A DNA stretch of 64,000 nucleotides from positions 620,001 to 684,000 of the forward strand of contig NZ_MASU01000013.1 in NCBI RefSeq assembly GCF_003202235.1, read 5' to 3'. The DNA comes from Prauserella flavalba. GTDB lineage: Bacteria; Actinomycetota; Actinomycetes; Mycobacteriales; Pseudonocardiaceae. Positions 1 to 64,000 of the stretch are shown here, piece by piece. Under the pieces are notes generated by a model. It was not told the origin of the DNA, did no database searches, and saw only the letters and a list, made by a program, of their open reading frames with translations. Position 1 is the stretch's first letter. Each line of letters opens with the position of its first letter. The position numbers were made by a program, and so were the translations under genes.

Positions 1-467
1 GCCCCGGCGAGCAGGTCCATGACCAGTTTCGGGTCGGCGTCAGGCCGCAGCTCGCCGCGGCCGGCGGCGCGCTCGAACACGATCCGTTCCCTGCGCAGCC
101 GGTCGGCGAAGAAGGCGCGCGTGAAACCGGCGAGTTCGGGCCGGTGGGTCGCGGCTCCCAGTACCGCGGTGACCACGGTCCCCGTCGCCCTGCCGGTGAG
201 CAGCCGCAGGATCTGCTCGACCAGCGCGCACAGGTCCTCGCGGAGGCTGCCGGTGTCGGGCACGGTCAGCTCGAGCAGGCCGGCGTCGGTGAGGGCCGCG
301 CCGAGCAGCGCGTCCTTCGACGGCCACCACCGGTAGATCGTCGTCTTGTTCACGCCCGAACGCGCCGCGACGCCCTCGATGGTGAGGCCGTCGTAGCCGT
401 GCTCGGTGAGCAGGGCGAGCGTCGCGGCGTACACGTCCTGCGCTCGGCGCGGTCCGCTGGCTGGCAC
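1..467 (-). CDS. TetR-family transcriptional regulator (C-terminus cut by window edge)
   Basis: About 155 residues are visible. The N-terminal helix-turn-helix is clear: LTEHGYDGLTIEGVAARSGV followed by NKTTIYRWWPSKDALL, the usual TetR DNA-binding signature. The ligand-binding part has the pattern of the TetR_C families (TGTVVTAVLGAATHRPELA). I place the start at the GTG ending at 467 because the reading frame opens there and a perfect inverted repeat lies 12 bp upstream. The transcript would be leaderless or nearly so. The C-terminus lies outside the window. The regulator probably represses itself and the divergent, now decayed, gene to its right. The ligand is unknown. Confidence 0.85.
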   Translation of the reverse strand, partial: MPASGPRRAQDVYAATLALLTEHGYDGLTIEGVAARSGVNKTTIYRWWPSKDALLGAALTDAGLLELTVPDTGSLREDLCALVEQILRLLTGRATGTVVTAVLGAATHRPELAGFTRAFFADRLRRERIVFERAAGRGELRPDADPKLVMDLLAG

Positions 468-478
468 CGGCCTATACT

Positions 479-498
479 ACAACGCAACGGTGCGTTGT
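479..498. promoter_or_regulatory. Probable TetR operator overlapping divergent promoters
   Basis: A perfect 8-bp inverted repeat, ACAACGCA-ACGG-TGCGTTGT, lies 12 bp upstream of the TetR start. A TATACT hexamer (473-478) abuts it and could be the -10 of the rightward promoter. Size, symmetry and position fit autoregulation by the adjacent TetR protein. The assignment is inferred from position. Confidence 0.7.
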
Positions 499-517
499 GC
501 TTTGAGGAGTCGCGCGA

Positions 518-658
518 TGGCTGCCGTGGGTGCCCGCACGAGTGTGGGACCGGCTCGACGTGTCGCGAACGCACGCCACGGTCGCGATCGGGCTCATGGG
601 CGGGGTGATGGCCGCCGCGTCGTTCGCGGGGGCCCGCACGCGCTGTCGCCCGGCGTGA
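518..658 (+). pseudogene. Remnant of a small membrane-type protein N-terminus
   Basis: The frame running through 542 reads VWDRLDVSRTHATVAIGLMG and continues with a hydrophobic GGVMAAASFAGA stretch before a TGA at 656-658. Its codon use is that of a real actinobacterial gene. The good ribosome site and ATG (GAGGAG, ATG at 517) are in a different frame, so the fragment now has no proper start. It sits where the target of the TetR regulator would be. The family could not be identified. Confidence 0.35.
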
Positions 659-942
659 TCGAGGAGTTCCTCCGCTACGACGGGCCGATCAACCTCGCGA
701 CGCTGCGCTACACCACCGAGCCGGTGCGCGTCGATGACGTGGAGATCCCCGCGCACGCGCTCGTGCTCGTCGCCCTGCTGGCGGCCAACCGCGACGAGGC
801 GCGGGTTCCCGATCCGGACCGGCTCGACATCACGCGGTCCGCGAACGGGCATCTCGCGTTCGCCGAGGCGGGGGACGCTCTGTGCTGGCGGGACAGCACA
901 CTTGTGCACGCACTGGAGTCGCTGCGGGTGCGCCTCACCTGA
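643..942 (+). pseudogene. Cytochrome P450 C-terminal remnant
   Basis: The frame reads a P450 K-helix with its ExxR motif (VIEEFLRYDGP), then [17 protein letters not shown] and [20 protein letters not shown], which is the classic region before the heme loop of bacterial CYP107-like enzymes. The heme-binding stretch, normally FG.G.H.C.G, is destroyed: after NGHLAF comes AEAGDALCW and the frame ends about 20 residues later. The N-terminal three quarters of the gene are also missing, replaced by an unrelated fragment. This is a decayed gene without function, joined to another broken gene. Confidence 0.7.
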
Positions 943-983
943 CCCGGCGGCGCACGTCACGTTCCGGCGGCCGTCGCCGCGCC

Positions 984-989
984 TACAGT
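984..989 (+). promoter_or_regulatory. -10 element for bioA, leaderless arrangement
   Basis: TACAGT lies 6 nt before the bioA ATG, placing transcription initiation at or beside the start codon. No ribosome-binding site is present, which agrees with a leaderless mRNA. No convincing -35 element is visible. Confidence 0.5.
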
Positions 990-995
990 GCTGCC

Positions 996-2276
996 ATGCG
1001 TCAGGACGAGCTGCTCGCACTCGATGCCGAGCACGTGTGGCACCCGTACGGCCCGATGCCGGCGACGGTGCCTCCGCTGCTGGTCGGCGAGGCCGAGGGC
1101 GTCCGGCTCCGCCTCGCCGACGGGCGCGAGCTGATCGACGGCATGTCGTCGTGGTGGGCGGCCATCCACGGTTACCGGCACCCGGTCCTCGACGCGGCAC
1201 TCACCGAGCAGGTGGGGCGCATGAGTCACGTGATGTTCGGCGGGCTCACCCACGAGCCCGCCATCCGGCTGGCGACCACGCTCGTCGACCTCGCCCCCGA
1301 CGGCCTGCGGCACGTGTTCCTGTGCGACTCGGGATCGGTCTCGGTCGAGGTCGCGATCAAGATGTGCCTGCAGTACCAGCGCTCGCTGGGGCGGACCGGC
1401 AAGCGCAGGCTGCTGACCTGGCGCGGCGGCTACCACGGCGACACGTTCCACCCGATGAGCGTGTGCGACCCCGAGGGCGGCATGCACGCGTTGTGGCGTG
1501 GGGTGCTGCCCGAGCAACTTTTCGTGCCCGCGCCGCCCTCCGGTTTCGCGACCGAGCCAGACGAGTCCTATGTGGACGAGCTGGCTCGCGCGGTCGAGCG
1601 GAACGCGGGCGAGCTGGCCGCCGTGATCGTCGAACCCGTGGTGCAGGGCGCGGGCGGGATGCGGTTCCACAACCCGGAATACCTGCGCGTGCTGCGCGAG
1701 GTGACCGAGGCCAACGACGTGCTGCTGGTGTTCGACGAGATCGCCACGGGCTTCGGGCGCACCGGCCGGATGTTCGCCGCCGGGCACGCCGGGGTGACGC
1801 CGGACGTGCTGTGCGTCGGCAAGGCACTGACCGGCGGCTACCTCACCGCCGCCGCCGCGCTGTGCACGCCGGAGGTGGCCGCCGGGATCTCCCGTGGCGA
1901 GCTCCCGGTGCTCGCGCATGGCCCGACGTTCATGGGAAACCCGCTCTCCTGCGCGGTCGCCAACGCCTCGCTCGGCCTGCTCGCCGAGGGCACGTGGCGC
2001 GACGACGTCCACCGCATCGAGGGCCTGCTGCGCACGGGCCTGGCCCCGGCCGCGGACGTGCCGGGGGTGGTGGACGTCCGCGTGCTCGGAGCGATCGGCG
2101 TGGTGCAGCTCGACCGTCAGGTGGACCTGGCGAAGGCGACGGCGGCCCTCGTCGAGCGGGGCGTCTGGCTGCGCCCGTTCCGCGATCTCCTCTACACCAT
2201 GCCGCCCTACGTCGCGGGTGACGACGACGTTGCGCGGGTTGCTGACGCGATGGTCCAGACCGCGCGAGTGGCGTGA
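996..2276 (+). CDS. bioA: Adenosylmethionine-8-amino-7-oxononanoate aminotransferase (BioA)
   Basis: This 426-aa protein is a class III PLP aminotransferase that converts 7-keto-8-aminopelargonate to 7,8-diaminopelargonate with S-adenosylmethionine as amino donor, in biotin synthesis. The BioA opening HVWHPYGPM is present, as are [12 protein letters not shown] and the cofactor region [13 protein letters not shown]. The Schiff-base lysine is about residue 276 in VGKALTGGY. Length is normal for the family. The ATG at 996 directly follows a -10-like TACAGT, so I prefer it to any upstream in-frame start. It is the first gene of a loose biotin group (bioD and bioB 2.6 kb downstream); bioF is not adjacent. 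Confidence 0.93.
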
Positions 2277-2606
2277 TCGCGTCAAGATCACCTCTTCGGG
2301 TAACGGTGTGCAGTAGGCCCGGCAGTCGATCACTTCCCGATGGCGGATTTCCGTGTTCCGTCAATGGATCGAGTGAGATCTAGACCACTTCTCGTGGGTG
2401 TTGTTCACAGACAGGTGTCCTCTTTGTAGTGACGCGTCGGTGAAGAGAACATGAGAAGGTCTTTCGATAGCGGACAAATCACACACTCTTCGGTTATCTA
2501 GTGGGAGTCCATCGAGAGCGCACTGCGCTTCGCGGTCGCCGGGGATCGCGGACGACTTTCACCGAATGTGAAGCGCCTTCGCAACCGCTACCTAGGAGGG
2601 TGATGC
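2277..2606 (+). other. Intergenic region, bioA to SulP-carbonic anhydrase gene
   Basis: This 330-bp stretch is clearly poorer in G+C than its surroundings and has no supportable ORF. A weak inverted repeat GTGATC...GATCAC (2273-2291) overlaps the bioA stop. A TTATCTA hexamer region (2494-2500) could be a promoter -10. A small hairpin, TTCAC-N5-GTGAA (2558-2572), lies between it and the ribosome-binding site AGGAGG (2594-2599). This suggests a separate promoter and a roughly 100-nt leader for the transporter gene. No known riboswitch fold was recognised. Confidence 0.4.
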
Positions 2607-4880
2607 ATGACGCGGAACGTTGATCACGACAACAAGGGGAGTGAGGCCGTGAGTGCCCGCCCCCGGCTGCCGCTGAGCACCGTCCTGCGCCACGACGTCC
2701 CGGCTTCACTCGTCGTCTTCCTGGTGGCGGTACCGCTGTCGCTGGGCATCGCGCTCGCGTCGGGAGCGCCGATCGTGGCCGGGCTGATCGCCGCCGTCGT
2801 CGGTGGCGTCGTCGCGGGTTCGCTCGGCGGCGCACCGCTGCAGGTGAGCGGACCCGCCGCGGGCCTCACGGTCGTGATGGCCGAGACGATCAACGAGTTC
2901 GGCTGGGCCGTCACGTGTGCGATCACCGTGGCCGCCGGTGTGCTGCAAGTCCTTTTCGGACTGAGCCGCGTCGCCAGGGCCGCGCTCGCCATCTCCCCGG
3001 CCATCGTGCACGGCATGCTCGCCGGCATCGGTGTCACGCTCGTGCTGGGGCAGCTGCACATCGTGCTCGGCGGTGAGGCGCAGAGCTCCGCCGTCGACAA
3101 CGTGCTGGAGCTGCCGAGCCAGATCATCAACCTGCACGACACGGCCGCCCTGCTCGGGTTGCTCACCATCGCGCTGCTGCTGGTGTGGGGCAAGCTGCCC
3201 GTCGTGCGCAAGGTGCCCGCCCCGCTGGCGGCGATCGCGCTCGTCACGGTGCTCGCGGTGGTCACCGGCGCGTCGGCCGAGCGCGTCGACCTGCCCGGCG
3301 ACGTGCTGAACATCGGCCTCGTGCCGCAGCTGCCCGACGGCGGCTGGTTCGACTTCGGCATCGCGGTGCTCACCATCGCGCTCATCGCGAGCGTCGAGAC
3401 GCTGCTCTCGGCCGTGGCCGTGGACAAGATGCACACGGGGCCGAGGGCCAACCTCAACCGTGAGCTCGTCGGCCAGGGCGTCGGCAACATGACCTCCGGC
3501 GCGCTCGGCGGCCTGCCCATCACCGGCGTCATCGTGCGCAGCTCCACCAACGTCGCCACCGGTGCGCGCACGCGGCTCTCCGCCATTCTGCACGGGCTGT
3601 GGATCGTGCTGTTCGTCGTCGCGCTCGCCGGGCTGATCGAGAGCATCCCGCTCGCCGCGCTCGCCGGCCTGCTCGTGCACGTCGGCGCGAAGCTCGTGAA
3701 CATGGCTCACATCCGGCAGGTGCTCAAGCACGGCGACCTGCCGCTGTACCTCGTGACGCTGCTCGGCGTCGTGGTGATCGACCTGCTCACCGGTGTCCTC
3801 ATCGGTATCGGGCTCTCGCTGCTGCTGATGCTGCGCCGCACGATGTGGTCCGGAATCCACGCGGAGGGCGAGGGGCGGCACCGGCGGATCGTCGTCGAGG
3901 GCGTGCTGACGTTCCTCTCCGTCCCACGACTGTCCACTGTGCTCAACTCGATCCCCGAGGGCAGCCACGTCACGCTGGAGCTCGTGGTCGACTACCTCGA
4001 CCACGCGTCGTTCGAGTGCCTGTCCAGCTGGCTGGATGCGCACGAGCGGACGGGCGGCACGGTGGTGGTCGACGAGATCGGGCACCCGTGGTTCGCGAAC
4101 GGCAAGTCCGACTCGCCCACCGTGCGCAGGGACGCCGTCGAACCGTCGGCACCGCGCTGGCTGGCCCCGTGGTCGGAGTGGATGGCCAAGGACGCCGACG
4201 TGGAGATCCCCGACCAGCGCTCCGAGCCGCTGCGCAGGGGCACGTCGGAGTTCCAGGCCCGCACGGCGCCGCTCGTGCAGGAGACGCTCAGCAGGCTGGC
4301 GAGCGGGCAGCAGCCGCACACGCTGTTCATCACGTGTGCCGACGCCCGGATCGTGCCGAATGTGATCACCACGAGCGGGCCCGGTGACCTGTTCACCGTG
4401 CGCAACGTGGGCAACTTCGTACCGGAGCCACACGACGAGACTGCGGCCGACGACGCCTCGGTCGGCGCCTCCATCGAGTACGCGGTGAGCGTGCTCCAGG
4501 TCCGCGAGATCGTGGTCTGCGGGCACTCCTCGTGCGGCGCGATGAAGGCGCTCGTGGGGGACGTCCCCGCGGGCATGCCGTCACTGGAGCGCTGGCTGCG
4601 GCACGGCGAGCCGAGCAGGCGGCGGTATGCCACGGGGGGCACGGTGACGCTCGACGGGCGGGTGCCGGACCTCCCCGGCGACCGGCTCGCGCTGCACAAC
4701 GTGCTCCAGCAGCTCGACCACCTGCGCCGGTACCCGATCATCGCCGAGGCCGAGAGCAGGGGCGAGTTGCAGCTCACGGGCATGTACTTCGACGTCGGAA
4801 ACGCGCAGGTCCACCTGCTCGACGCCGACTCGTCGGGGTTCGAGCCCGCCGGAGCGGAGCGTCCGGTGCGGACCGGCTGA
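2607..4880 (+). CDS. SulP-family transporter fused to beta-carbonic anhydrase
   Basis: This 757-aa fusion resembles the mycobacterial SulP-carbonic anhydrase proteins. Residues of about 10-410 form a polytopic SulP anion transporter (start VPASLVVFLVAVPLSLGIAL). Residues of about 420-490 form a STAS-like segment. Residues of about 545-740 are a beta-class carbonic anhydrase with zinc ligands in TCADARI and CGHSSCGAM. The coupling suggests bicarbonate uptake with interconversion to CO2 at the membrane, although sulfate or another anion remains possible. ATG 2607 is chosen because AGGAGG ends 7 nt upstream; an ATG at 2603 is out of frame. The gene lies between bioA and bioD. Confidence 0.9.
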   Translation: MTRNVDHDNKGSEAVSARPRLPLSTVLRHDVPASLVVFLVAVPLSLGIALASGAPIVAGLIAAVVGGVVAGSLGGAPLQVSGPAAGLTVVMAETINEFGWAVTCAITVAAGVLQVLFGLSRVARAALAISPAIVHGMLAGIGVTLVLGQLHIVLGGEAQSSAVDNVLELPSQIINLHDTAALLGLLTIALLLVWGKLPVVRKVPAPLAAIALVTVLAVVTGASAERVDLPGDVLNIGLVPQLPDGGWFDFGIAVLTIALIASVETLLSAVAVDKMHTGPRANLNRELVGQGVGNMTSGALGGLPITGVIVRSSTNVATGARTRLSAILHGLWIVLFVVALAGLIESIPLAALAGLLVHVGAKLVNMAHIRQVLKHGDLPLYLVTLLGVVVIDLLTGVLIGIGLSLLLMLRRTMWSGIHAEGEGRHRRIVVEGVLTFLSVPRLSTVLNSIPEGSHVTLELVVDYLDHASFECLSSWLDAHERTGGTVVVDEIGHPWFANGKSDSPTVRRDAVEPSAPRWLAPWSEWMAKDADVEIPDQRSEPLRRGTSEFQARTAPLVQETLSRLASGQQPHTLFITCADARIVPNVITTSGPGDLFTVRNVGNFVPEPHDETAADDASVGASIEYAVSVLQVREIVVCGHSSCGAMKALVGDVPAGMPSLERWLRHGEPSRRRYATGGTVTLDGRVPDLPGDRLALHNVLQQLDHLRRYPIIAEAESRGELQLTGMYFDVGNAQVHLLDADSSGFEPAGAERPVRTG

Positions 4881-4916
4881 ACGGGTCCGTACCAGTCGGT
4901 ATTAGTGTCGTGTGCC

Positions 4917-5639
4917 GTGACCGTGCTGGTGATCTCTGGAACGGGGACCGGCGTCGGCAAGACCGTGGTGACCGCGGCGATCGCCGCGCTCGCCAGGGAC
5001 CGCGGCGACGGCGTGGCCGTACTGAAGCCCGCGCAGACCGGCGTGGCCCCGGACCAACCGGGTGACCTCGCCGATGTGCGGCGCCTGGCGGGCGACGTCG
5101 AGACGAGGGAACTGCGCCGTTATCCGGACGCGCTCTCTCCGGAAGCCGCGGCGAGGCGTAGCGGCCTGCAGCCGGTCACCCCGGCGCAGGCCGCTCGTGC
5201 CGCGGGTGAGCTGCACGAGCGGCACGACCTGGTCCTCGTCGAGGGGGCCGGCGGGCTACTCGTGCGGTTCGACCCGGCGGGCGGAACTCTCGCCGACGTC
5301 GCGTGGTCGGTGGGTGCCGCCGTGGTGATCGTGGCCGAGGCCGGGCTCGGCACGCTCAACGCCACGGCGCTGACGGCCGAGGTCGCCACCCGCAGGGGCC
5401 TCGACGTGGCCGGCGTGATCATCGGTTCCTGGCCCTCGGTTCCGGATCTGGCGGCCCGCAGCAACGTCGCCGACCTGCCCGTCGCGGCGGGTGCGCCACT
5501 GCTCGGCGTCCTGCCGGAGGGGCTCGGCTCCGCCACCAGGGAGGAGTTCATCGAGGAGGCGAGGCGCGGGCTGTCGCCGTGGTTCGGCGGCGAGTTCGAC
5601 CCGGACTGCTTCGCCGGGAGCGTCTCCGCCCCGACGTGA
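4917..5639 (+). CDS. bioD: Dethiobiotin synthetase (BioD)
   Basis: This 240-aa protein is an ATP-dependent carboxylase that closes the ureido ring of dethiobiotin from diaminopelargonate and CO2. The N-terminal P-loop is GTGTGVGKT, followed by LKPAQTG and the VEGAGGLLV substrate-binding segment, all diagnostic for BioD. GTG 4917 gives the usual start ([15 protein letters not shown]). An in-frame GTG at 4905 is possible, but a TAGTGT hexamer at 4903-4908 would then overlap it. That hexamer is a plausible -10 for a leaderless mRNA. The gene is 36 nt downstream of the transporter-anhydrase gene and upstream of bioB. Confidence 0.93.
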
Positions 5640-5715
5640 CGCAGGTCGCTCTGCCGCCTGCGCCGGGCTGAGGCACACTCTGCTCGCACGTGACCTCGCC
5701 CGCGAAGGAGCCGCC

Positions 5716-6732
5716 GTGACGGCCGCGACCACCACTCCGCGCATTCTCGAGCTCGCCCGCGAGCAGGTGCTCGAACGGGGCACCGGCCTTGCCGAGCCGC
5801 AGCTGCTCGAGGTGCTGCGCCTGCCCGACGAACACCTGTCCGGCCTGCTCTCGCTGGCACACGAGGTGCGGATGCGCTGGTGCGGTCCTGAGGTGGAGGT
5901 CGAGGGGATCGTCAGCCTCAAGACCGGCGGCTGCCCCGAGGACTGCCACTTCTGCTCCCAGTCGGGCCGGTTCCCGACGCCCGTGCGCTCGGCCTGGCTC
6001 GACATTCCGGGCCTCGTCAAGGCCGCCGAGGAGACGGCGGCCACCGGCGCCACCGAGTTCTGCATCGTCGCCGCCGTCCGCGGCCCGGACGCGCGGCTGC
6101 TCGCGCAGGTGCGCGAGGGAATCAGGGCGATCAGGGAGTCCGGCAACGACATCCAGATCGCGTGCTCGCTTGGCATGCTGACGCAGGAGCAGGTGGACGA
6201 GCTCGTCGACATGGGCGTGCACCGGTACAACCACAACCTCGAGACCGCGCGCTCGCATTTCCCCGAGGTGGTCACCACGCACACGTGGGAGGAACGCTGG
6301 GAGACACTGCGGATGGTCCGCGACGCGGGCATGGAGGTGTGCAGCGGCGGGATCCTCGGCATGGGGGAGAGCGACGAGCAGCGCGCGGAGTTCGCGGCGC
6401 AGCTCGCCGAGCTGCAACCCGACGAGGTGCCGATGAACTTCCTCATCCCGCAGCCCGGCACGCCGTACGAGGACTACCCGGTGATCGAGGGCAGGGACGC
6501 CCTGCGCCTCGTGGCCGCGTTCCGGCTCGCGATGCCGCGCACGATGCTGCGCTTCGCCGGTGGCCGGGAGCTGACGCTGGGCGATCTCGGTGCCGAGCAG
6601 GGCATGCTCGGTGGGATCAACGCGATCATCGTCGGCAACTACCTGACCAACCTCGGCAGGCCCGCGCAGCAGGACCTCGACATGCTCACCGAGCTGAAGA
6701 TGCCGATCAAGGCGCTGAGCGAGACCCTGTGA
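5716..6732 (+). CDS. bioB: Biotin synthase (BioB)
   Basis: This 338-aa radical SAM enzyme inserts sulfur into dethiobiotin. The [4Fe-4S]-SAM motif is CPEDCHFC (C73, C77, C80). Further cysteines expected to hold the second cluster and conserved segments such as [15 protein letters not shown] and IPQPGTP are present. GTG 5716 is preceded by GAAGGAG at a good distance; upstream in-frame starts would overlap bioD. The stop overlaps the start of bsaP by 4 nt, so the two are translationally coupled. This is the actinobacterial BioB type that depends on the BsaP protein. Confidence 0.95.
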
Positions 6733-6926
6733 CCGAGTTCTGCGTGCACTGCGGGCAACCCGCGAGCAGGGACCACCCGGCCTGCCGCACACCACGCACG
6801 GCGCTCGAACCGCCGCGCTACTGCGGGCGCTGTGCCCGCCGGATGATCGTGCAGGTGACGCCGTCGGGCTGGTCGGCGCGATGCAGCAGGCACGGCGAGA
6901 CCACGTCGGCGACGGCGACCGGTTAG
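6729..6926 (+). CDS. bsaP: Biotin synthase auxiliary protein (BsaP)
   Basis: This is a 65-aa cysteine-rich protein with CVHCG near the N-terminus, a middle CRTPR, then CGRCARRM and a final ARCSRHGE. The seven or so cysteines and histidines suggest a bound metal or iron-sulfur cluster. Proteins of this type sit directly after bioB in actinobacteria and have been shown in mycobacteria/corynebacteria to be needed for BioB activity. The start GTG overlaps the bioB stop (GTGA), a strong sign of coupled translation. Size and position match the family; function is inferred from it. Confidence 0.85.
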
Positions 6927-6977
6927 GGTGAGTCACCCCCAGTAAGGATCCGTCGTGGCGCGCGAAGGAGGCCGCGA

Positions 6978-7556
6978 GTGCCCGAGCAGCAGGCCCAGGC
7001 CACCTGGTTCGCGCAGGCGTTCGCCGGTGTGCGGCAGGAGCCGCCGAAGGTGATCGTCAAGGCGGACCTGCTGCCCGCCGTCAGCGTGCTGTCGATGGTG
7101 GGACTGCTGGGCATCCCACTCGGCTGGATCTGGTCGCTGCTGGCGCCGCCGCAGCGCATGCGCGTGGTGAGCGCCGACACCGACCCGGTGCCGCTGCAGC
7201 TGGAGAGCTGGCACCGGTTCGACGACCTGGCGATCTTCGTGCTCATGGGCCTGTTCACCGGGCTGATCGTGGGCGTGGCGGTGTGGTTCCTGCGGGAGCG
7301 CAGGGGCCCGGTGGTGCTGCTCGCCGCGGTCGCCGGGTCGCTGCTCGCCGCGTGGCTCGGCGCGCGCATGGGCGTCGCCTTCGCCGAGGGCCGCTACGCG
7401 CTGCCGAACCCGCCCGCGGTCGGCGACATCATCGAGAAGGCGCCCGTGCTCGAAAGCGGGTGGACCCTGCTCGCGCAGCCGCTGACCACGGCGATCGCCT
7501 ACGGCCTGCTGGCGACGTGGAACAGCCGCGACGACCTGGGCCGCCGCCTCGCATAG
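6978..7556 (+). CDS. DUF2567 integral membrane protein
   Basis: This 192-aa protein has about four predicted membrane segments (LLPAVSVLSMVGLLGIPLGW, the FVLMGLFTGLIVGVAVWFL region, VVLLAAVAGSLLAAWLG and a weaker C-terminal one) and an extracellular loop with a PPQRM segment. It occupies the position of the mycobacterial gene after bsaP and matches the DUF2567 pattern. GTG 6978 has GGAGG upstream. The function is unknown; a link to biotin synthesis is only suggested by conserved neighbourhood. The gene ends just before a large palindrome. Confidence 0.75.
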   Translation: MPEQQAQATWFAQAFAGVRQEPPKVIVKADLLPAVSVLSMVGLLGIPLGWIWSLLAPPQRMRVVSADTDPVPLQLESWHRFDDLAIFVLMGLFTGLIVGVAVWFLRERRGPVVLLAAVAGSLLAAWLGARMGVAFAEGRYALPNPPAVGDIIEKAPVLESGWTLLAQPLTTAIAYGLLATWNSRDDLGRRLA

Positions 7557-7564
7557 ACCCCAGC

Positions 7565-7619
7565 CGCAGTGAAGGCCACCTTCACTGCGCTCAACGCAGT
7601 GAAGGTGGCCTTCACTGCG
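7565..7619. repeat. Type A palindromic repeat, perfect copy
   Basis: Two perfect complementary 25-bp arms (7565-7589 and 7595-7619) flank a 5-nt loop, CTCAA. Each arm is itself nearly palindromic (GCAGTGAAGG-CCA-CCTTCACTGC), so the element can fold as one long hairpin or as two side-by-side hairpins. It lies between the convergent DUF2567 and Lon-domain genes, where it could act as a bidirectional terminator, but no T-run follows. Degenerate relatives occur at 13621, 17766 and 61690. Confidence 0.9.
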
Positions 7620-7643
7620 GACGAGCGGGGCGCGGGTGGGGCG

Positions 7644-8363
7644 CTAGTTCAGGCTTGGTTTCGAGGCGTTGTCGACTTCGGTGAACGGGGCGGGTACCGC
7701 GCGCAGCTCCGACAGGAACCCCGCCTCCCTCGTGAGCAGTTTGCACACCGTGCGCAGCCTGCGCAGCGGGTTGCGCTCCTCCAGCAGCGCCTGCCGGTCG
7801 GCCAGTGGCAGCAGGCAGTCGGACGCGAGCAGGTAGGCCAGTTCCTCCGCGCTCGTGTCCGGTGGGGGCGCCACCCAGCCGTCGCGTTCCCACGCCGACG
7901 CGCAGTAGCGGCGGTGGGCCGCCCTCGCCAGGTCGCCGAGCCGCGCGGCCACCTCGTCGCTGCCGGAGGGGAGCGGGTGGTCGTCGACCCATTCGACGGT
8001 GCCGACGAGGTAGGGCGCCGAGCGTGTGTCCATGTCCACCAGCCGGAACCGGCGCGCGCCGGTGGTGACGATGTCGAACCGTCCGTCGGGCAGGCGTTTG
8101 GCCTGCCGCAGCCTGGCCGCGCAGCCCACCACGTGCACGTGCTCGAGCTCCTCGACCTCCCGCACCAGCGCGGTCCTGATCGCGACGATGCCGAAAAGGC
8201 GGTCGGGAACGGTTTCGGTGACGAGGTCGATGGTCAGCTGCCGGTAGCGCGGCTCGAAGATGTGCAACGGCAGGTGTGCCCCCGGGAGCAACACGGTCTG
8301 CAACGGGAACAGGGGCAGCGTCGTAGTCGTCGTCGGTCTGCCTTCCGGTCTCGAGTCGGCCAC
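7644..8363 (-). CDS. Lon N-terminal (LON substrate-binding) domain protein
   Basis: This 239-aa protein is the stand-alone LON substrate-binding domain found in many actinobacteria. It begins LPLFPLQTVLLPGAHLPLHI and has FEPRYRQL, the PUA-like hallmark of the Lon N-domain, but no ATPase or protease domain. It may act as an adaptor or chaperone; its role is not established. GTG at 8363 starts 4 nt after the stop of the upstream Nudix regulator gene, so both are probably on one transcript. Confidence 0.8.
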   Translation of the reverse strand: MADSRPEGRPTTTTTLPLFPLQTVLLPGAHLPLHIFEPRYRQLTIDLVTETVPDRLFGIVAIRTALVREVEELEHVHVVGCAARLRQAKRLPDGRFDIVTTGARRFRLVDMDTRSAPYLVGTVEWVDDHPLPSGSDEVAARLGDLARAAHRRYCASAWERDGWVAPPPDTSAEELAYLLASDCLLPLADRQALLEERNPLRRLRTVCKLLTREAGFLSELRAVPAPFTEVDNASKPSLN

Positions 8364-8367
8364 GCGT

Positions 8368-9114
8368 TCACGTTACGGCGTCGGAGCGGGCCGCGCGCGT
8401 CCGAGAACGCTTGTCCGGCTTGGGAGACGGCGGTTTGAAGACCGCGAACGGGTCGGTGACCTGCATGTCGCCGTGCGCGAACGAGTACAGCGCCGCGGGC
8501 CTTCCGCCCGCCTTGCCCGACGGTGCCGTGCAACCGGTCGGAACCAGCAGCCCGCGCCGGGACAGCACGCGCTGGAGGTTGGTCGCCGACACGCGGTAGC
8601 CGAGCGCGGCCGAGTACAGCCCGCTCAGCGCGGAGATCGTGAACTCCCTGGGGGCCAGTGCGAACCCGAGGTTGGTGTAGCTCAGCTTGGCCCGCAGCCG
8701 GTCGCGGGCCCGCAGCACGATCGCCTCGTGGTCGAAGGCGGTGCGCGGCAGTGAGTCCACCGGGTGCCACGCGGTGTCCTCCGGCACCTCGGGGTCGACG
8801 TCCCACGGCACGAGGCCGAGGAACGCCGTGGCGACCACGCGCGGTCCCGGCACGCGGTACGGGTCGCTGAACACGGCCAGCTGCTCGACGTGGGTCAGCT
8901 GCTGGATGTCGACCTTCTCGGCGAGCTGGCGGCGGATGGAGGTCTCGACATCCTCGTCGGGGCGGAGCCTGCCGCCGGGCAGCGACCAGCGCCCGACGTG
9001 CGGATCGAGCGCGCGCCGCCAGAGCAGCACCTGCAGTGTGTCGTAACGCACTTGCAATACGGCCGCAAGAACCTCGTGTGCCAGTGGGCTGTTGCTGTTA
9101 ATATGAGACCGCAC
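8368..9114 (-). CDS. nrtR: NrtR-type Nudix-domain transcriptional repressor of NAD synthesis
   Basis: This 248-aa protein has an N-terminal Nudix-like domain (residues 12-140: [20 protein letters not shown]) and a C-terminal winged-helix domain (about 150-225: [36 protein letters not shown]). The Nudix box is degenerate (RRQLAEKV in place of RELxEExG), as expected for NrtR proteins, where this domain senses ADP-ribose-type ligands instead of hydrolysing them. The gene diverges from nadABC and shares an operator with it. GTG 9114 is chosen because a perfect TATAAT -10 ends 8 nt upstream, giving a leaderless mRNA. Confidence 0.82.
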
Positions 9115-9115
9115 G

Positions 9116-9138
9116 GTTTTCGATTATAAGGCGAAAAC
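9116..9138. promoter_or_regulatory. NrtR operator and divergent nrtR/nadA promoters
   Basis: A perfect 7-bp inverted repeat, GTTTTCG-N9-CGAAAAC, spans 9116-9138. Its centre contains TATAAT on the minus strand (9123-9128), the -10 of nrtR, and an overlapping TTATAAG on the plus strand suited to nadA. A dimeric repressor bound here would block both promoters. Binding by the adjacent NrtR is inferred from position and symmetry. Confidence 0.75.
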
Positions 9139-9163
9139 TACGGCAGGCAACCGGAGGATCGAC

Positions 9164-10171
9164 ATGACGGTTCAGGCGGAGGCGTTCGTTCCCTACGGGG
9201 GTGTGGAGGCCGATGCGGCCTGGGTCGACGAGGTGCGCAGGCTCGCGAGGGAGCGCGATGCGGTGCTCCTCGCGCACAACTACCAGCTCCCGGAGATCCA
9301 GGAGATCGCGGACCACACGGGGGACTCCCTCGCGCTGAGCCGGATCGCGGCGGCCAGCGACGCCTCGACCATCGTCTTCTGCGGCGTGCACTTCATGGCG
9401 GAGACCGCGAAGATCCTGGCCCCGGAGAAGACGGTGCTGATCCCGGACGCGAGGGCGGGCTGCTCGCTCGCCGACTCGATCACCGGCGAGCAGCTGCGCG
9501 CGTGGAAGGCGGAGCACCCCGGCGCCGTCGTGGTCTCGTACGTGAACACCACCGCCGAGGTCAAGGCCGAGACGGACATCTGCTGCACGTCGTCCAACGC
9601 GGTGGACGTGGTCGCCTCGATTCCCGAGGACCGCGAGGTGCTGTTCTGTCCTGACCAGTTCCTCGGCGCGCACGTCAAGCGCGTGACGGGGCGCGAGAAC
9701 CTGCACATCTGGGCCGGTGAGTGCCACGTGCACGCCGGCATCAACGGTCCCGAGCTGGCCGAGCGCGCCGCGGCGTCGCCGGAGGCCGACCTGTTCATCC
9801 ACCCCGAGTGCGGCTGCGCCACCTCGGCGCTCTACCTCGCGGGCGAGGGTGCCGTGGCGCCGGAGCGGGTGAAGATCCTCTCCACCGGTGACATGCTGCA
9901 CGCCGCGCGCGAGACCAGTGCGTCGTCGGTGCTCGTCGCCACCGAGGTCGGCATGCTGCACCAGCTGCGCAAGGCCGCTCCCGAGATCGACTTCCGTGCG
10001 GTGAACGACCGAGCGTCGTGCCGCTTCATGAAGATGATCACCCCCGCCGCGCTCCTGCGTTCGCTGCGCGAGGGCGCCGACGAGGTGCACGTCGACCCGG
10101 AGACCGCCGCCAGGGCGAGCGCCTCGGTCCAGCGGATGATCGAGATCGGCAAGCCGGGCGGCGGGGAATGA
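9164..10171 (+). CDS. nadA: Quinolinate synthase (NadA)
   Basis: This 335-aa enzyme condenses iminoaspartate with dihydroxyacetone phosphate to quinolinate in de novo NAD synthesis. It carries the NadA hallmarks [26 protein letters not shown] and HPECGC. The [4Fe-4S] cluster ligands are expected at C100 (GCSLADS), C187 (GECHVH) and C286 (SCRFMKM), with the E. coli-like spacing of 87 and about 98 residues. ATG 9164 follows CGGAGG. It heads nadABC, with 4-nt overlaps between all genes, and is expected to be repressed by the divergent NrtR. Confidence 0.95.
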
Positions 10172-11817
10172 GCGACCCGGTTATCGACGCGGAAGCGAAA
10201 ACCGGACAGAACCCCCAATGGGAGGCGGCCGCCGACCTGGTGGTGCTCGGCAGCGGCGTGGCCGGCCTGACCGCGGCGCTGCGCGCCAGGGAGCTCGGGC
10301 TGCGCGTGCTGGTGGTCACCAAGGGGGCCGTCGCCGACGGGAACACCCGCTGGGCGCAGGGCGGCGTCGCGGTGGTCCTCGACGGCGAGCGGGACGAGGG
10401 CGACACGGTGGCCGCGCACGCGGCCGACACGGTCACCGCGGGCGCGGGGCTGTGCGACGACGACGCCGTCGGCACGATCATCGGAGCGGGCCCCGCCGCG
10501 GTCGCCCGGTTGCGGGGCAGGGGCGCCGAGTTCGACGCCGGTGCCTCCGGGCTGGCCCGCACCAGAGAGGGCGGCCACAGCGCGTTCCGCGTGATCCACG
10601 CCGGGGGCGACGCGACCGGCGCCGAGGTGGAGCGCGCGCTCGTCGCCGCGGCCGGTGAGCACGGGATCCCCGTGCTGGAGCGGCACCTCGCGGTCGACGC
10701 GCTGCGCACCCCCGCCGGTGCGGTGGCCGGGGTGACGGTGCTCGACCCGGCAGGCGTGCCCGGCGTGCTGCGCGCGCCCGCGGTGCTGCTGGCCACGGGC
10801 GGCTTCGGCCAGCTCTACCAGGCCACGTCCAACCCGGAGATCGCGACCGGCGACGGCCTCGCGCTCGCGCTGCGGGCCGGTGCGCTCGTCGCCGACATCG
10901 AGTTCGTGCAGTTCCACCCCACCGTGCTCTACACGCCCGGCGCGCGGGGCCGCTGCCCGCTGGTCACCGAGGCGGTGCGCGGCGAGGGGGCGGTGCTGCT
11001 CGACGGCGCGGGCGAGCGCGTGATGACGGGCGTGCACCCGCTGGGCGACCTCGCACCCCGCGACGTCGTCTCGGCGGCGATCACGCGCCGGATGGCGCAG
11101 GCGCCCGGCGGGATCGACGACCACGTCTTCCTCGACGCCACGGGCATCTCCGGCTTCGCGCGGCGGTTCCCGACCGTCCACGCGGCGTGCCTCGCCGCGG
11201 GCACCGACCCGCTGCGTGAACCGATCCCGGTGACCCCCGCCGCGCACTTCGCGTGCGGCGGCGTGGTCACCGGAACCGACGGCCGCACCGGCGTCACCGG
11301 GCTGTACGCGGCGGGCGAGGTGGCCCGCACCGGACTGCACGGCGCCAACCGGCTCGCGTCCAACAGCCTGCTCGAAGGGCTCGTCGTGGGGGAGCGGGCG
11401 GCCGAGGCCGTGGCCGCCGACCTCGCGGCGGGCGTGCTCGCCAGGCCGCGCCACGGGCTCCTTCCCGAGGCCACGTGCGTGCCGGTGGCCGAGCGCGACG
11501 CGCTGCAGCGCGTGATGAGCCGCTACGCGGGGATCGGGCGCGACGCCGACGGTCTCGCCGCGGCGGGCTCCGTGCTCGACCTGTCGACCGTGGACTGTCC
11601 GCTGTGGACCCACGAGGCGGTGGAGGGCGCGGCGCTCACGATGCTCGCGCAGGCGTTGCTGGCAGCCGCGGCGCGGCGCACCGAGTCGCGTGGCTGCCAC
11701 GTGCGGACCGACACCCCCGAGCGTGACGACGTGACGTGGCGGCGTAGCCAGCTGATCAGGCTCAGCGCGTCCGGCCAGCCCGTGCTGGCGGACCCGGTAC
11801 TGGAGGGAGCGGCGTGA
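10168..11817 (+). CDS. nadB: L-aspartate oxidase (NadB)
   Basis: This 549-aa FAD enzyme oxidises L-aspartate to iminoaspartate, the substrate of NadA. The N-terminal dinucleotide fold is [17 protein letters not shown]. Later motifs are [30 protein letters not shown] and [20 protein letters not shown] (active site/FAD region). A C-terminal helical domain ends the protein. ATG 10168 overlaps the nadA stop by 4 nt. The segment before the FAD motif is about 20 residues longer than in many homologues, but no better start is visible. Confidence 0.95.
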
Positions 11818-12665
11818 CGCGGCCCGACCTTGACGACCTGCGGCGCGTAGTCGCCACCGCGCTGGAGGAGGACCTGCGCTACGGCCCCGACGCGACCACG
11901 GCGGCGACCGTGCCCGACACGGCCGTCGCCACCGCGGAGCTGACCCCGCGCGTGCCCGGTGTGCTCGCCGGGGTTCCCGCCGCGCTCGCGGTGTTCGATG
12001 CCGTGCTCGGCGACGGCTACGACGTGCTCGCCACGCGCGAGGACGGCAGCCGCCTCGTCGCGGGGGAGCCCGCGCTCGTGGTGCGGGGGCCCGTGCGCGG
12101 ACTGCTCACCGCCGAGCGCACGGCGCTCAACCTGCTCTGTCACCTCTCCGGCATCGCGACGGCCACCGCGGCGTGGGTGTCGGCGGTGGAGGGCACGGGC
12201 TGCGCCATCCGCGACTCCCGCAAGACGTTGCCGGGCCTGCGGCTGCTGGAGAAGTACGCCGTGCGCTGCGGCGGTGGCGTGAACCACCGTCTGGGCCTCG
12301 GCGACGCCGTGCTGATCAAGGACAACCACGTGGTGGCAGCGGGGTCCGTCGCCCGCGCACTGCGGCTGGCCCGCGAGCACGCGGCGGGGCTGGCGTGCGA
12401 GGTGGAGGTGGACGACCTCACCCAGCTCGCCGAGGCCCTCGACGCGGGCGCCGACGAGGTGCTGCTCGACAACTTCACGCCCGAGGACTGCGCGCGGGCG
12501 GCGCGCCTGCGGGACGAGACGTCGCCGAAGACGCGGCTCGAGTCCTCCGGCGGGCTGCGGCTGGAGAACGCACGGGCGTATGCCGAGTCCGGTGTGGACT
12601 ACCTCGCGGTCGGTGCCCTCACCCATTCGGCGCAGGCGCTCGATCTCGGGATGGACTTGAAGTAG
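11814..12665 (+). CDS. nadC: Nicotinate-nucleotide pyrophosphorylase (NadC)
   Basis: This 283-aa quinolinate phosphoribosyltransferase converts quinolinate and PRPP to nicotinate mononucleotide. Typical blocks are EDLRYGPDATT, ERTALNLLCHLSGIAT, DSRKTLPGLR, the substrate motif HRLGLGDAVLIKDNH, and VEVDDL and ESSGGL in the C-terminal barrel. GTG 11814 overlaps the nadB stop by 4 nt. It is the last gene of the operon. Confidence 0.95.
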   Translation: MTRPDLDDLRRVVATALEEDLRYGPDATTAATVPDTAVATAELTPRVPGVLAGVPAALAVFDAVLGDGYDVLATREDGSRLVAGEPALVVRGPVRGLLTAERTALNLLCHLSGIATATAAWVSAVEGTGCAIRDSRKTLPGLRLLEKYAVRCGGGVNHRLGLGDAVLIKDNHVVAAGSVARALRLAREHAAGLACEVEVDDLTQLAEALDAGADEVLLDNFTPEDCARAARLRDETSPKTRLESSGGLRLENARAYAESGVDYLAVGALTHSAQALDLGMDLK

Positions 12666-12769
12666 AGCGCGCGGCCGTCGTTAACGAGTGCGGCGGTCCG
12701 CGCGACTTCCTGTTGGCAGCGCACGGGGTCCGATACCCTGCTCGGCGCGCGAGGGTGGGGGTGAGGCAC

Positions 12770-13411
12770 ATGGCGGAACCCGTCGTGGTCGGCGTGATCG
12801 AGGATCACCCGCTGTACCGGGAGGCGCTGGCGCGGGTGCTGTACGAGGCCGACGACGTGGAGCTGGGCGCCGTGGCCGAGTCGGTCGGGCACTTCGCGGC
12901 ACACGAGCAGCCACCGGGCACCGTGGTGGTGCTGGACCTCAAGCTGCGCGGTCTCGCCGACGCCGCCGCGGTGCGGCAGGTGGTGGCGATGGGCTACCAC
13001 GTGCTCGTGATCTCCGCCCACGCCGGCCAGACCGAGGTGCTCGGCGCCATCTCGGCCGGTGCGCGCGGCTACCTCACCAAGGAGGCCGAGGGCGAGGAGA
13101 TCCTCGACGCCGTGCGCCAGATCGGTGCGGGCGGCTCGTACGTCTCCCCGGCCCTCGCCTCCTTCGTGCTCGACGCCCAGCGGCAGGCCGGTGCCCGCTC
13201 GGAGCTGTCCGAGCGGGAGCGGCAGGTGCTCGCGCTCGTCGCCGCGGGCGAGCGCGACCAGGACATCGCCGACGCGATGGACATCAGCGTCCGCACCGTG
13301 CGGTCCTACCTCGACCGGATCCGCGACAAGACCGGTCGGCGGCGCAGGCCCGAGCTCACCCGGCTGGCGATCGAGGAGGGCCTCACCTCACCGGGCGAGC
13401 CCCGGCACTAG
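12770..13411 (+). CDS. Orphan NarL/LuxR-type response regulator
   Basis: This 213-aa protein has a receiver domain (residues 5-120; acidic residues E11, D12, phosphoacceptor D56 in VVLDLKLRG, conserved Lys in YLTKEAE) and a C-terminal LuxR helix-turn-helix (about 145-205: LSERERQVLALVAAGERDQD, IADAMDISVRTVRSYLDRI). No histidine kinase gene is beside it. ATG 12770 is preceded by a purine-rich GAGGGTGGGGGTGAGG; an in-frame GTG at 12761 is a possible alternative. A TACCCT hexamer lies about 30 nt upstream. The signal and targets are unknown. Confidence 0.85.
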   Translation: MAEPVVVGVIEDHPLYREALARVLYEADDVELGAVAESVGHFAAHEQPPGTVVVLDLKLRGLADAAAVRQVVAMGYHVLVISAHAGQTEVLGAISAGARGYLTKEAEGEEILDAVRQIGAGGSYVSPALASFVLDAQRQAGARSELSERERQVLALVAAGERDQDIADAMDISVRTVRSYLDRIRDKTGRRRRPELTRLAIEEGLTSPGEPRH

Positions 13412-13619
13412 ACCCGGCCGCGACGGCGAGTCCGTCCAGGTAGTGACGGAGTGCCAGCTCGAACGCCTCGTCCAGCCCGCTGAGGCCGAACGTGCCGGGC
13501 TCGGGGTCGCCGAGCCCGGCGAGGCGGGGAAGGTCGCCGCTACGGAGCAACTCCGCTGTTTCGGCCTCGATCGTCGCCCACCACTGCTCATCGCGCAGGC
13601 CGCCGGCGACGAGACCCGA
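13383..13619 (-). pseudogene. Remnant of a TetR-family regulator C-terminus
   Basis: The minus-strand frame reads GLVAGGLRDEQWWATIEAET, then AELLRSGDLPRLAGLGDPEP and a final FELALRHYLDGLAVAAG before a TGA at 13383-13385. This is the pattern of the ligand-binding C-terminus of TetR regulators, with normal codon use. No start codon or DNA-binding domain is present: the frame breaks exactly at the palindromic repeat that begins at 13621. Its last residues overlap the 3' end of the response-regulator gene on the other strand. Confidence 0.5.
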
Positions 13620-13620
13620 C

Positions 13621-13683
13621 CGCAGTGAAGGTGGCCTTCACTGCAGAGGGGGCTCACTGCGGAAGGTGCTCACTGCGGAAGGG
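13621..13683. repeat. Type A half-repeat plus two 16-bp tandem copies
   Basis: One short hairpin arm, GCAGTGAAGG-TGG-CCTTCACTGC (13622-13644), is followed by a 16-bp tandem duplication (13652-13667 and 13668-13683; core GCTCACTGCGGAAGG) that reuses the CACTGC end of the element. It looks like a decayed or rearranged type A repeat. It sits between the TetR remnant and the stop of the nitrilase gene. Confidence 0.75.
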
Positions 13684-13684
13684 G

Positions 13685-14479
13685 CTAGCTGAGCCGGCGG
13701 TTCGCCAGCACGCCGGTCGCCGTGCGCGACTTGGCGGCGACCGAGGGGTCGATGTCGGTGACGAGCAGCTCCGGCGCGGCACCGAGCTGGGCGTGCACCC
13801 GGCCGAACGGGTCGGCGACCGTCGAGAACCCGATGCCGGTCGGCGCCTTCGGGTTCACCTCCACGCCCGCCGCCTTCGGGTCCGCCTGCCCGCAGCCCAG
13901 CACCCAGTTGCCCGAGTCGAGCGCACGCGCCCTGACGAGGACCTCCCACTGGTCGCGCTTGCCCTCGCCCGCGCCCCACGACGTCGGCAGCAGCACCGCG
14001 CTCGCCCCGGCCTTCGCGAGCGCCTGGAACAGCTCGGGGAACCGCACGTCGTAGCACGTCGCGACACCCAGCGTGACACCGTCGACGTCCACCGTGACGA
14101 CCTCGGAGCCGCCCGCGACCGTGTCGGACTCGCGGAAGCCGAACGCGTCGTAGAGGTGGATCTTGTCGTAGCCGCGGTGCTCGCCGAGGCCGGTGATGAG
14201 CAGCGTGTTGCGCACCCGCTCGCCGTCCGGGGTGAACATCCCCGCGACCACCAGCACGTCGTGCTCGCGCGCGATCTCGCCGACCGCGCTCGCCCACGGC
14301 CCGTCCACTGGCTCGGCCAGCGGGGCGAGCTTGACCCCGAACCGTGCCATCGCCGCCTCGGGGAACACCACCACGCGGGCACCCTCGCCCGCTGCCTTGG
14401 CCGTCCAGTCGCGGATGAGCGTCAGGTTCTCCGCGGGGTCGGCGCTCGACGTGAGCTGGCACAGGGCGATCCGGAGCAC
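13685..14479 (-). CDS. Carbon-nitrogen hydrolase (nitrilase superfamily)
   Basis: This 264-aa protein has the complete Glu-Lys-Cys triad of the nitrilase superfamily: E41 in FPEAAM, K106 in YDKIHLYDAF, C142 in CYDVRFPE. The YDKIHLYDAF and CYDVRFPELF blocks are typical of the Nit1/Nit2 group (deaminated-glutathione or omega-amidase type), so removal of an aberrant amide such as deaminated glutathione is a reasonable guess. GTG 14479 has GAGGAGG upstream. It is divergent from hisD with about 90 bp between. Confidence 0.85.
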   Translation of the reverse strand: MLRIALCQLTSSADPAENLTLIRDWTAKAAGEGARVVVFPEAAMARFGVKLAPLAEPVDGPWASAVGEIAREHDVLVVAGMFTPDGERVRNTLLITGLGEHRGYDKIHLYDAFGFRESDTVAGGSEVVTVDVDGVTLGVATCYDVRFPELFQALAKAGASAVLLPTSWGAGEGKRDQWEVLVRARALDSGNWVLGCGQADPKAAGVEVNPKAPTGIGFSTVADPFGRVHAQLGAAPELLVTDIDPSVAAKSRTATGVLANRRLS

Positions 14480-14559
14480 GGCAACCTCCTCGCACGTCTC
14501 GTCGTTTCGGCAGTATGCCAGCCATCAGGGCCGTGAGCTGGGTGGTCACGCTCACCTCG

Positions 14560-14565
14560 TACCCT
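14560..14565 (+). promoter_or_regulatory. -10 element of the his operon, leaderless arrangement
   Basis: TACCCT is followed by 7 nt and then the hisD ATG. No ribosome-binding site is recognisable other than TGAGG within the spacer. Transcription would therefore begin at or next to the start codon. Confidence 0.5.
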
Positions 14566-14572
14566 TGAGGGC

Positions 14573-17594
<3,022 letters not shown>

Positions 17595-17753
17595 ATGTCG
17601 GGCTCGTGGGTGGCTCTGCTGTTGCTGGCCGTCGCCGGTTTCCTGGCGGGCGGCGTGTGGAGCACGTGGAAGAACGGCTCCCGTGGCCTCGCCGCGGCCC
17701 TCGGCGCCGCCGCCCTGCTGGCGATCGGCGGCGCCGTGGCCTGGCTGGCCTAG
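17595..17753 (+). CDS. Small two-helix membrane protein of the his operon
   Basis: This 52-aa protein has two hydrophobic helices (VALLLLAVAGFLAGG and LAAALGAAALLAIGGAVAWL) joined by a basic turn, WSTWKNGSRG. The ATG directly follows the hisB stop. Small proteins of this type are often seen between hisB and hisH in actinomycetes, so it is probably a real gene although its function is unknown. In this window the operon ends here, at a palindromic repeat and a convergent kptA, without hisH, hisA or hisF. Confidence 0.65.
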   Translation: MSGSWVALLLLAVAGFLAGGVWSTWKNGSRGLAAALGAAALLAIGGAVAWLA

Positions 17754-17765
17754 TACTGCCCGACC

Positions 17766-17818
17766 GCAGTGAAGGCCACCTTGCCTGCGTTCAACGCAGT
17801 GAAGGTGGCCTTCACTGC
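17766..17818. repeat. Type A palindromic repeat overlapping the kptA stop
   Basis: The two arms surround a short TTCAA-type loop; the left arm differs from the right at two positions (CAAGG...GCCTGC side). The right arm ends in TTCACTGC, and on the minus strand this supplies the last CAG codon and TGA stop of kptA. The element also separates the his operon from the convergent kptA. Confidence 0.85.
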
Positions 17819-18354
17819 AGCCGGGTGAGATAGCCGGGCGGGACGTGGCGGGTGAGCCACACGCCGTTGGCGCTCACGCGGAACTCGTGGCCCTCCGCCG
17901 CCATCGCCGCGGCGTCGACCCGCAGGAGTACCGGTTCGCCGCGGCGGGCGCCGACCGTCATCGCGGTGGAGCGGGTCGCCGACAGGTGTACGTCGTGGCG
18001 GCGCATCGGCCGCAGCCCCTCCCTCAGGATCGCGGGCAGGAAGCGGGAGCCGTGGAAGAGGGCCGCCGGAGGGATGGACACGGGCAGGTCGAGCTCGACC
18101 GCGACGCTGTGTCCCTGGCTGGCGCGGATCCGGGTGCCGGAGTCGTCGAACGCGAACCGGCGTTTATCGTTGCGCTCCACCACCTCGGCGAGCTCGGCGC
18201 GGGTGAGCGGAAGTCCGTGCCTGCCGAGCGCGGCGAGCAGCGCGTCAACGCCGACCCAGCCGCCTTCTTCCAGCTCGATGCCGATGCGTTCGGGCGCATG
18301 GCGCAGATGCAGCGCGAGTCGCTTGGACACGCGCACAAGATCACTGTTCGTCAT
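17812..18354 (-). CDS. kptA: RNA 2'-phosphotransferase (Tpt1/KptA)
   Basis: This 180-aa enzyme transfers a 2'-phosphate from RNA to NAD. All family blocks are present: VRVSKRLALHLRHAPE, ERNDKRRFAFDD, IRASQGHSV, LFHGSRFLPAILREGL, HVHLSA and NGVWLTRHVPPGYL. In bacteria no tRNA ligase makes its usual substrate, so its role is unclear; RNA repair or ADP-ribosylation of 5' ends has been proposed for the family. The start at 18354 matches the usual N-terminus, and an in-frame ATG at 18366 is an alternative. The stop codon is inside a type A repeat. Confidence 0.88.
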   Translation of the reverse strand: MTNSDLVRVSKRLALHLRHAPERIGIELEEGGWVGVDALLAALGRHGLPLTRAELAEVVERNDKRRFAFDDSGTRIRASQGHSVAVELDLPVSIPPAALFHGSRFLPAILREGLRPMRRHDVHLSATRSTAMTVGARRGEPVLLRVDAAAMAAEGHEFRVSANGVWLTRHVPPGYLTRLQ

Positions 18355-18395
18355 GTCGGGCACCATTGGCCCACGCCGGTCAGCGCGCCCGCAAC

Positions 18396-18860
18396 TCAAA
18401 TACCGCCTTCCGCGGCCGGTTTGAGCAGGGGAGCGCCGGGGCCGAACCGGGCGAGCCGGTCGTCGACGTTGTGCAGACCGCACGTGCGCAGTGACAGGCA
18501 GCCGCAGCCGACGCAGCCGGTGAGCTGGTCGCGCAGGCGCTGCAGCGCGTCGATGCGCGCGTCGAGCTCGTCCTTCCAGTTGCGGGACAGCCGCGCCCAG
18601 TCGGCCTTGGTCGGCGCGTGGTCCTTCGGCAGCGAGGCGAGTGCCTGCCCGATCTCTTCCAGGCTCAGGCCCACCCGCTGCGCCGCGCGGATGAACGCGA
18701 TGCGACGCAGCACGGCGCGCGGGTACCGGCGCTGGTTGCCGGCGGAGCGCTCCGAGAAGATCAGCCCCCGGTCCTCGTAGAAGCGCAGCGCCGTGTGGGG
18801 CACGCCGCTGCGCTCCGAGACCTGTCCGATGCTGAGGTGGTCGGCAAGCTTCGTCGTCAC
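18396..18860 (-). CDS. soxR: Redox-sensitive MerR-family regulator SoxR
   Basis: This 154-aa protein has a MerR helix-turn-helix (SIGQVSERSGVPHTALRFYE), a dimerisation helix, and the [2Fe-2S] motif CVGCGCLSLRTC that defines SoxR. In actinomycetes SoxR senses redox-active compounds and controls a small set of detoxifying genes, not a SoxS cascade. I choose GTG 18860 because TACTGT (minus strand, 18868-18873) lies 7 nt upstream; GTG 18869 would give three more residues but would overlap that hexamer. Confidence 0.9.
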   Translation of the reverse strand: MTTKLADHLSIGQVSERSGVPHTALRFYEDRGLIFSERSAGNQRRYPRAVLRRIAFIRAAQRVGLSLEEIGQALASLPKDHAPTKADWARLSRNWKDELDARIDALQRLRDQLTGCVGCGCLSLRTCGLHNVDDRLARFGPGAPLLKPAAEGGI

Positions 18861-18867
18861 AGCCGCC

Positions 18868-18891
18868 ACAGTACCCGAGTTACACCTAGGT
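18868..18891 (-). promoter_or_regulatory. soxR promoter with an ACCTAGGT palindrome
   Basis: TACTGT (complement of 18868-18873) suits a -10 for a leaderless soxR mRNA. The perfect palindrome ACCTAGGT (18884-18891) is placed in the spacer/-35 zone where MerR-type regulators bind. The flanks CCTCG and CTCGGG give only partial further symmetry, so SoxR binding is a suggestion. Confidence 0.4.
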
Positions 18892-18913
18892 CGAGGTTGC
18901 CTTGCGGTGCAGG

Positions 18914-19102
18914 TCAGGAGCTTGCCGAGGTCCGGCCGGGCTCGTGCCGGTCGGGCGGGCGCGAAGTGTGATCGGTGTCATCCCGCAGCCTGCGACGTAT
19001 CTGCCTCGGCAGCACGACATCGCTGATCACCGGGAAGGGCTCGCTGTCGATGTCCTCGCGCCAAGCCCGCAACAGGCGGTCGAGTGTGTCTTCCTGGGCC
19101 AT
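18914..19102 (-). CDS. Small hypothetical protein
   Basis: This 62-aa protein has an N-terminal half, AQEDTLDRLLRAWREDIDSE followed by PFPVISD, that looks like a conserved acidic amphipathic helix, and a basic, low-complexity C-terminus. A good GGGAGG site lies 6 nt before the ATG. A TAACAT hexamer and the palindrome at 19124-19136 lie upstream. This supports a real gene despite its size. No function is recognised. It precedes soxR on the same strand. Confidence 0.5.
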   Translation of the reverse strand: MAQEDTLDRLLRAWREDIDSEPFPVISDVVLPRQIRRRLRDDTDHTSRPPDRHEPGRTSASS

Positions 19103-19123
19103 CGTGGCCTCCCGAGGCAGAAC

Positions 19124-19136
19124 GTAACCATGTTAC
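19124..19136. promoter_or_regulatory. Inverted repeat GTAAC-CAT-GTTAC in a promoter region
   Basis: A perfect 5-bp inverted repeat with a 3-nt centre lies about 22-34 nt upstream of the small gene at 18914-19102, overlapping its likely -10 (TAACAT on the minus strand). It may be an operator. No regulator is assigned. Confidence 0.35.
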
Positions 19137-19199
19137 TACCCGAAAGGCTGCAGCCCTAAACCTCCGAACTCACAAAAACTCAACCGGCCGGTGAAAACC

Positions 19200-20009
19200 T
19201 CAGTCCACGTGCTCGGCGTACGACGCGATCACCTGGCGAAGTACCTGGTCACCGGGCTGCCGCCACAGCTCGGCGTTGAACACCTCCACCTCGATCGGCC
19301 CGAGGTAGCCCGCCGCCTCCACACACGCGCGGAGCCTGCGGTGGTCGATCGGGCCGTCGCCCGGCAGTGCCCTGCCGAGGAACGTGTCGGTGAGCGGCAC
19401 CAGCTGGTCGCACACGTGGAAGCCGAGGATGCGGCCCGCCGCCTTCGCGATGGACTCCTCGACGCGGGGGTCCCACCAGACGTGGAACTCGTCCACGACC
19501 ACGCCGACGGCCTCGGCGGGGTGCTCCTCGGCGAGCGCCAGCGCCTGGTCCAGGGTGGAGAGCACCGACCGCTCGGCGCACTGCATCGGGTGCAGCGGCT
19601 CCAATCCGAGGCGCACGCCGCGCTCCATCGCGTACGGAGCGAGCTCGCCCAGCCCGTCGGCCACCCGCTGCCGGGAGCCCGCGAGGTCGTTGTCCGCGAT
19701 CCCGCCGACCACGAGCACGAGCACGTCGGTGCCCAGCGCGGCGGCCTCGTCGATCGCCTCGCGCGTGTCTGCGACGCCGTCCACTCTGGACCCCTCCGGG
19801 GTGACGCCGGTGAGAAACCCACCGCGGCACAGTGAGGAAACCCGCACGCCGTGCTTCTTGAGCAGCCTTGCCGCCTCCTCGACGCCGATCTCGGCGACCT
19901 TGTCGCGCCACGGCGCGATCCAGCCGACGCCGTTCTCGGCGCAGCCCGCGATCGCCTCGGGCAGCGACCAGCGCTTCGTCGTGATCTGGTTCAGGCTCAG
20001 CCGCTCCAT
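19200..20009 (-). CDS. TIM-barrel sugar phosphate isomerase/epimerase
   Basis: This 269-aa protein is an AP-endonuclease-2-like (xylose isomerase-like) TIM barrel. It shows a metal-site pattern: LGLEPLHPM, VVVDEFHVWWDP, ILGFHVCDQL and the final IEVEVFNAELW. It probably isomerises or epimerises a sugar or keto-sugar intermediate in the cytoplasm. Its ATG overlaps the stop of the DUF993 gene by one base (TGATG), so the two are coupled. They likely belong to the LacI-box-controlled operon that starts near 21185. Confidence 0.8.
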   Translation of the reverse strand: MERLSLNQITTKRWSLPEAIAGCAENGVGWIAPWRDKVAEIGVEEAARLLKKHGVRVSSLCRGGFLTGVTPEGSRVDGVADTREAIDEAAALGTDVLVLVVGGIADNDLAGSRQRVADGLGELAPYAMERGVRLGLEPLHPMQCAERSVLSTLDQALALAEEHPAEAVGVVVDEFHVWWDPRVEESIAKAAGRILGFHVCDQLVPLTDTFLGRALPGDGPIDHRRLRACVEAAGYLGPIEVEVFNAELWRQPGDQVLRQVIASYAEHVD

Positions 20010-21166
20010 CACTCCACCCCCGCCACGCTCAGCAGCGCGCGCATCCGCGCGACCGCCCGTTCCGGATCGGTCAGCACCCCGGCCTGGTCGGCCAGCCGCA
20101 GCACGTCGGCCAGGTGCACGATCGAGCGCGCCGACTCCAGGCCACCGACCATGCGGAAATGGGGCTGGTGGCCGTTCAGCCAGGCCAGGAGCACCACGCC
20201 GACCTTGTAGTGCTGGGTCGGCGCGCGGAAGATCTCCCGCGAGAGGGCCACGGTCGGGCCGATCAGCTCGTGAAAACCCGCCCGGTCGTCCGCATCGAGC
20301 CGGGTGAGTGCCGCGCCCGCGACCGGGGCGATCGGGTCGAAGATGCCGAGCAGCGCCTCGCTGTGACCCTGCTCGTCGCCCGCGATGAGGTCCGGGTAGT
20401 TGAAGTCGTCGCCGGTGTAGCAGGCGACGCCCTCGGGCAGCGCGCGGCGGAACTCGGTCTCCACGTCGGCGTCCAGCACGGAGACCTTGACGCCCGCGAT
20501 CACGCCGGCGTGCTCGGCGCACAGCGAGGCCAGTTCCGCCGCGGCGGCCCGGACGTCGGAGTGCCCCCAGTAGCCCGCCAGCGCGGGGTCGAACATCTCG
20601 CCGAGCCAGTGCAGCAGCACCGTGCCCTCGGCTCCGGACAGCAGCTTGCCGTACGCGGAGCGGTAGTCGGCGGGACCCGACGCGACGGCGGCGAGCGCGC
20701 GGCTGGCCATGATCACCGGCATCGCGCCCTCGCCGCTCACGAGGTCGAGCTGCTCGCGCCACGCGGCCACGATCTTGTCCACAGTGGAGGGTCCGGGTGG
20801 GAGCTGGTCGGTGCCGACGCCCGCGCACCAACGGCCTCCCGACTCGCGGGCCGCGGCCCCGGTGCGGCGGATCAGCTCCTGCGTCGCGGCCCAGTCGAGC
20901 CCCATGCCGCGCTGCGCGGTGTCCATCGCCTCGGCGACCCCGAGCCCGCACGACCACAGGTGGTGGCGGAACGCGAGCGTGCTGTCCCAGTCGAGCACCA
21001 CCGAGCGGGCGGGATCGCCGGGGGCGAGCGGGTCGGCCACGACGTGGGCTGCGGCGTATGCGATGCGCGAGCGTGGCTGTTCGGCCTGAGCCTCCGGAAC
21101 CGTGCGGCCGGACGGCGACCAGCTTTCGAGCGTGCCGTCCCTGGTGGGTAGCAGCAACCCCGTCAT
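20009..21166 (-). CDS. DUF993 family protein (dihydrodipicolinate-synthase-like fold)
   Basis: This 385-aa protein matches the DUF993 family, annotated as related to dihydrodipicolinate synthase/aldolase barrels. Recognisable stretches are VVLDWDSTLAFRHHLWSCGL, GMGLDWAATQELIRRT, ACYTGDDFNYPDLIAGD and HYKVGVVLLAWLNGHQ. A lysine in HYKVG is a possible Schiff-base residue by analogy only. It is typically found with a Gfo/Idh oxidoreductase and a TIM-barrel isomerase, as here, so an aldolase-type cleavage of a sugar-derived keto acid is plausible. It is the first gene after the tandem LacI boxes. Confidence 0.75.
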   Translation of the reverse strand: MTGLLLPTRDGTLESWSPSGRTVPEAQAEQPRSRIAYAAAHVVADPLAPGDPARSVVLDWDSTLAFRHHLWSCGLGVAEAMDTAQRGMGLDWAATQELIRRTGAAARESGGRWCAGVGTDQLPPGPSTVDKIVAAWREQLDLVSGEGAMPVIMASRALAAVASGPADYRSAYGKLLSGAEGTVLLHWLGEMFDPALAGYWGHSDVRAAAAELASLCAEHAGVIAGVKVSVLDADVETEFRRALPEGVACYTGDDFNYPDLIAGDEQGHSEALLGIFDPIAPVAGAALTRLDADDRAGFHELIGPTVALSREIFRAPTQHYKVGVVLLAWLNGHQPHFRMVGGLESARSIVHLADVLRLADQAGVLTDPERAVARMRALLSVAGVE

Positions 21167-21184
21167 GACAACTCCGTCTCTGCT

Positions 21185-21210
21185 GAAAGCGCTTGCAAGA
21201 AAGCGTTTTC
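21185..21210. promoter_or_regulatory. Tandem LacI-type operators upstream of the DUF993 operon
   Basis: Two 12-bp boxes, GAAAGCGCTTGC (21185-21196) and GAAAGCGTTTTC (21199-21210), lie 14 bp apart just upstream of the DUF993 start. On the minus strand TTGTCC (21239-21244) and TATGGT (21214-21219) form a plausible -35/-10 pair, so the boxes would cover the transcription start. The same motif occurs at 23481, 23494 and 27536, around the LacI gene at 22395. Confidence 0.75.
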
Positions 21211-21253
21211 AGACACCATAGGACACCGCCCCTGATCCGGACAAGGACGAGGG

Positions 21254-22390
21254 CTACGCCAGCGGATCGACGGCGAGCTCGCGCACCACGGACTCGTCCA
21301 CCTCGACGCCGAGCCCGGGGCCCGTCGGAACCTCGGCGACGCCGCCCTTCACCTCGACGCCCGAGGCGTAGACGGAGTCGACGAACTGCCTGCCGTTCAG
21401 GTCGACCGGCGTGTCGATGCCGAACGCGGCGAACAGGTGCAGCGACGCCGCGAGCCCGAGGTCGGAGTCGGTGAGCCCCGAGCCCATGAGCCGCACACCA
21501 CAGTCCTCGGCCAGCTGGCACAGCCGCAGCGACAACGTGAGGCCGCCGCTGCGCTGCACCTTGGCGATCGCGACGTCCACGGCGTCGAGCTTCACGAACG
21601 TCGCGAGGTCGGCCGGGTGCCGCAGGCTCTCGTCGAGCGCGACGGGCACGGGGGAGTCGGCGCGCAGCCTGCGCAGGCCCGCGATGTCGTTGGCGGGCAA
21701 TGGTTGTTCGAACGCGGTGACGCCGAGCGCGTCCAGCTCGCGCGAGAGCCGCAGCGCGGCGTCGACGGTGAAGCCCTGGTTGGCGTCGACCCACAGCGGG
21801 GCCTTCGGCGCGGCCTCCCGCACGGCCCGCACCACGGCCAGGTCCTCCCGCTCGCCGTGCAGGCCGATCTTGACCTTGAACGCGTCGTACCCGAGCTCCC
21901 TGCCCTCGGCGACGCAGTCGGCGACCTCGTTCGCCGTCTGCCCCGACACCATCCAGCCCAGCGTGATGCGGTCGCGCCGCCGCCTGCCCCACAGTGTGCT
22001 CACCGGGACGCCGAGCGCGCGGCCGAGCAGGTCGTGCAGCGCCATGTCGACCGCGGCCTTCGCCAGCGGCGAGCCGATCGTGAACCCGCGGTTGATGGCG
22101 CGGTCGAACGCGGTCGTCACGCCGTCGAGGTCCCAGCAGGGCCTGCCCAGCACCGCGGGGGCGAGGTAGCGGTCGATCGTGGTGACGATCGACTCCGTCG
22201 TCTCGTACGTCCACGCGGGAATCGGCGTGGCCTCGCCCCAGCCGGGCACGCCGCCCGCACTCACCTTCACCAGCACGCGGATGCTCGGGGAGCCCGCGAC
22301 GGCGACGGAGCCTCCGGAGACTCCGAACGACCGCAGCGTCGGCAGGGGCACGGCGAACGTCTCGATCCGGTCGATCGTCAGGTCTCGCAT
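21254..22390 (-). CDS. Enolase-superfamily enzyme, muconate cycloisomerase/dipeptide epimerase-like
   Basis: This 378-aa protein has the full catalytic set of the MLE subgroup: KxK at K172/K174 (AFKVKIG), magnesium ligands D202 (WVDANQG), E228 (FEQPLP) and D253 (ALDES), and K277 (IAKVQRSGG). It abstracts an alpha-proton from a carboxylate; reactions in the subgroup include cycloisomerisation, o-succinylbenzoate synthesis, racemisation and sugar-acid dehydration. The exact substrate cannot be read from sequence. It starts 4 nt after the LacI stop, in the same operon. Confidence 0.82.
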   Translation of the reverse strand: MRDLTIDRIETFAVPLPTLRSFGVSGGSVAVAGSPSIRVLVKVSAGGVPGWGEATPIPAWTYETTESIVTTIDRYLAPAVLGRPCWDLDGVTTAFDRAINRGFTIGSPLAKAAVDMALHDLLGRALGVPVSTLWGRRRRDRITLGWMVSGQTANEVADCVAEGRELGYDAFKVKIGLHGEREDLAVVRAVREAAPKAPLWVDANQGFTVDAALRLSRELDALGVTAFEQPLPANDIAGLRRLRADSPVPVALDESLRHPADLATFVKLDAVDVAIAKVQRSGGLTLSLRLCQLAEDCGVRLMGSGLTDSDLGLAASLHLFAAFGIDTPVDLNGRQFVDSVYASGVEVKGGVAEVPTGPGLGVEVDESVVRELAVDPLA

Positions 22391-22394
22391 CTGC

Positions 22395-23423
22395 TCACAC
22401 CTTTCTGGTACTGGCTCTGACCACGACCTCGCCGGGCAGGCGCAGCACGCGGCTGCGGGTGCCCCGGTTGCCCCGGAACGCCAGCTCCATCGCTCGCTCG
22501 CCGAGTTCCTCCAGTGGCAGCGAGACCGTGGTGAGCGGTGGGGAGAGGTCGCGCACGACGGGGATGTCGTCGAATCCGGCGAGCGACACGTCGTCGGGAA
22601 CGGAGCGGCCGGACTCGCGCAGCGCCGTGAGCGCGCCGATCGCCATCACGTCGGTCACGGCGAACACGCACGTCGCGTCGAGCCCCCTTTCGAGCAGCTC
22701 CGACATCGCGGCGTGGCCGCCGTCGCGGGTGAAGGCGCCCTCCACCACGGCGGACTCGGGCAGCTCGACGCCGGCCTCGGCCAGCGTCTCGCGGAACCCG
22801 GCGAGGCGGTCGACCACGGTGGTGAGCGCGCGCGGGCCGGTGAGCACCGCGAACCGCCGGTGACCGAGGTCGAGCAGGGTCTTCGCGAGCGCGGCCGCGC
22901 CCTCCCTGTTCTCCGGCTGGACGCTGTCGACGCGCAGGCTGCGGTGACGGCTCACCACGGCGACCTGGCCGCCGCCGCGCCGGTAGGGGTCGATCTCGGC
23001 GGCGAGCGCACGCTCCCACGCCTTGTCCTCGAACCCCGAGCCGACGAGCAGGATCGCCGAGGCGCGCTGGGCGCGCAGCATGGAGATGTAGGCGATCTCC
23101 TTCTGCGGGTCGCGGAAGGTGCTGGCGAGCATCACGAGCAACCCGTTGTCGCCGGCCACCCGCATGACGCCCCGCGCGATGGCCGCGAAGTAGGGGTCGC
23201 TGACGTCGTGGCAGATGACGCCCACGGTGCGGTGCGACGCCCCGGCCAGGGCCTGCGCATGCGCGTTGGGCGTGTAGGCGAGCTTCTCGGCGGCGGCGAG
23301 CACCCGCTCGCGCAGGTCCGTGCGGACCTTGGTGGTGCCGTTCAGCGCTCTGGACGCGGTGGCCAGCGACACCTCCGCGGCGCGGGCGACGTCCTCGAGC
23401 GTGACGTGTGGGTGAGCGTCCAT
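22395..23423 (-). CDS. LacI-family transcriptional regulator
   Basis: This 342-aa protein has the LacI helix-turn-helix (VTLEDVARAAEVSLATASRA, then LNGTTKVR) and hinge helix region YTPNAHAQALAGA, followed by a periplasmic-binding-protein-like sensor domain (VGVICHDVSDPYFAAIARGV, GFDDIPVVRDLSPPLTTV). I choose ATG 23423 because GGGAG lies 7 nt upstream. The upstream in-frame ATG at 23471 would overlap the likely -10 (TAGAGT). It is expected to bind the GAAAGCGC-type boxes in its own promoter and two others nearby, acting as a local repressor of sugar use. Confidence 0.88.
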   Translation of the reverse strand: MDAHPHVTLEDVARAAEVSLATASRALNGTTKVRTDLRERVLAAAEKLAYTPNAHAQALAGASHRTVGVICHDVSDPYFAAIARGVMRVAGDNGLLVMLASTFRDPQKEIAYISMLRAQRASAILLVGSGFEDKAWERALAAEIDPYRRGGGQVAVVSRHRSLRVDSVQPENREGAAALAKTLLDLGHRRFAVLTGPRALTTVVDRLAGFRETLAEAGVELPESAVVEGAFTRDGGHAAMSELLERGLDATCVFAVTDVMAIGALTALRESGRSVPDDVSLAGFDDIPVVRDLSPPLTTVSLPLEELGERAMELAFRGNRGTRSRVLRLPGEVVVRASTRKV

Positions 23424-23480
23424 GCGCAACTCCCGGTTAAAGAAAGCTTGACCGAGTTTCCCGGTCTGCATACTCTACCT

Positions 23481-23505
23481 GAAAGCGCATTCAGAAAGCG
23501 CATTC
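23481..23505. promoter_or_regulatory. Tandem LacI-type operators between lacI-type gene and ABC operon
   Basis: GAAAGCGCATTC occurs twice in direct orientation (23481-23492 and 23494-23505, period 13). The boxes lie between the divergent LacI gene (23423, minus) and the ABC transporter operon (23569, plus) and could control both. TAGAGT on the minus strand abuts them as a likely -10 for the regulator gene. Confidence 0.75.
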
Positions 23506-23568
23506 AGAGACTCGGGTCCCGGTCTCGATCAGGTGCTTTCCGACACGTTCGCCGGCGAACGGAGGGTC

Positions 23569-24456
23569 ATGGTCACGCACAGTCAGTCGGCACGCACCGA
23601 GCCCGCAGGGCCACCAGGTTCATCGTCCTCGTCAGGAGTCTCCGAGCGGGCGCGACCAGGGATCGCGCAACGTCTCGTGGGCTTCACCGAGCGTGCCTGG
23701 CGGCCGATCGCCCTGCTCGTGGTGCTGTTCCTCGCGTGGTGGGCGGTGACGGCGGCGGAGCTGATCGAGCCCTACCTGGTGCCCTCGCCGGGCGACACGT
23801 TCGACGCGATCGCCAGCCGCCCCGACTACTTCTGGGAACACACCTGGGCCACGACCTACGAGACGCTGCTCGGCTTCGTCATCGCCGCGGCCGTCGGTGT
23901 CTTCGCGGCCGTGGTGATGGTGCAGTCGGCGACCGTCGAGAAGACGCTGTACCCGCTGCTGCTCTTCGCGCAGGTCATCCCGAAGATCGCCATCGCGCCG
24001 CTGTTCGTCGTGTGGCTCGGCTTCGGGATCGGTCCCAAGATCGTGGTCGCGGTGCTCATGGCGTTCTTCCCGGTGGTGATCTCGATGGTCACCGGGCTCA
24101 AGTCCGTCGACCCCGAGATGCTGCAGCTCTCGGCCACGATGGGCGCCAAGCCGGGGCAGACGTTCTGGAAGATCCGGTTCCCGGCGTCGCTGCCGCACCT
24201 GTTCTCCGGGCTGAAGGTCGCCGCGACCATGGCCGTCACCGGCGCCGTGGTCGGCGAGTTCGTCGGCGCCGACGCCGGGCTGGGCTTCGTCATCCTGCAG
24301 GCCAACGGAAACCTCGACACCCCGGTGCTCTTCGCGGGGCTGCTGATCATGTCGCTGCTCGGTGTCCTGCTGTTCGTGCTCGTGGAGTGGCTCGAGCACC
24401 TCGTGCTCCCGTGGCACGCGAGCAGGCGCACCGAAGGCGTCACCACAACGCTGTGA
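23569..24456 (+). CDS. ABC transporter permease (SsuC/TauC/ThiX type)
   Basis: This 295-aa inner-membrane permease has about six transmembrane helices and the BPD_transp_1 signature region (LQLSATMGAKPGQTFWKIRF, the EAA loop that docks the ATPase). PYLVPSPGDTF and LPHLFSGLKVAA are typical of permeases working with NMT1/ThiY/SsuA-like binding proteins. The ATG at 23569 has GGAGGG 3-8 nt upstream. It is the first gene of the operon permease, binding protein, ATPase, Gfo/Idh. Confidence 0.88.
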   Translation: MVTHSQSARTEPAGPPGSSSSSGVSERARPGIAQRLVGFTERAWRPIALLVVLFLAWWAVTAAELIEPYLVPSPGDTFDAIASRPDYFWEHTWATTYETLLGFVIAAAVGVFAAVVMVQSATVEKTLYPLLLFAQVIPKIAIAPLFVVWLGFGIGPKIVVAVLMAFFPVVISMVTGLKSVDPEMLQLSATMGAKPGQTFWKIRFPASLPHLFSGLKVAATMAVTGAVVGEFVGADAGLGFVILQANGNLDTPVLFAGLLIMSLLGVLLFVLVEWLEHLVLPWHASRRTEGVTTTL

Positions 24457-24482
24457 GATCCCTTGCGAGACAAAGGAAACCC

Positions 24483-25511
24483 ATGAAACTACCCGCACTC
24501 GTGAAGAGCGCCGTCAGTGTCGCGGCCGTGCTGCTGCTCACCGCGGGCTGTGGCGGCTCCGAGCCGGAGACCACCACCAACGCCCAGGGCGAGACGCTCG
24601 ACAAGGTCACGCTGACCCTCAACTGGTACCCCTACGGCGAGCACGCGCCGTTCTACTACGGCAAGGCCCAGGGGATCTACGAGGAGCACGGGATCGATCT
24701 GGAGATCAGGGCGGGCCAGGGCTCGCAGAAGACCGTGCAGGCCGCCGCGGCCGGGCAGACCGACTTCGGCTGGGCCGACACGCCGGCCCTGCTCGCGGGC
24801 GTGTCGCAGGGCCTCGACGTCAAGAGCATCGGCGTGTTCCTGCAGACCACGCCGTCGTCGGTGCAGTTCTTCAGCGAGCAGAACATCTCCTCGCCCGCCG
24901 ACCTCAAGGGCAAGACCATCGCGAGCACCGCGGGTGACGCGCTGACCAAGACCTTCCCCGCGTTCCTCCAGGCCAACGGGCTCGCCGAGGGCGACGTGCG
25001 GATCCAGAACACCGACGCGGCGGGCAAGATGGCGGCCGTCATGTCGGGCCAGACCGACGCGCTGCTCGGCTACGCCACCGACCAGGGTCCGACGATGCAG
25101 GAGAAGGCGGGCAAGGAGGTCTCCTACCTCCGCTTCGCCGAGAACGGGCTCAACTTCTACTCCAACGGCCTCATCGCCTCACAGGAGGTCATCGACGACC
25201 GGGGCGACCTCGCCCAGCGGATGGTCGCCGCGACGAGCGAGGCGTGGACCGCGGTGCAGCAGGACCAGCAGGCCGCCGTCGACGCCATGCAGGGCTCCTC
25301 GGAGCAGCTGCCGTCGAAGCAGGTGCTCGCCGAGCAGCTCGCCTCGACGCTGGAGCTGCTGCACACCGACGCCACGGAGGGCCAGGCGCCCGGTGTGAAC
25401 AACGAGGAGGACTGGAAGAAGACCATCCGGATCTTCGCCGACGCCGGCGTGATCTCCAGTGCCGAAGAGCCCAGCGCCTACTGGGTCAGTGAGCTCGCAC
25501 CGAAGGAATGA
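24483..25511 (+). CDS. ABC substrate-binding lipoprotein, NMT1/THI5-like
   Basis: This 342-aa lipoprotein has a signal peptide ending in the lipobox LLTAGCGG, so it is anchored outside the membrane. The mature part begins VTLTLNWYPYGEHAPFYYG, a classic opening of NMT1/SsuA/ThiY-like proteins, with GIYEEHGIDLEI and GQTDFGWADTPALL. Known members bind thiamine pyrimidines, sulfonates, nitrate or aromatic acids; the sugar-oriented surroundings suggest an unusual ligand. It lies 26 nt after the permease. Confidence 0.87.
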   Translation: MKLPALVKSAVSVAAVLLLTAGCGGSEPETTTNAQGETLDKVTLTLNWYPYGEHAPFYYGKAQGIYEEHGIDLEIRAGQGSQKTVQAAAAGQTDFGWADTPALLAGVSQGLDVKSIGVFLQTTPSSVQFFSEQNISSPADLKGKTIASTAGDALTKTFPAFLQANGLAEGDVRIQNTDAAGKMAAVMSGQTDALLGYATDQGPTMQEKAGKEVSYLRFAENGLNFYSNGLIASQEVIDDRGDLAQRMVAATSEAWTAVQQDQQAAVDAMQGSSEQLPSKQVLAEQLASTLELLHTDATEGQAPGVNNEEDWKKTIRIFADAGVISSAEEPSAYWVSELAPKE

Positions 25512-25521
25512 GTTGAGGCAG

Positions 25522-26298
<777 letters not shown>

Positions 26299-26310
26299 GA
26301 AAGGTGTTCG

Positions 26311-27471
26311 ATGGCGGCGAACGAGGAACGGTCCGTCGGGATCGTCATGAACGGGGTCACCGGTCGCATGGGCTACCGGCAGCACCTCGTGCGGTCGATT
26401 CTGGCGATCCGGGAGCAGGGCGGGCTGCGGCTGCCCGACGGCACGGTGCTGCGTCCTGAGCCGATTCTGGTGGGCCGCAACGAGAGCAAGCTCGCGACCA
26501 TCGCGAAGGAGCACGGTCTCGACCGGTGGACGACGGATCTGGACGAGGCGCTGAAGCTGCCCGGCGCCGAGATCTACTTCGACGCGCAGGTGACCAGCCG
26601 CCGCGTCGAGGGCGTGAAGAAGGCCGTCGCCGCCGGGCTGCACGTCTACACCGAGAAGCCGACGGCGGAGGACACCGAGACGGCGCTGGAGCTGGCCCGA
26701 ATCGCCAAGGCCGCCGGGGTGAAGGTGGGCGTGGTGCAGGACAAGCTCTTCCTGCCCGGCCTGCTCAAGCTGAAGCGGCTCGTCGACGGCGGCTTCTTCG
26801 GCCGGATCCTCTCGGTGCGCGGCGAGTTCGGCTACTGGGTGTTCGAGGGGGACTGGCAGGAGGCGCAGCGGCCCTCGTGGAACTACCGCGCCGAGGACGG
26901 CGGCGGCATCATCATCGACATGTTCTGTCACTGGCGGTACGTGCTGGAGGAGATCTTCGGCCCGGTCCGCTCGGTGCAGGCGCTCGCGGCGACCCACATC
27001 CCGGAACGGGTCGGCGAGGACGGAAAGCCCTACGCCTGCACGGCCGACGACGCCGCGTACGGCATCTTCGAGCTCGACGGCGGCATCGTCGCGCAGGTGA
27101 ACTCCTCGTGGACGACGCGGGTGTTCCGGGACGAGCTGGTGGAGTTCCAGGTGGACGGCACCGAGGGCAGCGCCGTCGCCGGGCTGCGCCGGTGCCGTGT
27201 CCAGCACCGCTCCACCACCCCGAAGCCGGTGTGGAACCCCGACCTGCCCGCGACCGAGGACTTCCGGTCGCAGTGGCAGGAGGTGCCCGACAACGCCGAC
27301 TTCGACAACGGGTTCAAGACACAGTGGGAGATGTTCCTCCGGCACGTGGCGGCTGACGAGCCGTTCCCGTGGGACTTCCTGGCCGGCGCGCGTGGCGTGC
27401 AGCTGGCCGAGCTCGGGCTGCAGTCGGCCAGGGAGGGTCGCAGGATCGCGATCCCCGAGCTCACTCTCTGA
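26311..27471 (+). CDS. Gfo/Idh/MocA-family oxidoreductase
   Basis: This 386-aa protein has an N-terminal Rossmann domain (GIVMNGVTGRMG) and the catalytic-lysine motif EKP (HVYTEKPTAED) of the Gfo/Idh/MocA family, followed by the C-terminal beta-sheet domain (GIIIDMFCHWRYVLEEIFG). It would oxidise or reduce a hydroxyl of a sugar or cyclitol with NAD(P). Homologues of this form commonly accompany DUF993 and a TIM-barrel isomerase. It is the last gene of the ABC operon, so it probably acts on the imported compound. Confidence 0.85.
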   Translation: MAANEERSVGIVMNGVTGRMGYRQHLVRSILAIREQGGLRLPDGTVLRPEPILVGRNESKLATIAKEHGLDRWTTDLDEALKLPGAEIYFDAQVTSRRVEGVKKAVAAGLHVYTEKPTAEDTETALELARIAKAAGVKVGVVQDKLFLPGLLKLKRLVDGGFFGRILSVRGEFGYWVFEGDWQEAQRPSWNYRAEDGGGIIIDMFCHWRYVLEEIFGPVRSVQALAATHIPERVGEDGKPYACTADDAAYGIFELDGGIVAQVNSSWTTRVFRDELVEFQVDGTEGSAVAGLRRCRVQHRSTTPKPVWNPDLPATEDFRSQWQEVPDNADFDNGFKTQWEMFLRHVAADEPFPWDFLAGARGVQLAELGLQSAREGRRIAIPELTL

Positions 27472-27535
27472 TTCACCTTTCGCAGTTTCACCTTTCCCGG
27501 CACGACAACTGAATACTTCCCGGCATGTACGAAGT

Positions 27536-27547
27536 GAAAGCGCTTTC
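27536..27547. promoter_or_regulatory. LacI-type operator upstream of the secreted ThuA/PQQ protein
   Basis: GAAAGCGCTTTC is a perfect 12-bp palindrome and the best copy of the box found four other times in this island. It lies 31 bp upstream of the start at 27579. This ties the secreted-enzyme operon to the LacI regulator at 22395. Confidence 0.75.
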
Positions 27548-27578
27548 CACAACGCTGTAACTCAACGGAGAGGTCCAC

Positions 27579-30500
27579 ATGTCCGGTCGCAGACGTGCCA
27601 GAACACTGGTCGCGCTGCTCGCGTTCCTGCTCGCCGCGGGGGTGGCGTCCGCGCTCCCCGCGGCGGCGCAGGCACGCTTCAGCGTGCTCGTGTTCTCCAA
27701 GGTGACCAACTTCCACCACGACTCGATTCCCGCGGGCATCGCGGCGATCGAAAAGCTCGGCGCCGAGCACGGCTTCACCGTCGAGTCCACCGACGACGCC
27801 GCGGCGTTCACCGACGAGAACCTCGCCCGGTTCGACGCCGTCGTCTTCAACAACACCAACTCCACTCCCGAGTCGGGCGACCTGCTCGACACCGCCCAGC
27901 GCGAGGCGCTCCAGCGCTACGTCCAGGCGGGCGGCGGCTGGGCGGGCGTGCACGCCGCGTCGGCCAGCGAGCGCGACTGGGAGTGGTACGAGGGCCTGGT
28001 CGGCGCCATCTTCGACCACCACCCCGCACCGCAGGTCGGCAGGGTCAAGGTGCTCGACCGCGTCCATCCGTCCACGCAGGACCTTCCGGAGCTGTGGGAG
28101 CAGAACGAGGAGTGGTACAACTGGCGGGTCAACCCCACCGGTGCGGTCCACACCCTCGCCCAGATCAAGGTGCGCGACGGCGTCACCGGGCTCGACGAGG
28201 GCGTCGACCACCCGTACTCGTGGTGCCAGAACTACGACGGCGGGCGCTCCTGGTTCACCGCGGGCGGTCACGCCGCCGAGAAGTTCTCCGACGAACTGTT
28301 CCTCTCGCACCTGCTCGGCGGCATCGAGTGGGCGGCCGGCGCGGTCGAGGGTGACTGCTCGGCGACCCAGACGGGCAACTTCCAGCGCGTGCCGCTGGTG
28401 GACGCCGACCTCGCCGACCCGTTCGAGCTGGCCGTGGCGCCCGACCGTCGCGTGTTCTGGATCCAGCGCACCGGCGCGCTCAAGGTCGTCGACCAGGAGT
28501 CGCTGAACGTCACGACGGCGCTCGACTTCCAGTACACGCCGGAGATGACGAGCCAGTCCGACGGCCTGCTGGGCCTCACGCTCGACCCGGCGTTCGCCGA
28601 GAACAACTGGCTGTACCTGCTGTACTCCGACCCGCAGGAGAACAAGCTCAACCTCTCGCGGTTCACGGTCGGTGCCGACAGCACGATCGACCTCGCGACC
28701 GAGAAGCGCCTGCTGGAGATCCCCACGTTCCGGGGCGAGGGCAGGGCCAACTCGCACATGGCGGGCTCGATCACCTTCGACGGTGACGGCAACCTCTACG
28801 TGGCGACCGGGGACAACACCGACCCGTTCGCCTCCGACGGGTTCTCGCCGATCGACGAGCGCGAGGGCAGGCGCGCCTGGGACGCGCAGGGCACGTCGGG
28901 CAACACCAACGACCTGCGGGGCAAGATCCTGCGCATCACGCCCCAGCCGGACGGGACCTACACCATCCCCGAGGGCAACCTGTTCGCACCGGGCACCGAG
29001 CTGACCCGCCCGGAGATCTACGCGATGGGCCTGCGCAACCCGTTCCGCATCACCGTCGACCCGCACACCAATTCGCTGCTGGTGGGCGACTACGGGCCGG
29101 ACGCGCGGCAGGCCGACCCCGAGCGCGGTCCGGAAGGGACGGTCGAGTTCCTGCGCATCACCGAGGCAGGCAACCAGGGCTGGCCCTACTGCACCGGGAA
29201 CAACACGCCGTTCGTCGACTACGACTTCGCCACCGGCACGTCGGGGGAGCCGTTCGACTGCGGCAACCTGGTCAACGACTCGCCGAACAACACCGGCCTG
29301 CGCGAGCTGCCGCCCGCCCAGCCCGCGTGGATGTGGTACGCCTACTCGGCCTCGGCGGAGTTCCCCGAGCTGGGCACGGGCGGTGGCGGCCCGATGGCCG
29401 GCCCGGTGTACGACTACGACCCGGACAACCCGCGGATCTCGAAGTTCCCCGAGTACTTCGACGGCAAGTGGTTCAACTACGAGCTGACCCGCCGGTGGTT
29501 CAAGGTGATGTCGGTGCAGCAGCACGAGCAGACGTTCACCGACCCCCGGTTCGCGCCCGCCCGGCCAGGCGACCTGCTGTCGATCAACGGGATCTTCGCT
29601 GACCTGGAGTGGATCCAGCCGTTCGACGCGCATTTCGGCCCGGACGGCTCGCTCTACGTGATCGACTTCGGCGAGGGCAGCGGCACCGGCCGCGGCGGCA
29701 GCAACGACGGCGCAGGCATCTACCGCATCGACTACGTCGCCGACGGGCGGCCGCCGACAGCGGCGATCACGCCGTCGACCGACTCCGGCAAGGCGCCGCT
29801 CAAGGTCTCGTTCTCCAGCGAGGGCTCCGTGGGCGGCGACGGTGAGCCGGTGACCTACGCGTGGGACTTCGACAACGACGGCACGGTCGACTCCACGCAG
29901 GCCAACCCGGCGTACAAGTACAAGGAACGCGGGCAGTACACCGCGCGGCTCACGGTGACCAGCACCGAGAACCCCGATCTGACCGCCGTGGCCGTCACCG
30001 AGATCACCGTCGGCAACACGAGGCCGGAGGTGCGGATCGTGCTGCCGCCGGACGGCGGGATGTTCGACTTCGGTGACACGATCCCGTTCCGGGTCGAGGT
30101 CATCGACGCGGAGGACCGGACCATCGACTGCTCGAAGGTCGTGGTGCAGTCACAGCTCGGACACGACGACCACCTGCACCCGATGGACAACGTCACGGGC
30201 TGCACCGGGGAGATCGCGACCGATGCCGGGGACAGCCACGGTCCTGGGCAGAACCTGTACGCGGCGCTCAGCGCGCAGTACACCGACGACGGCGGCAGGG
30301 GCGGCGTGCCCGCGCTCACCGGGTCGGCGCACCTGACGCTGGAGCCGAAGCACAAGGAGGCCGAGCACTTCGAGGACCACAGCGGCATCGACGTTCTGGA
30401 GCGCGCCGACGCGTCGGCGGGCAAGCGGCTCGGCGAGATCGAGCACGGTGACTGGGTCGCCTACGACCCGATCCACCTGCAGGGCATCGACTCGCTGACC

Positions 30501-30754
30501 GTCAGCGCGAGCTCCGGCGGCATCGGCGGCACGATCGAGTTCCGCGCCGACGCACCGGACGGCGAGCTGCTCGGCTCGGTCGACGTGCCCAACACGGGCG
30601 GCTGGGGCAACGTCGTGAACACCGACGTCACCCTGACCGACCCGGGGAGGACCGTGAAGCTCTACCTGGTGTTCGTCAACCCGGCCTGGACGCCGGATCA
30701 GCCGGACCTGCTCTCGCTGGACGTGTTGCAGTTCAACGGAAAGGGCGTGACCTC

Positions 30755-30758
<4 letters not shown>
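27579..30758 (+). CDS. Secreted ThuA-like / PQQ-dependent sugar dehydrogenase-like / PKD protein
   Basis: This 1059-aa exported protein has a Sec-type signal peptide (hydrophobic LVALLAFLLAAGVASALPA, AxA site). Domains in order: ThuA-like (about 34-255: VLVFSKVTNFHHDSIPAGI, GGGWAGVHAASASE); a six-bladed glucose/sorbosone-dehydrogenase-like propeller (about 280-720: GLLGLTLDPAFAENNWLYLL, DGNLYVATGDN, EIYAMGLRNPFRI, FGPDGSLYVIDFG); PKD (725-812: PVTYAWDFDNDGTVDS); and a CBM6-like C-terminus (about 924-1055: EAEHFEDHSGIDVL). The mix suggests oxidation and cleavage of keto-sugars on extracellular glycans. Its stop overlaps the next gene by 4 nt. It resembles the protein at 48185 but lacks DUF1080. 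Confidence 0.85.
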
Positions 30759-33655
<2,897 letters not shown>

Positions 33656-33695
33656 GGATTAGGCTGGTACGTATCCGACGAAGGGATTTTCGCTC

Positions 33696-34103
33696 ATGCT
33701 GTTCGGAGACGAGCACGTCCGCCGTTACGAGGAGACCGACGGGGAGGTCGGCCACGACTGGGAGAACGGCGCGCCGATCCTCATCCTGACGACCAAGGGC
33801 CGCAAAACCGGCAAGGAGCGCAAGTTCGCCCTGATCTACCAGGAGCACGAGGGCGACTACGTGATCGTCGCGTCCAAGGGCGGCGCCGACGAGCACCCCG
33901 GCTGGTACCACAACCTGGTGGCGAACCCCGAGGTGACGGTGCAGGTGAAGGCCGACAAGTTCGCGGCCAAGGCCCGGACGGCGAACGAGAGCGAGAAGGC
34001 CGCGCTGTGGCCGAAGATGGCGGCGGTGTGGCCCGCCTACGACGACTACCAGAAGAAGACGGATCGTGATATTCCCGTCGTAGTGCTGGAGCGTGTGGCC
34101 TGA
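33696..34103 (+). CDS. Deazaflavin-dependent nitroreductase-family protein (Ddn-like)
   Basis: This 135-aa split beta-barrel protein is of the F420-binding Ddn/DUF385 type: LILTTKGRKTGKERKFALIY, VIVASKGGADEHPGWYHNLV and ANPEVTVQV are the family blocks. Members reduce quinones or nitro compounds with F420H2. The exact substrate is unknown. A TAGGCT hexamer (33660-33665) gives a short leader with GAAGGGA before ATG 33696. Confidence 0.85.
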   Translation: MLFGDEHVRRYEETDGEVGHDWENGAPILILTTKGRKTGKERKFALIYQEHEGDYVIVASKGGADEHPGWYHNLVANPEVTVQVKADKFAAKARTANESEKAALWPKMAAVWPAYDDYQKKTDRDIPVVVLERVA

Positions 34104-34124
34104 ACCTCGACGAAGGAGCCGATC

Positions 34125-34298
34125 ATGGCGCAGCAGTCGACAGTCGACGTGGCCGGCCTGCTGGCGAAGCTGGCGGAGGCGGAGCACCAGGCCGAGCGCG
34201 GGGAGCTCAACCCGGCCGAGCTGCCGGGACTGGTGCGGGCGCAGCGGCTGGTGCGGGACTTCGCGGGCTGGCCGAAGGAAGTCGACTCCGACCGCTGA
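34125..34298 (+). CDS. Small hypothetical protein
   Basis: This 57-aa protein is predicted to be all helical and charged: VDVAGLLAKLAEAEHQAERG and ELPGLVRAQRLVRDFAG. The ATG has AAGGAG 7 nt upstream, 21 nt after the Ddn-like gene, and codon use is typical, so it looks real. It may be cotranscribed with its neighbours. Function is unknown. Confidence 0.55.
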   Translation: MAQQSTVDVAGLLAKLAEAEHQAERGELNPAELPGLVRAQRLVRDFAGWPKEVDSDR

Positions 34299-34357
34299 CG
34301 GCGCTGCGCCGGTTCCCGCGTACCGGCCGGGGCAGGTGGTTCGCGGTCGCGATCGAG

Positions 34358-35008
34358 GTGATCGCACCGTTCCTGGCGATGGGCACCCGCCTGCGGGTGA
34401 CCGGTGCTCACCACCTGCCCCGCGAGGGCGGCGTGCTCGTCGCGAGCAACCACCTGTCCAACGCCGACCCCATCATGGTCACCGTGGCGTGCCTGATGGG
34501 CGGGCGCGTGCCGAGGTTCTTCGCCAAGGCGGGCCTGTGGCGGGTGCCGGTGGTGCGCGCCGTGATGACGTCGGGCAGGCACATCCCCGTGCACCGCGGC
34601 AAGGCGAGCGCGCTCGAGGCCTACCGCGACACCGTCGACGCCGCGCTGGCCGGTGACTGTGTCGTGGTGTTCCCCGAGGGCGCCTTCAGCGACCGCGCCG
34701 ACGAGTGGCCCATGAAGGCCAAGACGGGCCTCGCCCGCGTGGCGCTCACCACCGGGACGCCCGTGGTCCCGCTCGCGTGCTGGGGCTCGCAGCACGTGCT
34801 GCCGCAGGGCGCCCGGTTGCCCCGCGTGCTGCCGAGGCGCAGGGTGGAGCTGTTGGCCGGGCCACCGGTGGACCTCTCGGACCTGCGGTCGGACAAACCC
34901 ACCGCGTCCCAGCTCAGGGAGGCGACCGAACGCATTATGACGGCGGTCACGTCGTTGCTGGCAGAGGTGCGCGGGGAGAGCCCGCCACCCGAGAACGTGA
35001 AGGCATAA
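34358..35008 (+). CDS. 1-acyl-glycerol-3-phosphate acyltransferase-like protein (PlsC)
   Basis: The protein carries the four acyltransferase blocks: NHLSNADP (catalytic H32-x4-D37), [19 protein letters not shown] and [13 protein letters not shown]. It would acylate lysophosphatidic acid or a related acceptor at the membrane. The first block is close to the N-terminus from GTG 34358. The frame is open and coding-like further upstream (reading [18 protein letters not shown]), so a non-standard CTG start at 34295, touching the stop of the small gene, is possible; no GTG or ATG exists there. The C-terminus lacks extra domains. Confidence 0.8.
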
Positions 35009-35016
35009 TCGCGACC

Positions 35017-36417
35017 ATGAGTGAACACTTCGACGTCGTGGTGCTGGGTGCTGGTCCCGGCGGGTACACCGCCGCGGTCCGCGCGGCACAGCTCGGCTAC
35101 GACACCGCCATCATCGAGGAGCGTTACTGGGGCGGGGTGTGCCTGAACGTCGGGTGCATTCCGTCGAAGGCGTTGCTGCGCAACGCCGAGCTGGCGCACC
35201 TGTTCACCACGGAGGCCCGCACCTTCGGCATCCAGGTGAACGGCGAGGTGTCGTTCGACTACCAGGCCGCGTACCAGCGCAGTCGCAAGGTCGCCGACGG
35301 CCGCGTCAAGGGCGTTCACTACCTGATGAAGAAGAACGCGATCACGCAGTTCGAGGGGCGTGGCACGTTCACCAGCGACAAGGCGATCGAGGTGCGTCGC
35401 GCCGACGGCGAGACCGAGACCGTGACGTTCGACCACTGCATCGTCGCGGCGGGTGCCACGCCGAAGCTGCTGCCCGGCACGTCGGTCAGCGACCGCGTGG
35501 TGACCTACGAGGAGCAGATCCTCTCGTCGGAGCTGCCGGAGAGCATCGTGATCGCGGGTGCGGGCGCGATCGGCGTCGAGTTCGCCTACGTGCTGCACAA
35601 CTACGGCGTGAAGGTCACGATCGTCGAGTTCCTCGACCGCATGGTGCCGCTGGAGGACGAGGAGGTGTCGGCCGAGCTGGCGCGGCGCTACCGCAGGCTG
35701 GGCATCGACGTCCTCACGTCCACGCGTGTGGAGTCCATCGAGGAGACCTCCGGCGGCGTGCGGGTCACGGTGTCGAAGGACGGCGAGCAGCAGGTGATCG
35801 AGGCCGGCAAGGTGCTGCAGGCCATGGGCTTCCAGCCCAATGTGGACGGTTATGGCCTCGAGAACACCGGGGTGCGGCTCACCGAGCGCGGCGCGATCGA
35901 CGTGGACGGCCGGTGCCGCACGAGCGTGCCGCACATCTTTGCAATCGGTGACGTGACGGCGAAGCTGATGCTTGCGCACGCCGCGGAGTCGATGGCGATC
36001 CTGGCGGCCGAGACCATCGCCGACGCGGAGACGATGGAGCTCGACTACCGGATGATCCCGAGGGCGACGTACTGCCAGCCGCAGATCGCAAGCTTCGGCC
36101 TCACGGAGGAGCAGGCGCGCTCGGAGGGCTACGACGTCCAGGTGGCGAAGTTCCCCTTCAGCGCCAACGGAAAGGCCCACGGCCTTGCCGACACGGTGGG
36201 CTTCGCCAAGATCATCAGCGACGGCAAGTACGGCGAGCTGCTGGGTGCCCACCTGATCGGCCCCGAGGTGACCGAGCTCCTGCCGGAGCTGACCCTGGCC
36301 CAGCAGTGGGACCTGACGGTGCACGAGGTGGCCCGCAACGTCCACGCGCACCCGACCCTCGGCGAAGCCGTGAAGGAAGCGATCCACGGCCTCGCCGGCC
36401 ACATGATCAACATGTGA
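35017..36417 (+). CDS. lpd: Dihydrolipoyl dehydrogenase
   Basis: This 466-aa FAD disulfide reductase reoxidises lipoyl groups of the 2-oxoacid dehydrogenase complexes; in mycobacteria the same enzyme also serves the peroxidase system. FAD site GAGPGGY, redox pair C42/C47 in [19 protein letters not shown] site [11 protein letters not shown], and C-terminal [12 protein letters not shown] with the catalytic His-Glu pair. It is very similar in pattern to mycobacterial Lpd. CATAAT (35004-35009) sits 7 nt before ATG 35017, overlapping the stop of the previous gene, and suggests a leaderless mRNA. Confidence 0.94.
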
Positions 36418-36423
36418 CCGTTT

Positions 36424-36676
36424 CGCGAGTCGTGCGTTCCGGGTCGCGAGTCGCCCGCTCAGGACCGCGAGTCTTGCGTTCCCGACCGCGAGTCTTGCGT
36501 TCCGGACGCCGAGTTGTGCGTTCCCGCTGTCCGGCCGGACGGGATGGGTGGGTAAGGAGCCTCTCGCCTCGGCGGCGAGCGGCCGACTCGCCGTCCGGAA
36601 CGCACAACTCGCTGTCCTGAGTGCACAACTCGGCGTCCTGAGCGGGCGACTCGCGAGCGGGAACGCACGACTCGCG
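36424..36676. repeat. Array of 21-bp repeats in two opposite orientations
   Basis: Five contiguous 21-bp units (36424-36528; consensus CGCGAGTCNTGCGTTCCNGAC) are followed, after a 64-bp spacer, by four units in the opposite orientation (36593-36676; consensus GTCCTGAGNGCACAACTCGCG). The spacer has a partial unit (CCGACTCGCC). Because 21 is a multiple of 3, all frames give spurious heptapeptide-repeat ORFs. The array occupies the whole gap between convergent lpd and the MFS gene. A second array lies at 40088. Confidence 0.88.
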
Positions 36677-36696
36677 CGTGCGAGCGGGCCGGCGGG

Positions 36697-38016
36697 TCAG
36701 CCCAGGTCGCGCGAGCGGCCTTCCTTCGCGGCCAGGATCGCCACCAGGCACACAGCCAGCACCCCGACCCACACCGCGCCGAGCAGTGCCATACCGCCGC
36801 CGCCCGCCACGACGAGTCCCGCCGCGATCGCGGGGGTGAACCCCGCGCCGAGCGTCGACGCACCCTGGAAGCACAGCGACGCACCGGTGAACCGGATCCG
36901 CGTCGGGAACAGTTCCGCCAGGAACGCCGCGTACGGGCCGAAGACGATGCCCTGCAGCGCCTGCGCGCCCATCACCGCGACCGTGAACCCGAGCACCGAA
37001 CCGCTTTCCACGAGCAGCAGCAGGGGATACGCGAACGCCATCGCGCCGAGCACCCCGGTCACCATCACGGGCTTGCGGCCGAGGCGGTCGCACACGCGGG
37101 CGCTGACGATCGTCGTCACCAGCATGACCAGTGCCGCCGCCGCCTTCGAGTTCAGCACACCCGTCTTGTCGGCTCCGTTGGCTACGGCGACGTTGACCGC
37201 CCACACCGTCGCCATGCCGGCGAGGGTGAACATGCTGATGCCGGCGAGCAGCCCGACCACGACCTGCCTGCCGTGGCCGGTCAGCACCTCGACGATCGGC
37301 AGCCTGCGCTCCTTCGCCTCAGCCTCGAACCTCGTGAAGAGCGGGCTCTCCGTGACCTTCAGCCGGATGAACAGGCCGATCAGCACGAGCACCATGCTGA
37401 ACAGGAACGGGATCCGCCAGCCCCAGCGCAGGAAGTCGTCCTCGGGCAACAGCGTGCACAGTCCAACCGCGACCGTCGCGAGCAACGCACCCGCCGGGGC
37501 GCCCATGTTCGCGAAGCTCGCCGCGAACCCGCGCCTGCCGCCGGGCGCGTGTTCCAGCGCGATGGTCATCGCGCCGCCCCACTCGCCGCCGACCGCGAGC
37601 CCCTGCACGATCCGCAGGGTCACCAGCAGCACCGGCGCGGCGGCCCCGAGCTGCGACGTCGGCGGGAGGAGCCCGATCAACGTCGTCGCCAGGCCCATCG
37701 TCAGCATCGAGACCACGAGCACCTTCTTGCGGCCGAGCCGGTCGCCGAAGTGTCCGAAGAGGACGCCGCCGAGCGGGCGCGCCACGTAGCCCGCGGCGAG
37801 CGTGCCGAACGACGCGAACGCCGCCAGCCCCGGGCCGAGGCCGGTGAAGAACACGTGGTTGAACACCACGGCCGCGGCGGTGGCGTAGAGCAGGAAGTCG
37901 TAGTACTCCACGGCGCTGCCGAGGAAGCTGGACGCGAGGATCCGGCGCATGTGCCGGTTGTTCAGGCCCTCGGAAGCGGTGGTGGCCGGTGCCGTGCTCT
38001 CGGGAATGCCGCTCAT
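36697..38016 (-). CDS. MFS transporter, metabolite:H+ symporter (MHS) family
   Basis: This 439-aa polytopic protein has about twelve transmembrane helices. The MHS hallmarks are present: SSFLGSAVEYYDFLLY in helix 1, YVARPLGGVLFGHFGDRLGR in the 2-3 loop, GLAVGGEWGGA and LFPTRIRFTG. Relatives import shikimate, alpha-ketoglutarate, proline/betaine or other acids. ATG 38016 is downstream of GGAGGGC; GTG 38022 would overlap the stop of the gene before it. It follows the MBL-fold gene and is probably cotranscribed with it. Confidence 0.87.
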   Translation of the reverse strand: MSGIPESTAPATTASEGLNNRHMRRILASSFLGSAVEYYDFLLYATAAAVVFNHVFFTGLGPGLAAFASFGTLAAGYVARPLGGVLFGHFGDRLGRKKVLVVSMLTMGLATTLIGLLPPTSQLGAAAPVLLVTLRIVQGLAVGGEWGGAMTIALEHAPGGRRGFAASFANMGAPAGALLATVAVGLCTLLPEDDFLRWGWRIPFLFSMVLVLIGLFIRLKVTESPLFTRFEAEAKERRLPIVEVLTGHGRQVVVGLLAGISMFTLAGMATVWAVNVAVANGADKTGVLNSKAAAALVMLVTTIVSARVCDRLGRKPVMVTGVLGAMAFAYPLLLLVESGSVLGFTVAVMGAQALQGIVFGPYAAFLAELFPTRIRFTGASLCFQGASTLGAGFTPAIAAGLVVAGGGGMALLGAVWVGVLAVCLVAILAAKEGRSRDLG

Positions 38017-38018
38017 GG

Positions 38019-39068
38019 TCACGCCCTCCCCGCCACGGCACGCGCGAAGTCCAGCCGCTCCAGGTCGTCCGGCACCAGCACCGGACCCGAGAAGGTGCGC
38101 TCAGCGGCCCGCCACACCGAGGGCTCGGCGTCGCCGGGCACCAGGTGATGCAGCGCCAGCGCACCGGCGCCGGCCGCGGTCGCGATCTCGCCCGCCTGCT
38201 CTGGCGAGGTGTGGGACTTGCGGTGGTGTTCCATCGTCGCGCGTGCCGTCGCCGGGTTCTCGGCCCGGTACGCCCGCTCGACCCAGCCGAAGTCGATGGC
38301 CTCGTGCAGCAGGAGGTCGGTGCCCTCGGCCAGGCGCACGAGGTTGTCGCACGGCGCGGTGTCGCCGGAGATGGTCACCGAGCCCGCCTCGGTGTCGAAG
38401 CGGAAGGCGAACGCGGGCGCCACCGGAGGGTGCTCGACGAGCGTCGCCGTGACGGTGACCAGCTCGTCGCGGTAGATCTCGAACGGCTCCGTCCCGGCCG
38501 GGGTGGGGTTGTCGTTCGGGTGGTAGCCGGTGTGCGCGGGCACCCCGATGTCCTCGGCCGCGAAGAAGCGCAGCGGCGACGACCGCAGCGAGTCGAACAT
38601 GCGGTCGGTGAGGTCGGCGCCGTAGGCGCGCAGCAGCAGTGAGAACATCTCGGCCGTTCCCGGCGTCGGGCTGTCGGGGAAGAACGCGCGCGGCGTGACT
38701 CCGTTCGCGGCCGCCGACACCGGCGGCAGCATCCCGCGGTCGCCGGGGCCGAGGATCCGGATCGGCGGGCGTTCACCCTTGAGGATCATGAAGCCGAACA
38801 GGGCGAGGCTCGGCAGGTCCACTGTGTGGTCGGAGTGCAGGTGCGTCAGGAAGATCGCGCGCAGGCCACTGACCGGCAGGCCCGCCCGCCGCAGCTGCGT
38901 GCCGACGCCGTGCCCGCAGTCGACGAGGTACACCGCCTCTCCCACCACGACGGCCGTCGCGATTCCGGCCCGCCCCGGCCCGGCTCCCTCCGGCCACCAC
39001 CTCGGACCCCCGGCGGTGCCGAGCGTGACGACGTGCGGCGCGTGCGCGCCCCTGGCTGGTGACTGCAT
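38019..39068 (-). CDS. Metallo-beta-lactamase-fold hydrolase (RNase Z/arylsulfatase-like)
   Basis: This 349-aa MBL-fold protein has the dizinc motif THLHSDHTVDLP (H76, H78, D80, H81), a downstream ISGDTAPCDNLV aspartate and the C-terminal LALHHLVPGD histidine. The pattern with the HxHSDHTVD motif is that of the RNase Z/AtsA-like small-molecule hydrolases. Without further domains, hydrolysis of an ester, lactone or sulfate in the MFS transporter's substrate is plausible. ATG 39068 has GGAGG 8 nt upstream. It diverges from the LysR gene. Confidence 0.82.
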   Translation of the reverse strand: MQSPARGAHAPHVVTLGTAGGPRWWPEGAGPGRAGIATAVVVGEAVYLVDCGHGVGTQLRRAGLPVSGLRAIFLTHLHSDHTVDLPSLALFGFMILKGERPPIRILGPGDRGMLPPVSAAANGVTPRAFFPDSPTPGTAEMFSLLLRAYGADLTDRMFDSLRSSPLRFFAAEDIGVPAHTGYHPNDNPTPAGTEPFEIYRDELVTVTATLVEHPPVAPAFAFRFDTEAGSVTISGDTAPCDNLVRLAEGTDLLLHEAIDFGWVERAYRAENPATARATMEHHRKSHTSPEQAGEIATAAGAGALALHHLVPGDAEPSVWRAAERTFSGPVLVPDDLERLDFARAVAGRA

Positions 39069-39165
39069 CGATGGCCCTCCACGTTGAGAAAGTCCGGGCA
39101 AGTATGGAACCCTCGGCCAACCGCTGAAAACCAAAAAAAGATGCACAAGTTGTTCAGGGAAGCTG

Positions 39166-40083
39166 ATGAAGGAGTTCACTCTCCGGCAGTTGCAGTACTT
39201 CGTCGCGGTGGCCGACGAGGGCTCGATCAGCGCCGCCGCGCGCTCCCTGCACGTCTCGCCGGGTGCCGTGTCGCTCGCGGTGAGCGAGCTGGAGACGAGC
39301 CTCGGCGTGCAGCTGACGCTGCGCAGGCGCGCGATGGGGGTCACGCTCACGCGCGCGGGCCTGCTGGCGGCGGAGCAGGCCAGGGCCGTGCTGAGGGAGT
39401 CCGACGAGCTGCACAACATCAGCCAGGTCCTGCGCGGCGAGCTTTCCGGCACGCTGCGGATCGGGTGCTTCACCACCCTCTCGCCGTGGCTGCTGCCGCG
39501 CATCATCGCCCACTTCGCCCGACGGCACCCCGGCGTGCGGGTCGAGGTGCTGGAGACCTCGTCCGACGTGTTGCAGCAACGCCTGCAGGACGGGGACCTC
39601 GACGTCTGCCTGATGTACGCCCAGCACATCCGCACCCGGATCGACCACGAGGAGATCGTTCCGGTCCGGGTCCAGCTCGTACTGCCCGCCGACCACCGGC
39701 TCGCCGATCGCGACGAGGTGGCGTTCCGCGAGCTCGGCGACGAGCCCGCGGTGTTGCTCGCGCTGCGGCCGGTGCGTGACCTCGTGGAGGAGATCCTGCG
39801 CAAGACCGGCTTCAGGCCGAACGTGGCCTGGCGGATCGCGAACGTGGAGACCATCCGGTCGATGGTCGGGAGGGGGCTCGGCTACTCGGTGCTGATGGGC
39901 AGGCCCTTCGGCGACCGCACCTACGACGGTCTGCCCTTGGTGTACAAGCGGATCGCCGATGAGGTGCCCGACAACGCCGTGGTGCTCGCCCATCCACGCG
40001 GCAGCGTTCCCACGGCGAAGGTCCGCGCGCTCGCCGATTTCTGCCGCCGCGAGTTCGCCGAGGAGGGGCATCCCGTGCAGTGA
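39166..40083 (+). CDS. LysR-family transcriptional regulator
   Basis: This 305-aa protein has the LysR winged helix at the N-terminus (FTLRQLQYFVAVADEGSISA, AAARSLHVSPGAVSLAVSEL) and a periplasmic-binding-like effector domain (LSGTLRIGCFTTLSPWLLPR). It is transcribed divergently from the MBL-fold/MFS pair and most likely activates it in response to its substrate. The 97-bp intergenic region contains an A-rich stretch near 39130 but no clear T-N11-A site. The relatives act on aromatic or carboxylic-acid catabolism. Confidence 0.88.
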   Translation: MKEFTLRQLQYFVAVADEGSISAAARSLHVSPGAVSLAVSELETSLGVQLTLRRRAMGVTLTRAGLLAAEQARAVLRESDELHNISQVLRGELSGTLRIGCFTTLSPWLLPRIIAHFARRHPGVRVEVLETSSDVLQQRLQDGDLDVCLMYAQHIRTRIDHEEIVPVRVQLVLPADHRLADRDEVAFRELGDEPAVLLALRPVRDLVEEILRKTGFRPNVAWRIANVETIRSMVGRGLGYSVLMGRPFGDRTYDGLPLVYKRIADEVPDNAVVLAHPRGSVPTAKVRALADFCRREFAEEGHPVQ

Positions 40084-40087
40084 CGGT

Positions 40088-40171
40088 GCCCGGAACGCAC
40101 AACTTGTTGTCCTGAGTGCAAAATTCGGCGTCCTGAGCGCACGACTCGCGTGCGGGAGCGCACGACTCGCG
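40088..40171. repeat. Second array of 21-bp repeats (four units)
   Basis: Four contiguous 21-bp units at 40088, 40109, 40130 and 40151 match the right half of the array at 36593-36676, in the same orientation (GTCCTGAGCGCACGACTCGCG-like, first unit more diverged). It follows the LysR stop by 4 bp. The remaining 145 bp up to the next gene (40317) show no supportable gene. Confidence 0.85.
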
Positions 40172-40316
40172 CGCGGGCATAGCCAAAGCGGGCGCGCATG
40201 GTGCAGGCTGACTCTGGCATTCGGCGGATTCATCGCGGCGGCTGCTGGGGCGACAATCCTTATCCGGCGCTGGTGACCGGTCCCGGCCGGGCGACGACGT
40301 TCAAGGGGAGAACAGC

Positions 40317-41633
40317 ATGCATCGATCCCACCGCAGGGCCCTCGCCCGTCGCAGACGTGCGAACGCGAGAAGAGCCCGGGTGGCCTCGCTGGCTGCCGTG
40401 TCGTTGGCGTTCGTGCCGTTCGTGGGTGGTGGCGCCGGATCGCTGCCACTGGCGGGAACCGCGATGCAGGAACCGTTCGGCGCCACCGGCGAGCTACCCG
40501 CACAACGAGAACTCGGCCCGCAGATCCTCGCCGACGCCGGTGATCCGCTCGCGCTGGCCAGGGGCGGCGCTCCGCTGGGCGTGCCGGTTCCCGAGCTCGC
40601 GGACGGTACCGGTGCCTCGGGCGCGTCGGCCACGGGCTCGCTCGGCATCCCCGGCGCCGTGCTGAAGGCCTACTACGACGCCGAACGCGCACTCGCCTCG
40701 CTGAGCCCCGGCTGCAAGCTCGACTGGAGCCTGCTCGCCGCGATCGGACGGATCGAGTCAGGGCACGCGAGCGGCGGGCGTGTCGACGGGGACGGCCGCA
40801 CGCTCTCGCCGATCCTCGGTCCGCAGCTCAACGGAGCGGGTGCCTTCGCCGCGATCGCCGACACCGACGGCGGCGCACTCGACGGCGACGGCGTGTGGGA
40901 CCGGGCCGTGGGGCCCATGCAGTTCATTCCCGGCACGTGGTGGGCCTACGCCGCGGACGGCAACGGCGACGGGGTCGCCGATCCGCACAACGTGTTCGAC
41001 GCCACCGTCGCGGCAGGCAAGTACCTGTGCGCGGGCGGCGGCGACCTCAGCAACCCGCAGGACCGTGCGCGGGCGGTCTTCCGCTACAACCAGTCGGACT
41101 CCTATGTGCGCACGGTGCTGCTGTGGGCGAGCCTCTACGCGGGAGGCGTGACGCCGACGGCGAGCGCGTCCGGCCCGATCGTCCTCGCCGACGGCGGGCC
41201 GGTGGCGGGCTTCCAGGGCCCGCCGAGGGGGCGCAGCGCGCCGCCACCCCCGGCACCGAGCGTGCGGCCGGGACCCGCTCCCAGCACGCCGCCCGCCACC
41301 GGCGCCCCGCCGGCCACCGGCGGACCGGGCACGTCCACGCCCGACCGGCCGGACCAGCCCGAGCTGCCGGGCACGACCACGCCGCCGCCCGGCACGAGCG
41401 ACCCCACCACCCCGACGACACCGCCCACCACGCCGGACGACCCGGGCACGACCACGCCGCCGCCGACGTGTGAGCCCACGGAGCCGCCGGCCACGACGGA
41501 GCCCACGGAGCCCACGGCGACCGAGCCGACCGAGCCGCCTCCGGCGACGGAGCCGACCGAAACCGCCGAGCCGACGGAGACCACCGAGCCCACCGACACC
41601 ACGGAGCCGCCGCCACCGTCCTGCACGCCGTGA
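40317..41633 (+). CDS. Secreted lytic transglycosylase with Pro/Thr/Glu-rich tail
   Basis: This 438-aa exported protein has a basic N-terminus and one hydrophobic segment (ASLAAVSLAFVPFVGG). Residues of about 105-280 are a lytic murein transglycosylase-like domain: KLDWSLLAAIGRIESGHAS contains the catalytic glutamate, then AVGPMQFIPGTWWAYAADGN and AVFRYNQSDSYV. It would cleave peptidoglycan between MurNAc and GlcNAc. From about residue 305 to the end the protein is low complexity (repeats of TEP, TTP, PPA), a cell-wall-spanning or linker tail. ATG 40317 follows AAGGGGAG. Confidence 0.86.
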   Translation: MHRSHRRALARRRRANARRARVASLAAVSLAFVPFVGGGAGSLPLAGTAMQEPFGATGELPAQRELGPQILADAGDPLALARGGAPLGVPVPELADGTGASGASATGSLGIPGAVLKAYYDAERALASLSPGCKLDWSLLAAIGRIESGHASGGRVDGDGRTLSPILGPQLNGAGAFAAIADTDGGALDGDGVWDRAVGPMQFIPGTWWAYAADGNGDGVADPHNVFDATVAAGKYLCAGGGDLSNPQDRARAVFRYNQSDSYVRTVLLWASLYAGGVTPTASASGPIVLADGGPVAGFQGPPRGRSAPPPPAPSVRPGPAPSTPPATGAPPATGGPGTSTPDRPDQPELPGTTTPPPGTSDPTTPTTPPTTPDDPGTTTPPPTCEPTEPPATTEPTEPTATEPTEPPPATEPTETAEPTETTEPTDTTEPPPPSCTP

Positions 41634-41703
41634 CAGTGGCCCACGTCGCCGGTGGCGTGCCCCTCGCCGGACGCGGGGAGGCCGCCACCTAGGGTGCGGC
41701 GGC

Positions 41704-43224
41704 ATGGTGGGACAGGGGACGGCTCACGCGCCGCGCGCCGGAGCACCCGCCTCCGTTCCCGCCTTCGCGCGCGTGCCGGTGCTCGCCGTCGCGGGCGCCG
41801 CGATGGCCGTGCTGCTGGCGTTCAGTGGCCGCCACGGCTACCACGGCGACGAGCTGTACTTCATCGCCGCGGGCCGCCACCTCGATTGGGGCTACGCCGA
41901 CCAGCCACCGCTGCTGCCGCTGCTCGCGCTTCTCACCGACACGCTCTTTCCCAGCTCGGTGATGGGCTTCCGGCTGCCCGCGATCCTGCTCACCGGGCTC
42001 GGCGTGGTGATCGCCGCGCTCATCGCGCGGGAACTGGGCGGTGGCGCGCGGGCGCAGCTCATGGCGGCCGGTGCCTATGCGTGCTCGCCGTTCCTGCTCG
42101 CCGGTGCCGGGCACATCCTCGCCACGCACATGGTGGACGCGGTCCTGTGGACGGTGATCTGCTGGCTGGTGGTGCGGTGGGTGCGCGTGCGCGACGACCG
42201 GCTGTTGTTCGCCGCCGCGCTCGTCACCGCCGTGGACCTTCAGGTGAAGTTCCTGATCCCCGTGTTCTGGGTGCTGGTCACGGTGTCCGCGCTCGTGCTC
42301 GGGCCACGCGACCTGCCGCGCAGGCCGCTGCTGCTGGCAGGCGGTGTGCTCGCCGTGGTCGCGTGCGTGCCGACGCTGGCGTGGCAGGCGGCGCACGGCT
42401 GGCCGCAATTGGAGATGAACGCGATCGTCGCGAGCGAGGTCGCGTTCGCGGGCGGGCGCGCCACGTTCCTGCCGATGGCGCTGGAGCAGGCCGGGATCGG
42501 TGTCGGAGCGCTCGCGCTCGTGCTCGGCGTGTGGTGGCTGCTGCGTTCTCCGCGGCTGCGCCCGTACCGCTTCCTCGGTCCCGCGGTGCTCGGGGTCACG
42601 GCCGTCTTCTGGTTCACCGCGGGGCGGCCCTACTACGTCGGCGGGCTGTTCGCGCTGTGCTTCGCCGTCGCCGCCGTGGAGCTGGACCGCGTGCTCGTCC
42701 CGCGCTGGCGGCCCGTGGTGGTGCTCGCCTACGTGCTGTCGGCGGTGGTCGCGGTCAGCTGGTTGCCGGTCAGGCCGGTCTCGGACTACGCGGGCACGCC
42801 GTACAGCCCGATGAACATGGCGCTCGAGGAGTTCGGCTGGGAGGGCGTCGCGCGCAGCGTCGCCGCCGCGTACACGTCGCTGCCGCAGGGCGAGCAGGCC
42901 CGCACGACGGTGGTCACCGAGACCTACTGGCAGGCCGCGGCGATCGAGAAGTTCGCCCCTGAGCTGCCAGAGCCGCACAGCGGGAGCCGGGGCTACTGGT
43001 ACTTCGGCGCGCCTCCCGAGCACGCCGTGGACGCCGTGTTCGTCGGCTCGACGCGGCAACGGCTGCTCGGCTACTTCGCCGGCGTGCGCAGGGTCGGCGA
43101 GGTCGACAACGGCCACGACATCAACAACGTGACCCAGGGCGAGCCGATCTGGCTCTGCGAGGGCCGCGTGGCGCCGTGGCCGGAGTTGTGGCCTCGGTTC
43201 CGCCACATGTCTTTCACCTGGTAG
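41704..43224 (+). CDS. GT39-family-like membrane glycosyltransferase
   Basis: This 506-aa integral membrane protein has about ten transmembrane helices. An acidic DE motif occurs in the first extracytoplasmic loop (GYHGDELYFIAAGRHLDWGY, then ADQPPLLPLLA), characteristic of ArnT/PMT-type (GT39/GT83, GT-C fold) transferases that use polyprenyl-phosphate sugars. A soluble C-terminal domain (TVVTETYWQAAAIEKFAPEL) follows. It could glycosylate lipids, arabinogalactan or proteins. TAGGGT (41690-41695) is 8 nt before ATG 41704, consistent with a leaderless mRNA. Confidence 0.8.
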   Translation: MVGQGTAHAPRAGAPASVPAFARVPVLAVAGAAMAVLLAFSGRHGYHGDELYFIAAGRHLDWGYADQPPLLPLLALLTDTLFPSSVMGFRLPAILLTGLGVVIAALIARELGGGARAQLMAAGAYACSPFLLAGAGHILATHMVDAVLWTVICWLVVRWVRVRDDRLLFAAALVTAVDLQVKFLIPVFWVLVTVSALVLGPRDLPRRPLLLAGGVLAVVACVPTLAWQAAHGWPQLEMNAIVASEVAFAGGRATFLPMALEQAGIGVGALALVLGVWWLLRSPRLRPYRFLGPAVLGVTAVFWFTAGRPYYVGGLFALCFAVAAVELDRVLVPRWRPVVVLAYVLSAVVAVSWLPVRPVSDYAGTPYSPMNMALEEFGWEGVARSVAAAYTSLPQGEQARTTVVTETYWQAAAIEKFAPELPEPHSGSRGYWYFGAPPEHAVDAVFVGSTRQRLLGYFAGVRRVGEVDNGHDINNVTQGEPIWLCEGRVAPWPELWPRFRHMSFTW

Positions 43225-43281
43225 AGCCGCTTTTCTCCGGCGACTACGCGAAGTAGTTGTTCACAAGCCTGCAACTTCACC

Positions 43282-43310
43282 TTGACGGGTGTTGTGGGTC
43301 ACTCTACTTT
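43282..43310 (+). promoter_or_regulatory. Promoter of the ribose-type ABC operon
   Basis: TTGACG (43282-43287) and TACTTT (43305-43310) are 17 bp apart, the best conventional -35/-10 pair in the window. A short leader with AGGAGG (43321-43326) precedes GTG 43340. A loose inverted repeat AGTTG-N11-CAACT (43256-43276) lies just upstream and could bind a regulator. Confidence 0.65.
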
Positions 43311-43339
43311 TGCATGTCACAGGAGGAAGTGGGGCTGAT

Positions 43340-44884
43340 GTGGATTTAAGTCTGCATGCGGCGAGCGCTGACGAGGGCGCCGAGCCACTGCTGGCGATGC
43401 GCGGCATCGTCAAGACCTTCCCGGGCGTGCGGGCGCTCGACGGCGTGGATCTGGAGGTCCGGGCCGGCGAGGTGCACTGCCTGCTCGGCCAGAACGGCGC
43501 GGGGAAGTCGACGCTCATCAAGACGCTGGCCGGGGCGCACCAGCCCGACGGCGGCGAGATCGTCTGGCGAGGGGAGAGCATCACCCTGCCCTCGCCGGTC
43601 GCCGCCCTGAAGCGCGGCATCGCGACCATGTACCAGGAACTCGACCTCATCCCGAGCCTCTCGGTGGCGGAGAACGTCTTCCTCGGCCACGAGCGGGCGC
43701 GGTACGGCTTCACCAGGCCCGCCATCGCCCGCGCGGAGACGGCCGCGCTGCTCGAACGCCTCGGCCACGCCGAGATCTCGCCGGACGAGGAGGTCGGCAG
43801 GCTGTCGGCGGCCGGTCAGCAGCTGGTCTCGATGGCGAGGGCGCTCGCGCACGACGCGCGGCTGATCGTCGCCGACGAGCCCACGGCCGCGCTCGCCAGC
43901 GACGAGGTGGACAACCTCTTCCGCACCATCGCCGAGCTGACCGCCTCGGGCGTCGCCGTGGTCTACATCTCCCACCGGCTGGAAGAGATCCGCCGTATCG
44001 GCCACCGCGTCACGGTCATCAAGGACGGGCGCACCGTGGCGGCCAACCTCGACGCGCGGGAGTCGCCGACGTCCGACCTCGTGGACCTCATGGCGGGCCG
44101 CAAGGTGCAGACGGCGTTTCGCGAGGCGGGGGAGGCCACGGTCGAGTTCGGCGACGTCCTGCTCGACGTGCGCGGGCTCAGCCGCGAGGGCGAGTTCCGC
44201 GACGTCACGTTCTCCGTGCGCGCGGGCGAGATCGTCGGGCTGGCCGGGCTCGTCGGAGCCGGCCGTAGCGAGGTGCTGGAGACGATCTTCGGGGCCCGCA
44301 AGGCGGACACGGGCACCGTGTCGGTCGACGGCAAGACCCTGCGGCCGGGCAGTGTCGCGTCGGCCGTCAAGGCAGGGGTGGGCCTCGCACCCGAGGAACG
44401 CAAGAGCCAGGCGCTGCTGCTCGACATGTCGGTGACCCACAACGTCACGCTGGCGAGTCTCGGCGAGTACAGCAGGCTCGGCTTCTCGCAGCGCGGCAGG
44501 GAGACCAGGGATTCGGCATCCACTTTGGACCGATTGGACCTGCGGCCTGCCGACCCGTGGCGGCTCGTGCGCACGCTTTCCGGCGGTAACCAGCAGAAGG
44601 CCGTGGTGGCGCGCTGGCTCGTGCACGGCTGCAAGGTGCTGCTGCTCGACGAGCCGACGCGCGGCGTCGACGTCGGCGCCCGCGCCGAGCTGTACCGGCT
44701 CATCCACGAACTCGCGGCCACCGGAGTCGCGATCGTGCTGGTGTCCAGTGAGATCCCCGAGGTGCTCGGGCTCGCCGACCGGGTGCTCGTGCTGCGCGAG
44801 GGCGACGTGCTGGCCGACCGGCCCGCGAACGAACTGACGGAAGGCGACGTGCTGGACATGGTCATGGAAGGAAGCGCAGCATGA
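43340..44884 (+). CDS. Sugar ABC transporter ATPase, RbsA/XylG type (two NBDs)
   Basis: This 514-aa protein has two nucleotide-binding domains. The first has Walker A GQNGAGKST, a signature replaced by LSAAGQQLV, and Walker B LIVADEPTAAL. The second has the atypical GLVGAGRSE in place of a full Walker A, signature LSGGNQQKA and Walker B VLLLDEPTRGVD. This is the RbsA/XylG/MglA form used for simple sugars and cyclitols. GTG 43340 is the first in-frame start after the ribosome-binding site, which is 13 nt away, rather far. Codon 3 is the rare leucine codon TTA (43346-43348). Confidence 0.88.
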   Translation: MDLSLHAASADEGAEPLLAMRGIVKTFPGVRALDGVDLEVRAGEVHCLLGQNGAGKSTLIKTLAGAHQPDGGEIVWRGESITLPSPVAALKRGIATMYQELDLIPSLSVAENVFLGHERARYGFTRPAIARAETAALLERLGHAEISPDEEVGRLSAAGQQLVSMARALAHDARLIVADEPTAALASDEVDNLFRTIAELTASGVAVVYISHRLEEIRRIGHRVTVIKDGRTVAANLDARESPTSDLVDLMAGRKVQTAFREAGEATVEFGDVLLDVRGLSREGEFRDVTFSVRAGEIVGLAGLVGAGRSEVLETIFGARKADTGTVSVDGKTLRPGSVASAVKAGVGLAPEERKSQALLLDMSVTHNVTLASLGEYSRLGFSQRGRETRDSASTLDRLDLRPADPWRLVRTLSGGNQQKAVVARWLVHGCKVLLLDEPTRGVDVGARAELYRLIHELAATGVAIVLVSSEIPEVLGLADRVLVLREGDVLADRPANELTEGDVLDMVMEGSAA

Positions 44885-45939
44885 CGAAGGCACTCGACAG
44901 ACCGCCGGTGCGCTCCGGCACCGCGAGCGCACTGCGCCGCTCGGTGCGGTTCGATGTGCGGTTGCTGGGCCTGGCCGGCGTGCTGGTCCTGCTGTGCGTC
45001 ATCGGGTTCATCACCCGGCCCGAGACGTTCCTCACCCAGGACAACATCTCCACGATGTTGCGGCTCGCCGCCGCGATCGGCGTGGTGAGCGTCGGCATGA
45101 CGTTCGTGATCATCGCGGGAGGTATCGACCTCTCGGTCGGCTCGATCGTCGCGCTCTCCAGCGTGTGGATGACGACGCTCGCGACGCAGTCGTACGGGCC
45201 GGTCGTGATGGTCCTGTGCGCGTTGCTGGTCGGCCTCGGCTGCGGCCTGGTCAACGGGGCGCTGGTCTCCTACGGCAAGGTCGTCCCGTTCATCACCACG
45301 CTCGCGATGATGGCCTCGGCCCGCGGTCTCGCGGAACGGCTGTCGGGCAGGCAGACGCAGGTGGTGACGGAGACCGGGTTCACCGACTTCTTCCGTGCCT
45401 CGTTCCTCGGCATTCCGGTGCTGGTGATCATGCTCGCGCTGGTGTTCGTGGTCGGCTGGATCGTGCTCAACCGCACCACGTTCGGCAGGCGGACCTACGC
45501 GATCGGCGGCAACGCCGAGGCGGCGCGCCTCTCCGGCATCAACGTGAAGCTGCACACGGCGCTCGTCTACGGCATCAGCGGCCTGTGCTGCGGCATCGCG
45601 GCGATCATGGTGGTCGCCCGTACCACCTCCGGTGCCTCCACCAACGGCTTGTTCTACGAGCTGGACGCGATCGCCGCGGTGGTCATCGGTGGCACGCTGC
45701 TCTCCGGCGGCCGCGGCAGCCTCATCGGCACCCTGATCGGCGTCCTGATCTTCACGGTGCTCAACAGCATCTTCACGCAGAACAACCTCGACACCGACAT
45801 CCAGAACATCGCCAAGGGCGCCATCATCGTCGGGGCCGTGCTCCTGCAGCACACGACGGCGAGGCGGCGCAAGCGAAAGCCCCCCGCTCAACCGAGTCCC
45901 GACCCGCAACCGACCAACACCAACGGGAGCCAGTCATGA
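44881..45939 (+). CDS. Sugar ABC transporter permease, RbsC type
   Basis: This 352-aa membrane protein has the RbsC/XylH pattern of eight to ten helices: VGMTFVIIAGGIDLSVGSIV, TTFGRRTYAIGGNAEAARLS (the ATPase-contact loop) and ELDAIAAVVIGGTLLSGGRG. Its ATG overlaps the ATPase stop (ATGA) and its stop overlaps the binding-protein start. The C-terminus is a short basic, proline-rich tail. Confidence 0.9.
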   Translation: MTKALDRPPVRSGTASALRRSVRFDVRLLGLAGVLVLLCVIGFITRPETFLTQDNISTMLRLAAAIGVVSVGMTFVIIAGGIDLSVGSIVALSSVWMTTLATQSYGPVVMVLCALLVGLGCGLVNGALVSYGKVVPFITTLAMMASARGLAERLSGRQTQVVTETGFTDFFRASFLGIPVLVIMLALVFVVGWIVLNRTTFGRRTYAIGGNAEAARLSGINVKLHTALVYGISGLCCGIAAIMVVARTTSGASTNGLFYELDAIAAVVIGGTLLSGGRGSLIGTLIGVLIFTVLNSIFTQNNLDTDIQNIAKGAIIVGAVLLQHTTARRRKRKPPAQPSPDPQPTNTNGSQS

Positions 45940-46991
45940 TCCAGACCAACTTAGCCCGACGCGGATTCCTCTTCGGCGCGGCCGGACTCGGCGCTGGCGC
46001 GGTGCTGGCCGGCTGCACGTCGAACGAACCGGAGCAGCAGAACAACCCGCAGCAGGAGAACCTCGCGCAGGGTGACAACGCCGAGCCGGGGCAGCCGGTG
46101 ACGATCGGCTTCTCCGCGCCCGCGGCCGACCACGGCTGGATGGCGGCGATGACGATCAACGCGAGATCCGCCGCCGAGCAGTTCTCCGACGTCACCCTCA
46201 ACGCCACGGAGGGCACCAACGACGTCAACCAGCAGATCGCGCAGGTCGAGTCGCTCATCAACGCCGGGGTCGACGTGCTGGTGATCCTGCCCTTCGACGG
46301 CAAGGCGCTGACACAGGTCGGCCGTCAGGCGATGGACGCCGGCATCCCCGTCGTCAACGTGGACCGGGTCTTCGACACGCCGCTCGCGTACCGCACGTGG
46401 ATCGGCGGCGACAACTACCGCATGGGCGTCAACGCCGGTAACTACATCGCCGAGCGGCTCCAGCGGGAGAACGTGAACAACCCCGTGATCGGCGAGGTCG
46501 CCGGCATCGACTCGCTGCCGCTGACGCAGGAACGCAGCCAGGGCTTCCGCGACGCGTTGCAGCGGCACGGCTTCAGCGTGGGCCCGCGCGTGTCGGCCGA
46601 GTTCACGCCGGAGTCCGGCGAGCGGCAGACGGCGAACCTGCTGCAGGGCGCGCAGACCCTGCACGCGCTGTGGAACCACGACGACGACCAGGGCGTCGGT
46701 GTGGTGGCCGCGATCGAGAACGCGGGCCGCAACGACTTCTTCATGGTCGGCGGCGCGGGTTCCACCAACATGATGAACCTGATCAAGGCCGACTCCGGCC
46801 CGGTCAAGGCGACGGTGCTCTACAGCCCGTCGATGGCGTCGTCGGCGATCGCGATGGCCCGCCTGCTCGGCCAGAACAAGGGCCTCGGCGACCTCGCCGA
46901 GCACGAGATCCCCTCCGAGCTCACGACGTACTCGGCCGTCGTCACGAGGGAGAACGTGGACAACTACATGGACGTCGGGTTCGACTCGTGA
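45936..46991 (+). CDS. Sugar-binding lipoprotein, RbsB type, with Tat-like signal
   Basis: This 351-aa protein has an ARRGFLFGAAG twin-arginine-type leader and lipobox VLAGC, giving a lipid-anchored binding protein that may be Tat-exported. After a Gln/Asn-rich linker comes a type I periplasmic-binding-protein fold: VTIGFSAPAADHGWMAAMTI, INAGVDVLVILPFDGKALTQ and GIPVVNVDRVF, as in ribose/inositol binders. Codon 6 is TTA (45951-45953), the second such codon in this operon. Confidence 0.88.
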   Translation: MIQTNLARRGFLFGAAGLGAGAVLAGCTSNEPEQQNNPQQENLAQGDNAEPGQPVTIGFSAPAADHGWMAAMTINARSAAEQFSDVTLNATEGTNDVNQQIAQVESLINAGVDVLVILPFDGKALTQVGRQAMDAGIPVVNVDRVFDTPLAYRTWIGGDNYRMGVNAGNYIAERLQRENVNNPVIGEVAGIDSLPLTQERSQGFRDALQRHGFSVGPRVSAEFTPESGERQTANLLQGAQTLHALWNHDDDQGVGVVAAIENAGRNDFFMVGGAGSTNMMNLIKADSGPVKATVLYSPSMASSAIAMARLLGQNKGLGDLAEHEIPSELTTYSAVVTRENVDNYMDVGFDS

Positions 46992-48136
46992 CGGATGGTG
47001 CACAGTCGCTCGGCATCGGCATGGTGGGGCACGCCTTCATGGGTGCCGTCCACTCTCACGCGTGGCGCAACGTCCACCGCTTCTTCGACGTCCCGCTGAG
47101 CCCACGCCTCGTGGTGCTCGGCGGGCGCGACGAGCAGCGGACCAAGGAGGCCGCCGCCCGGTTCGGCTTCGAGTCGGTGGACACCGACTGGCGCGCGATC
47201 ATCGAGCGGGAGGACGTCGACCTCGTCGACATCTGCACGCCCGGTGACACGCACGCCGACATCGCGATCGCCGCGCTGGAGGCGGGTAAGCACGTCCTGT
47301 GCGAGAAGCCGCTCGCCAACACCGTCGCCGAGGCCGAGCGCATGGCCGAGGCGGCTGCGCGCGCCGACGCGCGCGGCGTGCGCTCGATGGTGGCGTTCAA
47401 CTACCGCAGGGTGCCGGCGCTGTCGCTCGCGCGCAGGCTCGTCGCCGAGGGCAGGCTGGGCGAGCTACGGCACGTGCGCGCGGTGTACCTGCAGGACTGG
47501 CTCTCCGACGCCACGTCGCCCATGACGTGGCGGTTGCGCAAGGAGCAGGCCGGTTCCGGGTCGCTCGGCGACATCGGGGCGCACATCGTGGACGCGACGC
47601 AGTTCGTCACCGGTCAGGTGATCACCGGGGTCGCGGGCATGACGGAGACGTTCGTGCGCAACCGGCCGGGCGCGGGCGGGGCCGAGGAGGCCGTGACGGT
47701 CGACGACTGCGCGGTGTTCCACGGCAGTCTTTCCTCGGGTGCGGTGGCGACGTTCGAGGCCACGCGGTACGCCCTTGGCCGTAAGAACGCCATGCGCATC
47801 GAGGTCAACGGCTCGCGCGGCAGCCTGGCCTTCGACTTCGAGGCCATGAACGAGCTGTGGTTCTACGACGGCGACGAGCCGGGAGAGACCGCGGGCTTCC
47901 GCCGCATCATCGCCACCGAACCGGAGCACCCGTACGTGAGCGCGTGGTGGCCGCCCGGTCACGGCCTCGGCTACGAGCACACGTTCACCCACGAGATCGC
48001 CGACCTCCTGCGGGCGATCGGCGACGGACAGTCCCCCGAACCGGGTTTCGCCGACGGCCTGCGCGTGCAGCGCGTGCTGGAGGCGGTGGAGAGCAGCGCG
48101 GCCGACGCTTCGCGCTGGAAACCAGTGGAGGAATAG
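46988..48136 (+). CDS. Gfo/Idh/MocA-family oxidoreductase
   Basis: This 382-aa protein has a Rossmann domain opening LGIGMVGHAFMGAVHSHAWR, the motif ICTPGDTHADIAIAALEAGK and catalytic lysine in VLCEKPLAN, then a C-terminal domain with GSLGDIGAHIVDATQFVTG. It resembles sugar and inositol dehydrogenases of this family. GTG 46988 overlaps the binding-protein stop by 4 nt; it is the last gene of the ABC operon and probably oxidises the imported sugar. A 48-bp gap separates it from the ThuA-type gene. Confidence 0.86.
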   Translation: MTDGAQSLGIGMVGHAFMGAVHSHAWRNVHRFFDVPLSPRLVVLGGRDEQRTKEAAARFGFESVDTDWRAIIEREDVDLVDICTPGDTHADIAIAALEAGKHVLCEKPLANTVAEAERMAEAAARADARGVRSMVAFNYRRVPALSLARRLVAEGRLGELRHVRAVYLQDWLSDATSPMTWRLRKEQAGSGSLGDIGAHIVDATQFVTGQVITGVAGMTETFVRNRPGAGGAEEAVTVDDCAVFHGSLSSGAVATFEATRYALGRKNAMRIEVNGSRGSLAFDFEAMNELWFYDGDEPGETAGFRRIIATEPEHPYVSAWWPPGHGLGYEHTFTHEIADLLRAIGDGQSPEPGFADGLRVQRVLEAVESSAADASRWKPVEE

Positions 48137-48184
48137 ACGACCAACGGCACCGTCCCCGCCGGTCGAACAAGAGGAAAGGTACCA

Positions 48185-51100
48185 GTGCGACGAAGCAGTA
48201 GTACCACGCAACGTAGACGATCTCCTCGGAATTGGTGGCGCTTCGGTGCCGCCGCATTGGCGTTCTGCACCGGTCTCGGCGGGTTCGCGTTCACCGCGAC
48301 CGCCGAGACCGGGCAACCCGGGACCCAGCACACCGCCAGCGTCCTGGTCTTCTCCAAGACCGCCGGCTTCCGGCACGACTCGATCCCCACGGGAATCGCC
48401 GCGATACAAGAACTGGGGGCTGCCGACGGCTTCACGGTCGAGGCAACCGAAGACGCAGCGGCGTTCACCGACGACAACCTCGCCCGCTTCGACGCGGTGG
48501 TGTGGCTGTCCACCACGGGCGACGTGCTGAACGACGAGCAGCAGGGCGCCTTCGAGCGCTACGTCGCGGGCGGCGGCGGGTACGTGGGCGTGCACGCCGC
48601 GTCCGACACCGAGTACGACTGGCCCTGGTACGGCGACCTCGTCGGGGCCTACTTCGATTCCCATCCGCAGATCCAGGAAGCCTCGATCGACGTCGAGGAC
48701 CACGAGCATCCCTCCACTGTGGACCTCCCGGGCCGGTGGACGCGTACCGACGAGTGGTACAACTATCGCGAGAACCCGAGGCAGGACGTCCACGTCCTGG
48801 CCACGCTGGACGAGTCCAGCTACGACCCGGGTTCCGGCGCGATGGGCGACGACCACCCGATCGCGTGGTGCCACGAGAACAGCGGCGGCCGGGCCTGGTA
48901 CACCGGCGGCGGCCACACCGTCGAGTCCTACGCCGAACCCGAGTTCCGGCAGCACCTGCTCGGGGGCATCCGCTATGCCACGGGCGAGGCCGAGGGCAAC
49001 TGCGCGACCGAGCCCGGCGGCGAGACCCCGGTCGACGAGGACTTCGACCAGATCACGCTCGCGCAGGGCGAGGCGGTGACCGGCGAGCCGATCGCGCTCG
49101 CGGTGCTGCCCGACCGCCGCGTACTGCACACTTCGCGCGACGGCCGCGTCTTCCTGACCACGCCCGAGGCGACCACCACGGTGGCCGCGACGATCCCCGT
49201 CTACAACCACGACGAGGACGGCCTCCAGGGCATCGCGGTGGACCCGGACTTCGAGAACAACAGCTGGGTGTACCTCTACTACGCGCCGCCGCTGGACACC
49301 CCGCCCGGTGATGCGCCGGAGAACGGCACCGCGGCGGACTTCGAACCGTTCCAGGGCTACAACCAGCTGTCGCGTTACAAGCTGACCCCCGAGGGAACCC
49401 TCGACCCGGCCAGCGAACAGCGGATCCTCCAGGTGCCGGCCGACCGCGGCATCTGCTGTCACGCGGGTGGCGAGATCGACTTCGACGCCGACGGCAACCT
49501 GCTGCTGTCCACGGGGGACGACTCGAACCCGTTCGCTTCCGACGGCTACACGCCGATCGACGAACGGGCCGACCGCAACCCGGTGTTCGACGCACAGCGC
49601 ACCTCGGCGAACACCAACGATCTGCGCGGCAAGATCCTGCGCATCAAGGTCGGCGAGGACGGAAGCTACACCGTTCCCGAGGGCAACCTGTTCGCTCCCG
49701 GCACGGAGGGCACGAAGCCGGAGATCTACGCGATGGGCTTCCGCAACCCGTTCCGGTTCGCTGTCGACAAGGAGACGGGTTGGATCCACCTGGGCGACTA
49801 CGGCCCCGACGCCGGTTCGGCCAACCCCGGGCGTGGTCCCGGCGGCACGGTCGAGTTCAACCTGATCAAGGAGCCCGGCAACTACGGCTGGCCGTACTGC
49901 GTCGGCGACAACCAGCCGTTCGTCGACTACGACTTCGCCACGGGCACCTCCGGCGAGCCGTTCGACTGCGCGGCGCCGAAGAACGAGAGCCCGCACAACA
50001 CCGGGCTCGTCGACCTGCCGCCGGTACAGCCCGCGTGGATTCCCTACGACGGCGGTTCGGTGCCCGAGTTCGGCACAGGCGGCGAGTCGCCGATGGGCGG
50101 CCCGACGTACCACTTCGACCCCGAGCTCGACGTCGTGACGAAGTTCCCCGAGTTCTACGACGGCAAGAACTTCGCCTACGAGTGGGACCGAGGCTGGATC
50201 AAGACGATCGAGGTCGGCGACAGCGGCGAGCGCGGCGCGATCGAACCGTTCTTCGACTCGATGACGCTGACCAGGCCGATGAACATCGAGTTCGGCCCCG
50301 ATGGCTCGCTGTACGTGCTCGACTACGGCAGCGGGTACTTCGGTGGCGCGGCCGACTCGGCGGTGTACCGGATCGACTACACCAAGGGCAACCGGACCCC
50401 GCAGGTGAACCTGACGTCCGACAGGACCTCGGGGCAGGCCCCACTCGAGGTGAGCTTCGACCCGGCGGGCACCAGCGACCCCGACGGCGGCGAGCTCACC
50501 TATGCGTGGGACTTCGACGGTGACGGCAGCACCGACTCCACCGAGGCCGGCCCGGTGACGCACACCTACACCGAGCCCGGCCAGTACACCGCGCATCTCG
50601 CGGTGACCGACGAGACCGGGCTGACCGGTGCGGCGAGCGTGGTGGTGACCGTGGGCAACACGGCGCCGACCGTGACGCTCGAGGCCCCGGTGAACGGCGG
50701 GGTCTTCGGCTTCGGCGACACGGTGCCGTTCAAGGTCACCGTCACCGACCCCGAGGACGGGCCGGTCGACTGCTCGCGCGTGACCGTGGAGTACATCCTC
50801 GGCCACGACAACCACGGCCACCCGCTGTCGCGGGCCACGGGCTGCGAGGGCGTGCTCGAGACCCCGGCCGACGAGGGCCACGGGCTCGACGCGGACGTCT
50901 TCGGTGTCATCAACGCGAGCTACACCGACAACGGTGCGGGCGAGGTGCCCGCGCTGCCCGGCTCGGACGAGGTCGTGCTCCAGCCCAAGCTGAAGCAGGC
51001 CGAGTTCTTCACCGAGCACAACGGCATCCAGGTGGTCGACGCCGCGGGAGCCAGCGGTGGCAAACGGGTCGGCTACATCGAGGACGGTGACTGGATCTCC

Positions 51101-52771
51101 TTCGACCCGGTGAACCTCACCGGCATCGAGGCGATCGGCTACCGCGTGTCCTCGGGTGGCGCGGGCGGCACGATCGAGGTGCGCTCCGGTGCTCCGGACG
51201 GCGAGCTGCTGCAGACCGTCCCGGTGAGCAACACCGGGGGCTTCGACAACTACGCCGACATCGCGCCGGTTCCGGTGACCGACCCCGGTGGCACCACGCC
51301 GCTGTACCTGGTGTTCAAGGGAGCCGGTGTCGGCGGACTGTTCGATGTGGACAACATCCAGTTCACGGGCGCGGGCGTGGCCGAGCCGGGCACCCCGCCG
51401 ACGTGTGAGCCCGCGCAGCCGGACGAGGGCTACTCGATGCTCTTCGACGGCACCGCGGCGAGCATGGAGGCGTGGAACCAGGCCGGTCCCGGTTCGTTCG
51501 AGCTGCAGTCCGACTGCACGATCAAGTCGGTCGGCGGCATGGGCCTGTGGTGGCACGAGAAGGAGTACGCCGCCTACAGCCTGAAAATGGACTGGAAGAT
51601 GGCCGGTGACGACAACTCCGGTGTCTTCGTCGGGTTCCCGGACCCGGGCAACGACCCGTGGGTCGCCGTGAACCAGGGCTACGAGATCCAGATCGACGCC
51701 ACCGACGCCGACGACCGGACCACGGGTGCGATCTACACGTTCCAGTCCGCCGACCTCGCCGCGCGCGACGAGGCGCTCAACCCGCCGGGGGAGTGGAACT
51801 CCTACGAGATCGTGGTGCAGGGCCAGACCATCAAGGTCTACCTCAACGGGGTCCTCATCAACGACTTCGTGAGCACCGACCCCGCCAGGGACCTGGCCCA
51901 GGGCTTCATCGGGATCCAGAACCACGGCAACGGCGACGACGTGTTCTACCGCGACATCCAGATCAAGGAGCTGGACGTCACGGCGCCGGTGACCGAGGCG
52001 GCGTTCGCCGAGCCGGGCTCAGCGGGCTGGCACCGGGGTGAGGTCGCGGTCACCCTCTCGGCGACCGATGCCGGTTCCGGGGTCGAGCGCATCGAGTGGA
52101 GCCTCGACGGCGGCGAGTGGACGACGTACTCCGAACCCGTGGTGGTCTCCGGCGACGGCGAGCACACGCTGCTGTACCGGGCCGTGGACGCGGCGGGCAA
52201 CGTCGAGTCGGACAAGGCCGCGTCGATCAGCATCGACGGGACCAAGCCCACCGTGATGGTGGCCGGTGTCGCCGACGGCCGGGTGTACGGCGACGCCACC
52301 GACCTGGTGGTGTCGTGGCTGGCGGGTGACGACACGTCGGGTGTGGCGAGCCAGTCGGCCACGCTGGACGGACAGCCGGTGACCTCGGGCGCCACGGTGC
52401 CGCTGCACCAGCTGCCGCTCGGAGTGCACTCGCTGAAGGTGACGGCCACCGACACGGCAGGCAACACCGCGGAGCAGTCGGTGACGTTCGCGTCGACGAC
52501 CTCGCTGCGCGACATCGGCCAGCTCGTCGAGCGGTTCCGGGCGAGCAACCGGCTGTCGCTGACGGACTACGTCGCCCTGTCGTCCCAGCTGTCCAAGGCC
52601 CGCAAGGCCGAGGGAGGCGGCAACGACGTCAAGGCGATCAAGGAGCTACGAAAGTTCGTCGACCGAGCGGACTCGGTGCCCGACAATGGAGTTCGCGACA
52701 CGCTGGTGCGCGACGCCGAGGCAGTGATCGGGCACATCGAGGGTGGCGCCCCACTCGCCACCGCGAGTTAG
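48185..52771 (+). CDS. Giant secreted ThuA / PQQ-propeller / PKD / CBM6-like / DUF1080 protein
   Basis: This 1528-aa exported protein has a basic leader and hydrophobic segment (FGAAALAFCTGLGGFAFTATA). Domains in order: ThuA-like, about 53-280; glucose/sorbosone-dehydrogenase-like propeller, about 288-735 (GLQGIAVDPDFENNSWVYLY, EIYAMGFRNPFRF); PKD, 736-825 (TYAWDFDGDGSTDS); CBM6-like, about 936-1061 (KQAEFFTEHNGIQVVD); DUF1080/3-keto-disaccharide-hydrolase-like, about 1080-1261 (MGLWWHEKEYAAY, WNSYEIVVQGQTIKVYLNG); OmpL47/Ig-like repeats, about 1265-1440; a FIMAH-like C-terminus, about 1440-1528. All point to extracellular processing of (keto-)glycosides. GTG 48185 follows AGAGGAAAGG. Confidence 0.85.
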   Translation: MRRSSSTTQRRRSPRNWWRFGAAALAFCTGLGGFAFTATAETGQPGTQHTASVLVFSKTAGFRHDSIPTGIAAIQELGAADGFTVEATEDAAAFTDDNLARFDAVVWLSTTGDVLNDEQQGAFERYVAGGGGYVGVHAASDTEYDWPWYGDLVGAYFDSHPQIQEASIDVEDHEHPSTVDLPGRWTRTDEWYNYRENPRQDVHVLATLDESSYDPGSGAMGDDHPIAWCHENSGGRAWYTGGGHTVESYAEPEFRQHLLGGIRYATGEAEGNCATEPGGETPVDEDFDQITLAQGEAVTGEPIALAVLPDRRVLHTSRDGRVFLTTPEATTTVAATIPVYNHDEDGLQGIAVDPDFENNSWVYLYYAPPLDTPPGDAPENGTAADFEPFQGYNQLSRYKLTPEGTLDPASEQRILQVPADRGICCHAGGEIDFDADGNLLLSTGDDSNPFASDGYTPIDERADRNPVFDAQRTSANTNDLRGKILRIKVGEDGSYTVPEGNLFAPGTEGTKPEIYAMGFRNPFRFAVDKETGWIHLGDYGPDAGSANPGRGPGGTVEFNLIKEPGNYGWPYCVGDNQPFVDYDFATGTSGEPFDCAAPKNESPHNTGLVDLPPVQPAWIPYDGGSVPEFGTGGESPMGGPTYHFDPELDVVTKFPEFYDGKNFAYEWDRGWIKTIEVGDSGERGAIEPFFDSMTLTRPMNIEFGPDGSLYVLDYGSGYFGGAADSAVYRIDYTKGNRTPQVNLTSDRTSGQAPLEVSFDPAGTSDPDGGELTYAWDFDGDGSTDSTEAGPVTHTYTEPGQYTAHLAVTDETGLTGAASVVVTVGNTAPTVTLEAPVNGGVFGFGDTVPFKVTVTDPEDGPVDCSRVTVEYILGHDNHGHPLSRATGCEGVLETPADEGHGLDADVFGVINASYTDNGAGEVPALPGSDEVVLQPKLKQAEFFTEHNGIQVVDAAGASGGKRVGYIEDGDWISFDPVNLTGIEAIGYRVSSGGAGGTIEVRSGAPDGELLQTVPVSNTGGFDNYADIAPVPVTDPGGTTPLYLVFKGAGVGGLFDVDNIQFTGAGVAEPGTPPTCEPAQPDEGYSMLFDGTAASMEAWNQAGPGSFELQSDCTIKSVGGMGLWWHEKEYAAYSLKMDWKMAGDDNSGVFVGFPDPGNDPWVAVNQGYEIQIDATDADDRTTGAIYTFQSADLAARDEALNPPGEWNSYEIVVQGQTIKVYLNGVLINDFVSTDPARDLAQGFIGIQNHGNGDDVFYRDIQIKELDVTAPVTEAAFAEPGSAGWHRGEVAVTLSATDAGSGVERIEWSLDGGEWTTYSEPVVVSGDGEHTLLYRAVDAAGNVESDKAASISIDGTKPTVMVAGVADGRVYGDATDLVVSWLAGDDTSGVASQSATLDGQPVTSGATVPLHQLPLGVHSLKVTATDTAGNTAEQSVTFASTTSLRDIGQLVERFRASNRLSLTDYVALSSQLSKARKAEGGGNDVKAIKELRKFVDRADSVPDNGVRDTLVRDAEAVIGHIEGGAPLATAS

Positions 52772-52829
52772 CAGGGCCTAGCGGGTGTCTCAACGTGGTT
52801 TGCGTAACGGTGCGGGTGGCGGCCAACCC

Positions 52830-52846
52830 AAGCGGCTTCGCCGCTT
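52830..52846 (+). terminator. Hairpin between the giant protein gene and the cyclase gene
   Basis: AAGCGGC-TTC-GCCGCTT forms a perfect 7-bp stem with a TTC loop in the 96-bp gap. There is no T-run after it, so it may be a weak terminator or attenuator, or a structure in the leader of the next gene. The following ribosome-binding site is GAAGGAAGG. Confidence 0.45.
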
Positions 52847-52867
52847 CTGAAGGAAGGGCCTAGCTTC

Positions 52868-54016
52868 ATGGAACCCACAGGGTTGTGGTTGATCGGTGCA
52901 CGCGGTTCGGTCGCCACCACGGCGATCGCGGGACTGCTCGCACTGCGGGCCAGGGTGGTGGAACCGACAGGCTGCGTCAGCGCGCTGCCCCGGTTCGCCG
53001 ACCTGGGCCTTCCCGGCTGGGACGAGCTTCGCGTCGGCGGGCACGACATCGCCGAGCTCGCGCTGGACAAGCGTGCGGAGCTGCTGACCGAAGCCGGGGT
53101 GATCCCGCACCGCGTGTTCGAGGCGGTCCGCGCCGGCCTGTCCGAAGTGGATTGTGAACTGCGGCCGGGCTACCACCCGGCCACCAACCCGGGTTCCCAG
53201 GCCGACGCCGCGCGGCGGCTCGCCGACGACATCGGCGAGTTCGCCGCGCGCAACGGGCTCGCCCGCGTCGTGGTGGTCAACGTGTCGTCGACGGAGCCGG
53301 TGTTCCCGGCTCTGCCGGAGCACGGCACGCTGGCCGCCCTCGAGGCGGCGATGGCGGTGCCCGGCCGCACGGTGCTGCCGCCGAGCTCGGTGGCAGCGTA
53401 CGCGGCGCTGCGGGCGGGCTGCCCGTTCGTCGACTTCACGCCGTCGACCGGCATTCGCCTGCCCGCGCTGGAGGAACTGGCGGCGGCGCAACGGCTGCCG
53501 TACGCGGGTTCCGACGGCAAGACCGGCGAGACGCTCGTGCGGAGCACGCTCGCGCCGATGTTCGCGGCGAGGGCGTTGCACGTGCGGTCGTGGTCGGGGA
53601 CGAACCTGCTCGGCGGCGGCGACGGGCTCACGCTCGCCGACGCCGAGCACGCGGGCAGCAAGCTCGCGTCGAAGGGGCGGGGGCTGGCGACGCTGCTGGG
53701 CGGCGACGTCACCTCGCCGCTGCACATCGACAACGTGCCCGATCTCGGTGAGCAGAAGATCGCGTGGGACCACGTGTCCTTCGAGGGGTTTCTCGGGGCG
53801 CGGATGAGCCTGCAGTTCACGTGGAGCGGCTACGACTCGGCGCTGGCGGCGCCGCTGGTGCTGGACCTGGCGCGGTTCACGGCGCTGGCGCACCGCCGCG
53901 GCGAGTCCGGCCCGCTCGGCTGTCTGGGCTTCTTCTTCAAGGACCCGATGGGCACCGAGGAGCACCGCCTCGCCGAGCAGTTCGCCGAGTTGACGACGTG
54001 GGCGGAGGCGCGATGA
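52868..54016 (+). CDS. Inositol-3-phosphate synthase-like sugar-phosphate cyclase
   Basis: This 382-aa protein has an NAD Rossmann start (GLWLIGARGSVATTAIAG) and the inositol-1-phosphate synthase catalytic region: GSDGKTGETLVRSTLAPMF, WSGTNLLGGGDG, KIAWDHVSFEGFLG and APLVLDLARFTAL. The fold would cyclise glucose-6-phosphate to inositol-3-phosphate, but this divergent type may make another cyclitol. It heads a run of genes joined by 1- to 4-nt overlaps, in which a sugar-phosphate cyclase of a different family (EboD) is the usual partner. ATG 52868 is chosen by the ribosome-binding site. Confidence 0.82.
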   Translation: MEPTGLWLIGARGSVATTAIAGLLALRARVVEPTGCVSALPRFADLGLPGWDELRVGGHDIAELALDKRAELLTEAGVIPHRVFEAVRAGLSEVDCELRPGYHPATNPGSQADAARRLADDIGEFAARNGLARVVVVNVSSTEPVFPALPEHGTLAALEAAMAVPGRTVLPPSSVAAYAALRAGCPFVDFTPSTGIRLPALEELAAAQRLPYAGSDGKTGETLVRSTLAPMFAARALHVRSWSGTNLLGGGDGLTLADAEHAGSKLASKGRGLATLLGGDVTSPLHIDNVPDLGEQKIAWDHVSFEGFLGARMSLQFTWSGYDSALAAPLVLDLARFTALAHRRGESGPLGCLGFFFKDPMGTEEHRLAEQFAELTTWAEAR

Positions 54017-54948
54017 CCGCGGTGACCACTCCGTTCGCGGCGGTTCCACCTTCCCCCAAGGCCACCTTTGTTGCGTTGAGCGCACCCAAGGTGGCCTTGG
54101 GGGCCGTCGCCGAGCTGGTGCGGGCGCCGGCGGCCTTGACAGTGCTGGGGGACACGATCGCGGGGGCGGCGGCTTCGGGGTCACCGTTGCGGGGCAGGCG
54201 CTGGACCCTGCCACTCGCGTCGGTGGCCCTCTACTGGGCGGGGATGGCACTCAACGACTGGGCCGACCGGGACCTCGACGCCGTCGAGCGTCCCGAGCGG
54301 CCGATTCCCTCCGGTCGGCTGAGTGCGGGCGCGGCCCTGGCCACTGGGGGTGCGCTGACCGCTGCCGGGCTGGGAATCGCCTGGTTCGGCGGCGGTCAGC
54401 GGTCCCTTCGCGTCGCCCTGCCGCTCGCGGGCGCGATCTGGGCGTACGACACCAAGCTGAAAGGTACGGCTGCGGGACCCTGCGGCATGGCGGCGTGCCG
54501 GGCGCTGGACGTGCTGCTGGGCGCGGGCGGCCGGTGGCGGGACGCCGCCCCGGCCGCCGTCGCGCTCGGGGTCCACACCCACGGCGTCACCGCGCTGTCG
54601 GCGGGCGAGGTCCACGGCGGGTCCGCCCGCACGGCCCGCACCGCGCTGGCTGGCACCGCCATCGCCACCGCGCTCACCGTGGCCGGGCGCGGGGGGAGCC
54701 GGCGTGACCGCCTGGCCGCGCTCGGCTTCGCGAGCGGGTACGCGGCCACGGTCGGCAGGGCGCAGTACGACGCCGCCGGGCAGCCGTCCGCGCCACGGGT
54801 GCGCGCGGCCACGATGGCGGGCATCCACGGCATGGTTCCCCTGCAGGCGGGTCTCGCCGCCCGGTACGGCGCGGCCAAGGTCGCCGCCGCGCTGGCGACG
54901 GCGTTGCCGCTCGCCAGGCGCCTCGCGAGGAAGGTGAGCCCCACGTGA
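54013..54948 (+). CDS. eboC: UbiA-family prenyltransferase (EboC-like), with in-frame repeat
   Basis: This 311-aa membrane protein has the UbiA fold with about eight helices. The first aspartate-rich motif is NDWADRDLDAVERPERPIPS (N81, D82 onward); the second is AYDTKLKG (D146). It would attach a prenyl chain to an acceptor, possibly the cyclitol made by the preceding enzyme. Residues 14-31 ([17 protein letters not shown]) are encoded by a type B palindromic repeat (54053-54103) inserted in frame; the conserved part starts after it (AELVRAPAALTVLGDTIAG). ATG 54013 overlaps the previous stop by 4 nt; a GTG downstream of the repeat could be an alternative start. Confidence 0.82.
   Translation: MTAVTTPFAAVPPSPKATFVALSAPKVALGAVAELVRAPAALTVLGDTIAGAAASGSPLRGRRWTLPLASVALYWAGMALNDWADRDLDAVERPERPIPSGRLSAGAALATGGALTAAGLGIAWFGGGQRSLRVALPLAGAIWAYDTKLKGTAAGPCGMAACRALDVLLGAGGRWRDAAPAAVALGVHTHGVTALSAGEVHGGSARTARTALAGTAIATALTVAGRGGSRRDRLAALGFASGYAATVGRAQYDAAGQPSAPRVRAATMAGIHGMVPLQAGLAARYGAAKVAAALATALPLARRLARKVSPT
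54053..54103. repeat. Type B palindromic repeat inside the UbiA coding region
   Basis: This 51-bp element (exactly 17 codons) has 23-bp arms that differ at two positions and a TTGAG loop. It matches the intergenic type B copies at 31611 and 61627. Its length keeps the reading frame open. Confidence 0.88.
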
Positions 54949-56339
54949 GCACCCTGCGCTTCGGCTACGGCACCAACGGCTTCGCCAGCCACCGGCTCAC
55001 CGACGCACTCGCCGTCATCGCCGACCTCGGCTACAGCGGTGTCGCGCTGACGCTGGACCACGACCACCTCGACCCCTTCGCCAGGGATGTCGCCGAGCAG
55101 ACGCGCCGCGTGCGCGACCGGCTCGGCGAGCTGGGGCTCGGTGTGGTCGTGGAGACCGGTGCGCGGTACCTGCTCGACCCGTGGCACAAGCACCAGCCCA
55201 CGCTGGTGTCGGCGGATCCCGCGCCGCGCATCGATTTCCTCCGCCGCGCCACGCGCATCGCGGAGGACCTCGGCGCCGAGTGCGTGTCGTTCTGGTCCGG
55301 TGTCCAGCCGTCTGACGTGGACGTGGAGACGGCGTGGCTGCGGATGCGCGACGGCGTCGCCGCCGTGCTGGAGACCTCGGGCGTGCGGCTCGCACTCGAG
55401 CCCGAGCCGGGGCACTTCGTGCAGCACCTGGAGCAGGCGCTGCGCCTGCGCACCGAACTGGGCTCACCGGAGCTGCTCGGCATCACCCTCGACGTCGGGC
55501 ACTGCGTGGCCGTGGAGCCGAAGAACGCGGCCGAGTGCGTGCGTGAGGCCGGGGAGCTGCTGTTCAACGTGCAGCTCGACGACATGCGGCCCGGCGTGCA
55601 CGAGCACCTCGAGTTCGGCGAGGGAGAGCTCGACCTCACCGGCACGCTGGCCGCGCTCACCGAGATCGGCTACCGGGGCCTGGCCGCGGTGGAGCTGCCC
55701 CGGCACAGCCACGCGGCACCGGACGTCGCCCGGCGAAGCATCACGGCGCTCAGGGCCGCCGACTGGCTTGCCGGCGCGGAACGGTCCGTGCGCGCCGATC
55801 CCGTGAAGATCCGCACGCTGTTCCCCGCCGCGGGGCGCAAGGCGGGGAGGTCACCGCTGGACGCCCGCGGCCTCGTGCACGGCACCACCGACGACCACGC
55901 GAGGGCCCGCCTGCTGGCCGCGCTCGCCGATGCCCTTCGGGACGGGGAACTGGCCAAGGAGGTCGCCGAGCTGTACCGCTACGGCGACGGCGCCGAACGC
56001 AGGGGCGTGCTGCGCGGGCTGCACCTGCTGCCCGGCGACGCCGAGGTGATCGACACGGGCCTCCGGCTGGTCGAGGATGCCTTGCGCGCCAACGACATCG
56101 GACTCGTCGCCGCCGCGCTCGGACCGTTCGCGCAGCGGCACCTCGACGCGCACACCTGGCGCCACGGCGTGCTCAAGTGCCTGTTCACCGGCGTACCGGT
56201 CGCCGCGGTGAGCGGGCTGGCGCAGCGCGCCGACGCCGAGCTGGTGCGCATGGTCACCGACTACGTGGCCGAACGGAAGGCCGCGGGCCGCGACGTTCCG
56301 CCGGATGCCGATCTCGTGCTCCAGGAGGCAGGACAATGA
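54945..56339 (+). CDS. eboA: TIM-barrel isomerase fused to EboA domain
   Basis: This 464-aa protein joins two parts. Residues 1-265 are a xylose-isomerase-like TIM barrel (FGYGTNGFASHRLTDALAVI, VRLALEPEPGHFVQHLEQAL, LGITLDVGHCVAVEPKNAAE, LAAVELPRHSHAAPD). Residues of about 290-464 are EboA-like helical repeats (LYRYGDGAERRGVLRGL, VEDALRANDIGLVAAALGPF, HTWRHGVLKCLFTGVPVAAV). EboA is part of the ebo cluster, which in cyanobacteria is required to move scytonemin precursors to the periplasm. The fusion hints that the barrel's product is handed to the EboA module. GTG 54945 overlaps the ubiA stop. Confidence 0.83.
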   Translation: MSTLRFGYGTNGFASHRLTDALAVIADLGYSGVALTLDHDHLDPFARDVAEQTRRVRDRLGELGLGVVVETGARYLLDPWHKHQPTLVSADPAPRIDFLRRATRIAEDLGAECVSFWSGVQPSDVDVETAWLRMRDGVAAVLETSGVRLALEPEPGHFVQHLEQALRLRTELGSPELLGITLDVGHCVAVEPKNAAECVREAGELLFNVQLDDMRPGVHEHLEFGEGELDLTGTLAALTEIGYRGLAAVELPRHSHAAPDVARRSITALRAADWLAGAERSVRADPVKIRTLFPAAGRKAGRSPLDARGLVHGTTDDHARARLLAALADALRDGELAKEVAELYRYGDGAERRGVLRGLHLLPGDAEVIDTGLRLVEDALRANDIGLVAAALGPFAQRHLDAHTWRHGVLKCLFTGVPVAAVSGLAQRADAELVRMVTDYVAERKAAGRDVPPDADLVLQEAGQ

Positions 56340-57199
56340 GGATCTTCGACCCGCACATCCACATGACCTCGCGCACCACCACCGACTACGAGCAGATGTA
56401 CGAGGCCGGGGTGCGGGCGCTCGTCGAACCCGCGTTCTGGCTCGGCCAGCCGCGTACCAACGTCGGCTCGTTCACCGACTACTTCGACGGTCTCATCGGC
56501 TGGGAGCGGTTCCGTGCCTCGCAGTTTGGCATCCGCCACCACTGCACGATCGCGCTGAACCCCAAGGAGGCCAACGATCCCCGCTGCGTCGACGTGCTCG
56601 ACGTGCTGCCGCGCTACCTCGCCAAGGACGGCGTGGTCGCCGTCGGGGAGGTCGGCTACGACTCGATGACCGAGGCCGAGGAGAAGGCGTTCGCCCACCA
56701 GCTGACACTGGCGATCGAGCATGAGCTGCCGGTGCTGGTGCACACCCCGCACCGCGACAAGCTCGCCGGGACGAGACGCACGCTCGACGTGGTGCGCGAG
56801 TCCGGGATCGCGCCCGAGCTCGTGGTCGTGGATCACCTCAACGAGCTGACCGTCGGCCTCGTCGCCGACGCGGGCTGCTGGATGGGTTTCTCGATCTACC
56901 CGGACACCAAGATGGACGAGCACCGCATGGTGACGATCCTCAGGGAACACGGCACGGACCGGATGCTCGTGAACTCCGCGGCCGACTGGGGGCGCTCCGA
57001 CCCGCTCAAGACCCTGCGCACGGGCGAGGCGATGCTCGCGGCGGGCTTCACTGAGTCCGATGTGGACACAGTGCTGTGGCGGAACCCCGTCGAGTTCTAC
57101 GGGCAGAGCGGCAAGCTCATGCTCGACCCGCTGGAGACCGGTGCTCCGACCGGCGAGACGTTCGAGGGAAACTCGGTGCTGCGTGGGGCGAGGCAGTGA
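56336..57199 (+). CDS. eboB: TatD-family metal-dependent hydrolase EboB
   Basis: This 287-aa amidohydrolase-fold protein has an N-terminal HxH metal motif (RIFDPHIHMTSRTT), GVVAVGEVGYDSM with a bridging glutamate, LVHTPHRDK and DHLNE with further histidines, and a final NSAADWGRSDPL aspartate. The pattern is that of the EboB branch of the TatD family. The substrate is unknown. The ATG overlaps the eboA stop (ATGA) and its TGA overlaps the next ATG by one base (TGATG), so translation is tightly coupled. Confidence 0.84.
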   Translation: MRIFDPHIHMTSRTTTDYEQMYEAGVRALVEPAFWLGQPRTNVGSFTDYFDGLIGWERFRASQFGIRHHCTIALNPKEANDPRCVDVLDVLPRYLAKDGVVAVGEVGYDSMTEAEEKAFAHQLTLAIEHELPVLVHTPHRDKLAGTRRTLDVVRESGIAPELVVVDHLNELTVGLVADAGCWMGFSIYPDTKMDEHRMVTILREHGTDRMLVNSAADWGRSDPLKTLRTGEAMLAAGFTESDVDTVLWRNPVEFYGQSGKLMLDPLETGAPTGETFEGNSVLRGARQ

Positions 57200-58296
57200 T
57201 GCTGTCCTACTGCACCAACGTGCATCCCGCCGAGGACCTCGACGGGATACTCGCGCAGCTCGACACCTACGCGGTGCCGGTGCGCGAGAGGCTGGGCCAG
57301 GACCGGCTCGGCGTGGGGCTGTGGCTCGCCGCGGGCGTCGCCTCGGGCCTGGCCGCCGACCCGGCGGCCAGGCGCAGGCTCGCGGCGGAGCTTTCCGCGC
57401 GGGGCCTGGCCGTGCAGACGCTGAACGCCTTCCCCTACGGCGGTTTCCACGCCGACGTGGTCAAACACTCCGTCTACCTGCCGACCTGGACCGACCCGCG
57501 CCGCCTTCGCTACACCCTCGACTGCGTCACCGTGCTCGCCGACCTGCTGCCCGGCGACGCCGCGTACGGCAGCATATCGACGCTGCCGCTCGCGTGGCGG
57601 GAGCCGTGGACGTCCTCGCACGACGTGCGCGCCGGCATCGCGTTCGAGGAGGTGACGCGCGTCCTGCGCTCCGCGCTGGCCCGGCACGAGCAGCCGATCA
57701 GGCTCGCGATCGAGCCGGAGCCGGGCTGCGTGCTCGACACCGTGAGCGACGCCGTCGCGTGGCTCGCCGGGCGCGTCGATCCGGAGTACATCGGGCTGTG
57801 CCTGGACACGTGCCACCTCGCGGTGTCGTTCGCCGACCCCGCGAAGACGGTCGCGGACATCCGGGCCGCTGGCCTGTCGGTGGTCAAGGTCCAGGCGTCG
57901 GCCGCGCTGCACGTCGAGCACCCCGGGGCACCGGAGGCCGTCGCCGCGCTGAGGGCGTTCGCCGAACCCCGCTACCTGCACCAGGTGCGCGAGCTGCTGC
58001 CGACGGGCGAGGTGCTCGCCGCCGACGACCTGCCTGCCGCGCTGGAGACCCTGCCCGCGCGGGGGCCGTGGCGCGTGCACTTCCACGTGCCGCTGCACGC
58101 CACCCCGGCCGCGCCCCTGGAGTCGACCACCGGGGTGCTCACCGGGGCGCTCGGCGCGCTGGCCGCGCAGGGCCCGCTGCCGCACGTCGAGGTGGAGACC
58201 TACACCTGGACCGTCCTGCCCGAGAGCGGCCGTCAGGAACTCGCCGCCGGTATCGCCGACGAGCTGCGCTGGGCGCGCATGGAGGTGCACGCATGA
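57199..58296 (+). CDS. eboE: Metabolite traffic protein EboE (TIM barrel)
   Basis: This 365-aa xylose-isomerase-like protein is of the EboE type: [77 protein letters not shown] and [13 protein letters not shown] carry the predicted metal ligands. In the ebo cluster EboE is one of the conserved core proteins. It probably acts on, or carries, the same small metabolite as EboA and EboB. Confidence 0.84.
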
Positions 58297-59693
58297 AGAA
58301 GCTCGTGGTGATCGACGTCGTCGGCCTGACGCAGAAGCTGTTGCGCCACATGCCCAACCTCACCGCGCTGTCCACACGCGGCTGGCAGGCCGAACTGGGC
58401 ACGGTGCTGCCCGCCGTGACCTGCAGCGCGCAGTCGACGTTCCTCACCGGGCGGATGCCCGCCGAGCACGGGATCGTCGGCAACGGCTGGTACTTCCGCG
58501 ACCTCGGCGAGATCTACCTGTGGCGCCAGCACAACAGGCTCGTGCAGGGCGAGAAGCTGTGGGAGACCGCGCGGGCCGCCTCCCCCGGCTATGTGGCCGC
58601 CAACGTGTGCTGGTGGTACGCGATGGGCGCCACGACCGACTTCACCGTCACCCCGCGCCCGATCTACCACGCCGACGGCCGCAAGTCGCCCGACTGCTAT
58701 GCGCGGCCGCCGCAGCTGCACGACGCGCTCACCGACGAGCTGGGTCCGTTCCCGCTGTTCCAGTACTGGGGTCCGACGGCGTCGATCGCGTCGACGCGGT
58801 GGATCGTCGCGGCGTCGCGGCGGCTGCTGCGCACCGACGGCCCCGACCTGTTGCTCGTGTACGTTCCGCACCTGGATTACGACCTGCAGCGCTTCGGGCC
58901 CGACTCGCCGCAGGCCGTCGCCGCCGCGCGGGCGGTGGACGCCGAGCTCGGGCCGCTGCTGGCCGACGCGCAGGCGGCCGGGGCCGCCGTGGTGGCGCTG
59001 TCCGAGTACGGCATCACGGCCGCCGACACGCCGGTCGACGTCAACCGGGCGCTGCGCAGGGAAGGGCTGCTGGAGGTCTACACGCAGGACGGCATGGAGT
59101 ACCTCGACCCGTGGACCTCGCGCGCGTTCGCCGTGGCCGACCACCAGGTCGCGCACGTCTACGTCGGCGACGAGCAGGACCTGCCGCGCGTGCGCGAGAT
59201 CCTGACCGCGCTGCCCGGTGTCGACGAGGTGCTCGACCGCGAGGCACAGGCCCGCTACGGCCTCGACCACGAGCGCGCGGGCGAGCTGGTGGCGGTGGCC
59301 GAACCCGACGCGTGGTTCACCTACTACTACTGGCTCGACGACGAGAGGAAGCCCGACTTCGCCAAAGGCGTCGAGATCCACCGGAAACCCGGCTACGACC
59401 CGGCCGAGCTGTTCTTCGACCCCGACGACCCGCTGGTGAAGGCCAAGGCAGGGCTGAACCTCGTGCGCAAGAAGGTGGGCCTGCGCTACGCCATGAACGT
59501 GGTGCCGACCGATCCGCGGTTCGTGCGCGGCTCACACGGCAGGCTGCCCGCCTCGCCCGCCGACGGCCCCGTGCTCGTGTGCTCGGAGCCGGTCATTCCG
59601 TCCACTGTGGAGTCATCCGGTCGTGTCAAGGCCACCGAGGTCCGCGACCTGCTGCTGCAACTGCAAGGAATCCGAGAGGGAGCTTACCGATGA
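58293..59693 (+). CDS. eboF: Alkaline phosphatase-superfamily protein EboF
   Basis: This 466-aa protein is of the nucleotide-pyrophosphatase/phosphodiesterase branch of the alkaline phosphatase superfamily. D8 (VVIDVVG) and a threonine nucleophile, T43 in [14 protein letters not shown], are in place, followed by [27 protein letters not shown] and [10 protein letters not shown]. The metal motif usually SDHG is SEYG here (S237-G240), so one site may be altered. It could remove a phosphate or diester from the pathway intermediate. It overlaps both neighbours by 4 nt. Confidence 0.83.
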
Positions 59694-60697
59694 GCCGACC
59701 GGTTACGCTGTTCACCGGCCAGTGGGCCGACCTGCCCTTCGAGGAGGTCTGCCGGCTCGCGTCGAGCTGGGGCTACGACGGGCTGGAGATCGCCTGCTCC
59801 GGGGACCATTTCGAGGTGGACCGCGCGCTGTCCGAAGAGGACTACGTGGCTGGCAGGCACAAGCTGCTCGAATCCTACGGCCTGAAGGTGTGGGCGATCT
59901 CCAACCACCTGGTCGGCCAGGCCGTGTGCGACGACCCGATCGACGACCGGCACCGCAACATCCTGCCCGCCCGCATCTGGGGTGACGGTGAGCCCGAGGG
60001 CGTGCGGCAGCGGGCCGCCGGCGAGCTGGCCGACACGGCGCGCGCCGCGGCGAAACTCGGCGTGGACACGGTGATCGGCTTCACCGGCTCGAAGATCTGG
60101 AAGTACGTCGCGATGTTCCCTCCCGTGTCGCAGGAGGTGATCGACGACGGCTACGCCGACTTTGCCGCGCGGTGGAACCCGATCCTCGACGTCTTCGACG
60201 AGGTGGGTGTGCGCTTCGCCCACGAGGTGCACCCGAGCGAGATCGCCTACGACTACTGGACCACCAAGCGTGCGCTGGAGGCCGTGAACCACCGGCCCGC
60301 GTTCGGCCTCAACTGGGACCCGTCGCACTTCGTGTGGCAGGACCTCGACCCGGTCGGCTTCATCCTCGACTTCGCCGACCGCATCTACCACGTCGACTGC
60401 AAGGACACGAAGAAGCGCTTCGACGGGCGCAACGGCAGGCTCGGTTCCCACCTGGCGTGGGCCGATCCGCGCCGCGGCTGGGACTTCGTGTCCACGGGGC
60501 ACGGCGACGTCGACTGGGAGAGCGCGTTCCGCGCGCTGAACTCCATCGGCTACACCGGTCCGATCTCGGTGGAGTGGGAGGACGCCGGCATGGACCGGCT
60601 GCGGGGTGCCGCCGAGGCCGTGAACTACATCCGCAATCTCAACTTCGACAAGCCCGCGGCGGCGTTCGACGCCGCGTTCTCCACTGATCGTTCCTGA
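59690..60697 (+). CDS. TIM-barrel sugar phosphate isomerase/epimerase
   Basis: This 335-aa xylose-isomerase-like barrel has [92 protein letters not shown] and [11 protein letters not shown], a full set of metal-ligand residues. It resembles the isomerases that accompany Gfo/Idh enzymes in sugar catabolism. Its ATG overlaps the eboF stop by 4 nt, so it belongs to the same operon and ties the ebo-type cluster to sugar metabolism. Confidence 0.83.
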
Positions 60698-60733
60698 AGC
60701 TCTCCCCACCTTGTACCGGAAAGGGAACCGAGA

Positions 60734-61621
60734 ATGAGCGATTCACCGAAGTCTCGCCTGTCTCGCAGGGCCATGCTGCGCACCACGGCGGGCGCCGCGG
60801 CCGTCGCCGGCATCGCGGCGGCCACCGCGGGTACCGCGCAGGCGGGCTGGGGCCACGGCGGCGGCCACGGCCACGGGGGCAGGCGGCTGCCGAAGGAGCG
60901 GATCGCCGTCCAGCTCTACACGCTGCGCAACGCGCTGGAGGCCGACCTCGAGGGCACGCTCGGGGCGCTGTCCGACATCGGCTACCGCAACGTCGAGCTG
61001 GCCGGAACCTACGGGCGGAGCGCGAAGGAGTTCCGCGGGCTGCTCGACAGGTACCGGCTGAGGGCGGTCTCGGCGCACGTCGACTTCCGGGGCGCGGACG
61101 TCGACCAGCTCATCGACGACGCGAGGATCCTCGGCTACCACGTGGCCGACTGCGCGTACGCCAACTTCGGGACGATCGCCGAATGGGCCTCCTTCGCGCA
61201 GGACCTGGAGGCGGCGGGCAAGGCGTTCCGCAAGGCCGGGATCGCCTACGGCTACCACAACCACGCGCACGAGTTCCAGGCGATCGACGGCGTCCGGCCG
61301 TTCGACGTCATCGCGCGCACCACCACCCGCCGCAACATCCACTTCGAGTACGACCTCTATTGGCTCGTCGTAGCGGGTGCCGACCCGGTGCGGGAGTTCT
61401 ACCGGCAGTTCGGCCGGGTGCGGCAGTTCCACGTGAAGGACCGCGCCGACGACGGCAGCTTCGCCGACCTCGGCACGGGCAACATCGACTTCGCGCGGAT
61501 CTTCCGTGAGACGTGGGCGGGCGGCGCGGTGCTGCACTACATCGTCGAGCACGACCAGCCCACCGACCCGCTCAAGACCGCCGAAGTGGGCTACGACTAC
61601 CTGCGCGACCTCCGCTTCTGA
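60734..61621 (+). CDS. Tat-exported TIM-barrel sugar isomerase/epimerase (paralogue)
   Basis: This 295-aa protein has a twin-arginine signal (SRRAMLRTTAGAAAVAGIAA), then a His/Gly-rich stretch (WGHGGGHGHGG) that could bind metal. The barrel is a clear paralogue of the protein at 30755: IAVQLYTLRNAL, YGYHNHAHEF, FEYDLYWLVVAG, FHVKDRADDGSFADLGTGNI and VEHDQPTDPLKT. It acts outside the cell. It starts 36 nt after the preceding isomerase and has AAGGGA upstream of ATG 60734. Confidence 0.83.
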   Translation: MSDSPKSRLSRRAMLRTTAGAAAVAGIAAATAGTAQAGWGHGGGHGHGGRRLPKERIAVQLYTLRNALEADLEGTLGALSDIGYRNVELAGTYGRSAKEFRGLLDRYRLRAVSAHVDFRGADVDQLIDDARILGYHVADCAYANFGTIAEWASFAQDLEAAGKAFRKAGIAYGYHNHAHEFQAIDGVRPFDVIARTTTRRNIHFEYDLYWLVVAGADPVREFYRQFGRVRQFHVKDRADDGSFADLGTGNIDFARIFRETWAGGAVLHYIVEHDQPTDPLKTAEVGYDYLRDLRF

Positions 61622-61626
61622 CCTTT

Positions 61627-61675
61627 CCCCAAGGCCACCTTTGTTGCGTTCAACGCAACAAAGGTGGCCTTGGGG
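61627..61675. repeat. Type B palindromic repeat
   Basis: Perfect 22-bp arms surround TTCAA. The copy is nearly identical to that at 31611, and it too directly follows a Tat-exported isomerase gene. A type A copy follows 14 bp later. Confidence 0.9.
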
Positions 61676-61689
61676 GCTGTTGGCTGACC

Positions 61690-61742
61690 GCAGTGAAGGC
61701 CACCTTGCCTGCGTTGGACGCAGTGAGGGTGGCCTTCACTGC
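61690..61742. repeat. Type A palindromic repeat overlapping the next gene's stop
   Basis: The arms match except for three positions and flank TTGGA. The terminal TTCACTGC provides the CAG codon and TGA stop of the minus-strand gene ending at 61736, the same arrangement as at kptA. Confidence 0.85.
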
Positions 61743-62638
61743 GCGTGGGCGGCGGCCTGGAGGATCCGGACCGCGTTGACCGTGCGGTAGCCGCGCCACT
61801 CCAGGGTCGCCTGCGGGGAGTAGCTGTCGAAGTCGACTCGCCAGCCGCCGTCGTCCTGCTGGCCCTCGGCGAGCCTGCGCAGCTCGGCGTCGAGCACCTC
61901 GGGGGCGAACAACTTCCGCGCCGGGCGGCCCGGCAGCGGGGCGAAGTCCAGCGGCCGCATCGTCTCGCCCTCGGCGCCGCCCTCCACCGGCACGAGCCCG
62001 TCGGCGGGGACGTACCGGGCGAGGCGGTCCAGCAGCTCCGCCGCCTCGGGGCTGGTGTCCGACGCGGCGTCGAGGAACCCCACCGCGAACGCGAGCACGA
62101 GCGCGTGCGGCCTGCCGTCGAGCGTGCGGATGGCCGACAGGCAGTAGTCGCTCGCCCGCGCGAGCCACGGGTGCTCCGCGACGGCGGGGTCGTGCGCGGC
62201 GACGCGCAGCGCGTTGGCGGTGGTGATCGCGGTGATCTGCAGCGACGACTCCGCGGGGTCGGCCTTCACCCAGAAGGGCGCGCACCCCGACGGCGACGTC
62301 ACGGGCAGCGCGAACGGAATCCCGCCGTCGGGCAGGGTCACCGACTCCAGCCAGTCGCACAGGGCCGCCGCGTGCGGGCTGGTGACCGGACCGACCTCGG
62401 CGAACACCTCGAAGGCGTGCAGCGCCGGACCGGTCTGGCTCTCCGGGGAGCGCAGGTCCGGTTCCAGGCCGTGGCCGTACCCGCCGTCGGCGTTGCGGTA
62501 GGCCGCGAGCGCGGCGAGGGTCGCCTCCGCGTCACCCGAACCGGTGAGCAGCTCGAACCGGCGCTGGTCGAGCAGCCGGGCGTGCGTGCGCTGGAAGACC
62601 GCCGCCGCGGCGAGATCGAAGGACAGCTCGTGAGACAT
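61736..62638 (-). CDS. Terpenoid-cyclase-like (prenyltransferase/squalene-hopene) toroid protein
   Basis: This 300-aa protein is of the alpha-toroid type: YRNADGGYGHGLEPDLRSPE, SVTLPDGGIPFALP and GQQDDGGWRVDFDSYSPQAT are QW-like repeats. No DxDD cyclase motif is visible, so it is probably not an active cyclase. The start at 62638 (MSHELSFDL) is preferred; an ATG at 62647 would add three residues but is 4 nt after a likely TAGAGC -10. The last codon and stop lie inside a type A repeat. Confidence 0.7.
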   Translation of the reverse strand: MSHELSFDLAAAAVFQRTHARLLDQRRFELLTGSGDAEATLAALAAYRNADGGYGHGLEPDLRSPESQTGPALHAFEVFAEVGPVTSPHAAALCDWLESVTLPDGGIPFALPVTSPSGCAPFWVKADPAESSLQITAITTANALRVAAHDPAVAEHPWLARASDYCLSAIRTLDGRPHALVLAFAVGFLDAASDTSPEAAELLDRLARYVPADGLVPVEGGAEGETMRPLDFAPLPGRPARKLFAPEVLDAELRRLAEGQQDDGGWRVDFDSYSPQATLEWRGYRTVNAVRILQAAAHAQ

Positions 62639-62730
62639 GCCGTCCATGCTCTACCCCCGCCTGCCGCCGCGTCTTGAACGGACCGGACATCACCCGGACG
62701 TTGTCCTGACCGGGCCGGGGCAGGACCCGG

Positions 62731-63159
62731 TCAGGACAACTGCGTGCGCCGCGGGAGACGGGCGCGCAGGGCCCTGGCGAAGAACTCGGGATCGTCGACG
62801 GTGACCGTGAAGTCGCGGTGCCGCACGCCGATCGGCTCGTGCCCGTGCACCGGCTCGCGGAAGGTGATGCACACCTTGCCGCCGGTGGTGGTCACGTCGG
62901 CGATGTTGGTCAGCGGCGTTTCGAAGCGCCAGTGCCCGTAGCTGACCTGGAGGCAGTCGCGGATCACGCGCACCCGCGAGTTGCCGCGGTACACGCCGAA
63001 CAGCGGCAGCACGCTATGCAGGGGCCCGTCGAAGGTGAACCCGGAGGCGAGCAGGCCCTCCTGGTTCGGCAGATGGGTCTCGGCCGCGCGCCACGGATCG
63101 CCCGAGCTGCGGCACTCCCTGCGGAGCTGCGCTGCGAAACGGCGGTTGTACGAAGTCAC
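62731..63159 (-). CDS. Hypothetical protein
   Basis: This 142-aa protein has no family I can name with certainty. It contains alternating beta strands (SRVRVIRDCLQVSYGHWRFE, TPLTNIADVTTTGGKVCITF) like a PH-like domain of actinobacterial hypothetical proteins. The C-terminus, DPEFFARALRARLPRR, is basic. GTG 63159 is preceded by TACATC at 6 nt, a possible leaderless promoter. It has normal codon use. Confidence 0.55.
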   Translation of the reverse strand: MTSYNRRFAAQLRRECRSSGDPWRAAETHLPNQEGLLASGFTFDGPLHSVLPLFGVYRGNSRVRVIRDCLQVSYGHWRFETPLTNIADVTTTGGKVCITFREPVHGHEPIGVRHRDFTVTVDDPEFFARALRARLPRRTQLS

Positions 63160-63200
63160 GACGTCGATGTACCCACTATGGTGCCGCGCGAACCGGCGGC

Positions 63201-63572
63201 TCAGTGCGCGTGCGCGAGGGCGTCTTCCACCGTGGCGTAGAGCCGGAGCGTGTCCGTCAGCCCGACCACCTCGACCGGGCGGGTGACCGCCCGCTGCCCG
63301 GCGACGATGTGGAGGCTGCTGCCCTTGTTCTCGGCGGCTTCGTGCAGCCGCAGCAGCAGGGCGAGACCGCAGGAGCCGATGAACGCGACACCGGACAGGT
63401 CCACCACGAGCGGCTCGGGCGGCCGGATGCCGGCGACGGCGTGCTGGAGGTGCTGTTCGAGCCGGGGCCCGGTGCTCAGATCGACCTCACCCTCCACGCG
63501 CACCACGACGGTGCTCCCGTGGTGCTCGTCCGCGACGTGGAGCAGCGGACTCGGTGCGGGCAACTCGGGCAC
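63201..63572 (-). CDS. STAS-domain anti-anti-sigma factor
   Basis: This 123-aa protein is a single STAS domain of the SpoIIAA/RsbV type: VRVEGEVDLSTGPRLEQHL and LVVDLSGVAFIGSCGLALLL. The serine in FIGSCG is the expected phosphorylation site for a partner anti-sigma kinase. No such kinase or sigma factor gene is in the window. GTG 63572 has GGAGG 4 nt upstream. Confidence 0.85.
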   Translation of the reverse strand: MPELPAPSPLLHVADEHHGSTVVVRVEGEVDLSTGPRLEQHLQHAVAGIRPPEPLVVDLSGVAFIGSCGLALLLRLHEAAENKGSSLHIVAGQRAVTRPVEVVGLTDTLRLYATVEDALAHAH

Positions 63573-63739
63573 GTGACCTCCAGCGGGGGACCGCCTGACG
63601 GTCCGAGCCTAGCTCTGCCCGCGACCAGTGCAAGCACCTCTCGCGGCGCCGGGTAGCCCGGATCGGGCACCGGACAGCCCGTCCGTGGCCCCGAACCGGT
63701 GAGAACTCCTGGTGACGGTGAGGTTGCACACCGTTTCGA

Positions 63740-64000
63740 TCAGCACCGGCCGAGACCGAAATAGGTGAAACCCGCTTGGGCGAGTTCACCCGGTTCGAGG
63801 AGGTTGCGGCAGTCCACCACGGTGGCCCGTTCAGCCAGCTGGGCGAGCTGCGGCCAGTCCAGCTCGCGGAACTCCGGCCACTCCGTGAGCAGCACGAGCC
63901 CGGCCGCGTCCTTGGCGACGAGCGACGGTTCGTCCACCAGCTGCACCTCGCCGAGATCGGCGGCGCGGCGCACGCCGGGGTCGTACCCGGTCAGCTGCGC
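63740..64000 (-). CDS. UDP-glucose/GDP-mannose dehydrogenase, C-terminal fragment
   Basis: The 86 visible residues form the C-terminal UDP-binding domain: TGYDPGVRRAADL, GLVLLTEWPEFRELDWPQLA, VVDCRNLLEPGEL and GFTYFGLGRC. The N-terminal part is outside the window. The full enzyme would make UDP-glucuronate or a similar sugar acid for surface polymers. About 170 bp without a gene separate it from the STAS gene. Confidence 0.85.
   Translation of the reverse strand, partial: AQLTGYDPGVRRAADLGEVQLVDEPSLVAKDAAGLVLLTEWPEFRELDWPQLAQLAERATVVDCRNLLEPGELAQAGFTYFGLGRC

Follow-up and report, generated by a model that had tools for sequence, protein, structure and literature searches.

Which cyclase serves an ebo pathway whose gene cluster has no EboD? 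The question is raised by a locus of Prauserella flavalba within the window, i.e., the whole 64,000-nucleotide stretch of contig NZ_MASU01000013.1 analyzed here. According to the accessible portions of the published accounts, the canonical cluster eboABCDEF occurs in eustigmatophyte plastids, cyanobacteria, and Bacteroidetes (PMC5133447, PMC6282210), the Nostoc cluster is needed for an export or periplasmic step of a metabolite, and the phenotypes associated with ebo genes are scytonemin export and nematode repellence (PMC6282210). The window has EboA, EboB, EboE, EboF, and a UbiA protein of the EboC superfamily in common with that cluster, whereas it is missing EboD and instead features an INO1-type cyclase, a TIM barrel fused to EboA, and a prenyltransferase of the SCO3242 type. 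The seven genes form a run at positions 52868 to 60697, all on the forward strand, where the preliminary description had placed an ebo-type cluster, and both the coordinates and the tight joining of the genes hold, with successive overlaps of 4, 4, 4, 1, 4, and 4 nucleotides (Table 1). A scan of the locus for promoters and terminators returned no more of them than were present in shuffled sequences.

Table 1. Genes of the INO1-type ebo cluster and of the extended locus in the window
Feature	Coordinates	Strand	Evidence
Sugar ABC transporter ATPase (extended locus)	43289..44884	+	PF00005 175.9 bits, two stretches
Sugar ABC permease	44881..45939	+	PF02653 144.9 bits; overlaps ATPase gene by 4 nt
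Sugar-binding, lipoprotein-like substrate-binding protein	45936..46991	+	PF13407 145 bits; lipoprotein leader by eye
Gfo/Idh/MocA oxidoreductase	46988..48136	+	GFO_IDH_MocA; 4h3v 536.9, 6a3f 279, 5ya8 230.1 bits
Multidomain protein ThuA - GSDH beta-propeller - PKD - CBM6 - 3-keto-disaccharide hydrolase - FIMAH	48185..52771	+	Pfam
MIPS/INO1-type cyclase, occupies EboD slot	52868..54016	+	PF07994, PF01658; 1u1i 1.6e-65; structure model
UbiA-superfamily prenyltransferase, SCO3242 family, sister of EboC	54013..54948	+	NF045897 374.9 bits
Fusion of N-terminal ketose-3-epimerase-like TIM barrel and C-terminal EboA domain (aa 316-458)	54945..56339	+	PF01261 124 bits, NF035938 165.2 bits, model, Foldseek
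EboB, TatD-like metal-dependent hydrolase	56336..57199	+	PF01026 52.9 bits; 60% identity to Azospirillum EboB
EboE	57199..58296	+	NF035939 433 bits
EboF, type I phosphodiesterase-like	58293..59693	+	PF01663 219.4 bits; 53% identity to Azospirillum EboF
TIM barrel Iso2, relative of 2-hydroxy-3-keto-glucal hydratase	59690..60697	+	2zds 592.7, 8ro4 144.2 bits
Iso3, IolE-like TIM barrel, twin-arginine leader (by eye)	60734..61621	+	PF01261 44 bits

The protein in the EboD slot contains both Pfam domains of myo-inositol phosphate synthase (MIPS), with PF07994 at 172.7 bits (cut-off 25) and PF01658 at 101.6 bits (cut-off 27), while the equivalog profile of the mycothiol-type INO1 was not reached (23 bits; cut-off 638). 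It shares the fold and the NAD domain of the Archaeoglobus fulgidus MIPS (1u1i), to which it is 36 to 37% identical; the chains of this enzyme are also the closest in the PDB to the predicted structure (pLDDT 94.2), and the match to Ari2 (6k96), a synthase of a five-membered cyclitol phosphate, is far weaker (1.5e-9). The titles of PDB entries name N255, K278, and K367 of the A. fulgidus enzyme. As read from the alignment, the tested catalytic Lys, Asn, and Asp residues of the A. fulgidus MIPS are kept in the cyclase, in agreement with the preliminary assignment of a MIPS-type enzyme. All 23 INO1 proteins compared share D216, N246, D252, K265, K269, K297, D323, and K358; T219 is shared by 22 of them. 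Since the tested residues are retained, glucose 6-phosphate is the likelier substrate judging from the sequence, rather than sedoheptulose 7-phosphate. The substrate could nevertheless differ, given that the loop following the catalytic Asn reads GG in the window cyclase and in 53 of 53 actinobacterial INO1 loci found through EboE, a count limited to these loci because 80 named loci (L126 to L205) had been fetched by a pattern containing the GG motif; the 10 other INO1 proteins in the alignment have Asn there. The ebo INO1 proteins form a clade distinct from other INO1 proteins, and the genome harbors a separate housekeeping mycothiol-type INO1 (TIGR03450, 682.5 bits; cut-off 638).

An EboD encoded elsewhere, which would have spoken against the replacement, was not detected by profile search in the cluster or in the rest of the assembly. 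The only match to the DHQ-synthase family (PF01761) is AroB, which scores 353.2 bits with TIGR01357 (cut-off 305) and 175.8 bits with NF004852 (cut-off 333), a model on which two EboD reference proteins reach 571 and 564 bits.

The preliminary description regarded the substitution as that of one cyclase by an unrelated one. The cyclase part stands, but we reject a single-gene swap because the TIM barrel and the prenyltransferase subfamily change together with the cyclase: EboD is replaced by a cassette of INO1, a ketose-3-epimerase-like TIM barrel, and its own prenyltransferase subfamily of the SCO3242 type. The protein formerly called EboC does belong to UbiA (PF01040, 57.2 bits; cut-off 34.2), but it remains below the cut-off of the EboC equivalog NF035940 (144.9 bits; cut-off 250) and exceeds that of the SCO3242 family prenyltransferases (NF045897, cut-off 260), and is thus deemed a member of a sister subfamily of EboC. 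Table entries in PMC3610822 list Streptomyces coelicolor SCO3242 and SCO3243 with the CDA cluster as a transferase and a myo-inositol phosphate synthase, the same gene pair by family name only (NF045897). The motif NDxxDxxxD is present in 16 of 16 C proteins of both kinds (EboC and SCO3242), and YDxxxK and a Glu are nearly invariant. A similar gene order at SCO3237 to SCO3241 of S. coelicolor gained no support from a search and is not used here. According to the available part of PMC9235831, Ubi-297, the UbiA enzyme of another ebo cluster, transferred a farnesyl group in vitro to an aromatic compound rather than a cyclitol, which speaks against a prenylated cyclitol as the product.

The remaining ebo proteins were assigned in two ways. 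The EboA domain and EboE exceed the cut-offs of their profiles (50 and 250 bits, respectively), whereas no NCBIfam model matched EboB or EboF, whose assignments are based on their identity to the proteins of an EboD-type cluster of Azospirillum, together with TatD (cut-off 27) and Phosphodiest (cut-off 23) domains. Enzyme activities could not be derived from profiles for EboE or the TIM barrel, the latter being only ketose-3-epimerase-like, with no enzyme equivalog reached. Because the Foldseek matches shown for the TIM-EboA fusion are dominated by its TIM half, we describe the EboA half only as all-helical. The fusion has already been published for actinobacteria (PMC5133447), in a paper whose main text does not contain the word "inositol".

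When genomes of the same family were inspected (n = 249), EboE exceeded its cut-off in 114, and all 114 contain an ebo-type INO1, located within 10 kb of EboE in 106 of them. In 133 genomes neither protein passed its threshold, and INO1 occurs without EboE above the cut-off in two, G567, which has EboE fragments, and G601, which has no EboE match and is 83% complete. A Fisher test of this co-occurrence ignores relatedness and is not taken as proof. In the phylum sample, 17 of the 18 genomes with EboE above the cut-off have an INO1 of at least 558 bits, the next INO1 scoring 331.3 bits, and the eighteenth has EboD. Complete sets of INO1, C, B, E, and F were found at 110 of 135 loci, corresponding to 108 distinct clusters (L088/L126 and L104/L146 are each one locus in two samples), all of which have TIM and EboA and none a nearby EboD. 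The gene order of the window is common to 95 of 117 rows (116 loci plus the window) from many named genera, which rules out an assembly quirk, just as the three censuses rule out a chance neighborhood of INO1 and ebo genes. Exceptions are 14 of 130 INO1-bearing loci with no TIM in the stretch examined (three on short contigs), eight loci whose INO1 has none of C, A, B, E, and F within 10 kb (L129, L144, L147 to L151, and L180), and three clusters with no INO1 nearby (L032, L095, and L114). The exchange of EboD for INO1 is stable and widespread in actinobacteria.

Other versions of the cassette exist. A cluster of Gemmatirosa (Gemmatimonadota; INO1 45%, TIM 52%) mixes both kinds: its C protein falls among those of the INO1 type, with moderate support (92/91), and its EboB is placed with the EboD type of Deinococcus (100/99, in a tree for which the tool warned that long branches meet). 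C and INO1 thus move together. Three haloarchaeal plasmids carry a reduced INO1-type version with no recognized EboA or EboE. The same TIM family is found near second-branch INO1 genes, in eight INO1-MocA-TIM loci (with YcaO and PIG-L in two) and in one more beside INO1; a search around 12 other INO1 genes did not reveal it.

The seventh gene, previously described as a further isomerase, does encode a TIM barrel, Iso2, but its best functionally named match is a 2-hydroxy-3-keto-glucal hydratase (8ro4, 6.2e-41); it is linked to EboE in same-family genomes and accompanies the adjoining 3-keto-glycoside module. Iso3, with 52.1 bits against the IolE model (cut-off 290), is a recurrent neighbor of INO1-type ebo clusters. 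Upstream, the Gfo/Idh/MocA enzyme is related to levoglucosan dehydrogenase (6a3f, by its PDB title) and scyllo-inositol/L-glucose dehydrogenases, its best match, 4h3v, having no named function; it is classed here as LgdA/LgdC-like. The GSDH part of the adjacent multidomain protein matches quinoprotein glucose dehydrogenases, and the protein is probably secreted, given an N-terminus that looks signal-like by eye. As far as the accessible parts of the reports on the levoglucosan/3-keto-glycoside pathway LgdA-LgdB1-LgdB2-LgdC go (PMC7676230, PMC10066097, PMC10628242), that pathway shares with the window the sugar ABC transporter, the Gfo/Idh/MocA enzyme, and a hydratase-like TIM barrel, whereas the window adds the ThuA-GSDH-3-keto-hydrolase protein and has the INO1-ebo operon in the middle of this gene set.

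With a first enzyme of the inositol-making family, often beside sugar-processing genes, the product of this ebo variant is probably made from inositol. We lean, with modest confidence, toward a prenylated, inositol-derived cyclitol that would do the job of the EboD-derived product. The cyclase would convert glucose 6-phosphate to inositol phosphate, whose stereochemistry or oxidation state the TIM barrel may alter, assisted by a dehydrogenase, for example the linked Gfo/Idh/MocA enzyme. At the membrane, the SCO3242/EboC enzyme would then couple the cyclitol to an isoprenyl diphosphate. A phosphate or another group would be taken off by EboF and EboB, and EboA and EboE would play the part they have in ebo operons elsewhere. 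The preliminary description had likewise proposed that a cyclitol is prenylated and transferred to or across the membrane, steps that are still putative. The adjoining sugar-import or 3-keto-glycoside genes, in the window and many relatives, could provide glucose and the induction signal. That this INO1 merely duplicates the ordinary supply of inositol phosphate for phosphoinositides or mycothiol, and stands beside ebo genes by history, would agree with its ordinary catalytic residues, yet we consider it very improbable in view of the genome's own mycothiol-type INO1, the distinct clade, and the strict co-occurrence with EboE.

A more serious competitor, still rather unlikely, is a MIPS re-specialized on another sugar phosphate, either a heptose or a substrate giving a five-membered ring as with Ari2, so that EboD and INO1 converge on the same end product. 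The GG loop beside the catalytic Asn, the ability of the MIPS fold to change product (Ari2), and the acceptor-side motifs common to EboC and SCO3242 enzymes would fit it; the retained catalytic set and the much closer relationship to true MIPS in sequence and fold argue against it. Moreover, the phosphate is eliminated by DHQ-synthase-like enzymes but stays on the product of MIPS, so the two products would differ at that step. The operon could also be mainly catabolic, with INO1, TIM, hydratase, MocA, and 3-keto hydrolase degrading a glycoside or cyclitol and UbiA in a side role, as suggested by its linkage to the sugar ABC transporter, MocA, the GSDH/ThuA/3-keto-disaccharide hydrolase protein, and the hydratase-like Iso2. 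We hold this to be improbable: MIPS is an anabolic enzyme, 3-keto-glycoside genes accompany 86 of 108 distinct clusters but the core persists without them in the other 22, and on two Streptomyces plasmids the core has NRPS or ScyE-like genes in its vicinity. The 3-keto route described in the literature, which comprises four enzymes, also operates without a prenyltransferase, and "prenyl" has no occurrence in the available text of PMC7676230.

Extending the inositol-derived reading, we tentatively picture, as a possibility that is doubtful in its entirety, a wider ebo pathway with exchangeable front ends, EboD or INO1 plus TIM, each with its own prenyltransferase and a shared EboB/EboF machinery, the INO1 version spanning actinobacteria, Gemmatimonadota, and haloarchaea. 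Its prenylated product, whose ring may have become an enol or quinol-like through dehydration, might take part in oxidation reactions outside the membrane together with secreted proteins that resemble beta-propeller oxidoreductases. Such proteins are of the GSDH type in the window and also in Natronococcus, where a plastocyanin-like copper domain is present as well; cyanobacteria and one Streptomyces have the ScyE type.

In the published ebo work that we found, the product is not named and the phenotypes are left unexplained; the INO1 front end points to a concrete, testable substrate, namely glucose 6-phosphate or labeled inositol, and the INO1-type clusters offer easily grown actinobacterial hosts in which to study it. 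Our analysis points to a single pathway supplied by two cyclases that are unrelated to each other, and ties this ebo pathway to 3-keto-sugar metabolism.

The preliminary description placed seven overlapping ebo-type genes with a cyclase gene first in this part of the window, and this was confirmed by the coordinates, by overlaps of 1 to 4 nt (successively 4, 4, 4, 1, 4, and 4 nt) and by the profile scores. Its label UbiA (EboC) for gene 2 held for the UbiA superfamily but not for EboC, since the protein scores 144.9 bits against the EboC profile (cut-off of 250) and 374.9 bits in a profile search against "SCO3242 family prenyltransferase" (cut-off of 260).

Genes of the run at 52868-60697, with the profile evidence for each assignment
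Gene	Strand	Product	Evidence
1	+	MIPS/INO1-family cyclase (INO1)	both INO1 domains above curated cut-offs
2	+	UbiA-superfamily enzyme	UbiA profile above curated cut-off
3	+	TIM barrel fused to EboA domain	EboA domain profile above curated cut-off
4	+	EboB	TatD profile above curated cut-off
5	+	EboE	EboE profile above curated cut-off
6	+	EboF	Phosphodiest profile above curated cut-off
7	+	second TIM barrel (Iso2)	

According to our analysis, the sequence closest to the window cyclase is A. fulgidus MIPS (1u1i, 1.6e-65), and the same A. fulgidus MIPS structures rank first for its structure model (pLDDT, 94.2), while Ari2, a five-membered-cyclitol enzyme, is far more distant (1.5e-9). Eight of the nine MIPS catalytic positions tested are identical in 23/23 INO1 proteins, and the ninth in 22/23. 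In a midpoint-rooted INO1 tree of 50 rows, in which the long branch leading to A. fulgidus is not securely placed, the 24 actinobacterial rows form a single clade (100/99) that is sister to haloarchaeal INO1 (99/93), followed by Gemmatirosa and A. fulgidus MIPS, with ordinary and YcaO-linked bacterial INO1 separate (100/100). A separate eboD elsewhere in the genome, which the preliminary description had named as counterevidence, was not found in the P. flavalba assembly (8.09 Mb, 39 contigs): the sole PF01761 match is AroB (TIGR01357, 353.2 bits; cut-off of 305), which reaches 175.8 bits against NF004852 (cut-off of 333), a profile giving 571 and 564 bits with the EboD proteins of Azospirillum and genome G381, respectively. 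PF01658 matched two proteins, the window INO1 and a mycothiol-type housekeeping INO1 (TIGR03450, 682.5; cut-off of 638).

Of 396 genomes from the phylum, 18 had EboE above its cut-off (19 at E<=0.001); the window-type INO1 profile gave at least 558 bits in 17 of these, the next genome reaching 331.3, and the 18th, G381, carries an EboD-type cluster. The 249 genomes of the same family include 114 with EboE above its cut-off (117 at E<=0.001) and 116 with window-type INO1 (E<=1e-120), the latter comprising all 114; the INO1-only genomes are G567, with EboE fragments, and G601, which has no EboE match and is 83% complete. Neither protein passed its threshold in 133/249 family genomes, two of which (G590 and G610) hold EboE fragments. 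The two genes lie within 10 kb of each other in 106 of 114 pairs, within 27 kb in four, and on different contigs in four. In G550, G534, G576, and G624, and also in locus L114 (G632:C3), INO1 is ca. 25 to 27 kb from the remaining ebo genes on the same contig, a spacing which shows that the front end can be separated from them.

When 135 loci were compared (19 phylum, 36 family, and 80 named), INO1, the prenyltransferase, EboB, EboE, and EboF were all present in 110 (108 distinct), every one of which has the TIM barrel and EboA and none EboD. Among the 25 incomplete loci, four are on contig pieces of <12 kb, the EboD locus accounts for one, one (L049) is broken, eight have INO1 with no other core gene nearby, three have the core without a nearby INO1, and the remaining eight are short of one to four genes within the stretch compared. 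The second copy in genome G128 (L032) reads prenyltransferase-TIM-EboA-EboB-EboE-EboF with no INO1 nearby, and the other copy has INO1. The order INO1-prenyltransferase-TIM-EboA-EboB-EboE-EboF was found in 95 of 117 rows (116 loci plus the window), among them Prauserella, Saccharomonospora, Amycolatopsis, Saccharothrix, Streptomyces, Actinopolyspora, Arthrobacter, Terrabacter, and others.

EboD is thus replaced by a cassette of INO1, TIM, and an SCO3242-type prenyltransferase. TIM, whose structure model resembles ketose 3-epimerases, is fused to EboA in 54 of 131 reading frames (by length, 430 amino acids or more; one, in L154, has an internal stop), a fusion already noted in actinobacteria (PMC5133447). 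Glu152, Asp183, and Glu250, predicted from the TIM family to bind metal, are invariant in 15/15 fused proteins. We could not detect TIM in five EboD-type clusters (Azospirillum, Deinococcus, Ketogulonicigenium, Salipiger, and G381), of which that of Ketogulonicigenium has a gene like Iso3, an IolE-like TIM barrel. The Gemmatirosa locus is mixed: INO1, TIM, and the prenyltransferase (92/91) are those of the INO1 variant, while its EboB falls among EboD-type clusters (100/99), which also give the best scores for its EboE and EboF; neither EboD nor EboA was found in the 25 kb of this locus. Prenyltransferases of both kinds share NDxxDxxxD (16/16) and a nearly invariant YDxxxK and Glu, and these common motifs suggest similar acceptors.

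Against strict pairing, 14 of 130 window-type INO1 loci, including three on short contigs, show no TIM in the stretch compared. The regions examined around 12 other INO1 genes (eight phylum, two Bacteroidota, and two haloarchaeal) yielded no TIM either. The same TIM family (49 to 54%) also occurs near INO1 of another branch and a Gfo/Idh/MocA oxidoreductase (MocA) in L213 to L215, L220, L221, and L223 to L225, a second, unexplained INO1 cluster: L213 (Roseomonas) and L215 (Hymenobacter) hold YcaO and PIG-L deacetylase genes, and INO1, MocA, and TIM were seen in L214 (Methylobacterium) and the five actinobacterial loci. In L222, a TIM of this family directly adjoins INO1. Window-type INO1 with no ebo genes within 10 kb is found in L148 (Micromonospora phaseoli, 6921-19943), L149, and L150; the flanking aminotransferase, carrier-protein, AMP-binding, and acyl-CoA dehydrogenase genes make L148 look like a secondary-metabolite cluster.

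Among the five haloarchaeal plasmid hits, those from Natronococcus, Halocatena, and Halobaculum have a reduced cluster, where TatD/EboB (43 to 48% versus the window), INO1 (43 to 47%), and EboF (37 to 42%) are grouped together with two TIM barrels that form a separate branch, and EboA and EboE were not recognized. Their UbiA lies between EboC and SCO3242 (178 to 197 versus 161 to 165 bits in the two tested, both below the cut-offs). The other two hits, from Halomarina, have INO1 without those genes, and Haloferax volcanii gives a sub-cut-off match to the EboE model. On the Natronococcus plasmid (L210, 14568-17231), a protein with a domain like quinoprotein glucose dehydrogenases (GSDH) and an additional plastocyanin/azurin-like copper domain adjoins the INO1 cluster.

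Upstream of the operon, the window encodes an ABC transporter, a MocA with levoglucosan and scyllo-inositol dehydrogenases among its relatives, and a protein that combines ThuA, GSDH, and 3-keto-disaccharide hydrolase domains; another stretch coding for a GSDH domain lies at ca. 28413-29198. Iso2 matches SCO6571 (2zds), a protein with no named function, at 592.7 bits and 2-hydroxy-3-keto-glucal hydratase (8ro4) at 144.2 bits. A four-enzyme 3-keto route to glucose has been described (PMC7676230). As lower bounds from stretches of unequal reach, at least one of Iso2, MocA, ThuA, GSDH, and 3-keto hydrolase is near at least 86 of the 108 distinct complete loci, with the GSDH part near at least 76, Iso2 near at least 55, and an ABC ATPase near at least 35; the background in the 8.09-Mb genome is nine GSDH and two 3-keto hydrolase matches. 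Among the matches listed for the family, Iso2 is in at least 104 of the 114 EboE genomes (107 with three further rows), within 30 kb of EboE in 92 of those 104, and in at least 39 genomes with no EboE over the cut-off. On a Streptomyces camelliae plasmid (L025, 4185-16411), a ScyD/ScyE family NHL gene immediately precedes the INO1-ebo operon, and aromatic prenyltransferase and multicopper oxidase genes follow it, a setting that recalls that of scytonemin. On a plasmid of Streptomyces sp. NBC_00376 (L030, 1-12519), a nonribosomal peptide synthetase gene is ca. 4.6 kb from the operon.

Among open-access PMC papers, we found none joining ebo genes with an inositol-phosphate synthase, haloarchaea included, and "inositol" does not occur in the main texts of PMC5133447, PMC6282210, and PMC9235831. 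Since two clusters from Saccharomonospora are depicted in Figure 3 of PMC9235831, an INO1 gene may appear there. Among the CDA genes, SCO3242 is given as a transferase and SCO3243 as a myo-inositol phosphate synthase (PMC3610822).

What the analysis establishes is the gene content, the linkage, and the conserved residues. In the inferred route, the cyclase would convert glucose 6-phosphate to an inositol phosphate, to be changed by TIM, with or without MocA, prenylated by the SCO3242-type enzyme, and trimmed by EboF/EboB. The predicted product would serve a function similar to those of the products of other ebo clusters.
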